Shown here: positions 1 through 64,000 of the stretch, one piece after another
Layout: every line of letters begins with the position of its first letter
Numbering within the stretch: position 1 is the stretch's first letter
Assembly (NCBI RefSeq): GCF_029222925.1
Contig: NZ_JARHUI010000002.1
Coordinates: 372,001-436,000 of the forward strand
Length of the DNA stretch: 64,000 nucleotides
Direction of reading: 5' to 3'
DNA from: Algoriphagus sp. CAU 1675
GTDB lineage: Bacteria > Bacteroidota > Bacteroidia > Cytophagales > Cyclobacteriaceae
Program-made: the position numbers and the translations under genes
The notes under the pieces: generated by a model
The model's input: the letters and a program-made list of their open reading frames with translations, nothing else
The model's database searches: none
Told to the model about the DNA's origin: nothing

Positions 1-148
1 GTGACCAATCCTCAAAAAGGTAGGGAGAACCATCCACCCCGGAATATCCCGAAAGTCTCGCAGGTGCTCCATTCATATGCACATTGCTGATTTGAGCAAA
101 AGAAGTTTGGGCAATTAAAATCCCAATTGCAATTAAAAATTTTCTCAT
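1..148 (-). CDS. Exported protein of unknown function (partial, N-terminus only)
   Basis: The gene runs off the left edge; only about 49 N-terminal residues are visible. They start with MRKFLIAIGILIAQTSFAQ, a typical Bacteroidota signal peptide for signal peptidase I with cleavage after AQ, followed by a segment containing GAPARLSGYSG and GSPYLFEDW. The ATG at 148 overlaps the stop codon of the upstream protease gene as ATGA, so the two genes are probably translationally coupled and cotranscribed. I do not recognise a family from this fragment. Exported or surface location is inferred from the signal peptide alone. Confidence 0.75.
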   Translation of the reverse strand, partial: MRKFLIAIGILIAQTSFAQISNVHMNGAPARLSGYSGVDGSPYLFEDWS

Positions 149-3100
149 TGTCTTATTAACTTTTTGTGTAAGGTTAAATTGTTGGTAAACATTTTCAGTA
201 TATAAATTCCTTTATTGGCCGGCAAACTCAATTCAACCTGCAATTCAGAGCCATTCTTTTGGAACTCCTGATTGAGGTAAACCCTTCCTGCCATATCAAT
301 CAACTGGAAATCGATTGGCCCCATATAATCGTTGGAAACAGTAATTGTCACTTGGTCTTCAGAGGGCACTGGTCCCACAAATATCCCAAACCTGTTCAAA
401 TCTGCCTCCTGATTTGGAATAGCTGAGATGACAACTGGGTCGGAGATTCTATTGCAAACATCTCCAACAATGGCTACCTGATACAAACCGTCTTCACTTG
501 CTGCATAGGTTCTGCTAGTTGCCCCTTCTATTGGCGCTCCATTTAGATACCATTGGAAGGCTGTTCCTGGCTGTTGAGAAGTCAAATTTGTACCATTAGC
601 AACGATCACAGGTTTTACAAGTTCATTTTCGCCGATTTCCACAGTTTGTTCATAAGTGGATGAACTTTGGCCATTGGACACCACCAATTTGACCGTATAA
701 GTTCCTGTGGTGTTAAACACAAAAAACGGATTAGCCAAAGTCGAAGATCCCAAGCCAGCAAAATCCCAACTGTAAGATGAAATAGTACCATCGCTTAGAT
801 TTTCAAAGTTTACAGCAGCACCAACACAGGTAAAACTGGTTCGGAAATTGGCGAAGAGGATGTCCTCGCAATTTTGGGTCAGCCATCCATTACTATTTTC
901 AATCTGAGCTGAAGTCCCCAAATTAACTATCGCCTGCCCTTGCAAATCCACATTGCTCACCGAAATATGATCAAGACAGGTTTTTCGGTGAATGTCATGG
1001 ATAATCTTTCCTTTGGAGGAGGCTTGGATCAAGGATTCATTTAAAGTAGAACCAAATGAAAAAATGCTGTCCAAAACATTCAATTCCCCATTTGAGCCCA
1101 AATCAAGAGTTGCTGATGAACCAATCCCCAAAGAATTTAGACTAAGAGAAGTAATCCCCAAATGAGCTTTTCCATCTGCGATTTGAATATTCTGAATCTT
1201 TTCACTCAACAGCGTTAAATCACCAGATTTGATTTTTAGCCAAAGTATAGGTGTACCCGATTCATTCTTAAAGGTCCCTGTTCCTCCCTGGTAAGTAAGG
1301 TTAACTCCTTCCATCACGGAAGAATTGCTTTCAAAAGTTATATCCTGTGAAAAAATAAGGTTTTGGAAGGTGCCAGAAAGTGCCCCCCCAGTCTTAAGCT
1401 CAAGGCTTTTCAATTTCACCTCATTGTAATCAAAAGAAACAGATGCAGCTGCATTAATCCTCACAGAGGACAATTGACTCCCAGAGATCACTTTCCAGTT
1501 GCCTGAATTGAAAGCCAGTTGAACGTTATCAAACAAAGCATCTCCAAATTCCAGCACTTTTGAATTGGTACCGGCATTCTCAAAATTTAAGGTTCCATTT
1601 CTGACTTCTGTGATTTGGTTACTTATTCTCAATCCATCATTGATGGTGAAAAGGTTTCCTTTTAAATCCAATTCTACTAATTGGTCACCAAATAAATTTA
1701 GACTAAAGACATTTGCTTCAGAATTGACATTTATAATAAGGGAACCGCCCTGAGCACCTTCAAATACTACGCGTGTCTTTGGTCCCGGTGTTTTTCCCGC
1801 TGGAGCCCCACTAATTTGAGTAGACCAGTTGTTGGAGTCTTCCCAATTCCCACCTGAGGACCCAATCCAATAAAGGGTTTCATCTGCACCGTCCTCAGAA
1901 CCTGCTGTCATTACCAATGAATACTGCTGAACGTCAAACTTCAAAGAACCTTTATGAGAGACTCTAACACGATATTTTTTGGGAGCGGGATTGGGAATAT
2001 AAACCTGTTCTACATTATCACGGAAATTATCCCGGTCCCGAACAGCCCTAGCCCCAGCCAACTGTGTTGGATCCAAGCTCCAAGGAAAATACTCAGTTCC
2101 GTCTTCATCCACTATTCTCAAATCCAGATCATTCACCAACATCAAATCCCCGGGATTCAAACTTGTTCCAGGGGGAGTTCCTGCGGGATCAGTCCAAGCA
2201 ATGGTTACTCTGATCGGTGTAATCCCATCTGATAAAAATTCAAATTCCTGAACTTCTCCATCTTCCAAAATTTCATCTTTGATGACATAGGAGTTACCAT
2301 CTTCATTCAGAATGACTTCTGCTCCTGATTTTACATCCAACAATCCCCATCCAAACATATAATCTGGTCCCGGAGCCGGCCCTGCCTCTTTTGTGGTATG
2401 GATAGCCAATGCTTTCAGGGTAGATGAAAGCATAAAAATTCCAGAGTTTCTTTGAGAATATAATTGCTGTAACAAGAATAAAGAGCCAGTCACATTGGGA
2501 GCAGCCATAGAGGTGCCACTTTGACTTGCATAAGCATCTTCCCCGGAAGAATTGATGGAAGTACTATATACATTTACCCCCATTCCTACCAAGTCAGGCT
2601 TTATTCTTCCGTCATCGACTGGACCCCAAGAGGAAAAATTACTCATCAAAACATCTCCCGGACTTTTGTAATCCAAAACCATTTCGACGGCACCAACAGT
2701 CAAATTATTCTTTGCTACCCCTTCCGGACCAATAGTGTCTTCAGGTCCATCCGGGTCATGGGTATCATCTCCCCTGTCATCGCGGTCATTTCCTGCAGAC
2801 CACACAGCTAAGTATTGGGGCTTTGTAAATAGGATTTCGTCTATAGCCTGGCTTTTTGTGGTATAAAACCCAAATCTCCAGTCTTTATTTTGGTCAATTG
2901 AGGGGTTCCCAAACCATTTCCAGCTTCCACTACTGAAAGACCAACCCAACACAATCCCATAAGAATGATTGGACAAGAGGAGCCCATTTGGTTTGGTTAC
3001 AGGATCATACGCATTGGCAGCCATTTTGGAAACATCATTGTCCCAATTAAAAGACCAACCTGTAGCCTCATAGGCCATTCCTTTTGAAAGCGAATTTATA

Positions 3101-3597
3101 CCTGTAGCGAGAACCGTTCCTGTCACGTGAGTTGCATGAGTACTTATTTCCTCGGATGACCCGTCGATTTGAGTGAGTCTCCCCTTAAACTCTACATGAT
3201 CTGGCTTAGGTCTAGTCTGGTCAAATATCCCAACTGTAAGGCCTTTACCTGTCAAATTTAAATCCAGGTCTCCTCCGGGTTGCAATTGAATAGCTCCAGT
3301 GGTGATAGCTGCATTTTTATTATGTGGTCCATAAAAAACCGGATAGCCACTTTGATCTAGATATTGGATTTTGGAGTTAAATCCTCCATCAAGTGTAATC
3401 CCCATTTGGGAATTAAAAAACTGAAGATTTGGCAATGAGCTTCCTTGCTTAAAGCTCAGCTCCTCCAAATGTCTTTGTAAATCTGACTGGACAGCAATTC
3501 TTGCCTTTTCTAATTTGATAATTTTGGAATCCCCTGACTGGCCCAATACCACTTGGCTTGTCAGGAGCATAAACATAGAATAGAGCAGTATTCTCAT
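145..3597 (-). CDS. Subtilisin-like (S8) serine protease with PKD and T9SS sorting domains
   Basis: A secreted protease of 1150 residues. It has a signal peptide (residues 1-19, ending VVLGQ) and an S8 catalytic domain. The likely triad is Asp126 (GIFDQ), His154 (THATHVTGT, with Ala where subtilisins usually have Gly) and Ser363 (SGTSMAAP), with the oxyanion Asn270 in WSAGN. A beta-rich domain follows the protease (about 440-565), then a long repetitive beta region, a PKD-like domain (about 913-990, SYSWDF) and a C-terminal type IX secretion sorting domain from about 1070 (FGIFVGPVPSEDQ, ending LHKKLIRQ). Family knowledge indicates export across the outer membrane by T9SS and surface anchoring or release. 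It lies downstream of the susCD operon on the same strand but behind a terminator, and is coupled by ATGA to the next gene. Confidence 0.93.
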   Translation of the reverse strand: MRILLYSMFMLLTSQVVLGQSGDSKIIKLEKARIAVQSDLQRHLEELSFKQGSSLPNLQFFNSQMGITLDGGFNSKIQYLDQSGYPVFYGPHNKNAAITTGAIQLQPGGDLDLNLTGKGLTVGIFDQTRPKPDHVEFKGRLTQIDGSSEEISTHATHVTGTVLATGINSLSKGMAYEATGWSFNWDNDVSKMAANAYDPVTKPNGLLLSNHSYGIVLGWSFSSGSWKWFGNPSIDQNKDWRFGFYTTKSQAIDEILFTKPQYLAVWSAGNDRDDRGDDTHDPDGPEDTIGPEGVAKNNLTVGAVEMVLDYKSPGDVLMSNFSSWGPVDDGRIKPDLVGMGVNVYSTSINSSGEDAYASQSGTSMAAPNVTGSLFLLQQLYSQRNSGIFMLSSTLKALAIHTTKEAGPAPGPDYMFGWGLLDVKSGAEVILNEDGNSYVIKDEILEDGEVQEFEFLSDGITPIRVTIAWTDPAGTPPGTSLNPGDLMLVNDLDLRIVDEDGTEYFPWSLDPTQLAGARAVRDRDNFRDNVEQVYIPNPAPKKYRVRVSHKGSLKFDVQQYSLVMTAGSEDGADETLYWIGSSGGNWEDSNNWSTQISGAPAGKTPGPKTRVVFEGAQGGSLIINVNSEANVFSLNLFGDQLVELDLKGNLFTINDGLRISNQITEVRNGTLNFENAGTNSKVLEFGDALFDNVQLAFNSGNWKVISGSQLSSVRINAAASVSFDYNEVKLKSLELKTGGALSGTFQNLIFSQDITFESNSSVMEGVNLTYQGGTGTFKNESGTPILWLKIKSGDLTLLSEKIQNIQIADGKAHLGITSLSLNSLGIGSSATLDLGSNGELNVLDSIFSFGSTLNESLIQASSKGKIIHDIHRKTCLDHISVSNVDLQGQAIVNLGTSAQIENSNGWLTQNCEDILFANFRTSFTCVGAAVNFENLSDGTISSYSWDFAGLGSSTLANPFFVFNTTGTYTVKLVVSNGQSSSTYEQTVEIGENELVKPVIVANGTNLTSQQPGTAFQWYLNGAPIEGATSRTYAASEDGLYQVAIVGDVCNRISDPVVISAIPNQEADLNRFGIFVGPVPSEDQVTITVSNDYMGPIDFQLIDMAGRVYLNQEFQKNGSELQVELSLPANKGIYILKMFTNNLTLHKKLIRQ

Positions 3598-3730
3598 AAT
3601 TTGCCCATAATAATTACTTTCTCTCTAGAGGAAAAATGGATTTTATATTCTTTAACTAAAATAGAGTGAAAGCGGTTCAAATAAACCGAAAAGATCGGAT
3701 TTGTTGGTTAATTCAGATTTTTAAGAATAA

Positions 3731-3758
3731 AAAAGGAGGGAAAATCCCTCCTTTTTTT
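3731..3758 (-). terminator. Rho-independent terminator of the susCD operon
   Basis: The stem is AAGGAGGGA / TCCCTCCTT with a short A-rich loop. Runs of A and T on the two sides mean it can work in both directions. It lies 18 bases after the stop of the lipoprotein gene and separates the operon from the protease gene. Confidence 0.8.
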
Positions 3759-3775
3759 AAGAATATAAATTGATA

Positions 3776-4561
3776 TTACTGTCTTGTCATCACAATTTGT
3801 TCAACCTCATAATCAGGATTATAGGTTATATCCGCTATCTTCTCCCATGTGATTGTATCGGTATCAGGATCATATACTCCTGTACCTCTCCACTGAATAC
3901 CATAAGCCGAACTTCCATACAAAGTTAGGATATTACAGTTATCGGTAAAGAAAGCCTCAACAACATATACTGCGGGGTCATAATAAACACCCATTGCATT
4001 TAGGTCGACAATTTTGTAATTCCCGGTACCAATTTCTTCGATTTCTGTAGTTTCGCCGTTAGCGAATTCCCAGGTTCCAGCCAAATCTGATGGACAGATA
4101 ACTCGAATGGCAACCGTCATCTTCCCATAATTAGCAGAGACCTCAGCACCTGTAGCACTATCGATCTTTAATACCAAATTAGGGGATTCAGAAGGATCAA
4201 TATTTCCCGTCAGGACAGTTACAGGAAATGACTTAACGAATTCACCAGCTTCCAATGTAACAGAGGTACCAGTGAATTGATAATGAACACCTTCGACAGC
4301 TGTTGATGAAGGATCAACAGAGATATTCATAGTGATAGGTGCGGAACCATTGGTTGACACACGATTCACTTGAATACTTACCTGGTCTATTTGAGTAGGA
4401 CTATTTCTCACAAAACGAGCAGTAAGCCCATTTGGCAAATTCGCATCTTGGAACTCAACTTCATTTCCATTGAAGAAAACATCAGTCCCCGGATCATCAA
4501 AGCAGGAGGTCATTGCCAGAGAGGCAAAGGCTACTGCAAGTAAGATATATAACTTTTTCAT
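3776..4561 (-). CDS. SusCD-associated lipoprotein with Calx-beta-like domain
   Basis: A 261-residue lipoprotein with lipobox LAMTSC (Cys20). An upstream in-frame start exists, but the ATG at 4561 gives a clean signal peptide (MKKLYILLA) and lies 16 bases after the susD stop, so it is preferred. The middle (about 60-150) reads like a Calx-beta or DUF4843-type beta-sandwich (AVEGVHY, GEFVKSFPV); the last 90 residues form a separate beta-rich domain. Proteins in this position are usually surface lipoproteins that bind the substrate of the SusCD complex. No catalytic residues are evident and the ligand cannot be predicted. Confidence 0.85.
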   Translation of the reverse strand: MKKLYILLAVAFASLAMTSCFDDPGTDVFFNGNEVEFQDANLPNGLTARFVRNSPTQIDQVSIQVNRVSTNGSAPITMNISVDPSSTAVEGVHYQFTGTSVTLEAGEFVKSFPVTVLTGNIDPSESPNLVLKIDSATGAEVSANYGKMTVAIRVICPSDLAGTWEFANGETTEIEEIGTGNYKIVDLNAMGVYYDPAVYVVEAFFTDNCNILTLYGSSAYGIQWRGTGVYDPDTDTITWEKIADITYNPDYEVEQIVMTRQ

Positions 4562-4577
4562 AATCGTTTTTCTTTTT

Positions 4578-6017
4578 TTAGTTATAACCAGGGTTTTGCT
4601 CCAATTGATCATTCAACTGCAATTCAGCAGTAGGAAGTGGAGCCAACAAACGATAGTCAGAGTAAGGTACATTTTCAAAATTACCAGCCTTGGTAATATC
4701 CAGTCCATTTCTCTTCAAGTCAAACCATCTGTGACCTTCCAATGCAAATTCCTGTCTTCTTTCCAACATGATCTGATCAAACAAAGCTGCCCCTGAAAGT
4801 GCGGCATCCACATCATCCAACCCTCTTTTTGATCTTAAAGCATTAAGATCAGCTCTAGCACCTGCATCATCAGGACTTTGTTTTCTATTACGAGCTTCTG
4901 CTCTGATCAAAAACAGTTCAGCGGCGCGGATAATCGGAAGATTCTCTAGGAAGTCCCCCTTATGTCCTAGCCACTTATTGGAACGGTACACAGTACCGGA
5001 AGCACCAGAACGGGTAGTCTCTCCCCAAGCATCTTTTCTCACATCTCCTTCTTCATAAGATTCAATCAGTTCATCCGTTGCAGTTACAATAAACTGCGCA
5101 CTGGCAAACACGTTTGCAGAAAGGGAACATACTGAGTTATTCACCCCATCCACAGTAGACCAGTCGTTGGATCTGATTTCAATTTCAAACAAAGACTCAG
5201 GATTTGGAGCAGTGGAGAATCCAGCAATGTAACTATCTGCATCGGCCAAACCAACACCGGCATCAGAGATACCGAAAGTCGCCATAGCCTGGGTAGCAGC
5301 AGCTTCTGCTTCGGCAAATTTAGAGTCATACAAAAAAACTCTTGCTAGCAATGCCTGAGCTGCACCCTTGGAGGCTCTGTATACTCCAGATGTTCCTTGA
5401 GAAGCGGTTGGCAACAAATTGATAGCAGTCTGCAAATCAGAAATGATCAGATCATAAACCTGACGGTTTGTTGCTCTAGCTCTGAAGTCCGCATTGGAAA
5501 AGCCCAAAGTAGGCTCAGTTCTCAAGATAACGGCTTTATCCCAGCCATTTACTTCTTTACCTGGCTCATATCCATAAACTCTAGCCAAATCAAAGTAAAA
5601 AAGCGCTCTCATAAAATGAGCTTCACCTTTTACTCTTGCTCTTTGGGTATCATTCCCCTCTACATCATCAATCTGAGCCAACACGATGTTGGCGGTGTTG
5701 ATACCTGACCAAAACTGGGTAGTCCACAAATTCATGTGAGCTCTATCAGCGTTGGCTTCCTGGCCAATGTATCGACCAGTATTGGCGATAATTCTCAAGT
5801 TGTCAGCCATGATCTCAGGAGCGATCATCATTTGCTGTCCGTATTGGTTAAAAGCACGGGCAATGCCATAGGTTGTAAAGCCCAAAGCTTCAAAACCGTC
5901 CACATCAGCAAAAGCTACCTCCGGAGTTAAGCTTTGTCTTGGCTGAGTTTCCAAGTCTGTACAAGAAGCGGTAGCCAAAGCGCCGCCCAGTACCATTATT
6001 CTAAAGATATTTTTCAT
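4578..6017 (-). CDS. SusD/RagB family nutrient-binding lipoprotein
   Basis: A 479-residue outer-membrane lipoprotein that forms the lid on the SusC-type transporter encoded just upstream. Signal peptide MKNIFRIMVLGG with lipobox TASC (Cys19). The N-terminal half carries the TPR-like helices of the SusD fold (FMRALFYFDLARVYG), and the C-terminal part has the conserved LIRAEARNR and FALEGHRWFDLKR segments of the RagB/SusD C-terminal domain. The length is normal. It follows susC by 12 bases and precedes the third lipoprotein, giving the order susC-susD-lipoprotein. The substrate is unknown; no glycoside hydrolase is nearby, so peptide or another oligomer is as likely as glycan. Confidence 0.95.
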   Translation of the reverse strand: MKNIFRIMVLGGALATASCTDLETQPRQSLTPEVAFADVDGFEALGFTTYGIARAFNQYGQQMMIAPEIMADNLRIIANTGRYIGQEANADRAHMNLWTTQFWSGINTANIVLAQIDDVEGNDTQRARVKGEAHFMRALFYFDLARVYGYEPGKEVNGWDKAVILRTEPTLGFSNADFRARATNRQVYDLIISDLQTAINLLPTASQGTSGVYRASKGAAQALLARVFLYDSKFAEAEAAATQAMATFGISDAGVGLADADSYIAGFSTAPNPESLFEIEIRSNDWSTVDGVNNSVCSLSANVFASAQFIVTATDELIESYEEGDVRKDAWGETTRSGASGTVYRSNKWLGHKGDFLENLPIIRAAELFLIRAEARNRKQSPDDAGARADLNALRSKRGLDDVDAALSGAALFDQIMLERRQEFALEGHRWFDLKRNGLDITKAGNFENVPYSDYRLLAPLPTAELQLNDQLEQNPGYN

Positions 6018-6029
6018 TTCTGTTTCTGA

Positions 6030-9011
6030 TTAGAAGGTTAGGTTTAGACCTGCAGAGAACTGCTTACCGTTCGGATATCTACCGATAGATACGTTTTCTG
6101 CAATTCCTACAACTTCAGGATCTTGTCCGGAATACTTCGTGAATGTTGCAAGGTTCAATCCCTGGACGAAAGCTGTCAAACCTTTCATGCCAATTTTAGA
6201 AGCAGCAGCACTTGGAAGGGTAAAGTTCAAAGTTACTTGCTTCAATCTAACATATCCACCGTCACTCAAGAATCTGGTAGAGAAAGTATCAATGTTGGAA
6301 GTACCTGGAGCCTGTCCTCCTTCATAAGGACGACCTACAGTGGTGATGTCACCAGGCTGCTTCCAGTAATCCAATTGGCTTACCCAAAGGTTACCTGTAC
6401 TAGCTCCCCAGTCACCCAAGTTGAAGATATCCTGGTTTCCTGCCAAGTTTCCGAATTGTCCTTGGAAGAACACTTCCAAAGAAACTGGTCCATAAGAGAA
6501 GGAGTTAGAGAAACCACCATAACTCTTAGGAAGACCGCTACCTATATATCTTTGAGTAGATTCACCCACGATGTAAGTTGGGTTTCCATTAGCATCCTCG
6601 TACATGGCTCTACCGTTCGCTGGGTTTACACCGATATATTGATGGGTATACCAGAATGAGATTGGCTTACCAACGATCAAGGAGTTACCAATTCGGTCAA
6701 GTCCATCGTAAAGCTCCAGCAATTCGTTTTCCAAGAAGGTAATGTTGAAGGCAGTGCTCCACTGGAACTTACCCGCTACAACGTTTACAGTCTGGATATC
6801 GAAATCAATACCTTGGTTTCTAACCTTACCGGTGTTTCTGGTAATAGATCCGAATCCGGAATCAATTGGAAGTGGAGTATTGAACAATAGGGACTTGGAG
6901 TCTTTTCTCCAGAAGTCAACTGTACCGATGATTCTACCATTGAACAAGGTCCAGTCCATACCGATGTTGGCAGTCTGAGATTCTTCCCAAGTCAAGAGGT
7001 CGTTACCCAATTGGGAAAGACCCAAGGAGCCGGAACCCAAATACTGACCAGTATTACCAACCAAAGTTCTGGAAGCAAAGTTGTCAATGTTAGAGTTACC
7101 AGTGATACCGAATGAAGCTCTCACTCTCAAGTTGTCAATCCAGGTCAAATCCTGCATGAAAGACTCGGAAGAAACTCTCCATCCAACTGAAGCTGCACCG
7201 AAGGTACCCCATCTGTTCTGCTCACCGAATCTAGAGTGACCGTCTCTTCTGATGGTAATGTCAGCTGTATATCTATCATCGTAGTCATACTTTGCCTGAC
7301 CGAAGAAACCAGCTCTTTTATACTCCGTAAAGAATCCACCTACTGCAAAAGGAGTAGCCGCATTCTGAAGGTAAATCAAAGTTGGGTTTGCAAAACCTCT
7401 ACCAGTGGCAGTGGTCTCTTCATTTTGGAATCCTTTGTATTCAAAACCAGCCAAAGCTGAAACAGTGTGCACATCGTTGAATTTCTTGTTGAAGTTCAAG
7501 TTGTGGTTTGTGTTATAGTTGTTGGTTCTTCTATCTGCAAAGAAAGACTGGCCTCCATAAGAGGAGAATACAGGAATAGTAGATGGACGGTTGTTCTCAT
7601 CTCTGTTATCAGAGAAATCAACACCAAAATAAGAAGTCCAAGTCAAGAATGGAGCAATCTGATAGTTCATCTGAAGATTGGACACAGTCTGAACTGAAGT
7701 ACCTCTTCTCAATTCCTCATAAACACCCTGAACGATGTTGTAACCAAAGTTATGGTTAGAAGGATAGTTTGCTTTGAAAGAACCATCTTCATTGTAAATC
7801 GGCACATTTGGTCTCATGGTGAAACCTGCAGAGAAAGGACCGTTTACGAAGTTACCGTTTGCGATGGTACCCAAAGTTCTTTGATAAGCCAAAGACAAGT
7901 TGGCAGCTACGGTCAATTTTTTGTTTGGTCTGTGAGTCAGATTCAATCGACCAGTACCTCTTTCATAACTTGACTGGATGATCTGACCTTCCTGCTTGGT
8001 ATATGCACCAGAGATATAGAAACTAGTCTTTTCATCACCTCCGGATACAGACAAATCATAAATGCTCAATCTACCGTTTCTGTACAGCTCATCAACCCAA
8101 TCATAAGACTGCAAATTTGGATCTTCTGGGTTTCCATAAGTATTTGCCGCATCAGCTGGATTTCGACCTGCATTGATGTATGCATCACGCTTGATAGTAG
8201 CAAGCTGAGTAGCATTCATCACTTCATACAGGTTCAAAGGCTGAACAATACCTTCCTGAACGGAAATCTTGGTCTGTGTAGCACCTTTCTTACCTTTTTT
8301 AGTAGTAATCAAAACTACACCATTGGCAGCCTGAGCACCATAGATAGAAGCAGCCGCAGCATCTTTCAATACCTCAATTGACTCGATATCATTCGGGTTG
8401 ATGGAAGCCAAGGCATTTTGTGGGCCCTGAGAAGATAGAGAACCTCCACCCAACTGAACACCATCTACAATGTAAAGTGGTTCGTTACCAGCATTGATAG
8501 AGCCGACACCACGGATTCTAACATTCAAAGTACCTCCTGGAGCACCAGAAGTTGATGTTACCTGAACACCCGCGATACGACCCTGCATGGCACGGTCAAA
8601 TGACTGCATTGGAAGGTTTTCGAAAACCTCACCTTTAACAGATGCAATCGCACCCGTGATTTCTCTTTTGGATTGATCACCATAAGAGGTAATCACAAAC
8701 TCAGACAGGGCCTGAACATCCGGCTCCAAAGCTACATTGATTGTAGTTTGGTTACCAATGGTCACTTCCTGCGATCTTAAGCCAACAAAGCTGAAGACCA
8801 AAACATTGCTCCCGGCAGGTACACTAATTGAATATCTACCATCAAGATCTGTGGCAGTACCAACTGTAGTCCCCTTCACAAGAACAGTCGCTCCCGGTAC
8901 ACCTAAGTTATCCTCAGTGGAGGTAACCGTACCAGTAATCACGCGGCTTTGGGCAAATGCTACAGCACTTGCCAAAAACAGCATGAGTCCTAGAAGTAAA
9001 ACTTTCCTCAT
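6030..9011 (-). CDS. SusC/RagA family TonB-dependent outer-membrane transporter
   Basis: A 993-residue TonB-dependent importer. Signal peptide (1-20, ending AVAFAQ), then a carboxypeptidase-regulatory-like domain (about 23-105, GTVTSTEDNLGVPGATV) typical of SusC proteins, a plug domain (about 115-240) with the family segment NPNDIESIEVLKDAAAASIYG, and a 22-strand beta-barrel ending in LNLTF with the terminal aromatic expected for BAM recognition. It heads the operon with susD and a lipoprotein; a clear -33/-7 promoter lies just upstream. Energy comes from TonB/ExbBD, which are not in the window. The imported substrate cannot be read from sequence. Confidence 0.96.
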   Translation of the reverse strand: MRKVLLLGLMLFLASAVAFAQSRVITGTVTSTEDNLGVPGATVLVKGTTVGTATDLDGRYSISVPAGSNVLVFSFVGLRSQEVTIGNQTTINVALEPDVQALSEFVITSYGDQSKREITGAIASVKGEVFENLPMQSFDRAMQGRIAGVQVTSTSGAPGGTLNVRIRGVGSINAGNEPLYIVDGVQLGGGSLSSQGPQNALASINPNDIESIEVLKDAAAASIYGAQAANGVVLITTKKGKKGATQTKISVQEGIVQPLNLYEVMNATQLATIKRDAYINAGRNPADAANTYGNPEDPNLQSYDWVDELYRNGRLSIYDLSVSGGDEKTSFYISGAYTKQEGQIIQSSYERGTGRLNLTHRPNKKLTVAANLSLAYQRTLGTIANGNFVNGPFSAGFTMRPNVPIYNEDGSFKANYPSNHNFGYNIVQGVYEELRRGTSVQTVSNLQMNYQIAPFLTWTSYFGVDFSDNRDENNRPSTIPVFSSYGGQSFFADRRTNNYNTNHNLNFNKKFNDVHTVSALAGFEYKGFQNEETTATGRGFANPTLIYLQNAATPFAVGGFFTEYKRAGFFGQAKYDYDDRYTADITIRRDGHSRFGEQNRWGTFGAASVGWRVSSESFMQDLTWIDNLRVRASFGITGNSNIDNFASRTLVGNTGQYLGSGSLGLSQLGNDLLTWEESQTANIGMDWTLFNGRIIGTVDFWRKDSKSLLFNTPLPIDSGFGSITRNTGKVRNQGIDFDIQTVNVVAGKFQWSTAFNITFLENELLELYDGLDRIGNSLIVGKPISFWYTHQYIGVNPANGRAMYEDANGNPTYIVGESTQRYIGSGLPKSYGGFSNSFSYGPVSLEVFFQGQFGNLAGNQDIFNLGDWGASTGNLWVSQLDYWKQPGDITTVGRPYEGGQAPGTSNIDTFSTRFLSDGGYVRLKQVTLNFTLPSAAASKIGMKGLTAFVQGLNLATFTKYSGQDPEVVGIAENVSIGRYPNGKQFSAGLNLTF

Positions 9012-9041
9012 ATTTGGTTTTGTTATGGTTTAAATTAGACT

Positions 9042-9072
9042 CAATGATATCTCATATCTTTGAATATCCAAA
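9042..9072 (-). promoter_or_regulatory. Bacteroidota promoter of the susC operon
   Basis: On the minus strand a -33 TTTG (9072-9069) is followed after 19 bases by TATCATTG (9049-9042), one mismatch from TAnnTTTG. The expected start site is about 25 bases before the susC ATG. Confidence 0.6.
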
Positions 9073-9513
9073 GAGCATTACTACGAAAAACTATAATTGT
9101 TTTTTGAACGGTAAAGAGATATTTTTTTGACTTGGAGCATAAAACCTATATAAAATTTGGTAAATAAACGAAAACAGAATATTCAACAAAAAATAATTTT
9201 ACAATACTGAACGTTAACAAAAGTTAATTTTTAATTAAAAAATTGTCTTTTTATTGAAAGAAATTGTCTTTTTCCTTAATTCAGTGCTTTATTCTAAAAG
9301 AAAGGTTTTTTTCAAAATATTATTTAAAACATACTCAATTAAGAGATAATAAAAATTGTTTTTTTATAAAACAATTGAAATAATATAGCCTTTTTTACAA
9401 TTAACTAATTTTGTTAGACATTATTTATTCACATAAAACAATTTTTGTTATCACATTTAACCCTGCCTTATCCAATAATAAGCCCTACAGCACTAAACAG
9501 ACTGTCTTTTCGA
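9073..9513. other. AT-rich intergenic region upstream of susC
   Basis: About 440 bases, very AT-rich, with many A and T runs and no convincing coding sequence. It probably holds upstream control of susC. No clear operator palindrome was seen. Confidence 0.5.
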
Positions 9514-9649
9514 ATGGGCAAAGCAAAAAACCAAAACCATCCTAAAGGTAAGCCAGAGGTCAAATCCTCATCAATTTGAAATCAGAGATTCATTTGCCGA
9601 GAAATTCGGTAAGGTAAAGAAATTGCAGTTTAAAGAACGCGAACAGTAA
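9514..9649 (+). pseudogene. Possible small basic protein gene with an internal frameshift
   Basis: From the ATG at 9514 one reads MGKAKNQNHPKGKPEVKSSS and a stop at 9577-9579. In a second frame, starting at 9578 without its own start codon, the sequence reads EIRDSFAEKFGKVKKLQFKE and ends ..REQ at 9649. Together they look like one small Lys-rich protein of about 44 residues split by a single-base frameshift. The 3' end would overlap the convergent OmpA-family gene by 20 bases. This could be a real frameshift, a sequencing error or chance. I do not recognise the family. Confidence 0.35.
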
Positions 9650-11555
9650 TTCTTCTATTGAGCGCCTGGTTTTCCGGGCTAGTATTGGGAACCAATGGCT
9701 CCTGATCACCCTTGCCTTCTACCATCACCCGTGCAGGATGCATCCCGTTTTCCACCAGATATTGCTGTACACTTTGGGCACGCTGCAGGCTTAATGCTTT
9801 GTTGTAGGAAGCAGAGCCCACATTGTCGGTGTGGCCGCTAATCATAATGTTTACATTGGAATTCTCCTTCAAAAATTTGATCAATCGCTTGAGTGAACTG
9901 ATTGATTCAGGTTTCAACTCGTATTTATTAAAATCAAAAAACACGTTTTCAAAAACGAACTCCTCCCCTGAGGAAACCGGCGTCAGCGAAACTTCAAGAT
10001 CCTTTACATCCTGAATTTTATCCCGCTCCACATTGTAAATTTTAGGTAAAAAACCTTTCTTTTCCACATACAGCCCTGAAATCGACCTTTCTGGATACAA
10101 CATCATAAACTCTCCGGTCTTTCCGTCTGCCCTGAACTGATAGAGGGTGCTATCATTGGTCAGTGAAACCAAGGACAAGGTAGCGTCTATTGGTTCTCCA
10201 GTTTTGGAATTAAAAACCTTCCCGCCGGTTACTGTCAAATTTTCGCCAAGGTAGATTTCCTCTGGAAACCTAAACCTGTACAATAGGGATCGATCATCGT
10301 CCTTCTCCCCTGAACTCAACTCTGTAAAATAGGCATAATCTTTCTGAGCGGTGATAAACAAGGCTACCTGATCTAAATGATCATTGATTGGAAGCCCTAG
10401 ATTTTCTGGCTCATTAAACTCCCCCTTCTCTACCCTGGACAGAAAAATATCCATTCCACCAAAACCTTGATGACCATCGGAGGCAAAGAAAAGGATCTCA
10501 TTGTTGAAAAACATAAAAGGTGAAATCTCATCTTTTGATGTATTGACTACATTCCCGAGATTTTTGGCATCAGACCAGCTGCCGTCCGCCATACGAACAG
10601 AATACCAAATATCATTTCCTCCAAACCCTCCGCTTCGATTAGAAGAGAAAAAAAGAACCCTTCCATCCGCTGATAAAGAAGGCTGAGAATCCCAAAATCT
10701 GGAATTCACCTTCTTCCCCATATTGTTCGGGCGCTGCCAGGTTCCATTCTCTTTGTAAGCAATGTATAAATCACAGCTTCCCTCGGAATCGGGAGCATCA
10801 CAAGAAGTGAAAATCAGAATATTCCCATCTGCGGTTACGGAACAGGTCCCTTCATTGTATTGAGAATTGATCGTTTGAGCGATGCTTTTTGGATCTGTCC
10901 AATTTCCTGTAGAATCCAGAAAAGCTGTAAAAATATCCTCCTTATCAAAATTCCCTGTTCCGTCTCTTTTTGTAAACAATATCTGCTTACCATCCGCAGT
11001 TAGGACTGGAAAATATTGAAGGCGAAATTGATTCAAAGGATTCTCTAATCGCTCTTTATCAATGGTAGAAGCCTTATCCAGCTGTTCCCCTAAAAACTCA
11101 ATCCTAGACTTAATGTCTTTGTAGTACAAATGAGTCCGGAAGGAATTATCCAGAATAGGATCCGTCTTTTGAAACTCATCATAAGCTTTTTGAAACTCCC
11201 CACTAAGCAGGTATATATTAGTCAATACCCATCCAAAATCGGCCTCGTGCTTTTTGGTTGCGTTTTTATTCGTCTTTATTCGGCTCTGTCCGGCAAGGGC
11301 GATTTTTTCGGCCTCCTCCAAATTTCCCTGGGTAATTAGTATTTGGGAGATTTTCACATAGGCTTCCAAGAAGGAGGCTTCCCGGTTGATCGCATCCCGG
11401 AATTTTTCCATGGCTCCCTCGTACTGCTTCTCCATGATCAACTGCTCCCCTTCATTATAAAATCGGATAGCCCTTCCGTCATTAACGGAAAATTGCTGAC
11501 CAGACGCGTGGAAAGTGATTAAAAGAAATACTACAACAGCAAATACAGGGCGCAT
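9630..11555 (-). CDS. PorE-like OmpA-family protein (TPR, PD40 propeller, CRD, OmpA)
   Basis: A 641-residue cell-envelope protein. It has a signal peptide (MRPVFAVVV to HASGQ), TPR-like helices (about 25-135), a propeller of WD40/PD40 repeats (about 180-370; SADGRVLFFSSNRSGG, FGGNDIW), a carboxypeptidase-regulatory-like beta domain (about 440-525) and a C-terminal OmpA peptidoglycan-binding domain (about 533-641; SGHTDNVG, NRRITVRV). This order of four domains matches PorE of the type IX secretion system, but paralogues with the same layout are common in the phylum and this one lacks a lipobox cysteine. It follows queE with a gap of 4 bases. The OmpA-type envelope assignment is firm; the T9SS role is an inference. 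Confidence 0.85.
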   Translation of the reverse strand: MRPVFAVVVFLLITFHASGQQFSVNDGRAIRFYNEGEQLIMEKQYEGAMEKFRDAINREASFLEAYVKISQILITQGNLEEAEKIALAGQSRIKTNKNATKKHEADFGWVLTNIYLLSGEFQKAYDEFQKTDPILDNSFRTHLYYKDIKSRIEFLGEQLDKASTIDKERLENPLNQFRLQYFPVLTADGKQILFTKRDGTGNFDKEDIFTAFLDSTGNWTDPKSIAQTINSQYNEGTCSVTADGNILIFTSCDAPDSEGSCDLYIAYKENGTWQRPNNMGKKVNSRFWDSQPSLSADGRVLFFSSNRSGGFGGNDIWYSVRMADGSWSDAKNLGNVVNTSKDEISPFMFFNNEILFFASDGHQGFGGMDIFLSRVEKGEFNEPENLGLPINDHLDQVALFITAQKDYAYFTELSSGEKDDDRSLLYRFRFPEEIYLGENLTVTGGKVFNSKTGEPIDATLSLVSLTNDSTLYQFRADGKTGEFMMLYPERSISGLYVEKKGFLPKIYNVERDKIQDVKDLEVSLTPVSSGEEFVFENVFFDFNKYELKPESISSLKRLIKFLKENSNVNIMISGHTDNVGSASYNKALSLQRAQSVQQYLVENGMHPARVMVEGKGDQEPLVPNTSPENQALNRRITVRVL

Positions 11556-11559
11556 AAAC

Positions 11560-12186
11560 CTATGGGATGTCCATAAATTTATGAGTTTGGAGCGAAATTT
11601 TCCAAATAGGATGATTTTTCACGTATTCGATGATCTCAGGAGTGAATTTTTCAGCCTTGCTCCACTCCGGCTGAAGCCTAAGTTCACATTGAGGCCCAAC
11701 CAATCGGGCATGTGCTTCAGCAAATGCAAAATCACTGGCATTGTAAACCACCACTTTCAGCTCATCGGCTTTTTCATAGATTGATGGGTGTGGCTTTTTA
11801 AATTTCTTAGGGGAAAAACAAACCCAATCAAACTCTCCTGAGAATGGATGGGCCCCTGAAGTCTCTATATTGATAGTAAAACCTTTTTCCTTCAGGAGAT
11901 TGGTCAAAGGCCCCAGATTGTACATCAAAGGTTCCCCTCCTGTGATCACAACCAAACGGCCGGGATAGGCTAAGGCTTCATCAACAATTTTTTGAATAGA
12001 AAATACCGGCCATTTCCCAGCTTCCCAGCTCTCTTTGACATCACACCATACACACCCCACATCACATCCTCCCAGCCTGATAAAATAGGCCGGATATCCG
12101 GTAAATCGTCCTTCTCCTTGTATTGTGTAAAAAGCTTCCATCACGGGAAGCTGTAGCCCTTCAGCCACCAATTCTTCTTGAGTCAT
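11560..12186 (-). CDS. queE: 7-carboxy-7-deazaguanine synthase
   Basis: Radical SAM enzyme converting 6-carboxy-tetrahydropterin to 7-carboxy-7-deazaguanine in the preQ0/queuosine pathway. With the ATG at 12186 the protein has 208 residues. The substrate-side motif MEAFYTIQGEG is followed by the cluster-binding Cys41-x3-Cys45-x2-Cys48 (GGCDVGCVWCD), then GGEP for SAM binding. An upstream TTG at 12237 would extend the frame, but it lies inside the TACCTTTG promoter box, so it cannot be the start. The gene is first in a two-gene unit with the PorE-like gene. Its 45-base leader holds a compact hairpin with a preQ1-like core, listed separately. Confidence 0.92.
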   Translation of the reverse strand: MTQEELVAEGLQLPVMEAFYTIQGEGRFTGYPAYFIRLGGCDVGCVWCDVKESWEAGKWPVFSIQKIVDEALAYPGRLVVITGGEPLMYNLGPLTNLLKEKGFTINIETSGAHPFSGEFDWVCFSPKKFKKPHPSIYEKADELKVVVYNASDFAFAEAHARLVGPQCELRLQPEWSKAEKFTPEIIEYVKNHPIWKISLQTHKFMDIP

Positions 12187-12187
12187 T

Positions 12188-12220
12188 TGAATTTTTGGTA
12201 AAGCGGGTGATCGAACCGCT
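12188..12220 (-). promoter_or_regulatory. Candidate preQ1-I-like riboswitch in the queE leader
   Basis: The queE leader contains AGCGG (12220-12216), the loop UUCGAUCAC, CCGCU (12206-12202) and an A-rich tail (ACCAAAAAUUC) that runs into the start codon. preQ1-I aptamers have the same order: a stem starting GGUUC, a loop ending CACCC, and an AAAAA tail that pairs back to the loop. The loop here is shorter (9 bases against 10-12), and the pseudoknot could only be GAU with AUU using a G-U pair. The position before a preQ0 pathway gene supports it; the short loop argues against it. Confidence 0.33.
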
Positions 12221-12234
12221 AGTGAATTTGCCTG

Positions 12235-12266
12235 CAAAGGTAGGGCTTAGGATTGTAAAATTGAAA
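12235..12266 (-). promoter_or_regulatory. Promoter of queE
   Basis: A perfect -7 box TACCTTTG (12242-12235) is preceded after 20 bases by TTTC (12266-12263), close to the -33 TTTG. The predicted start at about 12229 gives a leader of about 43 bases. Confidence 0.65.
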
Positions 12267-12299
12267 AATTCACAAGCTGATAGATTTAAGCGAACAATT

Positions 12300-12737
12300 T
12301 TACAATTCCTTTTGCATCACTATCCGGTAATCCTCCACCCCTCCCTTGGGAATCACTTCCATAATTTTGAACCCTCTTTTCAACCCGAAAGCAATCATCG
12401 CTGGAAAGCGGTTTCGAGTTTTTAAAAAAATCGATTTGAACCCTTTCTCCTTCGCCCAAGTTTCCTGACACTCCGCCAAGGCATCTGCAACTCCAAACTT
12501 TCTAAACTCAGGTCTCACTCCCCCCATCCAGGAATAAAAAACATTCGGGTTGTCACTTTGATAGCCCACCTTGAACCCTAAAAGTTCTCCTTTGCTTTCA
12601 GCTACCAAAGCCAGAAAAAGTCTATGCTTCAACCGGTCGGCATAAAAATCAAGAGAAGCTTTTCCTGGGAACTCAGGGATTTGCTGATGCATCCATAAGA
12701 GTTCGTCAAGAGAAGCTTCTCGAATGTTAAATTTCAT
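12300..12737 (-). CDS. GNAT-family N-acetyltransferase
   Basis: A 145-residue protein with the GNAT fold: an N-terminal helix segment, the central strands FLALVAESKGELLGFKVGYQ, an acetyl-CoA loop region around RPEFRKFGVADAL (a variant of the Q/RxxGxG/A motif), and the C-terminal IAFGLKRGFKIME typical of small acetyltransferases. The acceptor is not predictable. It lies between a probable terminator hairpin upstream and the queE promoter downstream, so it is likely monocistronic. Confidence 0.8.
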   Translation of the reverse strand: MKFNIREASLDELLWMHQQIPEFPGKASLDFYADRLKHRLFLALVAESKGELLGFKVGYQSDNPNVFYSWMGGVRPEFRKFGVADALAECQETWAKEKGFKSIFLKTRNRFPAMIAFGLKRGFKIMEVIPKGGVEDYRIVMQKEL

Positions 12738-12754
12738 TGGATTGGAAAATTTAA

Positions 12755-12795
12755 AAATTGAAAGATTGCAATATTATTTCACAATCTTCCAATTT
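12755..12795 (-). terminator. Inverted repeat, probable terminator of the M20 gene
   Basis: Arms AAATTGAAAGATTG (12755-12768) and CAATCTTCCAATTT (12782-12795) match in 13 of 14 positions around a 13-base loop. It begins 9 bases after the amidohydrolase stop, and the minus-strand product would be followed by T-rich sequence. A mobile REP-type origin is possible; no second full copy was seen in the window. Confidence 0.55.
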
Positions 12796-12803
12796 CAAAT
12801 CTT

Positions 12804-14393
12804 TTAGTCCTTCTTCACAGTTGGGTAGGTCACTCCCAATTGCTCCAAATAAGAACCGTATTTGGTTTCGTCGTAATAGAATTTCTCCAATTCAGGACGG
12901 AACTGCTTCATGATCTCTGAATTGAGATAGATCGGAGGAGCATCGTCTTTGGTAATCATTGGCTTATACTGCTCTTCCTTGGTTTGCACATTATTGAAAT
13001 AATCCCAGGCTTGACCTACCAGTTCGGGCTTCAACAAAAAGTCCAAAATGGTCATAGCCTCTGCTTTGGCACCGGCTGTTACTCCTTTATGAGCAATAGG
13101 TGTTGCCATAGCAATCGCATTACTCCAATGGTGCCCCGGCAGTCCAGGGATATTGGAAGGGAATCTCAAGGTAACGGTTGGCAAAACCCATGAAACATCA
13201 CCAATATCATCGGAACCTCCAGAACGGGGCTCGGTTACCGGAAGCCCCAACTCATCCAGTTCAGTTGGAAGCCCTGTTTCTTTAGACCCCATTTCCTTTT
13301 GAACTGCTTTTGCCAATTCCTGATCCTTTTCGTCCCACTGAGGAAGACCAACTTTTTGGATATTAGCAAACATAGTCTCCGCAATCACCTTATTAAAATG
13401 TCTTGGCCAGGCTGTTCCCAAAACTTTATAATCCATAGTAGTCTCAGTCATCATAGCTGCACCTTTAGCAATATTGGTAGCCTGCTCATACATTTCCATG
13501 ATCCCATCATATTTCACATCTCTGAAATAATACCAAATGGAAGCCTTGGAAGGAACTACGTTAGGCTGATCTCCCCCATCGGTAATCACGGAATGGGATC
13601 TTTTCAAGGGATGCAAATGCTCTCGCTTGTAATTCCAACCGATGTTCATCAACTCTACAGCATCTGCTGCACTTTTTCCTCTCCAAGGTGCTCCCGCGGC
13701 ATGGGCAGCATCACCTGAAAAGGTATATTCAACAGAAATCAAGCCCGTACCAGAGGCCTGACCATAACTGACACCGAGGTTATTTCCAACGTGTGTAAAA
13801 ATACAAAGGTCTATTCCCTCAAAGAGCCCATCTCTTGTAAACCAAGCTTTGGAAGCCACCAACTCCTCGGCGATTCCAGGCCATAAGATCAAGGTCCCTC
13901 CAATATTTTCTCTTTCCATGATTTGTTTCACTGCCAAAGCGGCTGTGATATTCAAAGGGATTCCGGCATTGTGTCCTTCTCCGTGTCCGGGAGCTCCTTC
14001 CACAATAGGTTTATGGTAGGCCACACCAGGATATTGAGATGCTTTGGGAATATTGTCCACATCCGATCCCAAAGCGATTACCGGTCCTTCTCCATTGCTC
14101 CAGCGAGCAACCCAAGCGGTGGGAATTCCAGAGATCCCCATTTCAATTGTAAAGCCATTTTGCTCGAGGATTCCTGTCAGGTATTTAGAAGATTCAAATT
14201 CCTGGAAACCCAGCTCTGCAAAGCTGAAAATCTTGTCCACCATCACCTGACTTTGTTTGTGATTTTCCTGGACAATTTGGGCTACTTCCGCCTTCAAGGC
14301 ATCAATCTGTTTTTGGGATATTTTCTTTTGGCTGTAACCATTGAAACTTAGCCCAGACAACAGAACCGCTACAAGTAAAATTTGTTTTTTCAT
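12804..14393 (-). CDS. Exported M20-family amidohydrolase (AbgB-like)
   Basis: A 529-residue metallopeptidase-type amidohydrolase with a signal peptide (MKKQILLVAVLL to GYSQ), so it acts outside the cytoplasm. Metal-site motifs of the M20D branch are visible: GHGEGHNAG, the catalytic/metal AEE in PGIAEELVASKAW, and FTHVG. A dimerisation-domain insertion follows (SGDAAHAAGAPWRGKSAADA). Related enzymes hydrolyse N-acyl or p-aminobenzoyl-glutamate-type amides; the exact substrate is unknown. It is divergent from leuS. Confidence 0.88.
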   Translation of the reverse strand: MKKQILLVAVLLSGLSFNGYSQKKISQKQIDALKAEVAQIVQENHKQSQVMVDKIFSFAELGFQEFESSKYLTGILEQNGFTIEMGISGIPTAWVARWSNGEGPVIALGSDVDNIPKASQYPGVAYHKPIVEGAPGHGEGHNAGIPLNITAALAVKQIMERENIGGTLILWPGIAEELVASKAWFTRDGLFEGIDLCIFTHVGNNLGVSYGQASGTGLISVEYTFSGDAAHAAGAPWRGKSAADAVELMNIGWNYKREHLHPLKRSHSVITDGGDQPNVVPSKASIWYYFRDVKYDGIMEMYEQATNIAKGAAMMTETTMDYKVLGTAWPRHFNKVIAETMFANIQKVGLPQWDEKDQELAKAVQKEMGSKETGLPTELDELGLPVTEPRSGGSDDIGDVSWVLPTVTLRFPSNIPGLPGHHWSNAIAMATPIAHKGVTAGAKAEAMTILDFLLKPELVGQAWDYFNNVQTKEEQYKPMITKDDAPPIYLNSEIMKQFRPELEKFYYDETKYGSYLEQLGVTYPTVKKD

Positions 14394-14520
14394 AAGGGTC
14401 GATGGTTTGGTTATATGAAATTAACAAAAAGCCGAATCCTTCTTTAAGAAAAATGACCAACGGAAAAATCTCCTACTCGGAAGGATTTGAATTTTGCTTA
14501 CCAAACCCCGCTAAATTTTC

Positions 14521-14528
14521 TATTTTTG
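14521..14528 (+). promoter_or_regulatory. -7 box of the leuS promoter
   Basis: TATTTTTG matches TAnnTTTG perfectly. The -33 element is weak: a TTTG at 14493 is 24 bases upstream. The expected start at about 14534 excludes the in-frame upstream TTG at 14487 and supports the ATG at 14565. Confidence 0.55.
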
Positions 14529-14564
14529 CAGTCGTTTAGCAAAAACATCAAGAAATTTTCAAAT

Positions 14565-17339
14565 ATGGCGGAGTACAATTTCAGGGACATCGAAAAAAAA
14601 TGGCAGGGCTACTGGAAAGAAAAAGGAACCTTCAAAGCTAAAGTAGACCTCAATCGCCCCAAATTTTATTCCCTGGATATGTTCCCTTATCCTTCAGGAG
14701 CAGGCCTTCACGTAGGCCATCCCCTGGGATACATCGCCTCGGATATTGTTTCCAGATTCAAGATGCTCAAAGGGTTCAATGTATTGCACCCCATGGGTTA
14801 CGATTCATTTGGACTCCCTGCGGAACAATACGCTATCCAAACCGGACAGCATCCGGCTATCACCACAGAGCAAAATATTACAAGATATACTGAGCAGCTA
14901 AAAAACATCGGGTTCGCCTTTGATTGGGACCGGGAAGTCAGAACCTCCGACCCCTCCTATTACAAGTGGACTCAGTGGATATTTATGCAGCTTTTCAATT
15001 CCTATTATGATTTGAAGGCTGACAAAGCACTTTCCATAGACTCTTTGATCTCGACTTTTGAAAAAGATGGAAATAAAGATGTAAATGCCGTTTGTGATGA
15101 AGAAACTCCCGACTTCACGGCAGCGGAATGGCTTGTTTTTTCAGAAAAGGAGAAGCAGGAAATGCTGCTCAAATATCGTCTGACCTTTTTGGCGGAAACC
15201 ACTGTAAACTGGTGTCCTGCTTTAGGTACAGTTCTTTCGAATGATGAAGTAAAGGATGGGTTCTCCGAAAGAGGAGGACATCCTGTGGAAAGAAAAAAAA
15301 TGATGCAATGGTCCATGCGGATCACTGCTTATGCGGACCGCCTACTTCAGGGACTTGAGAAAGTAGACTGGGCTGAGCCGATCAAAGAAATGCAACGTAA
15401 TTGGATTGGAAAATCCATCGGTGCAGAAGTACTTTTTGATGTCAAAGGTTCGGATAAAAAAATCAAAGTATTCACCACTCGGGTAGATACCATATATGGA
15501 GTAACCTATTTGGCATTGGCACCTGAGTCGGATTTGGCTGCAGAACTGATCACAGAGGATCAGAGAGAAACTGCCGAAGCCTATATCAATGTTGCCAAAA
15601 ACCGCTCCGAACGCGAAAGGATGAGTGATGTCAAAACCATCTCAGGCGCATTCACTGGCTCATACGCTATCAACCCTTTCAATGGTGAGGAAATCCAAAT
15701 CTGGGTAGCCGATTATGTTTTGGCTGGATACGGAACTGGAGCCGTGATGGCAGTACCGGCTCATGATGAGCGGGACTATAATTTTGCAAAGCATTTTGGA
15801 CTGGAAATCAGACAGGTGATTGAAGGCTCCATGGAAAACGGTTCCTTCCCCGGAAAAGGCGGATTGATCATTAATTCAGGTTTCATTTCAGGGCTATACA
15901 TGAAGGAAGCCATGGAAAAAGCCATTGAGTTTTTGGAAGAAAAAGGAATCGGCAAAGGCAAAATCCAATACAGAATGAGGGATGCCATCTTCACCCGCCA
16001 GCGTTATTGGGGAGAGCCACTTCCTGTTTACTTCAAGGATGGATTGCCATACTTGATTGATGAAAAAGATTTGCCTTTGGTTTTGCCTGAGGTTGATAAA
16101 TATCTTCCAACAGAAGACGGAGAGCCACCACTTGGGCGGGCCAAAGACTGGACCTATAAAACCGCGGATGGAGAATATCCATTGGAACTCTCTACCATGC
16201 CGGGTTGGGCCGGATCCAGCTGGTATTTCTTCCGATACATGGACCCCAAAAACAAAGAGGTATTTGCTGATAAATCAAAAACCGATTATTGGGGCGCTGT
16301 GGACTTGTACATAGGTGGATCAGAACATGCCACGGGACACTTGTTGTATTCCAGATTCTGGACCAAATTCCTGTATGATTTGGGTGTGGTGAGCATTGAC
16401 GAACCCTTCCAGAAAATGATCAACCAAGGAATGATCCAGGGAAGGTCGAATTTTGTATATAGACAAAAAGGTACCAACACCTTTGTTTCTTATGGCTTAA
16501 AAGACCAATACGACACGGCAGCAATGCACGTGGATGTAAATATTGTCCACAATGACCAGCTGAACCTGGATAAATTCAAAGCTTGGAGACCGGATTTGGC
16601 AGATGCCGAGTTCATCTTGGAAGACGGAAAATACATTTGCGGAGCTGAAGTCGAAAAAATGTCCAAGTCCAAATACAATGTGGTCAACCCGGATGATATC
16701 ATCGAAAAATACGGTGCGGATACGTTGAGATTGTACGAGATGTTTTTGGGTCCACTGGAGCAATTCAAACCTTGGAACACCAACGGAATTGATGGGGTGT
16801 TCAAGTTTTTGAGAAAGCTTTGGAACCTCTACCATAATGCCAAAGGAGAATTTGAAGTATCCGATGCAGCTCCTAGCAAAGAAGAACTGAAAGCCCTGCA
16901 CAAAACCATCAAAAAGATGGAAGAAGATATGGCTAATTTCTCCTTCAACACTTCCGTATCCAGCTTCATGATCTGTGTCAACGAACTGACAGCCTTGAAA
17001 AGCAATAAGCGCGCAATACTGGAACCTTTGGCAGTCTTGGTCTCTCCATATGCTCCCCATATCGCTGAAGAGCTTTGGGCCTTGCTAGGGCATACCGAAT
17101 CTATCACCAAAGCAGGATTTCCTGAATTCAAGGAGGAATATTTGATAGAAAGCAACTTCGAGTACCCTGTAATGATCAATGGAAAAATGAGGGCGAAGTT
17201 GAATCTCCCATTGTCCCTTGCGGTACCGGAAATTGAAAAAGCTGCCATGGGAGATGAAACTGTACAGAAATGGATGGAAGGAAAATCTCCCAAGAAGGTG
17301 ATCATCGTCCCGGGAAAAATCATCAACCTGGTAGTCTGA
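14565..17339 (+). CDS. leuS: Leucyl-tRNA synthetase
   Basis: Class I aminoacyl-tRNA synthetase charging tRNA-Leu, 924 residues from the ATG at 14565 ([14 protein letters not shown]). The HIGH-type motif is HVGHPLGY near residue 45 and the KMSKS motif is exact (KMSKSKYN). The editing CP1 domain lies between them ([15 protein letters not shown]), and an ETSTMPGW-like segment ([20 protein letters not shown]) is present. The C-terminal anticodon-binding domain ends normally. Compared with short LeuRS forms there is an insertion ([20 protein letters not shown]) common in Bacteroidota. The gene is monocistronic, with its own promoter and terminator. Confidence 0.97.
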
Positions 17340-17350
17340 AACAGATTTGA

Positions 17351-17386
17351 AAAAAGGGGGAATATCATTTTCCCCTTTTCTTTTTC
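17351..17386 (+). terminator. Rho-independent terminator of leuS
   Basis: AAAAAGGGGGAA and TTTTCCCCTTTT form the stem, followed by CTTTTTCT. It lies about 12 bases after the leuS stop. Confidence 0.75.
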
Positions 17387-17419
17387 TGGCTTACTTTCAG
17401 TCAAATTAATAAGAGCCCT

Positions 17420-18451
17420 ATGATCATTTACACTTTTCCAGTTCGGACTGCCTTTATCGACCGGGACTTGGAAATGATCAGCCCTTCGGAAAAAATCAAA
17501 GCTTTAGAGTTTACTCAAAGCCCGATCCAACTACCCTTCTTCCTTATAATTCAGTTTTTTCAATTACTCTGGTTTCTTCCCCGAACCAGCCAGTATCTCT
17601 GCTTTTTTGGGGGGTATCACAGCGTACTCCCTGTATGGTTCGGAAAACTTACCGGAAAAAAATGTACCATTCAGGCCGGAGGAACAGATTGTATCAACAT
17701 GCCGGAAATAGGTTATGGGAATTTTCGCAAAAAATGGCTCCGAAAAGCCACCGTGTATTCCTTTAAAAACTGCAGCCTGATCCTACCAGTGGCTGAAGCC
17801 CTGGTTAGACAGGATTACCATTTTGACCCTCAATTATCATCCAAACAGGGCTTATTGAACTTAATCCCTGATTTAAGCACACCAATTCAGGTGCTTCACA
17901 ATGGGTTCGATAGTGGATTTTGGAAAAACTTCGGGAGGAATAGGCGGAATTTCAGTTTTATATCGGTAGCGACCGGAACATCGAAGTCCTCAAGAGCCAG
18001 GATAAAAGGAAATGATTTGATTGAGGAATTGGCAAAAAATCATCCCTCCTGGAGTTTCACTTTGGTTGGGGACTCCGACTATCAAACCAAAAATCTGAAC
18101 GTACTGGTGATTGGAAAGCAAAAACCGGAGCAACTGCTTGAACTCTATAACCAACACCAGTTTTACCTTCAGTTGTCAACTTCCGAAGGGTTTCCCAACT
18201 CCTTGGGAGAGGCCATGGCATGTGGATGCATTCCTATTGGATCTTCAGTAGGAGCCATACCGGAAATCATCGCTGACACAGGATTGATTCTTGAGACCAA
18301 GAATTTGGATCAGCTGGAATTCCTTATTTCTACCCTAAATACTCTAAACCTGGATACACTTTCGCAAAAAGCATCTCAAAGAATAGAAAAGGATTTTAGC
18401 TATGAGAAGCGAAAACAAGGCCTTTTGGCAGCACTTGACCTTCCCTATTGA
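17420..18451 (+). CDS. GT4-type glycosyltransferase
   Basis: A 343-residue glycosyltransferase of the GT-B fold. The N-terminal half holds a donor/acceptor domain (KCTIQAGGTDCINMP); the C-terminal half has the GT4 pattern SEGFPNSLGEAMACGCIPIGS followed by GAIPEIIADTG, where the ExxxxE motif binds the sugar nucleotide. No signal peptide; probably cytoplasmic. It lies after the leuS terminator and overlaps the end of the convergent Crp/Fnr gene by 7 bases. The sugar and acceptor are unknown. Confidence 0.88.
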   Translation: MIIYTFPVRTAFIDRDLEMISPSEKIKALEFTQSPIQLPFFLIIQFFQLLWFLPRTSQYLCFFGGYHSVLPVWFGKLTGKKCTIQAGGTDCINMPEIGYGNFRKKWLRKATVYSFKNCSLILPVAEALVRQDYHFDPQLSSKQGLLNLIPDLSTPIQVLHNGFDSGFWKNFGRNRRNFSFISVATGTSKSSRARIKGNDLIEELAKNHPSWSFTLVGDSDYQTKNLNVLVIGKQKPEQLLELYNQHQFYLQLSTSEGFPNSLGEAMACGCIPIGSSVGAIPEIIADTGLILETKNLDQLEFLISTLNTLNLDTLSQKASQRIEKDFSYEKRKQGLLAALDLPY

Positions 18452-19098
18452 AGCAATTTGATCTGGTGACGGTTTACAGTCAACATTCCCTTTAATTCCA
18501 ACTTCTTTAATAGTCGGGTGATCACTTCCCTGCTGGTATTCAACTCTTGAGCGATTTGCTGATGGGTTTTGTGAACAATTGATGAATGACTGACTTCTGC
18601 ACTCTTTTCTAGATATTCCAGTAGCCTCTCATCCATTCGGTGAAAAGCAATACTATCGACCACTTTAAGTAATTCATCAAATCTATGCTGATAGGTATCC
18701 ATCACAAAATAAAACCAGGAAGGATATTTTGCCATCCACTCCTCAAATTTCGTGACGGGGACAATAATCAGAGAGGTATCCTCTTCTGCAATCGCCTTAA
18801 TCTTGGAATACCCTTCTTTTGCTGAGCAAATCAAGGTAACAGCACAAGCCTCTCCAGGTCCCAGGTAATACATGAACAATTCATGGTCATGATCATCTTC
18901 ACTTTCACGGAAGACTTTTACCAAACCTGATACGATCAGGGGAATTTTTTCCACTTTTTGGCCAATCTCCATCATGAGCGTATCAGCCGTGATGTCCACA
19001 ATCTCCCCACTTTCTACAATTTCCGCCGCCAATTCTCCTTGGAAATCGGGGAATTGATAATTCAGCAGGTTTCTTATTTCTGTTTTGGAATCAATCAT
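18445..19098 (-). CDS. Crp/Fnr-family transcriptional regulator, possible thiol sensor
   Basis: A 217-residue regulator: cyclic-nucleotide-type beta-roll (about 25-125), dimer helix (about 130-165) and Crp-type winged HTH (about 170-215). The recognition helix reads TSREVITRLLKKLE; Arg190, Glu191 and Arg195 match the three residues with which E. coli CRP reads TGTGA. The phosphate-binding RS of the cAMP pocket is absent; the region reads PGEACAVTLICSAKEG with Cys85 and Cys91, so it probably does not bind cAMP. Palindromes TGTGAY-N4-RTCACA occur at six promoters in the window, one of them 107 bases before this gene. I infer it is their activator. The signal, possibly a persulfide or redox change at the cysteines, is speculative. 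Confidence 0.93.
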   Translation of the reverse strand: MIDSKTEIRNLLNYQFPDFQGELAAEIVESGEIVDITADTLMMEIGQKVEKIPLIVSGLVKVFRESEDDHDHELFMYYLGPGEACAVTLICSAKEGYSKIKAIAEEDTSLIIVPVTKFEEWMAKYPSWFYFVMDTYQHRFDELLKVVDSIAFHRMDERLLEYLEKSAEVSHSSIVHKTHQQIAQELNTSREVITRLLKKLELKGMLTVNRHQIKLLQ

Positions 19099-19204
19099 AA
19101 TCTAGAGCAATTTGGAAAATCCACCTGCATCACTTTCCACAGCTAGGCAGATATTCCATTTCTTTTTATAGGATCCAAATTAACTGCTCAAATACTCTTT
19201 TTTG

Positions 19205-19249
19205 GGTGATGAAAATCACTGCTTATCAAGGTTTTTTGGCCGAAATTTC
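19205..19249 (+). promoter_or_regulatory. Crp/Fnr-type operator and weak -7 box for the DUF2202-cytochrome operon
   Basis: GGTGAT-GAAA-ATCACT (19205-19220) is a 5-base perfect inverted repeat fitting TGTGAY-N4-RTCACA with the two outer bases changed. GAAATTTC (19242-19249) stands where the -7 box is expected; its last base is 36.5 from the palindrome centre. The site lies between the regulator gene and the DUF2202 gene and could also act on the regulator. Confidence 0.55.
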
Positions 19250-19273
19250 TCTAAGACTTAAAAACCAAATATC

Positions 19274-19888
19274 ATGAAACGCTTATTCACATTAGCATTC
19301 GTGTTGCTTTCATTTGCCTCCTGTAATGAAGACAATGACAAGGACCCGGTTATCGTACCACAGATCAGCAACACAGTAAAAGAGACTCTTCTCTTTACTA
19401 GAGAAGAGGAGAAAATGGCCCACGATGTATATGTTTATGCTTACTCCAAGTATGATATTCTGGCATTTCAAAACATTGCAAACAGTGAGTCCCAGCACGT
19501 AGCGGCCGTATTGACCAATATGGACAGGTTAAATCTGGAAGACCCATTAGATGGTAGCACCCTTGAAGGTGAGTTTACAATTCCGGCCATACAAACCTTG
19601 TATGCAGAATTGATTGAACGAGTAGATCAATCTCATCAAGAAGCCCTTCTGGTAGGCCTTTACATTGAAGACCTGGACATCAAAGATCTTCAGGATGCCA
19701 TAAAGGAAACCAGTGATGAGACATTGAAATCTATGTATGAAAATCTAATGTGCGGTTCCAAAAACCACATGAGATCATTTGAAGGACTTGCATCCTTCCT
19801 AGATCTCACCTACACCCCAGAATTTATAACTCAGGCGGAGTATGACCTGATCATCAGCACACCTGTGACAACTTGCAGTAGTAATTAA
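19274..19888 (+). CDS. DUF2202 ferritin-like lipoprotein
   Basis: A 204-residue lipoprotein (MKRLFTLAFVLLSFASC, Cys17). The mature part is the DUF2202 helical bundle: FTREEEKMAHDVYVYAYSKY, NIANSESQHVAAVL and SDETLKSMYENLMCGSKNHMRSF. The Glu and His residues (REEEKMAH, SESQH, KNHMR) look like a ferritin-like metal site. The function of the family is not established. It precedes a cytochrome c gene by 12 bases and carries a Crp/Fnr-type site upstream, suggesting a role in periplasmic redox stress. Confidence 0.88.
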   Translation: MKRLFTLAFVLLSFASCNEDNDKDPVIVPQISNTVKETLLFTREEEKMAHDVYVYAYSKYDILAFQNIANSESQHVAAVLTNMDRLNLEDPLDGSTLEGEFTIPAIQTLYAELIERVDQSHQEALLVGLYIEDLDIKDLQDAIKETSDETLKSMYENLMCGSKNHMRSFEGLASFLDLTYTPEFITQAEYDLIISTPVTTCSSN

Positions 19889-19900
19889 AAAAGTTAACCA

Positions 19901-20356
19901 ATGAATTTAACCCCCATTCTTATTGCATTCCTGGCATTTGGCCCAATCACGGAAAACGGCAACCCCAAAAGCCCTGAGGCAAAGCAAGAGTTCAAACAGC
20001 CCGAAAATCAGGATTTAGATGGTTTGGTATTGCTTAAGAAGTATTGCTACGTATGCCACAACCCCAATTCTGCATCCCATGATGAAATGTTGGCCCCACC
20101 ACTGTTTGGGATCAAAAATCATTACCTAAAAGCTTTCCCGGAAAAAGGAGCTTTCATTGATGCAATGAGCGATTTTATCAAAAATCCAACCGAAGAAAAA
20201 GCGCTCTTAAAAGGACCAGTTAATCGATTTGGCCTAATGCCAAGGCCTGCTGTCAGCGATGAGGAAATAGAGGTAATCGTAACATACATAAAGGATAATC
20301 AGCTTGAAAAGCCAAAGTGGTTTGACAAGCATCATCAGGGAGTAAATGAAAACTAA
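19901..20356 (+). CDS. Small c-type cytochrome
   Basis: A 151-residue exported protein with one haem-binding motif CYVCH (Cys49, Cys52, His53) and a likely distal ligand in FGLMPRP. The N-terminus (MNLTPILIAFLAFG) is a short signal sequence or anchor. It is an electron carrier outside the cytoplasm, cotranscribed with the DUF2202 gene. An electron-accepting role for the thiosulfate dehydrogenase elsewhere in the window is possible through the shared operator, but this is inference. Confidence 0.87.
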   Translation: MNLTPILIAFLAFGPITENGNPKSPEAKQEFKQPENQDLDGLVLLKKYCYVCHNPNSASHDEMLAPPLFGIKNHYLKAFPEKGAFIDAMSDFIKNPTEEKALLKGPVNRFGLMPRPAVSDEEIEVIVTYIKDNQLEKPKWFDKHHQGVNEN

Positions 20357-20379
20357 AAATCAGTAATCCCTTATTTAGA

Positions 20380-20424
20380 TGTGATAGTGATCACAATCTG
20401 TTTAGGAACTTGACTGTAAATTTG
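20380..20424 (+). promoter_or_regulatory. Perfect Crp/Fnr-type operator plus -7 box of the peroxiredoxin gene
   Basis: TGTGATAGTGATCACA (20380-20395) is a perfect 16-base palindrome of CRP type. TAAATTTG (20417-20424) is a perfect -7 box, with its last base 36.5 from the palindrome centre. There is no TTTG at -33, as expected for activator-dependent class II promoters. Confidence 0.75.
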
Positions 20425-20458
20425 AATCATAGGTTTAAAAAAACGATAAATAATATAA

Positions 20459-21109
20459 ATGATGGAAAATCAAGTTTTAACCATGCCTAGAATCGGAGAT
20501 ATGGCTCCAGATTTCGAAGCAATGACGACCACAGGAAAAATTAAATTTTCTGACTACATCAAGGACAGCTGGACTATCCTATTTTCACACCCTGCTGACT
20601 TCACGCCTGTATGTACCACTGAGATGAGCGGTTTTGCTCTGGATCAGAAATTCTTTGATGACCATGGCACCAAGCTTATTGGTCTGAGCATTGACTCTAT
20701 TCATGCGCATATTGCCTGGGTAAACAATGTCAAGAAAAACACAGGGGTCCTATTTGAATTCCCAATCATCGCTGACATTGACATGAGCGTTTCCAAACTC
20801 TATGGAATGCTTCAGCCTGGTGAAAGTGAAACAGCGGCAGTTCGGGCAGTATTCTTTATCGATCCAGCTGGAAAAATCAGGCTAATCATGTACTATCCTC
20901 TGAATGTGGGAAGAAACATGGAGGAGATCAAAAGAGCTTTGATAGCATTGCAAACAGCTGATCAATATAAAGTTGCTATGCCTCTAAACTGGAAACCGGG
21001 TGAAAAGGTAATTGTTCCCCCACCAAAAACAGTGGAAGAGATGAAAGAAAGAGAAGCCAGTGATTACGAAATGGTAGACTTCTATCTGGCTAAAAAAGAC
21101 CTAGCATAA
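20459..21109 (+). CDS. 1-Cys peroxiredoxin (Prx6 type)
   Basis: A 216-residue thiol peroxidase of the AhpC/TSA superfamily. The active-site segment is PADFTPVCTTE with peroxidatic Cys52; the C-terminal domain (PLNWKPGEKVIVPPP) is the extended Prx6-type arm. No second conserved cysteine in the resolving position is seen. It reduces H2O2 and organic hydroperoxides in the cytoplasm; some peroxiredoxins also act on persulfides. Two consecutive ATG codons (20459, 20462) are possible starts. It is monocistronic, with its own Crp/Fnr-type promoter and a strong terminator. Confidence 0.95.
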   Translation: MMENQVLTMPRIGDMAPDFEAMTTTGKIKFSDYIKDSWTILFSHPADFTPVCTTEMSGFALDQKFFDDHGTKLIGLSIDSIHAHIAWVNNVKKNTGVLFEFPIIADIDMSVSKLYGMLQPGESETAAVRAVFFIDPAGKIRLIMYYPLNVGRNMEEIKRALIALQTADQYKVAMPLNWKPGEKVIVPPPKTVEEMKEREASDYEMVDFYLAKKDLA

Positions 21110-21150
21110 GTTTGACTTTTTTTTGGATTAAAGGGTTAATTAGTGGAAAG

Positions 21151-21180
21151 CCTTCCCGAAATTTTTGGGAAGGTTTTTTT
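21151..21180 (+). terminator. Terminator of the peroxiredoxin gene
   Basis: CCTTCCC and GGGAAGG form the stem around an AAATTTTT-type loop, followed by seven T. Strong rho-independent terminator. Confidence 0.88.
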
Positions 21181-21330
21181 ATTAACCTCTATAAAAACCA
21201 AATTTATATGAAGCAAATTTCATAAAATTATTAAAACCAATTTTCAGACTTTTTACATGAAACTCATGAAAGAAGGATGATTTTTAAACCATCTTTTTGA
21301 AACTGAACAAACTAGACTCCAAAAAGGGGT

Positions 21331-21363
21331 AAAAAAAGAGAGCTTGTACAAAAACAAGCTCTC
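21331..21363 (-). terminator. Terminator on the minus strand downstream of the AraC-type remnant
   Basis: GAGAGCTTGT (21338-21347) and ACAAGCTCTC (21354-21363) form a perfect 10-base stem. Seven A on the plus strand (21331-21337) give a T run on the minus strand. Its orientation fits the degraded regulator gene at 21485-22020. Confidence 0.75.
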
Positions 21364-21484
21364 AATAACGGGTCTATTGTCAATGGATTAAAACCATATA
21401 AACTTTGGAAAACTAGCGTGATTAACAACTTTTCATTTACCAAAATTTATTAAACTTAATAAAAGTCAAATAATATCCCAAAAT

Positions 21485-22020
21485 TCAATAAAATATTTTT
21501 GATTTTTTTTCAGATCCCCTACCTCTGTTTTGAAAGGCTTTGGGGATTAAATCATATTCCCACATAAAAGCTGGAAGGAAATGTCTGATAGTAAAAAATC
21601 CTGCCACTAGACATACCTCCTGAATCTGAAAGTCTTCAATCAACAAGTAAGGTTTTTCAGTTTTCAATCTTTCCTTCAATACATAATTCAGAAGAGGTCT
21701 CTCTAAGGAGGTAATAGTCACTCTGGAGAAACGGCCTGGGACCGAACTGATGTTCCACATCAAAGCGGAGGTTATTGCGACAGCTCCTCTCCCACGTGCT
21801 TTGAAAAAGGGGATTTTAAAACAGGAACTCAGGACATATCCTTGGGAAAAATCCAGACTGTGATTATTTCATGAGCGCCGATCAAATTGAATAGTGGAAA
21901 TACCCCAACTAAGGCTCCACGTAACTACAGCAGTTGTTCAATTGAAACCCCAATGGGATTGCGATTTTTGATCCGGTCAAGATTATTTAGTACGGATAAA
22001 CTAAATAACCTGAAAACCAT
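21485..22020 (-). pseudogene. Degraded AraC-type HTH regulator gene
   Basis: The last open stretch (21485-21763) translates to LNYVLKERLKTEKPYLLIED, FQIQEVCLVAGFFTIRHF and YDLIPKAFQNRG. This follows the AraC-family HTH layout (a first helix with RL..A..LL, then IQEVCxxAGF, then a terminal xxxYGxxPxxF), with the conserved positions eroded. Upstream on the same strand, reading from an ATG at 22020, recognisable protein-like sequence is broken by stops after IEQLL and FPKDMS. A perfect minus-strand terminator lies downstream. I call it a decayed regulator. The rest of the 1 kb gap (21181-21330 and 22021-22113) shows nothing else. Confidence 0.55.
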
Positions 22021-22113
22021 TAAGACCAGAAAAAAATATTAACAGAAAGCTGATAGGCACAATTCCTCTTCCATTTCATTTTTCCTTATCTTAATCAGAC
22101 AAATTCCAGTCTG

Positions 22114-23277
22114 ATGAAAAAGCATCTCATTGCCATCCTGATTCTTTTTATACTCTATGCGATTGGCATCTCAACCATTCCTCCCTACATAGAGTCTGAA
22201 AGAAATCCCGTAAAAATCGCCCCTCCTTACACTGTTTCCCCTGAAGCGCAAGCGCTTTACGGGCGTTTGGATTTTATTTCTGACTTGCATTGTGATGCCT
22301 TGCTTTGGGGAAGGGATTTGAATGAAAGGGGAAGCAGAGGGCATGTGGATTTTCCAAGAATGCGTGAGGCTAATGTGGCTATGGAAATGTTTACCATTGT
22401 ATCGAAGTCTCCTGCTGGGCAGAATATGCAAAGCAATTCCGAAGACACCTTCGACAATATCACCCCATTGACCATTGCCAAAGGAGAAGGACCATGGAAT
22501 TGGTTTAGCCTGATCAACAGAACCCTTTCCCAATCGGGTGATTTGGAAGAATTTGTAGAAAATGAAAAAGGAAAAGCCATTTTTGTCAAAACTAAAGCTG
22601 ACCTTGAAAAACTGATTGAACTTAGAAAATCTGACCCTTCAGTCATCGGAACAATGCTTGGAATTGAGGGCGCACATGCCTTGGAGGGCGACCTAATTAA
22701 TCTGGATCTAGTCCACCAAGCCGGTGTAAGAATGATTGGTCCAACTCATTTTTTTGACAATGAATTGGGTGGGTCCGCACACGGGGAGTCCATGGAAGGC
22801 CTTACCGAATTTGGAAAAGCGGCTATCCGAAGAATGGATGAACTGGGGATATTTGTAGATTTGGCCCATGCCTCTCCAGCTATTGTCGATGATGTACTGA
22901 AAATCAGCACACGCCCCGTGATAGTTTCGCATACTGGCGTAAAGGCCGTTCTTGATTCCCAGCGAAATCTCAGTGACGAGCAAATCCAAAAAATAGCGGA
23001 AAAAGGGGGAATCATTGGGGTCGCATTTTTTGACATGGCTGTAGGCGAACCCGAACTTCCTAATATTATTGCCAGTATTCGGCATATCCGTGACTTAGTA
23101 GGGGTTGACTATGTGGCACTGGGATCCGATTATGACGGATCCGTTGCTGTTCCTTTTGATATTACCGGCTTACCCCTGATTGTAGAAGGCTTAATGAATG
23201 AAGGCTTCAGCGAAGAGGAAATCAGAGCAGTAATGGGGGAAAATGTAAAACGATTTTTTCTTGAAAACTTAAAGTAA
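22114..23277 (+). CDS. Membrane dipeptidase (M19, renal dipeptidase family)
   Basis: A 387-residue zinc dipeptidase. The N-terminus is a signal or anchor helix (MKKHLIAILILFILYAIG). The zinc motif HxD is in DLHCDALLW, followed by conserved GIEGAHAL, GVRMIGPTHF, DLAHASPAIVDDV, RPVIVSHTG and the C-terminal ALGSDYDG of the family. It hydrolyses dipeptides, often with D-residues, outside the cytoplasm. It starts a three-gene operon with VIT1 and DUF5995 genes, with gaps of 2-3 bases. Confidence 0.93.
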   Translation: MKKHLIAILILFILYAIGISTIPPYIESERNPVKIAPPYTVSPEAQALYGRLDFISDLHCDALLWGRDLNERGSRGHVDFPRMREANVAMEMFTIVSKSPAGQNMQSNSEDTFDNITPLTIAKGEGPWNWFSLINRTLSQSGDLEEFVENEKGKAIFVKTKADLEKLIELRKSDPSVIGTMLGIEGAHALEGDLINLDLVHQAGVRMIGPTHFFDNELGGSAHGESMEGLTEFGKAAIRRMDELGIFVDLAHASPAIVDDVLKISTRPVIVSHTGVKAVLDSQRNLSDEQIQKIAEKGGIIGVAFFDMAVGEPELPNIIASIRHIRDLVGVDYVALGSDYDGSVAVPFDITGLPLIVEGLMNEGFSEEEIRAVMGENVKRFFLENLK

Positions 23278-23280
23278 ACC

Positions 23281-24006
23281 ATGGAAGAAAATTATCATCA
23301 GGATTCTGACCGCTTTGGCAAACTTCAGGTCTATCTAAGAGAATTTGTTTACGGAGGCATCGATGGGGCTGTAACCACTTTCGCAGTTGTGGCAGGAGGA
23401 TTTGGAGCGAACTTGGATTCAGGAATCCTCATTATTTTAGGTTTTGCCAATCTGCTAGCCGATGGCTTCTCTATGTCAGTTGGGGCTTTTCTATCTGCAA
23501 AAAGCGAAAAAGAAAACTTCAAAAAACACCAAAACATAGAGTATTGGGAAGTAGAAAACCTCCCGGAATTAGAACGAGAGGAAATCGCAGTGATCTATAG
23601 ACGAAAAGGCTTTAAAGGAAGCTTACTGGACAAGGTGGTAGACCATATCTGCTCGGACAAGGATCTTTGGGTAGCTGAAATGATGAAAGACGAGCTCTTT
23701 ATGATGGAGGACAGCAAAAGTCCTTTTAAAATAGGCCTAGCCACCCTGATATCTTTTATTTTGGTTGGTTTCATCCCCTTGCTGATTTACCTATGGGATT
23801 TCTTTTTCCCTACTGACCTCAACATTTTCTTTTGGACCAGTATTTTAACCGGGATTGCCTTTATGTTGGTAGGCTGGCTAAAAGGAATCGTCAACCAAAC
23901 TTCCGCCCTGCAAAGCATCAGTGAGACAGTAGCTTTGGGAGTATTGGCAGCGGTAGTAGCCTACTATGTGGGAGACATTTTAGAGAACTTTTTCATTACT
24001 GCCTAA
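23281..24006 (+). CDS. VIT1/CCC1-family metal transporter
   Basis: A 241-residue inner-membrane protein. The family signature is clear: EFVYGGIDGAVTTFAVVAGG in the first membrane helix and ANLLADGFSMSVGAFLSAKSE in the second and third. A cytoplasmic helical hairpin rich in Glu (about 80-145) follows, as in the metal-binding domain of VIT1, then three more membrane helices. Family members export Fe2+ or Mn2+ from the cytoplasm. It is the second gene of the dipeptidase operon. Confidence 0.92.
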   Translation: MEENYHQDSDRFGKLQVYLREFVYGGIDGAVTTFAVVAGGFGANLDSGILIILGFANLLADGFSMSVGAFLSAKSEKENFKKHQNIEYWEVENLPELEREEIAVIYRRKGFKGSLLDKVVDHICSDKDLWVAEMMKDELFMMEDSKSPFKIGLATLISFILVGFIPLLIYLWDFFFPTDLNIFFWTSILTGIAFMLVGWLKGIVNQTSALQSISETVALGVLAAVVAYYVGDILENFFITA

Positions 24007-24008
24007 TA

Positions 24009-24761
24009 ATGAACACGATTGAGGAGGTACTCTTAAGAATGGATGAAATAGTCAATGAATGCGCCCGCACTTCCTCAAGAATTGGTTATTTCTCAATCTT
24101 GTACAGACAGGTTACTCGAAGGATCAGGCAGGGAATACTATCCCGGGAATTTGAGGACAATACCAGAATGGAAAAATTGGATGTCCTTTTTGCAAAGCGA
24201 TTTATAGACGCATATCAAGAATGGAAAAACGGAAAACAGCCCACAGAAAGCTGGCATCTTGCATTTGAAGCAAGCAAAAGCTCTCGCAACCTTGTCCTGC
24301 AACATCTATTTTTAGGGATCAATGCTCACATCAATTTGGATTTGGGAATTGCCGCCTCGGAAACCATGTCAGGAAAAGACCTGAATGGAATAAAGGGTGA
24401 TTTTGATCAAATTAACTCTATCCTTTCCGAGATGGTTGATGATGTCAAACGCTCCATCAGCAAAGTCTCTCCTATTTTTGGATGGCTCATCCCGCTGGCA
24501 AAAGGAAAAGATGAAATGCTACTCAACTTTTCCATTCAGCTCGCTAGGGACGGAGCATGGAAATTTGCAGAAGAATATCACCAGGCAATTGACAAAGCTT
24601 CGCTTATACACGAGAGGGATTTAAAAATCTCCAAACTGGCAATGAAACTGCTGAACCCCGGAAGTTTGCTAAGCTTTTTGATCAAGGTAATCCGGATTGC
24701 CGAATGGAAATCTGTCACTCGGACCATGATGCAATTGGAAACAATGGCTAAACCTCAGTAA
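24009..24761 (+). CDS. DUF5995 family protein
   Basis: A 250-residue, mainly helical soluble protein with no signal peptide. The segment LQHLFLGINAHINLDLGIAA matches the conserved core of DUF5995, which has invariant His and Asn residues. Further conserved-looking parts are ARTSSRIGYFSILYRQVTRR and LARDGAWKFAEE. The function of the family is unknown. It is the last gene of the dipeptidase-VIT1 operon, 2 bases after the transporter. Confidence 0.78.
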   Translation: MNTIEEVLLRMDEIVNECARTSSRIGYFSILYRQVTRRIRQGILSREFEDNTRMEKLDVLFAKRFIDAYQEWKNGKQPTESWHLAFEASKSSRNLVLQHLFLGINAHINLDLGIAASETMSGKDLNGIKGDFDQINSILSEMVDDVKRSISKVSPIFGWLIPLAKGKDEMLLNFSIQLARDGAWKFAEEYHQAIDKASLIHERDLKISKLAMKLLNPGSLLSFLIKVIRIAEWKSVTRTMMQLETMAKPQ

Positions 24762-24773
24762 ACTGCCTTCTAA

Positions 24774-25880
24774 TCATTTCCCTTCAAACTCTGCAATTTC
24801 ACGTTCGGTCAGAGCCTTGCTTCTACGATTGGTCCTTTCTTTTTTCAAGTCAGTGGCATAAAAGTGGGTATCTTGAAAATATCCAACTCTGGCTTCGGAC
24901 TCGCCTTTTGCAATCGTCCATTTCTCTCCTTTAAAAAGTCGGATTCTCTCTTCGTGCAACTCCAACAAATCATCATATGGTCCTCGAGAAGAAATCAATT
25001 TGACAAAAATTGGAGCGGTCTCAATGGCAATAAACAACAACATGATAAATAAGTTGGCCAAAGCAATCGCCTCGCTCTCGGAGGTAAGAGAAGAAAACGC
25101 ATCCATTCTTGCCGCCAAGCCATCGAATCCATCGATCCCTGGAAGTTGCTTCTCAAATTCCGATTGTTTACGATTCCTTACTTCCCTGATCTGTGCTTCA
25201 AGAGTATCGGTTCGGGCTTGGTTTCTGATTTTAAGTTGATCCAGAGCCAATTGAGCAGCATCCAACTGCTGTTCTTTCTTTTTGGCATTAGTTCCAAGTC
25301 CCACAATCCCGCTGCTTCCTGAGGTTTTCTCTCCAAATCGCTCTGCATCATATTCCTTCTGCAACTGATCCCGGAAAGTTTCAGCTTCGTCCACCTCAAT
25401 CTTGAGTTGATTAATTTCACTTTCAAATTCCTGGATTTCCGGAAAACCTTTATCCAAGCTTATTTTGGACTGAGCGATCATCTCAGTTTTCCTTTCATCC
25501 AACTTCCGGTCAATTTCCCTTTCAAACATTTTCAGCTCTAGGGGTTTCGAAATCACAAAGGCCAACAATATGGCTAAAACCAAGCGAGGAATTGCCAACT
25601 TCCATTCGGAAATAGCATTTTCTCTTTTTCGCATACTGGAGACAATAAATCTATCCAGATTAAAAACCATCAAGGCCCAAAGAAACCCAAAGCCCAATGC
25701 GGGCCAAATGGATTGAAAAACTGTGTAAAGGGCATAGCCAGCTGCTAAACCTGCCAAAATACCGGTAAAAAACACGGTAGCACCAATTCCTACATACTTG
25801 TTGGATTCTGTTGGAGCACGCTTAAGAAGGGCAAAATTGGCACCGCTACAAAACCAAAAGAAATGGATAAAATACTGCAT
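24774..25880 (-). CDS. DUF4407 membrane protein
   Basis: A 368-residue protein with four hydrophobic helices: two near the N-terminus (ATVFFTGILAGLAAGYALY and IWPALGFGFLWALMVFNLDRF), one near residue 100 (LVLAILLAFVISKPLE) and one at about 275 (ALANLFIMLLFIAIETAPIFV). Between the third and fourth lies a long coiled coil (about 120-260) rich in Glu, Lys and Gln. This is the DUF4407 layout. The function is unknown. It is convergent with the DUF5995 gene. Confidence 0.85.
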   Translation of the reverse strand: MQYFIHFFWFCSGANFALLKRAPTESNKYVGIGATVFFTGILAGLAAGYALYTVFQSIWPALGFGFLWALMVFNLDRFIVSSMRKRENAISEWKLAIPRLVLAILLAFVISKPLELKMFEREIDRKLDERKTEMIAQSKISLDKGFPEIQEFESEINQLKIEVDEAETFRDQLQKEYDAERFGEKTSGSSGIVGLGTNAKKKEQQLDAAQLALDQLKIRNQARTDTLEAQIREVRNRKQSEFEKQLPGIDGFDGLAARMDAFSSLTSESEAIALANLFIMLLFIAIETAPIFVKLISSRGPYDDLLELHEERIRLFKGEKWTIAKGESEARVGYFQDTHFYATDLKKERTNRRSKALTEREIAEFEGK

Positions 25881-26132
25881 CTAATTAGGGATTTGGTTGG
25901 ATGAGTATTAGTAACGCCAAAAGCTTTCCAAAACATGCAAATACAAAATGTAAATAGCCTAAACCCCATAAAGTGCCTTTTCCAGCGTTTTGAAGCCTAT
26001 ATTTTCAATATTTCAAAAGCATGGGCAATTGATCAAAATGTCCGAACTGTACGCAATTGCGCAATACCTGAACGATTTTGAGCAGTTCGAATAAAAGCAT
26101 GAAAATAAGTCCTCAAGAACCTATATTTAGTC
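25881..26132. other. Intergenic region with an inverted repeat
   Basis: CGAACTG (26043-26049) and CAGTTCG (26083-26089) form a 7-base inverted repeat around a 33-base spacer, upstream of the SGNH hydrolase gene. It may be an operator or a chance repeat. No clear promoter boxes were found. Confidence 0.3.
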
Positions 26133-26813
26133 ATGAAAAATCCAAAAATTCTTCTCCTTCTTCTATTCTTCCTGATTCTGGCTGGTAGAAACTATGCCCA
26201 ACAAATTCCCTTTCAGGAAGAAGTAAATCAACTCACTGCTCAAATTGATAAAAAAGGATGGAGTAAAGGCAGCATTGTTTTTACAGGAAGTTCAAGTATT
26301 CGAATGTGGAAAAATATTCAGGAAGAATTCGCGGATGTTCCGATTATCAATACCGGATTCGGAGGGTCTCAGGCCTCTGATCTCCTGACCCATTTGGAGT
26401 CTTTAGTCAATCGCTATGATCCCCAGGCTGTTTTCATTTATGAAGGGGACAATGACATCAATGCTGGAAAATCGACAGAAGAAATCATCCATGATTTGGA
26501 TCAAATTCTACATAAACTAAATGAGCACAAAGAAGGAATATCGATCTATTTCATCGGAGCAAAACCCAGCCCCAGCAGGTGGAACCTAAAAGATTCCTAT
26601 GAGCAATTCAATAAGGCTCTGGAATCCTATGCCGAGGGGATGATTAATTCCCAGTACATTGATGTTTGGTCTCCAATGCTAGATCCTACCGGAAATCCCC
26701 GTCCTGAACTTTTCTTGGAAGACATGCTACACATGAAACCGGAAGGTTATGAGATTTGGAAAAAGCAGCTCGACCCCCACATCAAATTCCTGAAAGAAAT
26801 GATTTATCAGTAA
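26133..26813 (+). CDS. Exported SGNH/GDSL-family hydrolase
   Basis: A 226-residue esterase-type enzyme with a signal peptide (MKNPKILLLLLFFLILAG to NYAQ). The SGNH blocks are in order: FTGSSSIRMW (nucleophile Ser), NTGFGGSQASDLL (Gly), YEGDNDINAG (Asn) and DMLHMKPEGYEIW (Asp and His). The conserved GDNDI form is typical of a subgroup related to PAF-acetylhydrolase-like and rhamnogalacturonan acetylesterase-like lipases. It probably deacylates a glycan or lipid outside the cytoplasm; the substrate is unknown. It stands alone and is convergent with the beta-barrel gene. Confidence 0.9.
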   Translation: MKNPKILLLLLFFLILAGRNYAQQIPFQEEVNQLTAQIDKKGWSKGSIVFTGSSSIRMWKNIQEEFADVPIINTGFGGSQASDLLTHLESLVNRYDPQAVFIYEGDNDINAGKSTEEIIHDLDQILHKLNEHKEGISIYFIGAKPSPSRWNLKDSYEQFNKALESYAEGMINSQYIDVWSPMLDPTGNPRPELFLEDMLHMKPEGYEIWKKQLDPHIKFLKEMIYQ

Positions 26814-26827
26814 ATCCTTCTTGGATT

Positions 26828-27424
26828 TTACAAATCAAAAACCCGAAGAGAAAGCGCCAATAAAACCTGCTGGGATCTAAAGGGCTGGTCTTTTCCAAAA
26901 ATCCGTTCGTATCCGAATTTTCGATCATGAAATTCTCTTTCATATCGAAGATCGATACCAATGGGTCCCACTGAAATACCTAACCCAGCCTGATACCCCA
27001 TTCTTAACTTAGAGTCCTGACTATTTGCCCATTCCATATTGGAGGGATCCTTCAACGAATAATGGAAGGAAGGCCCTGCCACCGCATTGATAACCTTAAA
27101 AATTTGGATCCCGGCTAACACTGGTAGATCCAGCCGCTTGGCTCTAAAATCCAAATCCTTGTCATCAAATCCAGATTGCGTGTAATTCAATTCCGGTCTA
27201 AGATAAAGTCCATAGAAACCCAGTTTATAAAATACCCCTGCAAGATAGCCCACTCCTTGTAGAGGATCCTGCCAAACTGTTTCTGCATCCTGAAAATATT
27301 TCCCGGAAGAAGCATAATTCATTCCGAATTTAATTCCCAATCCTGGTGCACGTTGAGCGAGAGTCGGGATTGAAATCAGAAGAAAAAAGGTGATCAGGAC
27401 AAAAGAAGGGCTTATTTTTTTCAT
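26828..27424 (-). CDS. Small outer-membrane beta-barrel protein
   Basis: A 198-residue protein with a signal peptide (MKKISPSFVLITFFLLISIPTLAQ) and a predicted 8-strand barrel of the porin-family type (PF13568-like): alternating strands such as GVFYKLGFYGLYLRPELNYTQSG, GYQAGLGISVGPIGIDLRYEREF and a final LLALSLRVFDL. Such proteins are abundant in Bacteroidota and have no known specific role. Confidence 0.82.
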   Translation of the reverse strand: MKKISPSFVLITFFLLISIPTLAQRAPGLGIKFGMNYASSGKYFQDAETVWQDPLQGVGYLAGVFYKLGFYGLYLRPELNYTQSGFDDKDLDFRAKRLDLPVLAGIQIFKVINAVAGPSFHYSLKDPSNMEWANSQDSKLRMGYQAGLGISVGPIGIDLRYEREFHDRKFGYERIFGKDQPFRSQQVLLALSLRVFDL

Positions 27425-27605
27425 GGTTGATGGAAGCTCAAACTGAAAACTTTGTACTGGAAATTATCAGTGAATCAATTTAATTTGATCGCTTTATTGC
27501 TCAATCGCATTAAAACAATCGAACAGAATCCTTGTTCTATACGTTGTTCAGACAAAATATCAATTCCAGGAAAGTTCTCTTGTGAAGAATTTTGAACCAT
27601 TAAGC

Positions 27606-28703
27606 ATGAATCAGACCAAACTTATGAGTTTCAGCATAATTAGTTTTTTTTCAGCCCTTCTATTCGCCTGTAGTCCAAACCCCGAAACTTCAGTTGAGGA
27701 AAGTGATGCTGCAAAAATTTCTTCCTATCAAGGCAAAACCGAGAAAGCTACATTTGCAGGAGGATGCTTTTGGTGCGTGGAAGCACCCTTTGAGGGAATT
27801 GACGGGGTCATTGCTGTGGTTTCCGGATATGCAGGAGGAAAAGAAAAAAATCCAACTTATGGTGAAGTCAGCAGTGGAAAAACCTCACATAGAGAGTCTG
27901 TTCAAATCACTTTCGACCCAGAAGTAATCAGCTACTCCGAACTTGTCGATATTTTTTGGCAGACCTTTGACCCCACAGATGTTGGCGGTTCATTTTATGA
28001 CAGGGGATCTCAATATGAATCCGCAATTTTCTATCACAATTCCATCCAAAAACAAGTAGCGGAAGAGTCCATAAAAAGGTTGGACAGGTCAGGGAAATTT
28101 GAAAAGCCGGTTGCAACACCTTTAATCAAATACACCAATTTTTACCCGGCAGAAGAATACCATCAGGACTATTACAAAAAAAACCCATCCGACTATTATG
28201 CTTACAGAAAAGGCAGTGGAAGAGATGCCTTCATCAAAAAACATTGGCCTGAACTGAGTTCCGAAAAATACAAAGCTCCTTCCAAGGAGGAATTGAAAAA
28301 GTCTTTAACAGAAATGCAATATGAAGTAACCATGGAAGATGCTACTGAATATGCATTCCAGAATGAATACAACGGAAACAAGGAAGCAGGCATTTATGTA
28401 TGTATTGTCTCCGGTGCACCCCTCTTCAGTAGTAGCGACAAATACGAGTCGGGTTCAGGTTGGCCAAGCTTCACCAAGCCAATAGATGCGAGAATCATCG
28501 ACAAACCTACTGACAGAAGTCTTGGAATGACACGGGTAGAGGTTAGAAGCAAGCTTGGAAACAGCCATTTGGGCCATGTATTTTATGACGGTCCTGAACC
28601 AACCTATTTGCGTTATTGCATGAATTCGGCTGCGATGAAATTTATTCCAAAAGATCAAATGGAAGCAGAAGGGTATGGAGATTTTCTCTGGCTTTTAGAA
28701 TAA
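27606..28703 (+). CDS. msrAB: Bifunctional methionine sulfoxide reductase MsrA-MsrB lipoprotein
   Basis: A 365-residue fusion from the ATG at 27606 (an upstream GTG at 27582 is in frame, but the ATG gives a clean lipobox LLFACS, Cys22). MsrA domain (about 45-195): GGCFWCVE with catalytic Cys54 and the YHQDYY segment. MsrB domain (about 235-365): [20 protein letters not shown] and catalytic Cys338 in [11 protein letters not shown]; the two CxxC zinc motifs of many MsrB enzymes are absent. The enzyme reduces both epimers of methionine sulfoxide in proteins. As a lipoprotein it acts in the envelope and needs an electron donor not present nearby. Confidence 0.95.
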
Positions 28704-28968
28704 CGCGGAGTTAAAATACGATTGGATCTAAAAGTTGTATTTTTAAAATGTTGTATTTTTTTTGTAGTTGAAATACAAAATAATTAGATTGATTTTCATA
28801 CTTTAGTTAAAACACTTTAGACCTCGACTAATATCACCCAGTTAGTGTTAGTTAAAGTTTCGAATCAAAAAACAACTTGGATAAGAAACAATGCTTTAAA
28901 TGGTTACCGAAAAAGCATGTTTCAAAGCCTTTTGAATTAAACCTTTTATTTTAAATCCGCTTAGGCCT

Positions 28969-29355
28969 ATGGATTTTGACCTAATTCTTGTTGACGATGA
29001 TCCTGCATATTTGCAGCTTCATGAGGTCTTGGTGAAAAAATCAGGGTTCCATAACCAGCCTATTCTTATTGATTCCGGAAAAAAGGCAATCGAATACCTT
29101 GAACAAGAGGTAGACTCTGACCGAACGATTTTACTTTTTCTGGACATCTATATGAAAGATATAGATGGTTGGGATGTTTTGGATTTTATTGAAAGCTATG
29201 GACTGCCGGAAAAAATCAAAGTAATGCTTGTCAGTTCCTCGGTTGACTTAAGTGACAAAAGAAAGGCACTCAAGTACAATACAGTCATAGAATATATCGA
29301 AAAGCCTTTGGTCCTTCCTTATCTAGAAAGGTTAAAAGAGCTTGCCATTTTCTAA
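28969..29355 (+). CDS. Single-domain response regulator
   Basis: A 128-residue receiver domain without output domain. Acidic pocket Asp9-Asp10-Asp11 (VDDDP), phosphoacceptor Asp59 (LFLDIYM), conserved Ser in LVSSSVD and Lys in IEKPLV are all present, so it should be phosphorylatable. No histidine kinase is near. A 265-base AT-rich gap precedes it (TTGTATTT repeats around 28735-28785, with no clear function). Confidence 0.92.
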   Translation: MDFDLILVDDDPAYLQLHEVLVKKSGFHNQPILIDSGKKAIEYLEQEVDSDRTILLFLDIYMKDIDGWDVLDFIESYGLPEKIKVMLVSSSVDLSDKRKALKYNTVIEYIEKPLVLPYLERLKELAIF

Positions 29356-29508
29356 CAAGGAACTGAATTAAGTGCTTTTCTAAAATCCGACACTTTTATA
29401 ATGAAGTTCATTAATCCCACTTTTGGATTGATTTGCCCAATGTTTTTTGGCAAGAAATAATCTATTAATCCAACCTATTTTTAACTTTAATAAAAATAGG
29501 ATCAGTCA

Positions 29509-29916
29509 ATGAAAAAATTTGCTTGGATTTCCGGTATTGTTCTACTCGTCATGTTTGCCGGAATTTTTTGGTATAAGTTCTACTTCGTATTTGGCGAAGG
29601 AGTAAAAGCTGGCAGCCTCAATTATTTTGTAAAAAAAGGGGTAATCTTCAAAACTTATGAAGGAAGAGTAGTTCAAGAAGGATTTCAAAGTCCAACGGCT
29701 GGAGGACTTCAAAGTAATGAATTCCGCTTTAGTGTAGTGGATGAAGCGGTAGCGGCAAAACTTGAGAGAGCATCTGGAAAATTCGTCGAACTACGATACA
29801 ACGAATACAACGGAGCCTTGCCTTGGAGGGGAACCTCAAACTTCGTCGTCACCGAAGTTCTGTCGATAGAGGAGTCCGGCCAAACCAACCGTTCGGCCCT
29901 GCCCTATGATCAATAA
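29509..29916 (+). CDS. Conserved membrane-anchored protein of unknown function
   Basis: A 135-residue protein with one N-terminal membrane helix (MKKFAWISGIVLLVMFAGIFWYKFY) and a small beta-rich domain: EGVKAGSLNYFVKKGVIFKTYEG, EFRFSV and VELRYNEY..LPWRG. I recognise this as a common Bacteroidota hypothetical, sometimes mislabelled 6-phosphogluconate dehydrogenase, but know no function. Stops of this and the Dabb gene are adjacent on opposite strands. Confidence 0.75.
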   Translation: MKKFAWISGIVLLVMFAGIFWYKFYFVFGEGVKAGSLNYFVKKGVIFKTYEGRVVQEGFQSPTAGGLQSNEFRFSVVDEAVAAKLERASGKFVELRYNEYNGALPWRGTSNFVVTEVLSIEESGQTNRSALPYDQ

Positions 29917-30339
29917 TTAAGGCTTAGTCCAATAATCCAAAACCATCACCTTGTCCAAGTGTGGTCCTAAAACCTCGCCAAAAGCCTTATGGGCTGGATG
30001 AGGCAAATAGGCATCTCTGTCTTCATCAGAATGAAAAGTCAGAGTAAAAGCATGAGTCAAACCCTGGTTTAGATTTTCGGGACTGGAGTTAATACCCCAC
30101 TCGAATCCCTTGATCCCATCTATCTTGTTTTGTAAATCTCTAAATGCATCAATCACAGATTGAATATCCTCTTGGCTGGAAGTCTCTTTAAAAGAAAAAT
30201 AAACTACATGTCTGAGTACGGAATCTGGCTGCATTTCTATGGTTTTTTCGAAAATTACTTCTGGGGTCTCATTACTTTCCTGCTGATTGGCACAGCCAAT
30301 CAAAAATGCCAGGGGTAGTAAATAAATTAATTTCTTCAT
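29917..30339 (-). CDS. Dabb (stress-responsive A/B barrel) lipoprotein
   Basis: A 140-residue lipoprotein (lipobox LIGCAN, Cys16). The Dabb domain spans about 42-138: LRHVVYFSFKETSSQEDIQ, the FEWGINSSPENLNQGLTHAFTL segment and the conserved HPAHKAFGE. The fold is a dimeric alpha/beta barrel; some members are catalytic, most are not characterised. Confidence 0.85.
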   Translation of the reverse strand: MKKLIYLLPLAFLIGCANQQESNETPEVIFEKTIEMQPDSVLRHVVYFSFKETSSQEDIQSVIDAFRDLQNKIDGIKGFEWGINSSPENLNQGLTHAFTLTFHSDEDRDAYLPHPAHKAFGEVLGPHLDKVMVLDYWTKP

Positions 30340-30476
30340 TTACAATGTGTTTAAGGATTGATTCTTCAAGTAAGTAATTTCTGCGCTTTCTTTAGATAAA
30401 TTCTTGTAAAGTATTGAAATTTAAAAATAAGCATTTACCTTCAACGATTATTTCGTAGATCAACGTTTGTATTAAT

Positions 30477-31661
30477 ATGAAATTACAACTCAACCAACTT
30501 TATCTGCCACTGTTTGCCCTTGCCTCGTTTACCTTCCTTTTTTCCTGTGGAAAAGGGGCTGAAGAATCCCAAATTTCAGATCAGGCAACTTACTCTTTTG
30601 CAAAAATCGACTCCTTTGAAGTCAATAATTTGACCCGGGTTTTTATCCGAGATTATTCTCCGGAAGAAAAGCGTTACCTGGGTTATTCCATCGTTGAAGA
30701 TGAGCTACTTGAAATATCTGAAAACGGGGAAATCCTAAATAGAGTCAAAAAGAAAGGAGAAGGACCTGGGCTTTATGGAAACTGGAATCCAATAGGAATC
30801 TGCTTTGGCCCGAACGGTGAGCGAGTAGCAGAATTACCCTTTGCTATTTTCACATTTGACAAAAACTACGATGTGGTGCACGAGCAACGAATCCAGTCTC
30901 CACTACCCATACGCACTTTTGGTCCTATGGGAAGAACTGAATATTTCCAAAAACAAGACAGTACTTTTTACTTGGTAGGCCCAAGCAATTATCTATCCGC
31001 ACATTATCTAATCAGGAATGAAGAAGGTTTGGACACTTTGAAGAATTTTTACCAAATCAATATTGAATCAGGTGAAATGAAGTCCGTAGTCCCCTACCTG
31101 GAAAACTCCATTTATAAACAAGGAAAAGACATCTATCAGGAATTGATGACCAAGTCATTCTTTGTAGATAAAGTAAAGAATGAGCTGATATTGATTCATG
31201 CTATTGAGAAGGAAATAGAGGTTTACTCACTTCCTGACCTAGCATTCAAAAAAAGTGTCCCGCTCAAATACAGTGCGTTTTTAAGCTATTCCCCATTACC
31301 TATAGAAACCGCCCCCAATGATGAAAGAATCAATACCTTGCGGTTTTTGGCAGGAAGGAACAAGAAGTTGATCAATTTGGGAGATGGCATGTACTTGCTT
31401 CAGTACTACAAAGGAATCAGTGAGGCAGCCTATCAAAGCAGGATAGCGGAAAACCCACTTTACTATCCTTTGGATGACATAAAAGAGCAGGGAATTCTAT
31501 TGGTAAAAGAAGGAAAACAGCTTGATTTGGAACTCAACTCGATTTCCGGGACAATCCTTTTTGGAATGGGGAATAATAGATTTTTGGTACAAGACCCAGA
31601 AAATCCGGATATTGAAGAGGAAGTAACCCGCTTTAGCATCTATCAAGTACAAACGAATTGA
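30477..31661 (+). CDS. Beta-propeller lipoprotein of unknown function
   Basis: A 394-residue lipoprotein (TFLFSCGKG, Cys24). The repeated strand pattern and the segment ELLEISENGEILNRVKKKGEGPGLYG resemble 6-bladed beta-propeller lipoproteins found widely in Bacteroidota. No catalytic motif is evident. It is followed after 6 bases by the dehydrogenase gene, with which it may be cotranscribed. Confidence 0.75.
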   Translation: MKLQLNQLYLPLFALASFTFLFSCGKGAEESQISDQATYSFAKIDSFEVNNLTRVFIRDYSPEEKRYLGYSIVEDELLEISENGEILNRVKKKGEGPGLYGNWNPIGICFGPNGERVAELPFAIFTFDKNYDVVHEQRIQSPLPIRTFGPMGRTEYFQKQDSTFYLVGPSNYLSAHYLIRNEEGLDTLKNFYQINIESGEMKSVVPYLENSIYKQGKDIYQELMTKSFFVDKVKNELILIHAIEKEIEVYSLPDLAFKKSVPLKYSAFLSYSPLPIETAPNDERINTLRFLAGRNKKLINLGDGMYLLQYYKGISEAAYQSRIAENPLYYPLDDIKEQGILLVKEGKQLDLELNSISGTILFGMGNNRFLVQDPENPDIEEEVTRFSIYQVQTN

Positions 31662-31667
31662 TTCTCC

Positions 31668-32666
31668 ATGCGAATTGCCTTTTTCAGTGCAAAGTCCTAT
31701 GACCGGAAAAGTTTCGACAGATTCCGAAAGGACTTCGCCCATGAAATCACCTATTTTGACACCAAACTTGACCAACAATCAGCTACCCTGGCCCAAGGAT
31801 ATCCCTGTGTTTGTTCATTTGTGAATGATTATTTGGACAAACCAACACTTCAAAAACTCTCCAAAGCCGGCATTAAATTGATAGCCTTAAGGTGTGCCGG
31901 GTATAACCAAGTTGATATTAAAGCAGCAAAACAACTGGGAATAAAAGTGGTGCGTGTTCCAGCCTATAGTCCCGAGGCAGTGGCCGAACATGCATTTGCA
32001 TTGATCCTGACTTTAAGCCGAAAAACCCACAAGGCCTTCAACCGAGTCCGTGAAAACAACTTCTCTCTTGAGGGGCTTACCGGCTTTAACTTGTTTGGCA
32101 AAACAATCGGAGTAATCGGAACAGGAGCCATTGGAACCGCATTTTGCAGGATTGCTTTAGGCTTTGGCTGCAAGGTAATAGCCTTTGATTTATTTGAAAA
32201 CGAAGAACTCAAAAAGAGGGGTGTTCAATATATGGGATTGAATGAGGTATTTATGAATTCGGATATTCTATCCCTACACTGCCCACTTACAACAGAAACC
32301 CATCATTTGATCAATGAAAGGTCCATCCAAATCTTAAAGGATGGAATCATGCTGATCAACACTTCCAGAGGAGGATTGATAAATTCCAAATCGGTAATTC
32401 GTGCATTGAAAAATGAAAAAATAGCGTATCTGGGAATTGATGTTTATGAGCAGGAAGAGGCTCTTTTTTTTCAAAATCTTTCTGAGCAAATTCTTAAAGA
32501 CGAACAGATTTCCCGCTTGATGACTTTCCCGAATGTGCTAATTACAGGCCACCAGGCCTTTTTGACACAAGAGGCCCTGGAACAAATTGCCCTTACTACC
32601 CTTCAAAATATTTCATCCTTCGAAAATGGTGAAAGGATGGAAAATGAAGTTGTATTCGATTCATAA
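31668..32666 (+). CDS. ldhA: D-2-hydroxyacid dehydrogenase (fermentative D-lactate dehydrogenase type)
   Basis: A 332-residue NAD-dependent dehydrogenase reducing pyruvate or another 2-oxoacid to the D-hydroxyacid. The NAD motif is VIGTGAIGTAF (about 150); the catalytic Arg lies in NTSRGGLIN, the Glu in DVYEQEE and the His in GHQAFLT. The N-terminal substrate domain begins MRIAFFSAKSYDRKSF as in LdhA. The length is normal for LdhA. The substrate preference is inferred from similarity. Confidence 0.88.
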   Translation: MRIAFFSAKSYDRKSFDRFRKDFAHEITYFDTKLDQQSATLAQGYPCVCSFVNDYLDKPTLQKLSKAGIKLIALRCAGYNQVDIKAAKQLGIKVVRVPAYSPEAVAEHAFALILTLSRKTHKAFNRVRENNFSLEGLTGFNLFGKTIGVIGTGAIGTAFCRIALGFGCKVIAFDLFENEELKKRGVQYMGLNEVFMNSDILSLHCPLTTETHHLINERSIQILKDGIMLINTSRGGLINSKSVIRALKNEKIAYLGIDVYEQEEALFFQNLSEQILKDEQISRLMTFPNVLITGHQAFLTQEALEQIALTTLQNISSFENGERMENEVVFDS

Positions 32667-32696
32667 AAAATCCCCAAAAGCAAAGCCTTTGGGGAT
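32665..32696 (-). terminator. Terminator of the cold-shock operon
   Basis: ATCCCCAAA (32670-32678) and TTTGGGGAT (32688-32696) form the stem. The T run is on the minus strand (A at 32665-32670), so it ends csp; it may also serve the convergent dehydrogenase gene. Confidence 0.75.
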
Positions 32697-32740
32697 CTTC
32701 CTATCGAAACCCACAAAGGATTTCTGAAGTTATGCAGTGA

Positions 32741-32935
32741 TTACTTTACAACTTGTACATTAACTGCATTCACACCCTTCTTACCCTGAACTACATCGTA
32801 GGAAACTCTATCGTTTTCACGGATTTCGTTAACCAGACCTGAGTGATGTACAAATACATCCGCACTCTGATCATCAGGTGTAATAAAGCCAAAACCTTTG
32901 GTTGTGTTAAAGAATTTTACTGTTCCTTCATTCAT
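32741..32935 (-). CDS. Cold-shock domain protein
   Basis: A 64-residue CspA-type RNA-binding protein. RNP1 is KGFGFI and RNP2 is VFVHHS. It acts as an RNA chaperone at low temperature. It is the last gene of the unit rhlE - small basic protein - csp, with gaps of 9 and 12 bases. Confidence 0.95.
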
Positions 32936-32947
32936 GATTTCTAAATT

Positions 32948-33184
32948 TTAGTTTGTTTTTTTATTTGATTTTTGATTTTGAGGATTCTCTTTTTTGGGGG
33001 GAGTAGGCTCAGGAGGTGTATCGGAAATATTTCCAAATTCATCCACATAAGCGAGCATATCCTGTAATTCCCCACTTTTAGGTTGCTCTTTTCGAGCTAT
33101 TTTTTTCTCTAGTTTTTCCTTTTGTTTTCTCTTTTTTAATTCTGCCTTTTGTTTCTTGATAAATGTGTTTTGGTTTTTTGACAT
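32948..33184 (-). CDS. Small basic cold-shock-associated protein
   Basis: A 78-residue protein. The first 40 residues are a highly charged Lys/Glu helix (KQKAELKKRKQKEKLEKK), then the segment LQDMLAYVDEFGNISDTPP, and a Pro/Lys/Asn-rich disordered tail. I recognise the MLAYVDEFGN segment from small Bacteroidota proteins encoded beside csp genes. Function unknown; RNA binding is plausible from charge and context. Confidence 0.8.
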   Translation of the reverse strand: MSKNQNTFIKKQKAELKKRKQKEKLEKKIARKEQPKSGELQDMLAYVDEFGNISDTPPEPTPPKKENPQNQKSNKKTN

Positions 33185-33193
33185 TGTATAATT

Positions 33194-34390
33194 TTAATTG
33201 ACAAATGTTATCGCTCGTCCGGTTTTTCCGGCTCGTCCAGTCCTGCCTATTCTATGAATATAGCTATCCATAGTCATAGGAAGCTGATAGTTGATCACAT
33301 GGGACACATCAGCTATGTCTATTCCTCTAGCTGCCACGTCTGTAGCCACCAGCACCCGAGTTTCTCCCTTTTTAAACTCCTCTATCATCCTGTTTCGAAA
33401 ATTCTGGGACTTATTACCATGGATCAACCCTGATTTAATCCCTGAATGATTCAGTTTCTTACTAAGTCTATCCGCCAAGCGCTTGGTCTCAGTGAAAATG
33501 ATCACCCTATCCATCTGCTGATCTTCAAACAATTGAGTCAAGAGTGAGAACTTTTCTTCACCTTCACGTACCCTGATTATTTCCTGATCCACATTTTGAC
33601 TCGCAGTCCCACCGGAACTGACTTTCACTTCCACTGGATCCTGCAAAATACTGTCAATCAAATCCTTCTGCCCTGCCTCCAGTGTCGCTGAGAAAAGCAT
33701 TGTCTGATTCCGGCGAACCATAGAATTAACAAGCTTTTTTACATCATGGACGAAGCCCATGTCCAGCATCCGGTCAAACTCATCCAAGACCAGGGTCTCG
33801 ATTTTGTTCAAATGCAATAATTTTCTATTCGACAGATCCAATAATCTACCCGGAGTTCCAACCACTAAATGAAGTTTTTTCTCCAAAGCCTTAAAATCTG
33901 TATTGATATTGGTCCCGCCAATAAATGTAGCTGAATGCAAATTCATCCCTTTGCTGAGACTTTTGAATTCTTCTTCAATCTGAAGGGCCAGTTCTCGAGT
34001 AGGCGTAACTACCAAGGCTGAAAACACCTTAGGGTTTTTCATCGCCTGCTCAATGATAGGGATTAAAAAAGCAGCTGTTTTACCGGAGCCCGTATTGGAA
34101 ATTCCCAAAAGATCTCGTCCCTCCAAAAGTGGGGAAATGGTTTGTTCCTGTATACTGGTCATACTTTCGTAGCCTTTATTTTCTAGGTTTTTCAAAAGGG
34201 CAGTATGCAGCTTCAAAGTATGAAAAGGAGTCTCTGTCCTAAATCCTGCTTCTCCACTTGACTCAGCTTTCTTTACCAATAAACTGGGGTCCAGTTTGGA
34301 AACTTTTTTGGCATTTTGAGAAGGTCTTTCTTTTGGCCTTGAATTCCTATTAGAAGAGACTCTTGGTTTATTTCTATTGTTTGAATACAT
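33194..34390 (-). CDS. DEAD-box-family RNA helicase, RhlE type with DEFD motif
   Basis: A 398-residue helicase. Motif I is SNTGSGKT (Lys104), Ia PTRELALQ, motif II is DEFD (203-206) instead of DEAD, motif III SAT, and motif VI HRIGRTGRAGK. The Q motif region is FHTLKLHTALLKNLENKGYESMTSIQEQ. An N-terminal tail rich in Asn/Arg/Ser is probably disordered. The protein ends at AITFVN just after motif VI, shorter than many RhlE proteins. It leads the cold-shock operon, fitting a role in unwinding RNA structure in the cold. Confidence 0.92.
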   Translation of the reverse strand: MYSNNRNKPRVSSNRNSRPKERPSQNAKKVSKLDPSLLVKKAESSGEAGFRTETPFHTLKLHTALLKNLENKGYESMTSIQEQTISPLLEGRDLLGISNTGSGKTAAFLIPIIEQAMKNPKVFSALVVTPTRELALQIEEEFKSLSKGMNLHSATFIGGTNINTDFKALEKKLHLVVGTPGRLLDLSNRKLLHLNKIETLVLDEFDRMLDMGFVHDVKKLVNSMVRRNQTMLFSATLEAGQKDLIDSILQDPVEVKVSSGGTASQNVDQEIIRVREGEEKFSLLTQLFEDQQMDRVIIFTETKRLADRLSKKLNHSGIKSGLIHGNKSQNFRNRMIEEFKKGETRVLVATDVAARGIDIADVSHVINYQLPMTMDSYIHRIGRTGRAGKTGRAITFVN

Positions 34391-34934
34391 AGTCTTAGGC
34401 TTTTACAGGTTCAAACTCCTGACAATTTCCCTGGAGATGAAACATTTTAAAATGGTCCAATTCAGCCCCAAAAAAGTAAGGTTTCGAGTAGAAAGAACAC
34501 CCGAAAACTTCTAGAGCAATCGAATAAAGAAATGATTTTTTCAATAAAACAGTCTCACTGACCATTTTACGATTGCCGAATTTGGATTGGTTTGAATCTA
34601 TAAAAAGACTATAAACTCTTTTACTGAATAGTTGAGAGGAATCGGAAAATTCTAATTCCGAAAATTTTACTGTTTTAATAATGGTTTTGTAAGGTTATAA
34701 ATACTAATGTTTCCGTGGGGATTACTCTGCAGATTCTAATTCAAAAAATGGAAAAACTCCATTATTGAATTAAAAAAGTAGAAAAGAGAAGAATTAAAAC
34801 CTTGCAAAGGGGAAACTCTTGATTCACTACTTTAGCATGTTGAGAATCAACGCTAACTTTTATTAAACTATGGAAGAAACCATCTATATATCAGTTTCTT
34901 CCGATACAAAGGTGAAAATAAGTCATGGTAAATC
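34391..34934. other. Long intergenic region upstream of the cold-shock operon
   Basis: About 540 bases between the divergently placed helicase start and the end of the porin gene. It is AT-rich, with a short inverted repeat TCGGAA-N8-TTCCGA at 34642-34661 and no persuasive gene or promoter. A long structured leader for cold regulation of rhlE is possible but not shown. Confidence 0.4.
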
Positions 34935-36281
34935 CTAATTCAGTCTCCAATTAATAATTCCATTGACATGGATCATTTCGATTTTATTGTACCGCTGAGC
35001 GGGAGTTAAAGCCTCATTCCTCAAGGCTTCTTTGTTCATCACCAGAAAGTGAAAGTCCAAATTTTTATACTTCTTCGGTTGGTATTTTACGCCAACATTT
35101 ACCTGCTTGTACGAAGGGAAGGCGTATTTATTACCAGCCACATCTCCTACAAATGGTAGCCAATGAAATCCCCAATGGTTGTAAACGGTCAAGTTAATTT
35201 CTGGAAAAGTATACTCCGCATATGCCACTAAAGCCTCGAAGTTTTCATACCCTTCATTTCGTTCCCTTGGCACAAAGGTATACCAAGCATCTTTTCCCCA
35301 TTCCCGGGGATTAAGCCAACGGCCTTTCCCTCCAGCTTTTGTGAAATTCAAATGAGCCAACCAACCGGACTTTTTGTACCCAAATCTGGCTGAAAACGAC
35401 CAGTTCTGGTCATTTGGGTCTTTATATCTTAATTCAGGATTTGAGTTCCCCCCATTTCCAATACCATGCTGGTAGCCTGCTATAAGTCCTGTAATCCAGG
35501 CACTTTGGGGATCACTACCAGGCCAGTTTGCATCCCATCTCAACCAATATGTATTGAAAATATTGTGCGCAAGGGTGTGAGAAAAGTGAAGGTTTCCTTT
35601 GTTCAATTTCCTGTCTACTTCAAGGACCGTCAGCCTTTCGCTACGGGTATTTCCATAATATCCAGAAGGTCTTCCCTCGGGATCCCTTGCCACAGGAAAT
35701 ATACCAATTGTTTCACCGGGATTGAGCCATTCACTGGTTCCTCTGACATTGAGACGATCAATATACCATCCTGTGATTTTCCAGTTGGAATCAGCTTGGA
35801 TTTTGGCTTTCAAACCTTCCACTGCTGTGGGCGCCAATCTTCCATCCTGACCATTGATCCAATCGGAATTGATCGGCATCCTCCCGACAGAAAGCTCCAA
35901 TTTCCCAGATTTATAATCCAAGTGTAAGGTTTCCAATTTGCCAAAAAAGCGATCCTTGGGATTTAGCAAATCATACAGGCCCCGTTCGTATCGGTTATTA
36001 CGACCTGACAATGGGTCTATTCCCCAAATATCAGAACTCCACACATTTGAAATGTACCGATAACCAAATTCAAAGGACCAATTTTGTTTGTATTGAAAGG
36101 AGGCCCCCAAGTTAATGGAGGCCCCTAAGGAATAATCATCCTTAAAATCTTCTGCATAAGAGGTACTCATCCAAAACGTCCTAAAATTGACTTTGGGTGT
36201 TACACTCAGAGCTTTTTCAGGTTGTTGGGCTAAAACGTGAATTGACAAGAAGGTCAATAGCCCAACGGCAGCTAGTTTCAT
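34935..36281 (-). CDS. Outer-membrane porin cotranscribed with tsdA
   Basis: A 448-residue beta-barrel with a signal peptide (MKLAAVGLLTFLSIHVLAQ). It resembles OprD-type specific porins. It is clearly a distant paralogue of the porin at 40741-42129: both share GRNNRYE / GRGNRYE, a GNGGNSNP / GDGGNPDP loop and NPREWG / FPREWG. Its ATG overlaps the tsdA stop as ATGA. From context it may pass thiosulfate, tetrathionate or a related anion; sequence alone does not show this. Confidence 0.82.
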   Translation of the reverse strand: MKLAAVGLLTFLSIHVLAQQPEKALSVTPKVNFRTFWMSTSYAEDFKDDYSLGASINLGASFQYKQNWSFEFGYRYISNVWSSDIWGIDPLSGRNNRYERGLYDLLNPKDRFFGKLETLHLDYKSGKLELSVGRMPINSDWINGQDGRLAPTAVEGLKAKIQADSNWKITGWYIDRLNVRGTSEWLNPGETIGIFPVARDPEGRPSGYYGNTRSERLTVLEVDRKLNKGNLHFSHTLAHNIFNTYWLRWDANWPGSDPQSAWITGLIAGYQHGIGNGGNSNPELRYKDPNDQNWSFSARFGYKKSGWLAHLNFTKAGGKGRWLNPREWGKDAWYTFVPRERNEGYENFEALVAYAEYTFPEINLTVYNHWGFHWLPFVGDVAGNKYAFPSYKQVNVGVKYQPKKYKNLDFHFLVMNKEALRNEALTPAQRYNKIEMIHVNGIINWRLN

Positions 36282-37339
36282 TCAGATTTAGCTTTCGCTT
36301 CTTGAATTGGTTTGAAAGGACCATATTTATGTTGTTCCTCTGAGAAACCGTCGCTATAAGGTCCAAAAGGATGATCCATAGGCTTTTTGGAAATATCAGG
36401 CCAATCTCCTGCTAGGCTTTTCGAAGGTCTCTCCAAGCTGTTCACATAGGCCGCCACATCCCATGCTTCTTCATCGGTAATCAGTGGGTTCTCATAGGTG
36501 GCTCCCAAAGGCATATTGGCACGAACATATCCGGCAAAACGGGACAATCTATAAAGCCCTGCACCGCTATTGTAGCTATGATCTCCCCAAAGTGGTGGAT
36601 AGATATATCCGGAACCATCTTGCTTAGGCATACCTTGACCATCTGCACCATGACAGCTTTGACACTGATTCTCATAGACGGTTTTCCCTTTTATAGGATC
36701 AGCAGCTCGATCTAGCAACGGAAGAGCATAAATTCCCGATCCTTTGGGCTTTTCTCCTTTTGGAACATCTTTTCCGAGCCACTCCATGTAAGCAACCATT
36801 GCAATCATTTCCTTACTTTCTAGCTCCAAAGCATTACCATTCAAACTTCTTTCAAAACAGTCATTGATCCGCTTGGGAATATCTTCTGATTTTCCAGACC
36901 GGGCACGAACCTTAGGGTAAGTGGAAGAAACTGCTGAATAATTATTTCCTAATGGAGCTGTTCCGGCCTGAAGGTGGCAGTTTTGACAATTCAGCCCATT
37001 TGATAATTTTTTAACTTTCCCATTAGGACCGAGGTAAGCCGCGGTATTGGCGATCAATTCTTTACCATATTTGATATCCTCCGCATTAGGTTCTTGATCA
37101 ACGGTAGCCCAATCTGGTGCTACCCACATGCCAACAGGATCCATCAGTGGCTTAACCTTAGGCGATTCTTCAACGGAAGCTAATATGGTCGGCTCATCAC
37201 CTCCCAATTTTGGAAGTTGAACTCCTGAATATCCCAAATAAACAACAAACCCTACAACGGCAACAAGTGCTGCTGAGAGGGCCAATAATCCCACCATCAA
37301 AGAGATTAACTGAAGAAAAGGTTTTCCAATCTGATTCAT
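36278..37339 (-). CDS. tsdA: Dihaem cytochrome c, thiosulfate dehydrogenase (TsdA) type
   Basis: A 353-residue, membrane-anchored (helix about 9-36) c-type cytochrome. Haem sites are CQNCH (Cys118, Cys121, His122) and CQSCH (Cys226, Cys229, His230). RINDCFERSLNG around Cys161 matches the TsdA segment whose cysteine is the unusual axial ligand of haem 1. TsdA oxidises two thiosulfates to tetrathionate, or runs in reverse. A start at the TTG at 37360 would lie before the predicted transcription start, so the ATG at 37339 is chosen. It is followed by a coupled porin gene (ATGA) and controlled by a perfect Crp/Fnr-type site. Confidence 0.85.
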   Translation of the reverse strand: MNQIGKPFLQLISLMVGLLALSAALVAVVGFVVYLGYSGVQLPKLGGDEPTILASVEESPKVKPLMDPVGMWVAPDWATVDQEPNAEDIKYGKELIANTAAYLGPNGKVKKLSNGLNCQNCHLQAGTAPLGNNYSAVSSTYPKVRARSGKSEDIPKRINDCFERSLNGNALELESKEMIAMVAYMEWLGKDVPKGEKPKGSGIYALPLLDRAADPIKGKTVYENQCQSCHGADGQGMPKQDGSGYIYPPLWGDHSYNSGAGLYRLSRFAGYVRANMPLGATYENPLITDEEAWDVAAYVNSLERPSKSLAGDWPDISKKPMDHPFGPYSDGFSEEQHKYGPFKPIQEAKAKSE

Positions 37340-37357
37340 AGTCCTAAAGATTCTATA

Positions 37358-37403
37358 CAAAAATGCGACATAGTTAAGCCCCTTTGCTGTGACTTACGTC
37401 ACA
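37358..37403 (-). promoter_or_regulatory. Perfect Crp/Fnr-type operator and -7 box of tsdA
   Basis: TGTGACTTACGTCACA (37388-37403) is a perfect palindrome outside the central four bases. On the minus strand CATTTTTG (37365-37358) is one mismatch from TAnnTTTG. Its last base is 37.5 from the palindrome centre. This is class II activator geometry. Confidence 0.75.
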
Positions 37404-37500
37404 TCCATTGAATTTAATCAATTATGACGGCTTTTCCGATTGGAACTTTACTCAAGAAAAACGGAAAATATGTAGACTAACTTATTTATCCTGTCAAAAA

Positions 37501-38220
37501 TCACTTGGAAATAATAGCCGTAATCATGGTTTTCCCTCCAACTTCCCCCTTAAAATAAAAATGGTTGGTTGCTTCAAAAAGTGAAAGATTAACTTCATCT
37601 CCCAGCATACATTCTCCAAGGTAATTGATGTTGAGGTAATTTATATCTAAACCAAGTTCTCCCAGCATATCCTCAATCCATCGGATATAACTGGTATTAT
37701 TCACGTGATTGTAAAGGTCAAGATCTGAATACCTTACTTTAATGGAATCCTGAGCGATCAACACTCCCTCCAAATTGATTTTTTCCGGTTGCCATCTTGG
37801 TTTGAGAGTCGGGTCAAATAATTCCTCAGGTAAAACCTGCTCGGGTCTTAGAATCCTTTTGGTCTGGGTATGAACCAAAAGCCAAGAGGACATCGCCCTT
37901 GCCAACTCATTTCCATCTTCATCCTGAACCAAAAATTCCCGAAAGGCAAAAAGCTTATCCACTCCTCTTCCCCCTGTATATACCTCCACATGTTTTCCCC
38001 AAAGAGGCATTTTTTGGATTCTGAATTCAAACCTAGACAAAACCCACATTTGATTATTTTCTAAAAGTTTACGACCAAAATCTCCCGAATCGGCATGTTC
38101 CCAAGCGATCTCTTGTAGGATATCCGCCAATGATCGAATCCTTAATTTTCCACTGGGATCAACCTGAAAGGATCCAATTTGAAACTTTTTGTGATACTGA
38201 AAATTCTCAGGAAGGCTCAT
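37501..38220 (-). CDS. Acyl-ACP thioesterase
   Basis: A 239-residue double hot-dog protein of the acyl-ACP thioesterase family (PF01643). N-terminal half: FQVDPSGKLRIRSLADILQEIAWEHADSGDFG, with the hot-dog helix; second half contains the active-site segment YSDLDLYNHVNNTSYIRWIED (Asn and His). It hydrolyses fatty acyl-ACP in the cytoplasm. It is 5 bases downstream of the MFS gene and cotranscribed with it. Confidence 0.9.
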   Translation of the reverse strand: MSLPENFQYHKKFQIGSFQVDPSGKLRIRSLADILQEIAWEHADSGDFGRKLLENNQMWVLSRFEFRIQKMPLWGKHVEVYTGGRGVDKLFAFREFLVQDEDGNELARAMSSWLLVHTQTKRILRPEQVLPEELFDPTLKPRWQPEKINLEGVLIAQDSIKVRYSDLDLYNHVNNTSYIRWIEDMLGELGLDINYLNINYLGECMLGDEVNLSLFEATNHFYFKGEVGGKTMITAIISK

Positions 38221-38225
38221 GTTGT

Positions 38226-39392
38226 TTAGTTGCTCTCAGGCTGAAAATCTTTTGGAAAAAATACCTGCTTTCGAATGGTAGACAGCAGGGCTATCCCTAG
38301 CCCATTTACTGCAATCAATGCAAAAGACACCTTCAAATCAAATAAATCCGCAATAAATCCGATTAATGGAGGTCCCAACAAGAAGCCAAAAAAAGAAATT
38401 GTGGAGACCAAGGCCAAAGCTACACTCGGAGAATAAAGTTTTGATCTTCCTGCGATGCTATAAGAGAGCGGCACAATGGATGCTATTCCCAAACCCACTA
38501 ACAAAAATCCCAGGGTTGCGAAATCGAAAGTTGGAAACAACACCGATAAAATCAATCCCAAAAAAATCAGAATACCACTGACCCGTATTATTGCAACTTT
38601 CCCAAATCTATGGGCTAGTTTGTCGGTCACAAATCTTCCTCCGGCCATGGCCCCCATAAAGGCTACGTATCCCACCGCAACCAAAGATGGCTCAACCTGA
38701 ACTACCTTTTTGAAATAAACCCCACTCCAGTCAAACATACAACCTTCGGACATCATTCCTAGAAATGCAATCAAACCTACCCTCAACAGCAACTCATCAG
38801 GCTTTCTAATCACCAAACCGCTTCCTTCTGAGGTACTTTGTTCCTTGACGACGTGCTTTTGGGCAAACAGGATAATCAATAAAGCCACACACATAATAAT
38901 GGCAAAATGAGCCGCAGGAGACAAACCCAGGAAAATCAAGCCTGCACCAACCCCGGCACCGGCAAAACCTGCCATACTCCAAAGCCCATGAAAAGATGCA
39001 AGGATATTTTTCCCCATCTGGTCCTCCAAGTCCAAGGCTTGGGTATTGAGGGAAATGTTCATGATATTGCCTAGCATACCGTATAGAATCAGAACAGGGA
39101 CAAGTGTATAGAGTCCCGAACTCAATCCGATCAAAGGCAAGGTAAGGGAATAGACAATCCCTCCCAATAGGATCACCCTTCTGCTTCCATAATGGTGAAC
39201 CGACCAACCAGCTAAGGGTAACCCAATCATGGATCCCAGGGGAAGAAACAACAATAAAGTCCCCAACTGTCCCTCGGAAAGATGGAATTTGGCCTGAATA
39301 TCTGGAATACGGGATGCCCAACTGGCAAAACAAAGTCCTACAAAGAAAAATAAACTCCCTAGAGCAATTCTTCTTTTGGAAAGTGGATTCAT
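38226..39392 (-). CDS. MFS transporter
   Basis: A 388-residue protein with about 12 membrane helices and no signal peptide. The loop between helices 2 and 3 reads GWSVHHYGSRRVILLGG, the MFS motif A position. It resembles the fucose permease / YbjJ-like group. Substrate unknown. It heads a two-gene unit with the thioesterase gene, behind a perfect -7 box. Confidence 0.87.
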   Translation of the reverse strand: MNPLSKRRIALGSLFFFVGLCFASWASRIPDIQAKFHLSEGQLGTLLLFLPLGSMIGLPLAGWSVHHYGSRRVILLGGIVYSLTLPLIGLSSGLYTLVPVLILYGMLGNIMNISLNTQALDLEDQMGKNILASFHGLWSMAGFAGAGVGAGLIFLGLSPAAHFAIIMCVALLIILFAQKHVVKEQSTSEGSGLVIRKPDELLLRVGLIAFLGMMSEGCMFDWSGVYFKKVVQVEPSLVAVGYVAFMGAMAGGRFVTDKLAHRFGKVAIIRVSGILIFLGLILSVLFPTFDFATLGFLLVGLGIASIVPLSYSIAGRSKLYSPSVALALVSTISFFGFLLGPPLIGFIADLFDLKVSFALIAVNGLGIALLSTIRKQVFFPKDFQPESN

Positions 39393-39417
39393 GAGATTAA
39401 ATAGGTTTTTGGCGGTG

Positions 39418-39425
39418 CAAAGTTA
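39418..39425 (-). promoter_or_regulatory. -7 box of the MFS-thioesterase operon
   Basis: TAACTTTG on the minus strand matches TAnnTTTG; 26 bases before the MFS ATG. The -33 element is poor. Confidence 0.5.
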
Positions 39426-39511
39426 CGCAAAGAATACAGAATAAACCCCTAGCTTTGAAAAACCAGGTCCAAACTAAAACCCATTCAACTAGTTATTAAT
39501 AAAAGTCAACT

Positions 39512-39592
39512 ATGGAGTTTATCATCGTAGGCATCATCCTGATTTCCATCATTTGGATGATCCGGTTCATTATCAAAAAAGTCTTTAACTAA
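39512..39592 (+). CDS. Possible 26-residue single-span membrane protein
   Basis: From ATG at 39512 the frame gives a very hydrophobic peptide starting MEFIIVGIILISIIWM and ending RFIIKKVFN: one membrane helix with a positively charged C-terminal end. The layout is that of small regulatory membrane proteins. It lies alone on the plus strand between the MFS promoter and the yeeE terminator. No promoter was found, so it may be chance. Confidence 0.4.
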   Translation: MEFIIVGIILISIIWMIRFIIKKVFN

Positions 39593-39624
39593 AAAAAGCC
39601 GCCAAATATTGAATTTGACGGCTT
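39591..39624 (-). terminator. Terminator of the porin-yeeE operon
   Basis: AAGCCG-C-CAAAT and ATTTG-A-CGGCTT pair around ATTGA. The T run is on the minus strand (A at 39591-39597). It follows the last yeeE gene by about 20 bases. Confidence 0.8.
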
Positions 39625-39643
39625 CCCCTACTATTTCACCTGT

Positions 39644-40120
39644 TTAGTTGGGTAATTTGTTGGCAAATTTTCCATATACCCAAGTTCCAGCCAAAGCGGA
39701 AAGAAGGGTCACCAACACTACAGTGAATCCACTACCAATCTGGGCAAACAAAGGTCCTGGACAAGCTCCAGTCAAGGCCCAACCCAAACCAAAGATAAAT
39801 CCACCGATAATCTGGCCTTTTCTAAATTCCTTGTCAGGGATATTGATTTTCTCTCCGTGAACAGATTTGATCCCAAATCTTTTGATCACCTGCACGGATA
39901 TCACACCCACTACGATGGCAGATCCGATCACACCATACATATAAAATGAATGTAATCTGAACATTTCCTGGATTCTGAACCAAGAGATAATCTCACCTTT
40001 GGTAAAGATGATCCCAAACATGATACCGATGATCAGGTATTTTACAAGTTGTAAACCTTTTTCTTCGTAAGGTTTCTTTATGGGAGAATCCACATTTGCT
40101 TTATTTTCTGCTACTTTCAT
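39644..40120 (-). CDS. YeeE/YedE-family (DUF6691) sulfur transporter, small half
   Basis: A 158-residue membrane protein with four helices. The signature is GWALTGACPGPLFAQIG, where the ACPGP cysteine is typical of the C-terminal half of YeeE/YedE (TsuA) thiosulfate transporters. Full-length TsuA is a single chain; here the two halves are separate genes, as in PmpA/PmpB pairs. It comes 12 bases after the other half. The substrate, thiosulfate or a related sulfur species, is inferred from family and from the CstB-like and tsdA neighbours. Confidence 0.88.
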   Translation of the reverse strand: MKVAENKANVDSPIKKPYEEKGLQLVKYLIIGIMFGIIFTKGEIISWFRIQEMFRLHSFYMYGVIGSAIVVGVISVQVIKRFGIKSVHGEKINIPDKEFRKGQIIGGFIFGLGWALTGACPGPLFAQIGSGFTVVLVTLLSALAGTWVYGKFANKLPN

Positions 40121-40132
40121 TTCTTTTGTCTT

Positions 40133-40714
40133 TTAAAATCCTACCAACTTCATTAAAGGCTCCAACAACACGTGTGTCATAAAGAAACCACCGATCATAA
40201 AGAAAGTGGTCGCCAATAGAGATGGCCACTGCAGGGAACTGATCCCCATAATAGCATGACCTGAGGTACAACCTCCTGCATAGCGAGCACCGAATCCAAC
40301 CAAAAAGCCTCCAACTACGAAGAACAAAAGACCTTTACCAGTAAGGAGATTTTCCCAACTGAAGATATCAGAAGGCAATAAGCTAGTGAAGTCCGTAATT
40401 CCCAAAGCTGTCAAATCCGCCTGCGTAGCTTCAGAAACCACAATGGTCTCTGGGTTAGCTAAGAAATTGGTCGCTATAAAGCCTCCGATCAAGACTCCAA
40501 GTACAAAGAGTAAGTTCCAAATTTCTTTCTTCCAGTTGTAAGTGAAGAAAGGAATTCCAGCTGGCACACAGGCAGCACACATGTGTCTCAAGGAAGAAGA
40601 AATCCCGAAGGTCTTATTCCCGAGTATTAATAAAGCCGGAACTGTCAGTCCGATCAATGGCCCGGCAACATACCATGGCCAGGGTTGAGTAATCCATTCC
40701 ATAAATTGAATCAT
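40133..40714 (-). CDS. YeeE/YedE-family sulfur transporter, large half
   Basis: A 193-residue membrane protein with about five helices. Two family cysteine motifs are visible: MCAACVPAGIPFF and GARYAGGCTSGHAIMG, the latter the best conserved motif of the YeeE/YedE family, whose cysteines relay thiosulfate through the pore. Together with the smaller partner gene it should form one transporter. It starts 26 bases after the porin stop, so porin and both halves form one operon. Confidence 0.9.
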   Translation of the reverse strand: MIQFMEWITQPWPWYVAGPLIGLTVPALLILGNKTFGISSSLRHMCAACVPAGIPFFTYNWKKEIWNLLFVLGVLIGGFIATNFLANPETIVVSEATQADLTALGITDFTSLLPSDIFSWENLLTGKGLLFFVVGGFLVGFGARYAGGCTSGHAIMGISSLQWPSLLATTFFMIGGFFMTHVLLEPLMKLVGF

Positions 40715-40740
40715 TTAATTTAGTTGTTCTTCTTTTTTTC

Positions 40741-42129
40741 TTAAAACCTGTAATCCAAAATAAGACTAAGGTTCGCCATGTTTACACGATTAATAACATA
40801 CTCTAAAGGCAGGTGTGCATCCAGGTTTTCATGCTTATAAACTGCAAGAAACTGCAAATCCAAACCTTCAAAATATCCCTTAAACCTATAATCAACCAAG
40901 CCGCTGAAATGGAAGTAATTTGGAACTCCATATTTATTCAGCAAAAGATTATTCAAATCCGGTGTTTGACTATGTGATGCTCCGAATGAAAACATCAATT
41001 GATCATGTATAAATGTCTGATCATATCTAAGCATGAGGGTGTTCACACCTCCCAGTCCATCAAATCTTTCTCTTTGTAGGGAAACAAAGAACTGCTCTCT
41101 GCCCCATTCTCTTGGGAACAAAAAGCGACCATTATGCGAAATCCCCAGGTAATTTATGGAAAGTTCTGAATGTCCCCAGTTCAATCCTGCCTTTAGGCCT
41201 CCACCGAACGTGTTTTCCCCCGGCATGATATACGTCAGGGAAGGATCTGGATTTCCTCCATCTCCAACAGCTGTTTCATAGAACCCCTGCGCACCCCAAA
41301 CCAGATCGAGACCCGGTTTTAACTCATTCCTTCCTGTGCTTTCCAGAAAAGTAATGTCAAACATTCCTTCCGCGAGGTAATTCCAGGCTTTAAACTTCAG
41401 GTCTTCTTGTTCATACTCGAGTCCAAGAGAGCCTATACCTTTAGAACGAACATGGTGATGGTAGCTTTCATCTACCCCATAAGGGTTTCTTCCTGTAGAA
41501 TAAAAGCCCAAAGACTCCTCGACTGGAAGCCATTCCAAAGAACCTCTGGAAATCAGGTGAGTAAACCAGGCTCCGGTTACTTTCCAATCCCCAAACTTAT
41601 AGTCTCCGGAAACCCCACTGAAGAGGTTGGGACGGAGTCTGTTATCAGCGGCATTTAGAAGCGGGCTCTCGAAGTGGTGTCTACCTGCCCAAACCGAAAC
41701 CTTGTCGTTGAGATAGGAAATGTAAAATTCTTCCAATCTATCCATATCCTTGTGGTTTTCCGGATGATGGACATCAAACAAGGTGATTTCATATCGGTTT
41801 CCACGACCTGTAATAGGATCTTCAATAGTGATGTTGTTTTCAAAATGTCTGAAAACAAAGAACCCACTGAATCCCACTCCAAATCCTTTCCATCTGGGGC
41901 TGAAATAGCCAAGCCCTGCACCGGTTCCCCAAGTAGAATAATCGGTAAGTTCCCCTTCGTTCAGCGTACTCATGAAGTACGAACGAAGATGAAACTCGAA
42001 AGAACCAGCCTTCAAATCTCTTCCAAAGAGTTTTTCATCAGAATCACTTTGAGCACTTTCATTCCAATGCTGAGCAAAGGATTGCAGGGCAAAAAGTGAC
42101 AGCGTAAAGACTAGGATCAACGATCTCAT
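40741..42129 (-). CDS. Outer-membrane porin of the sulfur-transport operon
   Basis: A 462-residue beta-barrel starting MRSLILVFTLSLFALQSFAQ (signal peptide). An in-frame ATG at 42162 is upstream of the predicted transcription start at about 42133, so the ATG at 42129 is used; the leader would then be only a few bases. It is a distant paralogue of the tsdA-linked porin (shared GRGNRYE, GDGGNPDP, FPREWG). The order porin-yeeE-yeeE suggests it lets thiosulfate or a related anion through the outer membrane. Confidence 0.83.
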   Translation of the reverse strand: MRSLILVFTLSLFALQSFAQHWNESAQSDSDEKLFGRDLKAGSFEFHLRSYFMSTLNEGELTDYSTWGTGAGLGYFSPRWKGFGVGFSGFFVFRHFENNITIEDPITGRGNRYEITLFDVHHPENHKDMDRLEEFYISYLNDKVSVWAGRHHFESPLLNAADNRLRPNLFSGVSGDYKFGDWKVTGAWFTHLISRGSLEWLPVEESLGFYSTGRNPYGVDESYHHHVRSKGIGSLGLEYEQEDLKFKAWNYLAEGMFDITFLESTGRNELKPGLDLVWGAQGFYETAVGDGGNPDPSLTYIMPGENTFGGGLKAGLNWGHSELSINYLGISHNGRFLFPREWGREQFFVSLQRERFDGLGGVNTLMLRYDQTFIHDQLMFSFGASHSQTPDLNNLLLNKYGVPNYFHFSGLVDYRFKGYFEGLDLQFLAVYKHENLDAHLPLEYVINRVNMANLSLILDYRF

Positions 42130-42137
42130 TTCAATTT

Positions 42138-42183
42138 CAAATTTGATAGGACTTGCCTTCATTTTCTTGTGACTAAGGTCACA
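42138..42183 (-). promoter_or_regulatory. Perfect Crp/Fnr-type operator and -7 box of the porin-yeeE operon
   Basis: TGTGACTAAGGTCACA (42168-42183) is a perfect CRP-type palindrome with arms TGTGAC/GTCACA. CAAATTTG (42145-42138, minus strand) is one mismatch from TAnnTTTG. The distance from palindrome centre to the last -7 base is 37.5, the same as at tsdA. Confidence 0.75.
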
Positions 42184-42260
42184 TGGTCCATTTTTAAATT
42201 AAAAATGGCAAGCTATAGAGCCTGCCATTTTAAGGGTGTTTGCAACTTTCTCGTTCCTAA

Positions 42261-43682
42261 TTACAAGAGGGTAGTTGGACAAACGTAGTCACTTACCTTG
42301 AATTTTTCAGACTCTTTGATAGCCTTGAATCCTCCAGCTATATCGATAAGATTGTCATAACCTCTCGCTCTCAAGATAGAGTTGAAGATCATGGATCTGT
42401 ATCCACCGGCACAGTGTACGTAATAAGTCTTATCCTTATTTACTTTAAGCATGCTGTCGTTGATGTAATCAAGTGGAGCATTTTCAGCATCAATAACGTG
42501 CTCTGACAAGAACTCGGAATTCTTTCTTACATCCAGGATATTGATATCTGGGTTCTCTTCTTTGATTTTTGCAAGCTCATCTACACTGATGGACTTGATT
42601 TGATCAATTTCATGACCACTTGCTTTCCAAGCATCAAAACCTCCTTTGAGGTATCCGATGGAATAATCATATCCTACTCGGGCCAATCTTGTGATAACCT
42701 CTTCTTCTCTTCCTTCGTCAGCAACTACCAGAATTTCTTGCTTCAAGTCAGGAATCATAGCACCAACCCATACCGCAAAACTTCCGTCAATTCCGATATT
42801 TACAGAGTTAGGGATAAATCCTTTTGCAAAATCCTGTGCATCTCTGGTATCCAAGATCAAAGCACCTGTTTCATTTGCAGCAACCTCAAACTCAGTAGGA
42901 GTCAATGGTCTCACACCTCTTTCCAACACCTCATCAATGCTGTCATATCCTTGGATATTCATCATTACGTTTTGAGGGAAATATGCAGGAGGAGGAGTCA
43001 AACCGGTAATTACTTCCTTGATAAACTCTTCCTTGGTCATATCCTGAAGTGCATAATTGGTTTTCTTCTGGTTACCAAGTGTATCGGTAGTCTCCTTGCT
43101 CATGTTTTTACCACAAGCAGAACCTGCGCCGTGTGCTGGATAAACGGTCAAATCATCTGGAAGAGGCATGATCTTGTTTCTCAAGGAATCAAACAGGTGG
43201 GCTGCCAATTTTTCCTGAGTCAAATCCTCAACAACTTTCTGAGCTAGGTCCGGACGACCTACATCTCCGATGAAGAGAGTATCACCAGTGAAGATTGCTT
43301 CTTCTTTTCCTTCTTCATTTGTCAAAAGATAACATACAGACTCCATGGTATGACCAGGAGTGTGGATCACTTTGATTTTGGCTTTGCCCAAAGTGAATTC
43401 CTGTCCGTCTTCTGCAATGATGGCATCAAAGCCCATTTTCATTCCTGTTGGGCCGTAAACAATCTTAGCACCAGTCTTAGCTGCCAAATCTTTGTGACCG
43501 GAAACGAAGTCAGCATGGAAGTGTGTTTCAAACACATATTTGATCTTAGCATTTCTTCGCTCGGCCTTTTCGATATAAGGCTGTACTTCTCTAAGCGGAT
43601 CAATTACCGCTGCTTCTCCTTCAGACTCGATGTAATAGGCTCCTTGAGCTAAACATCCGGTGTAGATTTGTTCTATTTTCAT
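42261..43682 (-). CDS. Persulfide dioxygenase-rhodanese fusion (CstB-like)
   Basis: A 473-residue cytoplasmic enzyme in three parts. (1) ETHE1-type metallo-beta-lactamase fold: THFHADF (His54, His56, Asp58), His111 in HTPGHT and Asp134 in FTGDT; iron ligands by analogy are His54, His111 and Asp134. (2) A pseudo-rhodanese (about 255-355) with no cysteine in its loop (VVADEGREEE). (3) An active rhodanese (about 365-465) with Cys424 in HCAGGYRS. Cys190 (GSACGKNM) matches the extra cysteine of CstB. Staphylococcal CstB has this architecture and makes thiosulfate from persulfides. A degenerate Crp/Fnr-type site controls it. Confidence 0.92.
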   Translation of the reverse strand: MKIEQIYTGCLAQGAYYIESEGEAAVIDPLREVQPYIEKAERRNAKIKYVFETHFHADFVSGHKDLAAKTGAKIVYGPTGMKMGFDAIIAEDGQEFTLGKAKIKVIHTPGHTMESVCYLLTNEEGKEEAIFTGDTLFIGDVGRPDLAQKVVEDLTQEKLAAHLFDSLRNKIMPLPDDLTVYPAHGAGSACGKNMSKETTDTLGNQKKTNYALQDMTKEEFIKEVITGLTPPPAYFPQNVMMNIQGYDSIDEVLERGVRPLTPTEFEVAANETGALILDTRDAQDFAKGFIPNSVNIGIDGSFAVWVGAMIPDLKQEILVVADEGREEEVITRLARVGYDYSIGYLKGGFDAWKASGHEIDQIKSISVDELAKIKEENPDINILDVRKNSEFLSEHVIDAENAPLDYINDSMLKVNKDKTYYVHCAGGYRSMIFNSILRARGYDNLIDIAGGFKAIKESEKFKVSDYVCPTTLL

Positions 43683-43720
43683 ATGGCTGTATTTTATAAG
43701 GTTTCTTTTTAAAATCTTTT

Positions 43721-43765
43721 CAAAATTATCTTGGCTCGGCTTCCCCTAAAATGACTTTTGTCACA
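43721..43765 (-). promoter_or_regulatory. Crp/Fnr-type operator and -7 box of the CstB-like gene
   Basis: AATGACTTTTGTCACA (43750-43765) has one perfect arm and one arm with two changes. TAATTTTG (43728-43721, minus strand) is a perfect -7 box, 36.5 from the palindrome centre to its last base. Confidence 0.6.
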
Positions 43766-43771
43766 TTGGGA

Positions 43772-44092
43772 TCAAGCATTTGCCAGAATACTGGATTCGA
43801 GGACTTTCACTAGATGATGAGCAGGAACCACTCCAGATTCTCTCCAAAGGATTTTACCCTTTTGGAACAAAATCAAGGTAGGAACCCCCCGCACTTGAAA
43901 TTTGCTGGCCGCAAGTGGGTTTCTGTCAACGTCTACTTTCACAATCCTCACTTTCTCCCCCATCTGCCGGGCAGTATCTTCCAATATGGGCTGCATCATC
44001 TTACATGGGCCGCACCAGGTAGCAAAGAAGTCTACCAAAACTGGAGTTTCACTGTCGATTAGTTCCTGGAATGTTTTAGGCTGTTCGCTCAT
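43772..44092 (-). CDS. trxA: Thioredoxin
   Basis: A 106-residue thioredoxin with WCGPCK (Cys27, Cys30) and the cis-Pro loop RGVPTLILF. The frame extends to a TTG at 44119, but this lies in the -7 box, so the ATG at 44092 (MSEQPKTFQ) is the start. It is upstream of the CstB-like gene on the same strand, each with its own Crp/Fnr-type promoter. In sulfur metabolism thioredoxin can reduce persulfides and disulfides; that role here is inferred. Confidence 0.94.
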   Translation of the reverse strand: MSEQPKTFQELIDSETPVLVDFFATWCGPCKMMQPILEDTARQMGEKVRIVKVDVDRNPLAASKFQVRGVPTLILFQKGKILWRESGVVPAHHLVKVLESSILANA

Positions 44093-44116
44093 GGCTGTTT
44101 CGGTTAAATTACAATG

Positions 44117-44162
44117 CAAAAGTAAAACGGCCCCTCCCCCCTAATCAGTAATAAATATCACA
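44117..44162 (-). promoter_or_regulatory. Degenerate Crp/Fnr-type operator and -7 box of trxA
   Basis: AGTAATAAATATCACA (44147-44162): one arm is perfect (TCACA), the other has two changes. TACTTTTG (44124-44117, minus strand) is a perfect -7 box. The distance from centre to last -7 base is 37.5, as at the two perfect sites. Confidence 0.5.
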
Positions 44163-44263
44163 CGGGCCATTTTAGACCTTTTCGTTTGAATGTTTAAAAT
44201 GTGCTAAAAAAACCTGACTTGGTAATTAATTTTATATTTTCGTCCCTCTAATTTACGTCATAA

Positions 44264-47251
44264 ATGCTCAATTTTAAGAGAATAAACAATATCACAGGAT
44301 GGGTGGTCTTTGCGATAGCCACTCTCGTATATGTATTGACAGTCGAGGAGACAGCCAGCTTTTGGGATCCAGGAGAATTTATTGCGGTTTCATACAAGCT
44401 TCAAGTACCCCACCCTCCGGGTGCTCCTTTTTTCCTTTTAATCTATAGGATGTTCAGCTTCCTCGCATTTGGAAATGGACTGGAAGTAGCTTATTGGATG
44501 AATGTGGGGAGTGCCCTGTTTTCAGGATTCACCATTCTTTTTCTTTTCTGGTCGATTACCCTTTTTGGTAGAAAACTGATGAAAATCCGGGAAGGATCGG
44601 AAAGTAAAGGAGACATCATCGGCCTTATGGGTGCCGGTATTGTAGGTTCCCTGATTTACACTTTTTCGGATAGCTTCTGGTTTTCTGCTGTAGAAGCGGA
44701 GGTATATGCCATGTCCTCCTTCTTCACTGCAATAGTGATTTGGGCCTTCTTAAAATGGGATGTGATCAAAGATCCTCGTGAGGAAAACAGATGGATGATA
44801 TTCATTGCCTATTTGGTGGGTCTTTCCATTGGTGTCCACTTGCTCAATCTGGTGACTTTGCCGGCTTTGGCCTTGATCTACTATTTCAAAAAATACGAGA
44901 ACCCAAACCTAAAAGGAGGGATTATTGCATTTATCCTTGGTGGAGTTGCGCTGGTTGTTATTAACAATATCATAATCCCGGGACTTCCAAGTCTTGCCGG
45001 TTCCACAGAAATATTTTTTGTAAACAGCCTAGGCATGCCTTTTGGCTCCGGGATAGTAGTCTTTGGTCTTGCTTTTTTTGCGACCCTGATTTACGTCTAT
45101 CGCTATTCCAGAAGAAAAGAACTGGCTACTTTAAATACAGTTTTACTTTCATTGATCTTTATCCTGATCGGATATAGCAGCTATACCCTGATCGTGATCC
45201 GAGCCAATCAAGATCCAGTGATCAATGAAAACGCACCAAAGGACATTATTAGTTATGTGTCCTATCTGAAACGTGAGCAATATGGATATCGTCCACTGCT
45301 TCATGGGCAGTATTTCACCGCCAAATTGGTTGACCAGGAAGAAGGAGCTCCTATTTATCGTAAAGGAAAAGACCGTTACGAAATAGCCGACTACCAACTG
45401 ATCAATACCTATGAGCCTGAGAAAACCACAATACTTCCTCGTATTTATTCCACTCAGGAGAATCACAAGCGTATCTATAGACAAAAACTAGGACTGAGGG
45501 AAGGCCAGGAACCAACCTTTGGGGACAATATTTACTTCATGCTCAGCCACCAGTTGGGGCACATGTACTGGAGATATTTCATGTGGAATTTCTCCGGAAG
45601 AGAAAGTGACTTTACCGATGCCCCATGGATGGGAATTACCGATGCCCTAGAAGATAAATACCCGGACTACATCAAAGAAAACAAAGGGCACAACAACTAC
45701 CTGATGCTTCCCCTTCTCTTAGGGATCATCGGGCTGTTTTTCCAGGCAAAAGCCGATCCCAAGTCTTTTTATGTAAATCTGATGCTCTTCCTGATGATGG
45801 GTGTGGTGTTAGTGCTTTATCTCAATTCACCTCCTATAGAGCCCAGAGAACGAGACTATATCTACGTAGGTAGCTTTTATGCATTTGCCATCTGGGCAGG
45901 TCTGGGAGTTTTGGCCATCGCAAATGGATTAAACAAATTCACCAAAAATACCGTGAATTCAGGTCTGATCGCCACCTTAATTACCCTTCCGATTGCAGGA
46001 ATTATGGCATCCGAAAACTGGAATGACCATGACAGAAAGGACAGGTATTTCTCAGTGGATTCGGCAAGAAATTTCCTGGCGTCTTGCGCCCCTAATGCAA
46101 TTCTATTTACAGGCGGGGACAATGACACTTTCCCGCTATGGTATGTACAAGAAGTAGAAGGCTTCAGAACTGATGTACGCGTAATTGTACTCAGCTACTT
46201 TGATACGGATTGGTATGTCGAGCAAATGACCCGTCCGGTGCATGAATCCAATGCATTGCCTTTCTCTCTTGGACCAGAACGTTATCAGAAGGGTACCAAT
46301 GATGTGCTTTATGTGATGGAAAGGGATGGACTGGATGCAATTTCTGCAAAGGAATACCTAAAACTGCTCAATTCCGGATCTGACCTCCTCAAGATGCAGA
46401 CAGGAGGAAAAAGTGTGGTCAACATGGTTCCTTCCAGAAACCTGATCCTGGATGTGGACAGTAATTCGGTAGCAAAACAAGAGATCATTCCTGCAGAGTT
46501 CGCCCCGCTGTTTACTCCGCAAATGAACCTTCAAATAAAGGGACAATACGTCACCAAAGGTACTTTGATGCTTTTGGATCTGATCGTATCCAATAACTGG
46601 GACAGACCGATATATTTCAACAACACCTCCCTTGCAACCATTGGCCTCAACTTGGAGAATCACGTGGTTATGGAAGGTCTGACCTATCGCCTATTACCGG
46701 TAAGAAAGCCAAGCATGCTCAGAGAAGAGTTGGTCAACACGGACCTGGCTTATGAAAACTACCTCACCAAATTTGCCTTTAGAGGAATGAATGATCCTAA
46801 TGCCTATTTGGATGAAGAGTACCGTAGATTTGCTTCCAACCACAGAAGTGCCATCAACAGCATCGCCATTGCTCTATTGGATAAAGATGACATGGAAAAG
46901 GCGGCCAACATCCTGAATTATGGACTGGAAGTAATGCCGAATGAGGCCATTCCTTATGACCTTTCCAGTGGGCAGTCTGTCCCATTGTTCTTTGAGGTAG
47001 GCGAAGAAGAGAAAGCTTTGGATATCATCGATAAAGTATCCAAGAAATCCCTGGATATGATTGAATTTTATACCCGGGAAAACAGGGACTATGACCGGGA
47101 GATGATGATTTCCATAGAAATGGTCAAATACTTTATCCCGCTTCTGGAAGAAAGAGGCTATGAGGAAAAGGCCGGGGATTTGCAAATAAGACTAGAACAA
47201 TTATTGGGTGCTGAGGCTAACAGTCGTGGGGCCCTTCAGCGAAACGACTAA
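44264..47251 (+). CDS. DUF2723 membrane protein (GT117-type glycosyltransferase)
   Basis: A 995-residue protein with about a dozen membrane helices in the first 580 residues, then a large soluble domain and helical TPR-like repeats at the C-terminus. The start (TVEETASFWDPGEFIAVSYKLQVPHPPGAPFF) is the DUF2723 core, with the Asp-Pro-Gly-Glu segment in the first periplasmic loop as in GT-C enzymes. A second marker is SPPIEPRERDYIYVGSFYAFAIW. Such proteins are placed with glycosyltransferase family 117 and are probably protein or lipid glycosylation enzymes; substrate unknown. It is monocistronic. Confidence 0.88.
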   Translation: MLNFKRINNITGWVVFAIATLVYVLTVEETASFWDPGEFIAVSYKLQVPHPPGAPFFLLIYRMFSFLAFGNGLEVAYWMNVGSALFSGFTILFLFWSITLFGRKLMKIREGSESKGDIIGLMGAGIVGSLIYTFSDSFWFSAVEAEVYAMSSFFTAIVIWAFLKWDVIKDPREENRWMIFIAYLVGLSIGVHLLNLVTLPALALIYYFKKYENPNLKGGIIAFILGGVALVVINNIIIPGLPSLAGSTEIFFVNSLGMPFGSGIVVFGLAFFATLIYVYRYSRRKELATLNTVLLSLIFILIGYSSYTLIVIRANQDPVINENAPKDIISYVSYLKREQYGYRPLLHGQYFTAKLVDQEEGAPIYRKGKDRYEIADYQLINTYEPEKTTILPRIYSTQENHKRIYRQKLGLREGQEPTFGDNIYFMLSHQLGHMYWRYFMWNFSGRESDFTDAPWMGITDALEDKYPDYIKENKGHNNYLMLPLLLGIIGLFFQAKADPKSFYVNLMLFLMMGVVLVLYLNSPPIEPRERDYIYVGSFYAFAIWAGLGVLAIANGLNKFTKNTVNSGLIATLITLPIAGIMASENWNDHDRKDRYFSVDSARNFLASCAPNAILFTGGDNDTFPLWYVQEVEGFRTDVRVIVLSYFDTDWYVEQMTRPVHESNALPFSLGPERYQKGTNDVLYVMERDGLDAISAKEYLKLLNSGSDLLKMQTGGKSVVNMVPSRNLILDVDSNSVAKQEIIPAEFAPLFTPQMNLQIKGQYVTKGTLMLLDLIVSNNWDRPIYFNNTSLATIGLNLENHVVMEGLTYRLLPVRKPSMLREELVNTDLAYENYLTKFAFRGMNDPNAYLDEEYRRFASNHRSAINSIAIALLDKDDMEKAANILNYGLEVMPNEAIPYDLSSGQSVPLFFEVGEEEKALDIIDKVSKKSLDMIEFYTRENRDYDREMMISIEMVKYFIPLLEERGYEEKAGDLQIRLEQLLGAEANSRGALQRND

Positions 47252-47256
47252 AAAAA

Positions 47257-47285
47257 TTAACCCCGGGAGAATCTCCCGGGGTTAA
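47257..47285 (-). terminator. Strong terminator between DUF2723 gene and porin gene
   Basis: TTAACCCCGGGAGA and TCTCCCGGGGTTAA are exact 14-base complements around one central base (effective loop AGAATCT). The T run is on the minus strand. It serves the porin and probably also the convergent DUF2723 gene. Confidence 0.85.
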
Positions 47286-47293
47286 AACCTCTA

Positions 47294-48640
47294 TCAAAAA
47301 GCAAATTGGTACTGTAAGACCATCATTCCCTTTCGGGATGCAGAGGTATTTTTCACCAATTTCCCAGTAGATCCCTCTACCAGAATTGGCCGACTTTGAT
47401 AATCTAAAGAAAGCTTGGATCTATGTCCTGCCTGAAGCCAGTTGACACCCAAATCAAAAACCGTGATCGGGTCTTGGATTCGTTCATAATCAGAGACGAT
47501 CAATTGAGCATAAGGCTGTAGAGTACCGGATTTACCAAGCAAGTCATCTCTCATCAAATAACCGGCCTGAGCATAGTACACCTGACCTGTTCCGATTAAG
47601 GGAAATTTATTGCCTGCTCCGTTAAATGTTCCCTGAGAGTTCACCCCATTAGCGGAATTGATTGCTCCTCCATTCCTCAAATAATTAGGCCCAAAATCAT
47701 AATCTATGAAAGCAGCATAGGCAGTAATAGCTGTTCCTTTATCCTTATTGATAGGAGCATCATAGAAAACGTCCAAACCCAATTGCTTACTCGCCTGCTG
47801 AAGTACAGGGCCTTGGGCAGTTTCTCGGTAATCCATCGCATTGTCCTGGTAGGAAAAACCTCCTCCTATATTGAATACATTCTTCTTGCCTAGGTAAGAT
47901 CCTGTCATGTATGGAAACTGATTGCTTTCCTTATCCCTAAACTGCCACATCAAATAGGACTGGTAGTCCATAGAAGGAGCGGTAGTGCTGTAATAAGCTA
48001 CTCCGGCAACCCCATCTGGCAAGGTAGGCACTGCACTTAATGCAGTCTGAATCGGGAAAGGATTGGAAGCGGAGAATCTATAGCCCAGTCCACCAAGTTG
48101 TCCTTTGGCATAGACACCCAATCTTCTAACAAATTGATCCGTAACATCATTGGTGGACTCCATGATATAAGGAAGGTCCATACCCAAAATACTTCCTACG
48201 GAAGAAGAAGAATACCGGGTAGTACCGTTCCATCCATGTAAGCCAGCCCCTATGGTCAATTTATCAGGTATAACAGCGTATTCCGCTGTCACATCATGCA
48301 AAAACAGGCCGGGCTTCCTGCCAGAAAGAGAACCAAAACTATTGATTCCAAATTGGGTATACACAAATATCTGATCGGTAATCTGACCAAACATCTGGTA
48401 TCTCACCCGTCTTAAACCTACATCAAACCCATCATTTTTTGGTGTCCCATAGATTGTGGAGCCCGGGTTAAAGTCTGTATACCTCACCCATATCTGGGCC
48501 AGGCCAGTACCTTTTACCCAATGGGTTTTTTCTTCATTCAGAAAGACTTTTAAATCTTTGTCTCCCTGAGCCTCACTTTTGTGTATTAAACCCGCCGTCA
48601 GAACCAGGCCGACGAAGAGTTTTTTCAAGATATTATTCAC
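47294..48640 (-). CDS. Outer-membrane porin near the carbon uptake operon
   Basis: A 448-residue beta-barrel with a signal peptide (MNNILKKLFVGLVLTAGL to KSEAQ). The segments LAQIWVRYTDFNPGS, GLRRVRYQMFGQITDQIFVYTQFG and the C-terminal MMVLQYQFAF resemble phosphate-selective porins O/P. It is on the same strand as the dabA-dabB-sulP genes but behind a terminator, so it is probably a separate unit. Passage of bicarbonate or another anion is a guess from position. Confidence 0.78.
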   Translation of the reverse strand: MNNILKKLFVGLVLTAGLIHKSEAQGDKDLKVFLNEEKTHWVKGTGLAQIWVRYTDFNPGSTIYGTPKNDGFDVGLRRVRYQMFGQITDQIFVYTQFGINSFGSLSGRKPGLFLHDVTAEYAVIPDKLTIGAGLHGWNGTTRYSSSSVGSILGMDLPYIMESTNDVTDQFVRRLGVYAKGQLGGLGYRFSASNPFPIQTALSAVPTLPDGVAGVAYYSTTAPSMDYQSYLMWQFRDKESNQFPYMTGSYLGKKNVFNIGGGFSYQDNAMDYRETAQGPVLQQASKQLGLDVFYDAPINKDKGTAITAYAAFIDYDFGPNYLRNGGAINSANGVNSQGTFNGAGNKFPLIGTGQVYYAQAGYLMRDDLLGKSGTLQPYAQLIVSDYERIQDPITVFDLGVNWLQAGHRSKLSLDYQSRPILVEGSTGKLVKNTSASRKGMMVLQYQFAF

Positions 48641-48669
48641 GAATTTTAGTGTTAAATAAAAGAAATAGA

Positions 48670-48703
48670 ATTCCGGGGAGCCCTCAAAAAGGACTCCCGG
48701 AAT
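48670..48703 (-). terminator. Terminator of the dabA-dabB-sulP operon
   Basis: ATTCCGGGGAGCCCT and AGGACTCCCGGAAT pair with one mismatch and one bulge around a CAAAA loop. Downstream on the minus strand the sequence is T-rich. It begins 30 bases after the sulP stop. Confidence 0.7.
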
Positions 48704-48732
48704 GGTCTAACAGGTTAAAACTAAAGAAGAAA

Positions 48733-50328
48733 TTAGGCGTTTACCAATTTTCTGGCAGCCAAATGATGACTGGATACCGCTTTATGATTTTCCAGACCGA
48801 TGATTTTCACTGTACCACCGTGCTCCTCATATTCATGCTGGAAATGATGGAGATTCTCCATTACGGAGTGATCCACCAGCTTGGTATTTTTAAGGTCGAT
48901 AGTCACATTGAAACCGGCTGGGATTTCTTCCAGCTTTCTTTTGATTCCCAAAAAGTTGGAAAAAACTGCGGCTTTATCGATTTCCACCAAATACTCGTTT
49001 CCTTCAAATGAAACTACTGTTGGAGCTTTAAAGAATGAGCTGATCGGAGTTCCGTTGATCAAATGGATGATCATTTTCAACACAATACCCGCAGCAATTC
49101 CAACCAACAAATCTTCGAAAATGGTGAAGAAAATAGTCACCAAGAAAATTGCCAATTGCTCTTTTCCGATTTTGAATGTATTAACAAACTCTTTAGGGTG
49201 AGCCAACTTGATACCTACAGTGATCAACATGGCAGCCAAAGCCGCATTTGGGATCATCTCAATAACAGGGGTAGCCAAAAGCACAAACAACAAAATGAAG
49301 AATCCATGGAAGAAGTTTGCCCAACGGGTTTTAGCGCCACTGTTGACATTGGCAGAACTACGGGCTACCTCAGAGATCATTGGAAGTCCTCCCAACAAAG
49401 CAGCCAAAGTATTACCAGCCCCTACTGCAATCAAATCCTTATCATTATTGGATTTTCTCTTATAAGGATCCACCAAGTCAATGGCTTTGACTGTAAGCAA
49501 GGACTCTAGAGTACCAACCAAGGCAAACATGATCACATATTTGATAAATACCCCAGCCTGAGATATACCAGAGAAATCCGCATTGAATTTCACGTTTTCA
49601 ACAAAGTTCCCGATATGAAGCAATGCATATGCAGGTTCTGTATGTTCAAAATCCATAATCAACTCAGCAGGAATAGCGATCAACAACACCACCAATGGAG
49701 CGGGGATTTTCTTGATAGTCTGGTTTTTGATATAAGGCCAACCCATCATAACCGCCAAACTGACTGCCCCGACTAAAGTGGCTTTGGGGTCTAGATTGGC
49801 AATAAACTTCGGAATGGAAGAGATCATACCAAACACGCTTAATCCTTTGTACAACTCTGGATTCACATCCAAAAGTACAGGAACCTGTTTCGCGATGATG
49901 ATAATACCAATCGCTGCCAACATACCGTGAATTGCAGAAAGGGGGAAAATATCGGCAAGCTTTCCTAGTTTGAAAACCCCAAACAGGATCTGTACCAAAC
50001 CTGCAACCACCATGGCACCGAGCGCAAGTCTCCAACCTGCTTCACCACCTCCAAATTCGGCAACGGATCCCGCTACCACGACAATCAGACCAGCAGCTGG
50101 ACCTTTGATGGTCATTCTGGAACCTGCAATAAAGCTTACTACTAAACCGCCAATAATAGCGGTCAACAAACCCATGATAGGCGGGAAATCAGAGGCCTTG
50201 GCAATACCCAAACTTAGAGGCATTGCTAATAGGAATACAACAAATCCGGCAGTAGCATCTGCTGACAAATTTTCTTTAAATCCTGCCCATCCGTCTTTTG
50301 GGGCCTGGAGTTTTGATGAATTTTTCAT
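48733..50328 (-). CDS. SulP-family anion transporter with STAS domain
   Basis: A 531-residue inner-membrane protein: cytoplasmic N-terminus, about 12-14 membrane helices starting DATAGFVVFLLAMPLSLGIA, and a C-terminal STAS domain (about 440-525, VEIDKAAVFSNFLG, LVDHSVMENLHHF). SulP proteins carry sulfate, bicarbonate or other anions; the BicA group takes up bicarbonate with Na+. Placement directly after dabA-dabB suggests bicarbonate, which is inference; sulfate remains possible given the sulfur module 5 kb away. A 48-base gap to dabB holds the perfect hairpin GTGAGG-GTT-CCTCAC (50350-50364). Confidence 0.9.
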   Translation of the reverse strand: MKNSSKLQAPKDGWAGFKENLSADATAGFVVFLLAMPLSLGIAKASDFPPIMGLLTAIIGGLVVSFIAGSRMTIKGPAAGLIVVVAGSVAEFGGGEAGWRLALGAMVVAGLVQILFGVFKLGKLADIFPLSAIHGMLAAIGIIIIAKQVPVLLDVNPELYKGLSVFGMISSIPKFIANLDPKATLVGAVSLAVMMGWPYIKNQTIKKIPAPLVVLLIAIPAELIMDFEHTEPAYALLHIGNFVENVKFNADFSGISQAGVFIKYVIMFALVGTLESLLTVKAIDLVDPYKRKSNNDKDLIAVGAGNTLAALLGGLPMISEVARSSANVNSGAKTRWANFFHGFFILLFVLLATPVIEMIPNAALAAMLITVGIKLAHPKEFVNTFKIGKEQLAIFLVTIFFTIFEDLLVGIAAGIVLKMIIHLINGTPISSFFKAPTVVSFEGNEYLVEIDKAAVFSNFLGIKRKLEEIPAGFNVTIDLKNTKLVDHSVMENLHHFQHEYEEHGGTVKIIGLENHKAVSSHHLAARKLVNA

Positions 50329-50349
50329 TAGGATAAATATTTTTTAAAG

Positions 50350-50364
50350 GTGAGGGTTCCTCAC
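50350..50364 (-). repeat. Short hairpin between dabB and sulP
   Basis: GTGAGG and CCTCAC pair perfectly around GTT. There is no T run, so it is more likely an RNA-stability or expression-balancing element than a terminator. Confidence 0.45.
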
Positions 50365-50376
50365 TTTGGATATGAC

Positions 50377-52326
50377 TTAATTAGTTGACTTGGTTGATTT
50401 GAAGGCAAGTCCCCTTCTGTTTCTTGAGCTGCCTAAAGAGAATTTTCCCCTTCCTCTTCTGGAATAATCATCTTCTTCGGTGATGTCTAGTTTAGTCCCC
50501 AGGAATAATCTGGCGAATATCCTGACTGTCACCACTCCTTCCATGACAAAGGCAAGAGCAGCGAAGAGCGCCAGGAAGAATTGATCATCTTTGATATGGG
50601 AGAAAAGAAGGTCCACACCCAAGAAGGTTGGTGAAAGTGGGAATCCCATTAATCCAAGAGCACTGAGCAAAAACAGGAATGCCGGCACAGGATACCGTTT
50701 CACATATCCCTGATACTCATATAGTCCAGACTGACCTGTTTTGGCCTTCAACCAGGAAATAATTCCCAGTCCGCTCAAGCCAAAAACGATAACACCGCTC
50801 ATGTAGATCGCAATTTCCCCCAAAGCAAACTGCTCATTCTCAGCAATCGCCAAGACCATCCACAAATGGTTCATGATAAGCAGAGTCCAGCTGAGTCGAG
50901 CAGACCTCCTTTCGGAAAAAGCCTTCAGCACCATCAACAAGGCAATGAATGAAAAGACAAAGGGTAAATAGAAATGGATGCTTTCCGGAATATTATATCC
51001 TATGACTAGCAAAACCACTCCCACCAAATAACTTGGCACGAAGTAAAAAAGAACTGATTTATAGGTCAGAAAATCCAACTTGTGCCCCAGACTTTTAAAA
51101 GGCCTAAAGACCAACTTGTTCATCAGCTTATCCAGGTTCCACTCCTTGATGCTCCATATATAGAAAGAAAGGAACAAGCGCTGGCTTAATCCGAATCTCT
51201 TTTTCTTTTCCTGAGGCTCAAACTCATAAAATTGCTCTCGGATCAGGTAACTTACAATAGAAGGAGAAACCAGCAATTGATAGGTTCTGAGGAAAGCATT
51301 TCCTGCAAAATGGATCAATGCGAGTACCTCAAATCCCGCTGCCACTTCTATAAACATGATCCCGATCTGGGTAAGCGATGCATAACCGACCTGAGTTTTC
51401 ACGGAGGTTTGTACTCTCGCAATCATAGTGGAAAGCACCGCCGTGATCAATCCTATCGCTCCGATAATGAATCGTACTGCTATTTGATTTTCCCAGAATG
51501 GGAAAGTTCTCAACAGTAGAAACACACCCAAATGAACAGAAAGGGAGCCATAGAAAATGGCCGATGAAGGAGTTGGTCCCTCCATCGCTCTAGGCAACCA
51601 GGAAGAGAATGGGAATTGGGCTGACTTTGCAGCTGCTGCCAAAAGTAGAGCTACAGAGATAAACAGGCCGATTCCAGAATGTCCCAAAAGATGCTCAGAG
51701 ACTAATTCTGCATTGTTGAGTTTCAGGAAGGTGACGTTTTCATGCCATAGGTGGTGACTTGCCCACATGGCCAGAATCATCCCTACATCCCCTATTCTAT
51801 AGACAGAGAAAACCTTGATTGCATTTCGGGTCGGAAGGTAATTTTGTCGGTAAAAAGCCACCAAAAGAAACGAGGAAAGTCCCAAAACCTCCCAGCCTAC
51901 AAACAAAGTCTCGAAATTACCGGCCAAAACGGTCACGTTGTAGCCTAAGTAAAAGAAGAGCACTGTATTGAAAAACCGCTTGTATCCGCTTTCACGGTGC
52001 AGGTAATAACGGCTATAGAATGTGATCAAGAAGGTCAATAAAGCCCCCATCAACACATAAACCGCACTAACCCTGTCAAAGAAAAAGTCCACCAAAAACT
52101 CAAAGTCATGGGATTTGTATAGGACAATTTCCTTCAGGTTCAGGGTTTCAAAACCCTGAATTGCCCAGAAGACCAGAAATACCAGAATACTGAGCAAATT
52201 GAGTCCTGCGGTATAAAATGCCACACGGGAAAGCAAATACTCCTTCCTTTCAGGTACCAATAGGCTTAATGCAAAACCGACAAGAGGTATCCCTATCATC
52301 AGTTGAATCCAAGTTGACAATTCCAT
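50377..52326 (-). CDS. dabB: DabB-type proton-conducting membrane subunit
   Basis: A 649-residue protein of the NuoL/MrpA superfamily with about 14-16 membrane helices. Conserved antiporter features include the Glu/Lys helices around VGWEVLGLSSFLLVAFYR, SWLPRAMEGPTPSSAIFYGSLSVHLG and a His-containing HFAGNAFLRTYQLL. The ATG overlaps the dabA stop (TAATG), typical of dab operons. With DabA it forms the energy-coupled inorganic carbon pump, probably using an inward H+ or Na+ flow. The C-terminal 30 residues (SRRGRGKFSLGSSRNRRG) form an unusual basic tail. Confidence 0.88.
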   Translation of the reverse strand: MELSTWIQLMIGIPLVGFALSLLVPERKEYLLSRVAFYTAGLNLLSILVFLVFWAIQGFETLNLKEIVLYKSHDFEFLVDFFFDRVSAVYVLMGALLTFLITFYSRYYLHRESGYKRFFNTVLFFYLGYNVTVLAGNFETLFVGWEVLGLSSFLLVAFYRQNYLPTRNAIKVFSVYRIGDVGMILAMWASHHLWHENVTFLKLNNAELVSEHLLGHSGIGLFISVALLLAAAAKSAQFPFSSWLPRAMEGPTPSSAIFYGSLSVHLGVFLLLRTFPFWENQIAVRFIIGAIGLITAVLSTMIARVQTSVKTQVGYASLTQIGIMFIEVAAGFEVLALIHFAGNAFLRTYQLLVSPSIVSYLIREQFYEFEPQEKKKRFGLSQRLFLSFYIWSIKEWNLDKLMNKLVFRPFKSLGHKLDFLTYKSVLFYFVPSYLVGVVLLVIGYNIPESIHFYLPFVFSFIALLMVLKAFSERRSARLSWTLLIMNHLWMVLAIAENEQFALGEIAIYMSGVIVFGLSGLGIISWLKAKTGQSGLYEYQGYVKRYPVPAFLFLLSALGLMGFPLSPTFLGVDLLFSHIKDDQFFLALFAALAFVMEGVVTVRIFARLFLGTKLDITEEDDYSRRGRGKFSLGSSRNRRGLAFKSTKSTN

Positions 52327-54824
52327 TACATTGAGTCGATTAGGTAAACAGGCAAATTATCATGGGAGCTCATGAGCTTGTCCTTCAAATGATCCACATG
52401 GGAGATTGGAGTCAATGGCTCATAGATTTCAAAACCTCCATCCTTGAAGCGGTGGAAGGCTCCGGTGGCTGGATCCAACACAACAAAGTATACCCAGTAG
52501 TTTTTGATCCATTCATAAGTAGCCGGATTGGCAAGCAGTACATTCATGACTAACTCAGGGTCCTGCTCCACGATTAGCATCAGTCGAATTGGGTCATGGA
52601 TTTCTACCATTTGATAAGGCAAGCCCGTTCTCAGGTCTCCATCAGCCCCGTTGGCCACACCAATCAGCCCCATCACGTTGTGAGGAAGTTTGGTGCCAGC
52701 CCCAAGCTTCTCATTATCCATTCTGGAGAAATAATACTCCAGGTTGATCCCTCCACAAACAGGAGCTGCTGCACCAAGGATTTTCGCCAATGACTTTCCG
52801 TCCGGATCCTTTCTGTAATCATAGGAATTCAGAAATGCTCTACGATCCAAGAAAAGTCCTTTGATGGTTGACTTTCTGGAGACAATACAAAGGCTATTGG
52901 TAGCATGGTTGTATTCAGGACGTGGTTCAAACAGGGAGAATGCACGTTTTTTCACTGCTTCATGTAGCTTATTCATTGGTTTCCCCTTAACCACTGTCTC
53001 AAATCTTCTAGCCCGCTCCATAGCATTTACATCGAGTGATTTGACAAAAAGCTCCTCATTCCAACCGTGAAGTTGAAGATTGCTTTCTGACAGGATTTCT
53101 ACATCGTAGAATTCCATCTCGTCCTTCGTTGTATCATGCAAGCCTCCCAAAAACTGGGTGGTAACAGGTATCTCAATTCCTCTTTCGGCAAGAATTGCCC
53201 GAACCTTGGGATGGTTTCCCATGAAAGCCGCAACCCGCGCGTTTACCGAACCTGGCCTGCCGGAACAGGCTCCACAGTCATATCCAGCATAATGGGTATT
53301 GTTGATGCTGGAAGCTCCATGGCCAATCAGATACACGATTGGAGAAAATCTTTCTGTCAAGCCAATGCTTTTCAGCATACCTTCAACCCGGTCTGCCATT
53401 TCCTCCACTTTGAATCCTACCTGCAGACCGTCTTCGGTCTCGCCTGCATATTCGATGGAAAGAGTTCCCTTAGGGTCCATATGTTTGAAGGAAGAAACCT
53501 CCAAGGCAGAGCTGGAAGGCCGGAAAACATTGCGCACCAACCGCAAAGCAGACCAGAAGCCCAAGGTTTGGGCACTTAGCCAACCTCTGACAAGAGAGTG
53601 CGAATTCTGATGGAAGTGGGCATCGGTAGCCAGCTTTTTATGATTCGCGGTTTCTTTGATCAGGTATTTTGGAGTGACTGGAGCCGGGCAGACTTTGGTA
53701 TGGAATTTTCCATATTCAGGTTGGAAATAAAATTCCACATTAAAGAACCCTGGTGTACCATAGGTGGCACAGGACGGATCCAAAATCTCCAAATGCCTGC
53801 GGATCGAACACTCCCGGTCATCTATACAGAACAATGCCTGGAAACTCGGTGCTTCCGGAGCGACAGGAGTCGGTTCGACGGAGGAAATCCCTGCCAAAAC
53901 CTCATCATAATAGCTCCATTCGTAAGCTTCCTGCCAGCACTGTTGAACCAAATCGATCTCTTCAAACGGACTTGTTTCGAATAAATCCTTGGTTCTGTAA
54001 TGGAAACGTACCCCAATTGGAATCCAGTTTTCTCCAAACTTCTGATCCAAAGCATCTACTTCCAAAAGACATTCAAACAGGATCAAGTCTTCCAAGGTGA
54101 TTTTTTTGGAATCCAAAAGAGAGCCGGGATTACTTTCGAGGAAAGAAACCATTCCTGACCAACCCGGATGGGCAAACTGCTGGTCAAACAAATACCAACC
54201 ATATGCTTCTGGATTTCCAACAAGAATTTCCAAAACCATTTCCAAACTGAGTTCCGGGTCGTTTAGCAAGGCAATCGCCCTCTTGCTTTTCAAAATGGAA
54301 GAAAAGCTCTCCTTTTGGATTTGTCTTACCGCATCCAAAAAGCCATTGGCTTCTAAAGGAAATGACCAAATGGAAATCCCCTGATCCAGATAACCTGAAA
54401 GCAATCTGAACAAAAAGGGATGGGTAATCTTATCTAAATTGAAATGATAATCTGCCTTCCAATGAGCTCTTAAACGCCCTACTTTGGAAGTTCTTGAATC
54501 AGTGATTTGCTGATCCAGTAGTTTTACTATCCAGTGATTTGCTTCATTTTTCCCGAAGTGTTCGATCAACACACGATTTAGAATATCGCCTTTGATTTTT
54601 CCTTCGCGATAGAGTTTTCGGTATTCTTCCAAAGACAGATAGCCTTTGTAACCGAATTGAGCGCCTGCCTGCTTCAATGCCTGATGAAAGGGCATGTGCT
54701 GAAAAGCATGCAGCGTGTTATGGTGGACAAAGTCCTTTAGCGGTGCTTGGGATGGTAGGAAATGCTTCAGTTCATGAAGTATTTCCTCCAAACCAAATGC
54801 ACCCGCATGCAATGTATGGTCCAT
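52326..54824 (-). CDS. dabA: DabA (DUF2309) inorganic carbon uptake protein
   Basis: An 832-residue DUF2309/UPF0753 protein that resembles a beta-carbonic anhydrase. The zinc ligands of characterised DabA are all present with the right spacing: Cys333 and Asp335 (FCIDDREC), His502 (YLIGHGASS) and Cys517 (YDCGACSG). The N-terminal motif FVHHNTLHAFQH is also typical. DabA hydrates CO2 unidirectionally when driven by DabB, so bicarbonate accumulates in the cell. This is a heterotroph-like genome; bicarbonate would feed carboxylases. No carbonic anhydrase gene lies in the window. Confidence 0.93.
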   Translation of the reverse strand: MDHTLHAGAFGLEEILHELKHFLPSQAPLKDFVHHNTLHAFQHMPFHQALKQAGAQFGYKGYLSLEEYRKLYREGKIKGDILNRVLIEHFGKNEANHWIVKLLDQQITDSRTSKVGRLRAHWKADYHFNLDKITHPFLFRLLSGYLDQGISIWSFPLEANGFLDAVRQIQKESFSSILKSKRAIALLNDPELSLEMVLEILVGNPEAYGWYLFDQQFAHPGWSGMVSFLESNPGSLLDSKKITLEDLILFECLLEVDALDQKFGENWIPIGVRFHYRTKDLFETSPFEEIDLVQQCWQEAYEWSYYDEVLAGISSVEPTPVAPEAPSFQALFCIDDRECSIRRHLEILDPSCATYGTPGFFNVEFYFQPEYGKFHTKVCPAPVTPKYLIKETANHKKLATDAHFHQNSHSLVRGWLSAQTLGFWSALRLVRNVFRPSSSALEVSSFKHMDPKGTLSIEYAGETEDGLQVGFKVEEMADRVEGMLKSIGLTERFSPIVYLIGHGASSINNTHYAGYDCGACSGRPGSVNARVAAFMGNHPKVRAILAERGIEIPVTTQFLGGLHDTTKDEMEFYDVEILSESNLQLHGWNEELFVKSLDVNAMERARRFETVVKGKPMNKLHEAVKKRAFSLFEPRPEYNHATNSLCIVSRKSTIKGLFLDRRAFLNSYDYRKDPDGKSLAKILGAAAPVCGGINLEYYFSRMDNEKLGAGTKLPHNVMGLIGVANGADGDLRTGLPYQMVEIHDPIRLMLIVEQDPELVMNVLLANPATYEWIKNYWVYFVVLDPATGAFHRFKDGGFEIYEPLTPISHVDHLKDKLMSSHDNLPVYLIDSM

Positions 54825-54857
54825 TAATTTATTAATCTGAGTGAGTTACGAATCAAG

Positions 54858-54881
54858 TTTCCGATAATTATGCATCGGAAA
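54858..54881 (-). promoter_or_regulatory. Perfect inverted repeat in the dabA leader
   Basis: TTTCCGAT (54858-54865) and ATCGGAAA (54874-54881) are exact complements around 8 bases. It stands 34 bases before the dabA ATG. There is no T run. It may be an operator, for example of LysR type, or an RNA hairpin. Confidence 0.5.
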
Positions 54882-54927
54882 GTGACCGGATATGACCCGG
54901 CGAATCATCGTCCCTAAGGACAAAAAA

Positions 54928-55296
54928 TCAACTCAGATGGATTTTCCAGGAATGGAAAAGGTCGTAAAGATGAAGGGGTTTTTTACTGGGTTTCTTATCA
55001 ATAAAGGAGTATTCCTCTTTGTTAGAAACCAAGATTTTGGACAATAATGGAGAAGCTCCCAGCCCTTCGGGCATGAATACCAATCCTGCGTCCTCTTTTT
55101 CTTCTTCCTCAATTTCAATCCAAAATTGCTCCCGGGCATCCTCAATAGGGTCTGCAGGAAAATCAAAGATTGCTTGATTATGCTCTTTTGGAGAAAGGGA
55201 ACTGGAAAATACAGCCTCGACAAATCCTACACTCTGTTCCCCTGAAAAGGACAGCAGTTGGAAAAAAAATAGAATCAGGCTGAGGATACTATTCAT
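54928..55296 (-). CDS. Small exported protein upstream of dabA
   Basis: A 122-residue protein starting MNSILSLILFFFQLLSFSG (signal peptide). The mature part has an acidic stretch (WIEIEEEEKEDAG) and ends HLYDLFHSWKIHLS. I do not recognise a family. It has its own promoter and precedes dabA by 103 bases on the same strand, so it may be the first gene of the carbon uptake operon. Its function is unknown. Confidence 0.65.
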   Translation of the reverse strand: MNSILSLILFFFQLLSFSGEQSVGFVEAVFSSSLSPKEHNQAIFDFPADPIEDAREQFWIEIEEEEKEDAGLVFMPEGLGASPLLSKILVSNKEEYSFIDKKPSKKPLHLYDLFHSWKIHLS

Positions 55297-55314
55297 AGGG
55301 TTACTAAATCATTA

Positions 55315-55322
55315 CAAATGTA
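55315..55322 (-). promoter_or_regulatory. -7 box upstream of the small exported protein and dab operon
   Basis: TACATTTG on the minus strand matches TAnnTTTG; 19 bases before the ATG at 55296. No TTTG is seen at -33. Confidence 0.5.
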
Positions 55323-55418
55323 AGAGAATTGTAAATCCATTAAAATATTTAATAATTATTTTTAGAATTTTTAATAGATCTCCCCAATCATTAAAAATCA
55401 GACATTTACAAACTGATA

Positions 55419-56201
55419 TTAGTTCATTTTTTTTGTCAAAATGTAAAATAAATCCAGTCCTTGGTCTGCATCATCAACCAACAAATAATCCTCATGGGAA
55501 ATTTCAACCACTGAATTTCCTTGTTGCTGATGGAGTTTTTTCCTATTCAGACGATTAAGAATTTCATAGGGCATTCTAAGCATCCATGCAGGAAGTCTAT
55601 GTTGGAGGTCTAAAATATCAAAACGCATGATTTTCTGAACTGACTTACGGTTTGCTTCATGATAGGCCCAAACCTCCGCATTCCCTCCAATACCTTTGGC
55701 TTCCACCTGATCAAAAATGGAGGTACAAAGGTTTTTCAATTCCTGAGGTTTGTATTCCCTAATATGCCAGGGATTTCGTGAAAGAGTATAATTGATATTT
55801 GGAGTTGAAATGATGGCCTTTCCCCCGGGTTTCAAAACCCGATAAATCTCTTCCAGAAAAAGTCGGTCATTTTGAATGTGCTCAATGACTTGAAAACTCA
55901 CAACGGTATCAAAGGAATTATCCTCCAAACCTGAGAAAGGTGGAATCACCGCCTGTCTGAAATCCACTTCTGGAAATCTTGATTTCAGGGATTCGATCAC
56001 TTCCTCAATTTTGTCTATACCCAAATAAGATTCAGCAAGTGGCAATAAAGTCTCCACTCCTCTCCCCTCTCCACAGCCCACTTCCAGTAATTTTCCACTG
56101 ATCCAAGGCTTGGCAGCAATGTATGCTTTCAGCAATCTTTGGTGGATTGGATTGTCACTGATCAACTTATCAGAGGCGATTTCCGTTGTATAGGTAGCCA
56201 T
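55419..56201 (-). CDS. SAM-dependent methyltransferase
   Basis: A 260-residue class I methyltransferase. Motif I is LLEVGCGEGRGVE (about 38), the acidic end of strand 2 is GIDKIEE, and the post-motif segments are DTVVSFQVIEHIQND and VLKPGGKAIISTPN, matching Methyltransf_11/23. Substrate unknown. It is divergent from the GWxTD gene with overlapping promoters. Confidence 0.88.
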   Translation of the reverse strand: MATYTTEIASDKLISDNPIHQRLLKAYIAAKPWISGKLLEVGCGEGRGVETLLPLAESYLGIDKIEEVIESLKSRFPEVDFRQAVIPPFSGLEDNSFDTVVSFQVIEHIQNDRLFLEEIYRVLKPGGKAIISTPNINYTLSRNPWHIREYKPQELKNLCTSIFDQVEAKGIGGNAEVWAYHEANRKSVQKIMRFDILDLQHRLPAWMLRMPYEILNRLNRKKLHQQQGNSVVEISHEDYLLVDDADQGLDLFYILTKKMN

Positions 56202-56212
56202 TTAAAATTTTA

Positions 56213-56229
56213 CTATTTTGGCAAAAGTA
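56213..56229. promoter_or_regulatory. Overlapping divergent promoters of methyltransferase and GWxTD genes
   Basis: Minus strand: TACTTTTG (56229-56222), a perfect -7 box, 21 bases before the methyltransferase ATG. Plus strand: CTATTTTG (56213-56220), a close match for the GWxTD gene. The boxes are 1 base apart and mirror each other. Confidence 0.5.
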
Positions 56230-56262
56230 AGCTTAATTTTTAAAAACAGAGACCAACACCCA

Positions 56263-57498
56263 ATGAAGCGAAATTCCATTCAATTACTGATTTTTTTATT
56301 TCTCTTCTCCGGATTGAATTTTACCGGATTTGCCCAAAAAAATATCAGTGATCTCAATCAGGCTCTGCGGTATTCCAGATATTCCAGGTTGGCCCTGAAA
56401 ATCATTCCCATTAGAATATCAGATACTCAGTTCAAAGTCCAGTTTATTGCCGAGAAAATCGAAGAGAATCCTGAATTCAGTTCTTACAGTTTTTCCTATT
56501 CCATGCTTGCTGGATATCAAGATGAGTTGACTCCTGAAAAAAACATCCTTCTGACAGACCTGGACCTCAAAGCAGATACTGACCGACATTGGTTTTTTGA
56601 AAAAGAGCTGGATATACCTAGCGATAATACAGAATCAATCCTTTTGTTTTCAGCCTTGGACACCAGACAGGGAGATGAGTATTACTATCATATAGACCTG
56701 AAAAGCTCCTTTATTTTTGGCCACCCGACCTTTGGTGCCTATTATGCCAATTCGGTTCCTTTTGATCAGAGCTATCTGACAGCTGGGGAAGCCTTGCTTT
56801 TCAAAACCACAGCAGGACCTGGAATCCATGGATTTTATTATCCTATTGATTTTGACGTACCCTATCCTCCCATGGAAACCAAACCAGCCCCTGTTCCCAG
56901 AGAATTGGAAGTGGTAGACCAAGGCGAATTTCTGGCCAATATCCCCAAGGAACTGGATAAGATCGGATATTACTTTTTCCAGCAAGACACCAGTGACAAT
57001 TCAGGGCTATTGATCAAGACAACCCACGAAGCTTTCCCCAAAGTCAACTCCTGGGATGAAATGATTCAGATGGTTACTTATATCTCAACAAGAAGTGAGC
57101 ATGAGGCGCTGCTGCTTGCACAGGACAAAAAGAAAGCACTGGATGAGTATTGGATCAACATGGCTAGAAACCCGGAAACTGCAAAGGAACTGATCAGGGA
57201 ATATTTTAGACAAGTAGAATTCGCCAATCTTCTATTCACTGACTTCAAGGAAGGTTGGAAAACAGACAAAGGAATGGTATATATTGTCATGGGACCTCCC
57301 CAAGAAGTCAACTTTTACCTCGACCGGGAAGTTTGGTCTTATCAAGGTATGGATGAGAGTTCAAAAATTCGCTTTACTTTTGCACGGGTAAAAAATATTC
57401 TGAACCCACATTATTACACCCTGAACCGATCTAGAGCCTACCAGCCAATTTGGTTCAAAAACATATCCCAATGGAGAAGCGGAAAGATGGCTTTTTGA
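56263..57498 (+). CDS. GWxTD domain protein
   Basis: A 411-residue exported protein starting MKRNSIQLLIFLFLFSG and ending the signal at FAQ. The upstream in-frame start at 56218 would precede or coincide with the promoter, so the ATG at 56263 is used. The name-giving motif is EGWKTDKGMVYIVMGPP (GWKTD), preceded by EYWINMARNPETAKELIREYF, the GWxTD domain core. The N-terminal part is beta-rich. GWxTD proteins are common in Bacteroidota; no function is established. Its 3' end overlaps the rlmB start by 28 bases. Confidence 0.87.
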   Translation: MKRNSIQLLIFLFLFSGLNFTGFAQKNISDLNQALRYSRYSRLALKIIPIRISDTQFKVQFIAEKIEENPEFSSYSFSYSMLAGYQDELTPEKNILLTDLDLKADTDRHWFFEKELDIPSDNTESILLFSALDTRQGDEYYYHIDLKSSFIFGHPTFGAYYANSVPFDQSYLTAGEALLFKTTAGPGIHGFYYPIDFDVPYPPMETKPAPVPRELEVVDQGEFLANIPKELDKIGYYFFQQDTSDNSGLLIKTTHEAFPKVNSWDEMIQMVTYISTRSEHEALLLAQDKKKALDEYWINMARNPETAKELIREYFRQVEFANLLFTDFKEGWKTDKGMVYIVMGPPQEVNFYLDREVWSYQGMDESSKIRFTFARVKNILNPHYYTLNRSRAYQPIWFKNISQWRSGKMAF

Positions 57499-58247
57499 TA
57501 GAAAAAGGCGCACATGACAAAGATTTTATTTTTGGAACCAGAGCAGTCATGGAAGCCATACATGCAGGCAAGGAAATTGACAAAGTCCTCGTTCAGAAAG
57601 AGCTGAACAACGATCTAATCAAGGAACTTCTGCAGCTATGCAAATCAGAGAACCTTCCAGTGGTGCGGGTACCCGATGCCAAACTAAACCGGATTACCCG
57701 CAAAAACCACCAAGGGGTCATAGCTCAGATGTCAGCCATTGCCTATGCATCTTTGGATCACGTGATTGATAATTGTTATGCAGTTGGAAAATCTCCATTG
57801 ATTCTTGTTTTAGATCATATCACTGATGTCCGGAACTTTGGTGCCATGGCAAGAACTGCAGAGTGCGCAGGAGTCGATGCGATTGTCATTCCTGAAAGAG
57901 GCAGTGCCCAAATCAACTCCGATGCAATCAAAACCTCCGCTGGAGCTTTGAATTTCATACCGGTGGCCCGGGTAAAAAACCTATTCTACACCTGCAGGGA
58001 CCTTCAGAAAATGGGACTTCGCCTCGTAGCAGTTACTGAAAAAACTGATCGGGAAATGTATGAGGCAGACTTTTCCGCTCCCGTAGCTTTGGTTCTTGGC
58101 TCCGAAGAAGATGGGATTTCTCAGGAAATCATGGGGATTGTGGATGAAAAAGTCAAAATTCCTATGGCTGGAAATATTGAAAGCTTGAATGTTTCTGTTT
58201 CAGCTGGTGTCGCCATTTACGAAGCGATCCGACAAAGAAAGGCATAA
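57471..58247 (+). CDS. rlmB: 23S rRNA 2'-O-ribose methyltransferase, RlmB type
   Basis: A 258-residue SpoU-family (SPOUT) enzyme that methylates the ribose of a guanosine in 23S rRNA. N-terminal substrate-binding domain (DFIFGTRAVMEAIHAG, RITRKNHQGVIAQM), then motif 1 LDHITDVRNFGAMARTAECAG, motif 2 LVLGSEEDGIS and motif 3 NIESLNVSVSAGVAIYEA, all intact. A TTG at 57450 is in frame, but the ATG at 57471 gives the normal N-terminus. It overlaps the GWxTD gene. Confidence 0.94.
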   Translation: MEKRKDGFLIEKGAHDKDFIFGTRAVMEAIHAGKEIDKVLVQKELNNDLIKELLQLCKSENLPVVRVPDAKLNRITRKNHQGVIAQMSAIAYASLDHVIDNCYAVGKSPLILVLDHITDVRNFGAMARTAECAGVDAIVIPERGSAQINSDAIKTSAGALNFIPVARVKNLFYTCRDLQKMGLRLVAVTEKTDREMYEADFSAPVALVLGSEEDGISQEIMGIVDEKVKIPMAGNIESLNVSVSAGVAIYEAIRQRKA

Positions 58248-58254
58248 AAACAAA

Positions 58255-58286
58255 AGAGGATTTCAAATGAAATCCTCTCCTTTTTT
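58255..58286 (+). terminator. Bidirectional terminator between rlmB and manC
   Basis: AGAGGATTTCA and TGAAATCCTCT form a perfect 11-base stem with a two-base centre, followed by CCTTTTTT. It overlaps the last codons and stop of the convergent manC gene. Confidence 0.85.
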
Positions 58287-59336
58287 ACGGGCATCCGATA
58301 CGAACTCCCGGAATTTTTTCTCACTGTCCAAGGGGCAAATCAACAGTACATTTTCGGTTTCATTGACCAAATAGTTGTCCAGTCCCTGGACAACAACCAG
58401 TTTCCCACTTTCCGATTTGATATAACTGTTTCTGGTATCATAAAGGATGGCATTAGCCTCCAATACATTTTGGTTTTCGTCTTTTTCCCGCATATCATGA
58501 AGACTGTTCCAAGAACCCAAATCAGACCATCCAAAGTCTCCCAGGATAACATATACTTGATCAGACTTTTCCATCACTCCATAATCTATGGAAATGTTTT
58601 TCACCTGCATATAGGCTTTGGTGATGTGCTCTGCCTCGTTTACCTTTCCGAAAAAGCCCTCAACTTCCTCAAAAACCTCTGCCAAATCAGGCATATATTT
58701 TTCGAAAGCCTGAATCAAGCTATCACATCTCCAGACAAACATCCCTGAGTTCCATACAAAGTCCCCGCTTTCCAGAAAAGCTTTTGCAAGTTTGATATTT
58801 GGCTTTTCTGTAAAAGTCTTGACCTTTAGAGCATCTTCCCCATTTCCCTCCAGATACTGAATATACCCATATCCAGTTTCAGGTCGGTTTGGTTTGATCC
58901 CCAATGTGATCAATCTCCCCGGTTGCTGAGCCGCTTCAAGGGCTTTGCCAATGGTAGATACAAATTTTTTCTCCTGCAGAATCAGGTGATCTGCCGGAGT
59001 TACAATTAAGGTAGCATTTGGATCAAAGGAATTAACCTTGTAGGCAGCATAGGCTATACAGGTTGCGGTATTTTTCCGACTTGGTTCCCTTAGAATCTGT
59101 GAGTCCTTCAACTCAGGCAACTGCTCTTTTACCAGAGCAACGTATTTCCGGTAAGTCACCACGATAAACTGCTCGGGATCCGCTATTTCCCGGAATCTGT
59201 CGTAGGTCATTTGCAAAAGCGTACGGCCAGTCCCCAGTATATCCAAAAATTGTTTAGGGCGCTTCCTTCTGCTGTATGGCCAAAATCGGGTTCCAATGCC
59301 ACCGGCCATGATAACTATATAAGGCTTTTCCTGCAT
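58263..59336 (-). CDS. manC: Mannose-1-phosphate guanylyltransferase
   Basis: A 357-residue nucleotidyltransferase making GDP-mannose from GTP and mannose-1-phosphate. N-terminal signature MAGGIGTRFWPYSRRKRPKQF, then VTPADHLI with the catalytic Asp, TGYGYIQYLE and FTEKPN. It is the short single-function type, without the isomerase domain. GDP-mannose feeds polysaccharide and glycoprotein synthesis. It follows kdsD by 8 bases in one operon. Confidence 0.94.
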   Translation of the reverse strand: MQEKPYIVIMAGGIGTRFWPYSRRKRPKQFLDILGTGRTLLQMTYDRFREIADPEQFIVVTYRKYVALVKEQLPELKDSQILREPSRKNTATCIAYAAYKVNSFDPNATLIVTPADHLILQEKKFVSTIGKALEAAQQPGRLITLGIKPNRPETGYGYIQYLEGNGEDALKVKTFTEKPNIKLAKAFLESGDFVWNSGMFVWRCDSLIQAFEKYMPDLAEVFEEVEGFFGKVNEAEHITKAYMQVKNISIDYGVMEKSDQVYVILGDFGWSDLGSWNSLHDMREKDENQNVLEANAILYDTRNSYIKSESGKLVVVQGLDNYLVNETENVLLICPLDSEKKFREFVSDARKKGEDFI

Positions 59337-59344
59337 GCTTTTCG

Positions 59345-60313
59345 TTAAACTATTCCTTCTTTCATTAATTCATGAATATGAACAAATCCGGCGATTTTTT
59401 CCCCATCCATAGCCACAAGTTGAGTGATATTGTAATTCCTCATCAGATTCAAGGCACGGATGGCATATTCGTCCTTTGAAATAGTTTTAGGATTGGGGGT
59501 CATGATGTCAGATGCTTTCAAAGATTGAATATTCAATGATTTTTGTAACATACGTCTAAGATCTCCATCGGTTATGATTCCCAACAAACAATCCTTTTCG
59601 TCAACCACGGCTGTGGCTCCGAGACGTTTTCCGGAGATTTCCAAGATGACCTCAGCAAGTCCCGAATCAGCTTTTACCTTGGGAAGCTGATCAACTGAAA
59701 GCAAATCACTGACTCTGAGATACAACTGTTTCCCGAGTGAACCACCCGGGTGGTATTTCGCAAAATCTTCTGGTGTAAAACCACGAGCTTCCAAGAGACA
59801 AACAGCCAATGCATCACCCATTGCAAGATGTGCGGTAGTACTGGTGGTAGGCGCCAGATTGTTAGGACAGGCTTCTTCCCCGATGGTGGCATTGAGTACA
59901 AAATCTGCCTGTTCGGCAAGGTAACTTTTAGTATTACTGACCAGAGCTACCAAAACAGATCCTAATTTTTTAAGCAGAGGAACCAAAACTTTGATCTCCG
60001 GCGTGTTGCCACTTTTGGAAATACAAATCACCACATCCTCTTTCTGGATCATACCCAAATCCCCGTGGATTGCATCAGCAGCATGCATAAAAAGAGCAGG
60101 GGTTCCGGTACTGTTCAGAGTCGCTACAATTTTATTGGCAATGATGGCGCTTTTGCCAATTCCAGTAATCACCACTCTTCCTTTGCTCTCCAAAATCTGC
60201 CCTACGCATGCCTCAAAATCAGCATCCAGATAGGTAACTAAATTTAAAATAGCTTCCGCTTCATTTTGCAGAACTCTGGTGGCTGTATTTCTAATATTTT
60301 TAGCTAAATTCAA
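59345..60313 (-). CDS. kdsD: Arabinose-5-phosphate isomerase (KdsD/KpsF type)
   Basis: A 322-residue sugar-phosphate isomerase converting ribulose-5-phosphate to arabinose-5-phosphate for Kdo synthesis. SIS domain (about 35-185) with GRVVITGIGKSAIIANKIVATLNSTGTPALF, the HAADAIHGDLG segment and ISKSGNT; two CBS domains follow (about 205-320; ATAVVDEKDCLLGIITDGDLRR). The first gene of the kdsD-manC operon; both serve cell-surface polysaccharide synthesis. Confidence 0.93.
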   Translation of the reverse strand: MNLAKNIRNTATRVLQNEAEAILNLVTYLDADFEACVGQILESKGRVVITGIGKSAIIANKIVATLNSTGTPALFMHAADAIHGDLGMIQKEDVVICISKSGNTPEIKVLVPLLKKLGSVLVALVSNTKSYLAEQADFVLNATIGEEACPNNLAPTTSTTAHLAMGDALAVCLLEARGFTPEDFAKYHPGGSLGKQLYLRVSDLLSVDQLPKVKADSGLAEVILEISGKRLGATAVVDEKDCLLGIITDGDLRRMLQKSLNIQSLKASDIMTPNPKTISKDEYAIRALNLMRNYNITQLVAMDGEKIAGFVHIHELMKEGIV

Positions 60314-60332
60314 TTTTACCTGTGTTAATCAC

Positions 60333-60350
60333 TAATTTTGTACAAAGGTA
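60333..60350. promoter_or_regulatory. Overlapping divergent promoters of kdsD-manC and recQ
   Basis: Plus strand: TAATTTTG (60333-60340), a perfect -7 box for recQ. Minus strand: TACCTTTG (60350-60343), a perfect -7 box for kdsD. They are two bases apart and mirror each other, so the two polymerases should exclude each other. Confidence 0.6.
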
Positions 60351-60409
60351 TAAAAGTAATCGATCATTCCTGTTCACAGGCTTCATCTACCCTTTAAGCC
60401 CTTATTCAA

Positions 60410-62590
60410 GTGGAAGAAAAAGTAAAAGCAGAACTTAAAAGAATATTCGGCTTCAGTCAGTTCCGGGGAAATCAAGAGCCCATTGTTGATAATTTGCTCA
60501 AGCAGCGAAATACCTTCGTCATTATGCCAACGGGGGCTGGTAAATCCTTGTGTTATCAACTACCCGCTGTGGTCAAAGAAGGCACTGCAATCGTGATTTC
60601 TCCTTTGATCGCGCTGATGAAAAACCAGGTGGATCAACTTAACGCAATCGGAATCAATGCCCACTTTCTTAATTCAACCCTCAACAAGTCTGAAGTAAAT
60701 AAGGTCAAAAGTGAGGTGTTGAGTAAAAAGACCAAATTGCTTTACGTAGCACCAGAATCCCTGACTAAGGAAGAAAACATCGCGTTTCTAAAAGAGGCAG
60801 ACTTGAGTTTTGTGGCTATTGATGAGGCCCACTGCATTTCTGAATGGGGACATGACTTTCGGCCAGAATACCGAAAAATCAAATCAATTGTGGCCCAGAT
60901 TGCACCAAACCTGCCCATAATTGCTCTTACAGCTACCGCAACTCCAAAAGTTCAGCAGGATATCCAACGGAACCTTCACATGGAAGAGGCGGACTTGTTC
61001 AAATCTTCCTTTAACCGGACCAACCTTTTTTACGAGGTGAGACCCAAAGTGAAGAACGAGTCCAAAAAGCAACTAATCAAATTCATCAAATCCCACAAAG
61101 GGAAATCTGGAATCATCTATTGCCTGAGCAGGAAAAAGGTAGAGGAAATCGCCGAACTCCTCCGAGTCAATCAGATCAATGCAGCCCCCTATCATGCTGG
61201 GTTGGAATCCGCTGTTCGGATCAAAAACCAGGATGATTTTCTCAATGAAGAGTTGGACGTGATCGTTGCGACCATTGCTTTCGGAATGGGAATCGACAAA
61301 CCGGATGTCCGCTATGTAATTCACTACGATGTTCCTAAATCCCTTGAAGGCTATTACCAGGAAACAGGGCGAGCAGGTCGTGATGGACTGGAAGGTCATT
61401 GCCTGATGTTTTACAGATACGAAGACATCATCAAACTGGACAAGTTCAACAAGGACAAAGCCGTCACTGAACGGGAAAACGCTAAAATTCTTCTTCAGGA
61501 AATGGCCGCCTATGCAGAGACTGGAGTTTGCAGAAGAAAATTTATACTCAATTATTTCGGAGAAACTCTAGAGGAGGATTGTGGCTTCTGTGACAATTGT
61601 AAACGGGAACGCGAAACTTACGAAGGGATAGACTTTATCACTACAGCCTTGGAGGCTGTCAAGCAAACTACGGAGCGTTTTGGTCTAGAACATTTGGTCA
61701 AGGTCATCTTGGGAGAGAAAACCGATTACACAACCAGCTACAAGCATGATCAGCTTGCTGTATTTGGAAAAGGGAAAGATGAGTCCGAAAAGCTGTGGAC
61801 CTCAGTTCTTCGACAGGCTATGATTCTGAACCTGTTGGAAAAGGACATCGAAAATTATGGAATTCTCAAATTGACTCCCAAGGGCAAGTCGTTTTTGGAG
61901 GCGCCTTATTCTGTGGAATTGTACAAAGACCATGACTTCGAAAAGGAAGTGGAAAATGAGCAACCTGAAGTTGAAGTTCGTAGCGGAGGGGTAGCCTATG
62001 ATGAAAAGCTCTTTGAGCTCCTCAAAGCCGAACGTAAAAAAGTTGCCCGTGCCAAAGGGTTACCTCCTTATGTAATTTTCCAAGACCCTTCCTTAGAGGA
62101 AATGGCGACAATTTATCCAACCACCCGTGAGGAATTGGCACAAATCAATGGGGTCGGGATGGGAAAAGTGGCTAAATTTGGAGCACCTTTTCTAAAACTG
62201 ATTGCGAATTATGTAGAGGAAAACGAGATTGAAACCGCTTCCGATGTGGTGGTCAAGTCTTCAGGTACACGTTCGAAAGTAAAAATTTCCATAATCCAGC
62301 AAATCGACCGCAAGATTGACCTGGATGAGATTGCTGAAAATCTCAACATTAGTATGGGTGAATTGCTTCAAGAAATTGAGCAGATTATCTATAGCGGAAC
62401 CAAACTTAATATCGATTACTACATTCAGCACATCATGGATGAGGACAGAGAAGAAATCCTCCATGATTATTTTATGAATGCAGAAACCGACCATATTAAA
62501 GCAGCACTGGAAGAACTTGAGGATGAAGACTTCGCTGAGGACGAACTGCGGGTCTACAGAATCAAATTTATTTCGGAGCACGCAAATTAA
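60410..62590 (+). CDS. recQ: ATP-dependent DNA helicase RecQ
   Basis: A 726-residue 3'-5' DNA helicase. Motif I is MPTGAGKSLCYQLPA (Lys45), DEAH at 138-141, followed by the RecQ aromatic loop CISEWGHDFRPEY; motif VI QETGRAGRDG. The zinc-binding domain holds four cysteines (CRRKF, CGFCDNCKR). RQC and HRDC domains (IFQDPSLEEMATIYPTTREEL) follow, then an extra C-terminal extension of about 110 residues with an HTH-like character, seen in other Bacteroidota RecQ proteins. The start appears to be GTG (60410); no ATG fits. Confidence 0.95.
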   Translation: MEEKVKAELKRIFGFSQFRGNQEPIVDNLLKQRNTFVIMPTGAGKSLCYQLPAVVKEGTAIVISPLIALMKNQVDQLNAIGINAHFLNSTLNKSEVNKVKSEVLSKKTKLLYVAPESLTKEENIAFLKEADLSFVAIDEAHCISEWGHDFRPEYRKIKSIVAQIAPNLPIIALTATATPKVQQDIQRNLHMEEADLFKSSFNRTNLFYEVRPKVKNESKKQLIKFIKSHKGKSGIIYCLSRKKVEEIAELLRVNQINAAPYHAGLESAVRIKNQDDFLNEELDVIVATIAFGMGIDKPDVRYVIHYDVPKSLEGYYQETGRAGRDGLEGHCLMFYRYEDIIKLDKFNKDKAVTERENAKILLQEMAAYAETGVCRRKFILNYFGETLEEDCGFCDNCKRERETYEGIDFITTALEAVKQTTERFGLEHLVKVILGEKTDYTTSYKHDQLAVFGKGKDESEKLWTSVLRQAMILNLLEKDIENYGILKLTPKGKSFLEAPYSVELYKDHDFEKEVENEQPEVEVRSGGVAYDEKLFELLKAERKKVARAKGLPPYVIFQDPSLEEMATIYPTTREELAQINGVGMGKVAKFGAPFLKLIANYVEENEIETASDVVVKSSGTRSKVKISIIQQIDRKIDLDEIAENLNISMGELLQEIEQIIYSGTKLNIDYYIQHIMDEDREEILHDYFMNAETDHIKAALEELEDEDFAEDELRVYRIKFISEHAN

Positions 62591-62604
62591 ACTGAACCTA
62601 GTAA

Positions 62605-63894
62605 ATGAATATACTATTATTGGGAAGCGGAGGCCGAGAGCATGCCTTTGCTTGGAAAATTGCACAAAGTCCCAAGTGTAGCCAACTGTTTGTAGCACCT
62701 GGAAATGCAGGCACCTCTGAGGTCGCCAAAAATCTTCCCATCGCTGTCACCGATTTTGAAGGGATTAAAGCTGCAATACTCACCAACCAGATTGATTTAG
62801 TTGTAGTAGGGCCTGAAGAGCCTTTGGTCAAAGGCTTGGTAGACTTTCTACTTGCACAGGAAGAAACTCATGCCATCCCTGTAGTAGGGCCATCTCAATT
62901 AGGAGCGACCTTGGAGGGCAGCAAGGATTTTTCCAAGCTCTTTATGCAACGCAACAAGGTTCCAACTGCCGCCTATGAAACTTTCACTGCCGACCAACTG
63001 GAAGAAGGTCTGGCTTATTTGGATAAACAAAGCCTACCTATCGTTTTGAAAGCGGATGGCCTAGCCGCTGGAAAAGGCGTTTTGATCTGTGAAACCCTTG
63101 AAGACGCGAAGTCCTCTCTCAAGGAAATGTTGTTGGATCAAAAATTTGGAGAAGCATCCTCCAAGGTAGTTATCGAAGAATTTTTGACCGGGATTGAGCT
63201 ATCTGTTTTTGTTGCTACGGACGGAAAGAGCTACCGGATTCTACCCGAAGCCAAGGACTACAAACGAATCGGTGAAGGCGACACTGGCTTGAACACCGGA
63301 GGAATGGGAGCTGTGAGTCCGGTGATCTTCGCAGATGCAGAATTCATGAAAAAGGTAGAAGACCGTGTGGTCAAACCTACCATCGCAGGACTCGCATCAG
63401 AGGATATTTCCTACAAGGGATTCCTTTTTATTGGACTAATGAATAATAATGGGGATCCATTCGTGATTGAATACAATGTCCGCATGGGAGATCCTGAAAC
63501 AGAAGCCGTTCTCCCAAGAATCGAGAGTGATTTTGTTGATTTACTTTGGGCAATGGGAACCGGAGCCTTGAAAGATTACCAGCTTGAAATCTCCCCGGAT
63601 TATGCCACCACGGTGGTCATGGTTAGCGGAGGCTATCCAGGATCCTATGAAAAAGGTTTTCCAATTTCACTTCCAGAAAAAGTCAGTGGAAGTGTTATTT
63701 TCCATGCTGGAACCGGGCTCAACCAAGAAGGCAAACTGGTGAACCAAGGAGGCAGGGTAATTGCGGTGACAGGAAGAGGAAAAGAGCTGAAAGAAGCTCT
63801 TGAAAATGCTTTTTCGACCGTAAACCAAATCCATTGGGAAGGCTCTTATTTCCGAAAGGATATTGGACAGGACATTTTGAAATTGATGAATTAA
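62605..63894 (+). CDS. purD: Phosphoribosylamine-glycine ligase
   Basis: A 429-residue ATP-grasp enzyme of purine synthesis that joins glycine to phosphoribosylamine. N-terminal LLGSGGREHAFAWKI, the PEEPLVKGLVDF segment, the ATP-grasp block LKADGLAAGKGV, the signature PEAKDYKRIGEGDTGLNTGGMGA and EYNVRMGDPETE are all present. It follows recQ by 14 bases and may share its transcript. Confidence 0.97.
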   Translation: MNILLLGSGGREHAFAWKIAQSPKCSQLFVAPGNAGTSEVAKNLPIAVTDFEGIKAAILTNQIDLVVVGPEEPLVKGLVDFLLAQEETHAIPVVGPSQLGATLEGSKDFSKLFMQRNKVPTAAYETFTADQLEEGLAYLDKQSLPIVLKADGLAAGKGVLICETLEDAKSSLKEMLLDQKFGEASSKVVIEEFLTGIELSVFVATDGKSYRILPEAKDYKRIGEGDTGLNTGGMGAVSPVIFADAEFMKKVEDRVVKPTIAGLASEDISYKGFLFIGLMNNNGDPFVIEYNVRMGDPETEAVLPRIESDFVDLLWAMGTGALKDYQLEISPDYATTVVMVSGGYPGSYEKGFPISLPEKVSGSVIFHAGTGLNQEGKLVNQGGRVIAVTGRGKELKEALENAFSTVNQIHWEGSYFRKDIGQDILKLMN

Positions 63895-63931
63895 ACCCAA
63901 AACTAATCGGGGCCAAGCCCTGCGCTCATAT

Positions 63932-64000
63932 ATGTCAGGATGTAGTAGTTGCGCTACCTCTTCAGGAGGAACCGGAGGTTGTCAAAATAACGGCAGCTGC
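63932..64000 (+). CDS. ricT: Start of a PSP1/RicT-type gene (partial)
   Basis: Only 23 codons are visible before the window ends: they begin MSGCSSCAT and end GGCQNNGSC. A Cys/Gly-rich N-terminus with C-xx-C and NGSC is typical of the Bacteroidota PSP1-domain (RicT/YaaT) proteins. The family call rests on this short segment. Confidence 0.6.
   Translation, partial: MSGCSSCATSSGGTGGCQNNGSC

Follow-up and report, generated by a model that had tools for sequence, protein, structure and literature searches.

The cAMP contacts of E. coli CRP are Gly71, Glu72, Arg82, and Ser83 (CRP numbering), and other Crp/Fnr proteins have put cysteine to use in several ways: FNR is a [4Fe-4S] oxygen sensor with four cluster cysteines, L. 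casei FLP uses cysteine for a disulfide, and the cysteine of CooA is a heme ligand within a heme-binding Cys/His pair. FLP and CooA are similar, by description, to the protein discussed here in being Crp/Fnr members that use cysteine; their partners and target genes differ from those of its family. Regulators of sulfide-oxidation genes with sensing cysteines, alike in outline, are SqrR/BigR (ArsR family), CstR (CsoR-like), and FisR, all of other folds. Passages of PMC9774590 and PMC12170894 describe their sensing cysteines and the regulation of persulfide dioxygenase and YeeE-type transport by BigR; the regulators of reactive sulfur named there (CstR, SqrR/BigR, FisR, OxyR, LasR, and OhrR among them) come from folds other than Crp/Fnr, and paper titles add PerR and MarR proteins as sulfane sulfur sensors. 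CooA is given as a Crp/Fnr member in a passage of PMC6195638, and no Crp/Fnr persulfide sensor is named in the portions of PMC9774590, PMC12170894, PMC6195638, and PMC8148161 considered here; a limited literature search, weakened by the slash in the spelling of Crp/Fnr, returned no publication on one. We favor, as moderately probable, the reading that Crp1, encoded in a window of 64,000 nucleotides (the whole stretch analyzed) from Algoriphagus sp. CAU 1675, belongs to a Bacteroidota Crp/Fnr family that governs the handling of sulfide and thiosulfate and has two members in this genome, with reactive sulfur at Cys85 as the signal.

Crp1 (P0001) is a 217 amino acid protein encoded on the minus strand at 18445..19098, and belongs to the Crp/Fnr superfamily by its matches above cut-off to both Pfam cNMP_binding and HTH_Crp_2; it scores only 48.7 bits against the cut-off of 266 of the CRP equivalog model. 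It shares with E. coli CRP the fold, the HTH, the RExxxR recognition residues, and a (predicted) TGTGA-type operator. Translation and alignment to CRP bore out the CRP-type DNA-reading helix recorded in an earlier note on this DNA, Arg190-Glu191-Val-Ile-Thr-Arg195 (minus strand, 18514..18531; with its preceding residue, S-R190-E191-V-I-T-R195). The same note had the cyclic-nucleotide region altered and carrying Cys85 and Cys91, and this was also correct: in a phmmer alignment to CRP structure 4bh9, Ala86, Val87, Lys99, and Ile100 of Crp1 lie opposite Gly71, Glu72, Arg82, and Ser83, so that none of the four cAMP contacts is kept, whereas cysteines stand in the pocket region, Cys85 opposite Ile70 and Cys91 opposite Gly74. 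The structure model of Crp1 has a mean pLDDT of 81.6, falling below 50 at residues 89-91, and a Foldseek search with it returned CRP-type structures, with that of T. thermophilus first and 3dv8 sixth. The latter, E. rectale EUBREC_1222, is the best sequence match to Crp1 (E 9e-14) with its C-x5-C aligned; its entry title calls it a putative Crp/Fnr regulator, and E. rectale presumably belongs to another phylum than the host of Crp1. The nearest named full-length orthologues of Crp1 are from Algoriphagus, are 66-71% identical to it, and lie in largely syntenic loci, and both cysteines as well as the recognition residues are kept in all 14 sequences aligned.

Of 296 genomes sampled from the phylum, 119 had relatives detected by a profile of those 14 sequences. 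Down the ranking, 100 regions were hand-picked and fetched, covering 101 of the 142 places with relatives (one region spans two); L180 (E 5.6e-11), which does not have Cys85, was not counted as a member, leaving 99. Thirty of the same genomes supplied the 40 control Crp/Fnr loci, which were hand-picked from the PF13545 list as scoring above cut-off, having an open frame below ~280 amino acids, and being absent from the family list; some are far diverged, as the long branches of L205 and L215 indicate. Cys85 (codon TGT, 18846-18844 on the minus strand, i.e., 18844..18846) is present in all 99 members so defined and in none of the 40 controls. Position 91 is Cys in 59 members (in Crp1 its codon is TGC, 18828-18826 on the minus strand, i.e., 18826..18828), Gly in 19, Ala in 13, Ser in four, Thr in two, and Asn and Glu in one each. 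Whether both cysteines are invariant, a check suggested in the earlier note, is thus answered with yes for the first and no for the second: Cys91 is missing from 40 of 99 members, and in 30 Cys85 is the sole cysteine, a count that, like the two of Crp1, sets the family apart from the four cluster cysteines of FNR.

These counts bear directly on the two-cysteine disulfide switch that had been proposed in the earlier note and that we now consider doubtful, namely an intramolecular disulfide or polysulfide between Cys85 and Cys91. Both cysteines occur in all 14 aligned sequences and are aligned in the solved 3dv8 structure, and sulfur genes are neighbors in 35 of 59 two-cysteine loci against 11 of 40 lacking Cys91 (P 0.002, with relatedness ignored). 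However, with 40 members lacking Cys91 and 30 having Cys85 alone, 11 of the latter with sulfur genes in their locus, such a bond could work only in some members, and as the general family switch it is ruled out by the single-cysteine members; the segment at residues 89-91, which includes Cys91, is the low-confidence part of the model. The described mechanisms of SqrR/BigR, CstR, and FisR use at least two cysteines, and the conserved pair typical of such sensors is present in Crp1 and the 59 members noted above but not family-wide; what the Crp1 family keeps throughout is one. By its conservation Cys85 is the residue that matters in the family, and Cys91, where present, may stabilize or extend a switch at Cys85 through a di- or polysulfide link while being dispensable in the family. 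The family is widespread and apparently undescribed, and Crp1 is a promising candidate for a sulfur sensor of a new type.

The likely targets had been taken to be sulfur genes, and the neighborhoods of the family agree. Sulfur proteins of this genome were used in blastp searches (1e-10) of ~13 kb read per locus, with Pfam confirming the identity of the TauE, Usp, CydA, and CydB queries. At least one sulfur gene turned up in 46 of the 99 family loci and in no control locus (0/40); within the same 30 genomes the figures were 28/37 and 0/40, and at a looser 1e-5 they were 55/99 and 1/40. Persulfide dioxygenase-like genes occur in 32 of the 99 family loci, TauE in 28, YeeE in 18, SQR-like genes in seven, CydA in 12, peroxiredoxin in two, and DUF2202 in one, each being absent from all 40 controls. 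Usp does not discriminate (3/99 versus 3/40). Counting against the sulfur-regulator reading, 53 of 99 family loci had no sulfur gene within ~13 kb at 1e-10, and in one two-cysteine group of 11 loci near the base of the tree only one locus had any. The clade of 21 rows that holds Crp1 includes loci with TauE and cydAB. Neighbors and predicted operators both fit a putative control of sulfide-oxidation genes by the family.

The family operator is predicted to be GTGA-N6-TCAC, with sites tending to GTAA-N6-TTAC where residue 191 is Val; Arg190 and Arg195 are present in 99/99 members, and residue 191 is the one that varies with the operator. In an unguided count of upstream palindromes, GTGAT-N4-ATCAC was found in 5/43 Glu191 two-cysteine loci and GTAAC-N4-GTTAC in 8/16 Val191 two-cysteine loci, each in 0/40 controls. 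The lists also gave A/T-rich runs, mostly present in the controls too, and, as a point against, TGCAT-N8-ATGCA was as frequent upstream of Glu191 two-cysteine loci (5/43, controls 0/40). Exact sites of the two forms, with eight fixed bases, were then counted upstream of family and control genes. Glu191 two-cysteine loci had 23 GTGA and three GTAA sites (in 13 and three of 43 loci), Val191 two-cysteine loci one and 16 (in one and 11 of 16 loci), and controls zero and four (in zero and three of 40 loci). The signal was weaker in the groups lacking Cys91, with four GTGA and two GTAA sites at 18 Glu191 loci and zero and three at 21 Val191 loci. Few sites had the GTTA or GTCA form; mixed GTGA/GTAA sites, numbering 25, were common with Glu191. 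Two observations count against the rule: 30 of the 43 Glu191 two-cysteine loci had no exact GTGA site, and four Glu191 loci (L092, L126, L131, and L171) had a GTAA-type site alone. Residue 191 changed at least six times on the tree, but only two independent contrasts carry sites, and P values from the cross-table therefore overstate the variation; the contrasts agree with the rule or are neutral, none being contrary. This variation, which like the family itself, the invariance of Cys85, and the neighbors emerged from computation, argues more strongly than any other evidence that the family reads these palindromes, and a Crp1 dimer is expected to recognize GTGA-N6-TCAC via Arg190-Glu191-x3-Arg195. 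The change matches the behavior of CRP Glu181 specificity mutants, of which it looks like a natural version, and the rule, if it holds, would allow the regulon to be predicted from sequence.

Several such sites lie in the window. The one that had been noted 107 bases from Crp1 is real: the predicted operator GGTGATGAAAATCACT (19205..19220, a sequence match) stands between Crp1 and a DUF2202 protein (19274..19888, plus strand; Pfam PF09968) that we take to be ferritin-like. There follow a small c-type cytochrome-like protein (19901..20356, plus strand), whose Pfam Cytochrom_C match is just above cut-off, the predicted operator TGTGATAGTGATCACA (20380..20395), and a 1-Cys-type peroxiredoxin (20459..21109, plus strand; AhpC-TSA and 1-cysPrx_C, with NCBIfam PRK13189 above cut-off). 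On the minus strand, a TsdA/SoxA-like c-type cytochrome (36278..37360; SoxA-TsdA_cyt-c and Cytochrom_C above cut-off) adjoins a protein at 34935..36281 and is preceded by the predicted operator TGTGACTTACGTCACA (37388..37403). Two YeeE/YedE half transporters, (b) at 39644..40120 and (a) at 40133..40714, both minus strand and both with Sulf_transp PF04143, are headed by a protein at 40741..42162 (minus strand), before which lies the predicted operator TGTGACTAAGGTCACA (42168..42183). The proteins at 34935..36281 and 40741..42162 are 26% identical to each other, had no family match in Pfam or NCBIfam, and are presumably porin-like. Beyond them is a metallo-beta-lactamase plus rhodanese protein (42261..43682, minus strand; Lactamase_B and Rhodanese) that is persulfide dioxygenase-like, its match to bifunc_ST_SDO being far below that model's cut-off, and before its gene is a weaker candidate operator, AATGACTTTTGTCACA (43750..43765), with two mismatches to TGTGA-N6-TCACA.

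The number of such sites says little by itself. Exact TGTGA-N6-TCACA occurs three times in the 3.81-Mb genome, each time in the window (20380, 37388, and 42168), versus once for a reversed control pattern, which is hardly above chance; GTGA-N6-TCAC occurs 33 times versus 40 for its reversed control, and with two mismatches TGTGA-N6-TCACA is found 28 times in the window against 30 expected. A site excess was accordingly discarded as evidence, and conservation and position were used instead. Outside the window the genome has 28 GTGA-N6-TCAC sites, all of which were placed relative to genes: two precede Crp2 (see below) and the SQR-like gene, others precede a second metallo-beta-lactamase/rhodanese gene, a YceI gene, a 141 amino acid ORF, and an 85 amino acid ORF, and the remainder lie within ORFs. 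The site at the second metallo-beta-lactamase/rhodanese gene, GGTGATAAGTATCACC, is 64 bases before it (L037 5021, G000:C13:171420).

Across 40 genomes of the genus, our own included, GTGA-N6-TCAC lies upstream of the gene at every one of the 23 porin/YeeE loci and the 30 TsdA-like loci that were fetched, and it is in this placement and conservation that the sites go beyond chance. The porin set leaves out seven distant homologues (L244-L250, at or below ~30% identity) and lower matches without loci; the TsdA-like loci were obtained from 38 genomes with a match. At the TsdA-like site, conservation is 100% across the eight core bases and at the next base 3', against 37-63% for the four middle spacer bases and 33-77% for the other flanking bases; at the porin-gene site the spacer itself is also well kept. 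The peroxiredoxin site lies at about the same place in 15 of the 18 genus genomes with such a peroxiredoxin, that is, in 10/10 with Crp1 and 5/8 without an intact Crp1. In named Algoriphagus loci, a site stands 63-71 bases before DUF2202 in seven of the eight loci holding that gene and before the peroxiredoxin in nine of nine (at 73-81 bases in seven of them), and five have a site 41 bases before Crp1, with none at the corresponding place before Crp1 in this genome.

The earlier caution that other Crp/Fnr proteins may exist in the genome was well placed, there being ten matches to the cNMP domain (PF00027), one of which, Crp2, is a close paralogue 41% identical to Crp1. Crp2 is flanked by an SQR-like gene and a Usp gene, and next comes TauE/SafE; the SQR-like product reaches E 8e-73 against a type III sulfide:quinone reductase model yet stays under the cut-off of that model. 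The recognition residues of Crp2 are those of Crp1, and Crp1 may therefore share its sites. Crp1 was found in 10 of the 40 genus genomes (one copy is cut by a contig end), and a Crp2-type match, 40-46% identical to Crp1 and assigned by identity alone, in all 40. The YeeE site persists in 13 genomes and the TsdA site in 21 without an intact Crp1; in those genomes, therefore, a Crp2-type protein or some other factor has to be enough. Of the link drawn earlier between Crp1 and the YeeE and cytochrome sites, the fit of the recognition residues stands, but Crp2 shares them and the sites outlast Crp1, which is therefore rejected as sole owner of the sites in the window. Crp2 is likely the core regulator, and Crp1 appears to be a second copy specific to its lineage, which in relatives is paired with cydAB and which shares the operator; we infer the assignment of paralogues to sites from this pattern. 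Relatives of Crp1 are mostly divergent to cydAB, and in most of L006-L018 cydAB lies between Crp1 and DUF2202 or the peroxiredoxin; it is missing here (window 19098-19274), and CydA was not found in this genome in one search run without a positive control genome. One genome has a 72 amino acid remnant of Crp1 (G348:C1:1732406-1732621), and there the operator of a nearby peroxiredoxin persists.

If Crp1 were a degenerating duplicate of little importance and Crp2 ran the regulon by itself, this would account for the restriction of Crp1 to a quarter of the genus genomes, the remnant just described, the failure to find CydA here, the absence of the site 41 bases upstream, and the peroxiredoxin site outlasting Crp1 in 5/8 genomes. 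We think this unlikely, as the Crp1 ORF is intact and at the identity to full-length orthologues given above, has kept both cysteines and the recognition residues, and has operators at DUF2202 and peroxiredoxin beside it. Crp1 may rather add an arm of cydAB, DUF2202, and peroxiredoxin to a regulon that would otherwise comprise SQR-like, persulfide dioxygenase-like/rhodanese, TauE/SafE, YeeE, and TsdA-like genes, cytochrome bd and peroxiredoxin also being part of the whole. The composition of that arm is what best suits a general thiol-oxidation sensor, in which peroxide or redox change would yield a sulfenic acid or mixed disulfide at Cys85 and the regulon would be antioxidant and respiratory; the single-cysteine design would fit as well. 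Across the family, though, the neighbors are sulfide enzymes and transporters, persulfide dioxygenase-like, TauE, and YeeE genes leading the counts, and a peroxiredoxin occurs in only two of 99 loci, making a peroxide sensor improbable.

The gene set attributed to the family is much the same, by analogy, as that of the A. baumannii sulfide response, which according to a passage of PMC8148161 raises the levels of PDO1, SQR, TauE, cytochrome bd, and ferritin-like products. This matching gene set, the lost cAMP site, and the invariant pocket cysteine together make reactive sulfur at Cys85 the most likely signal. In the mechanism we propose, the cAMP-type site would have been rebuilt around Cys85, and thiol chemistry there (persulfidation) would replace cAMP as the signal; on the simplest reading, a persulfide or polysulfide modifies Cys85 and thereby switches DNA binding or activation. 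We infer both the signal and the direction of the response. A sensor of some other ligand, heme with CO or NO or else a nucleotide, with Cys85 as heme ligand or in a structural role, has in its favor that HcpR of P. gingivalis (9day) is among both the fold and the sequence matches. It is nevertheless quite improbable: in the family alignment the sole His among columns kept in >85% is His179, in the HTH, so that the invariant Cys85 has no conserved His nearby of the kind a CooA-type Cys/His pair would require, the cAMP contacts are absent, and the neighbors are sulfur genes. Reactive sulfur at Cys85, if this reading is true, would explain sulfide management in many Bacteroidota and would mean that thiol chemistry at a single cysteine has taken over a cAMP pocket. 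The broader proposition, that in a phylum-wide Crp/Fnr family the cyclic-nucleotide pocket became a single-cysteine reactive-sulfur sensor that is a main sulfide-stress regulator of the Bacteroidota, with a GTGA/GTAA code switched by a Glu-to-Val change at the equivalent of CRP Glu181, is more tentative, and we put it a little short of an even chance.

Three minor observations concern this genome. A GTGA-N6-TCAC match at 33491-33506 in the window lies within a gene that we take to encode a DEAD-box helicase, and was set aside as an operator, being probably a chance occurrence. SulP-like, NuoL-like, and large DUF2309-like genes stand in a row at window 48733-54824, a row that seems to us to resemble an inorganic-carbon uptake set. 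Finally, the operator-like site at the 141 amino acid ORF lies at the start of that ORF (L035 3061, G000:C12:87860), which on visual inspection looks like the small gene next to cydB in L006.
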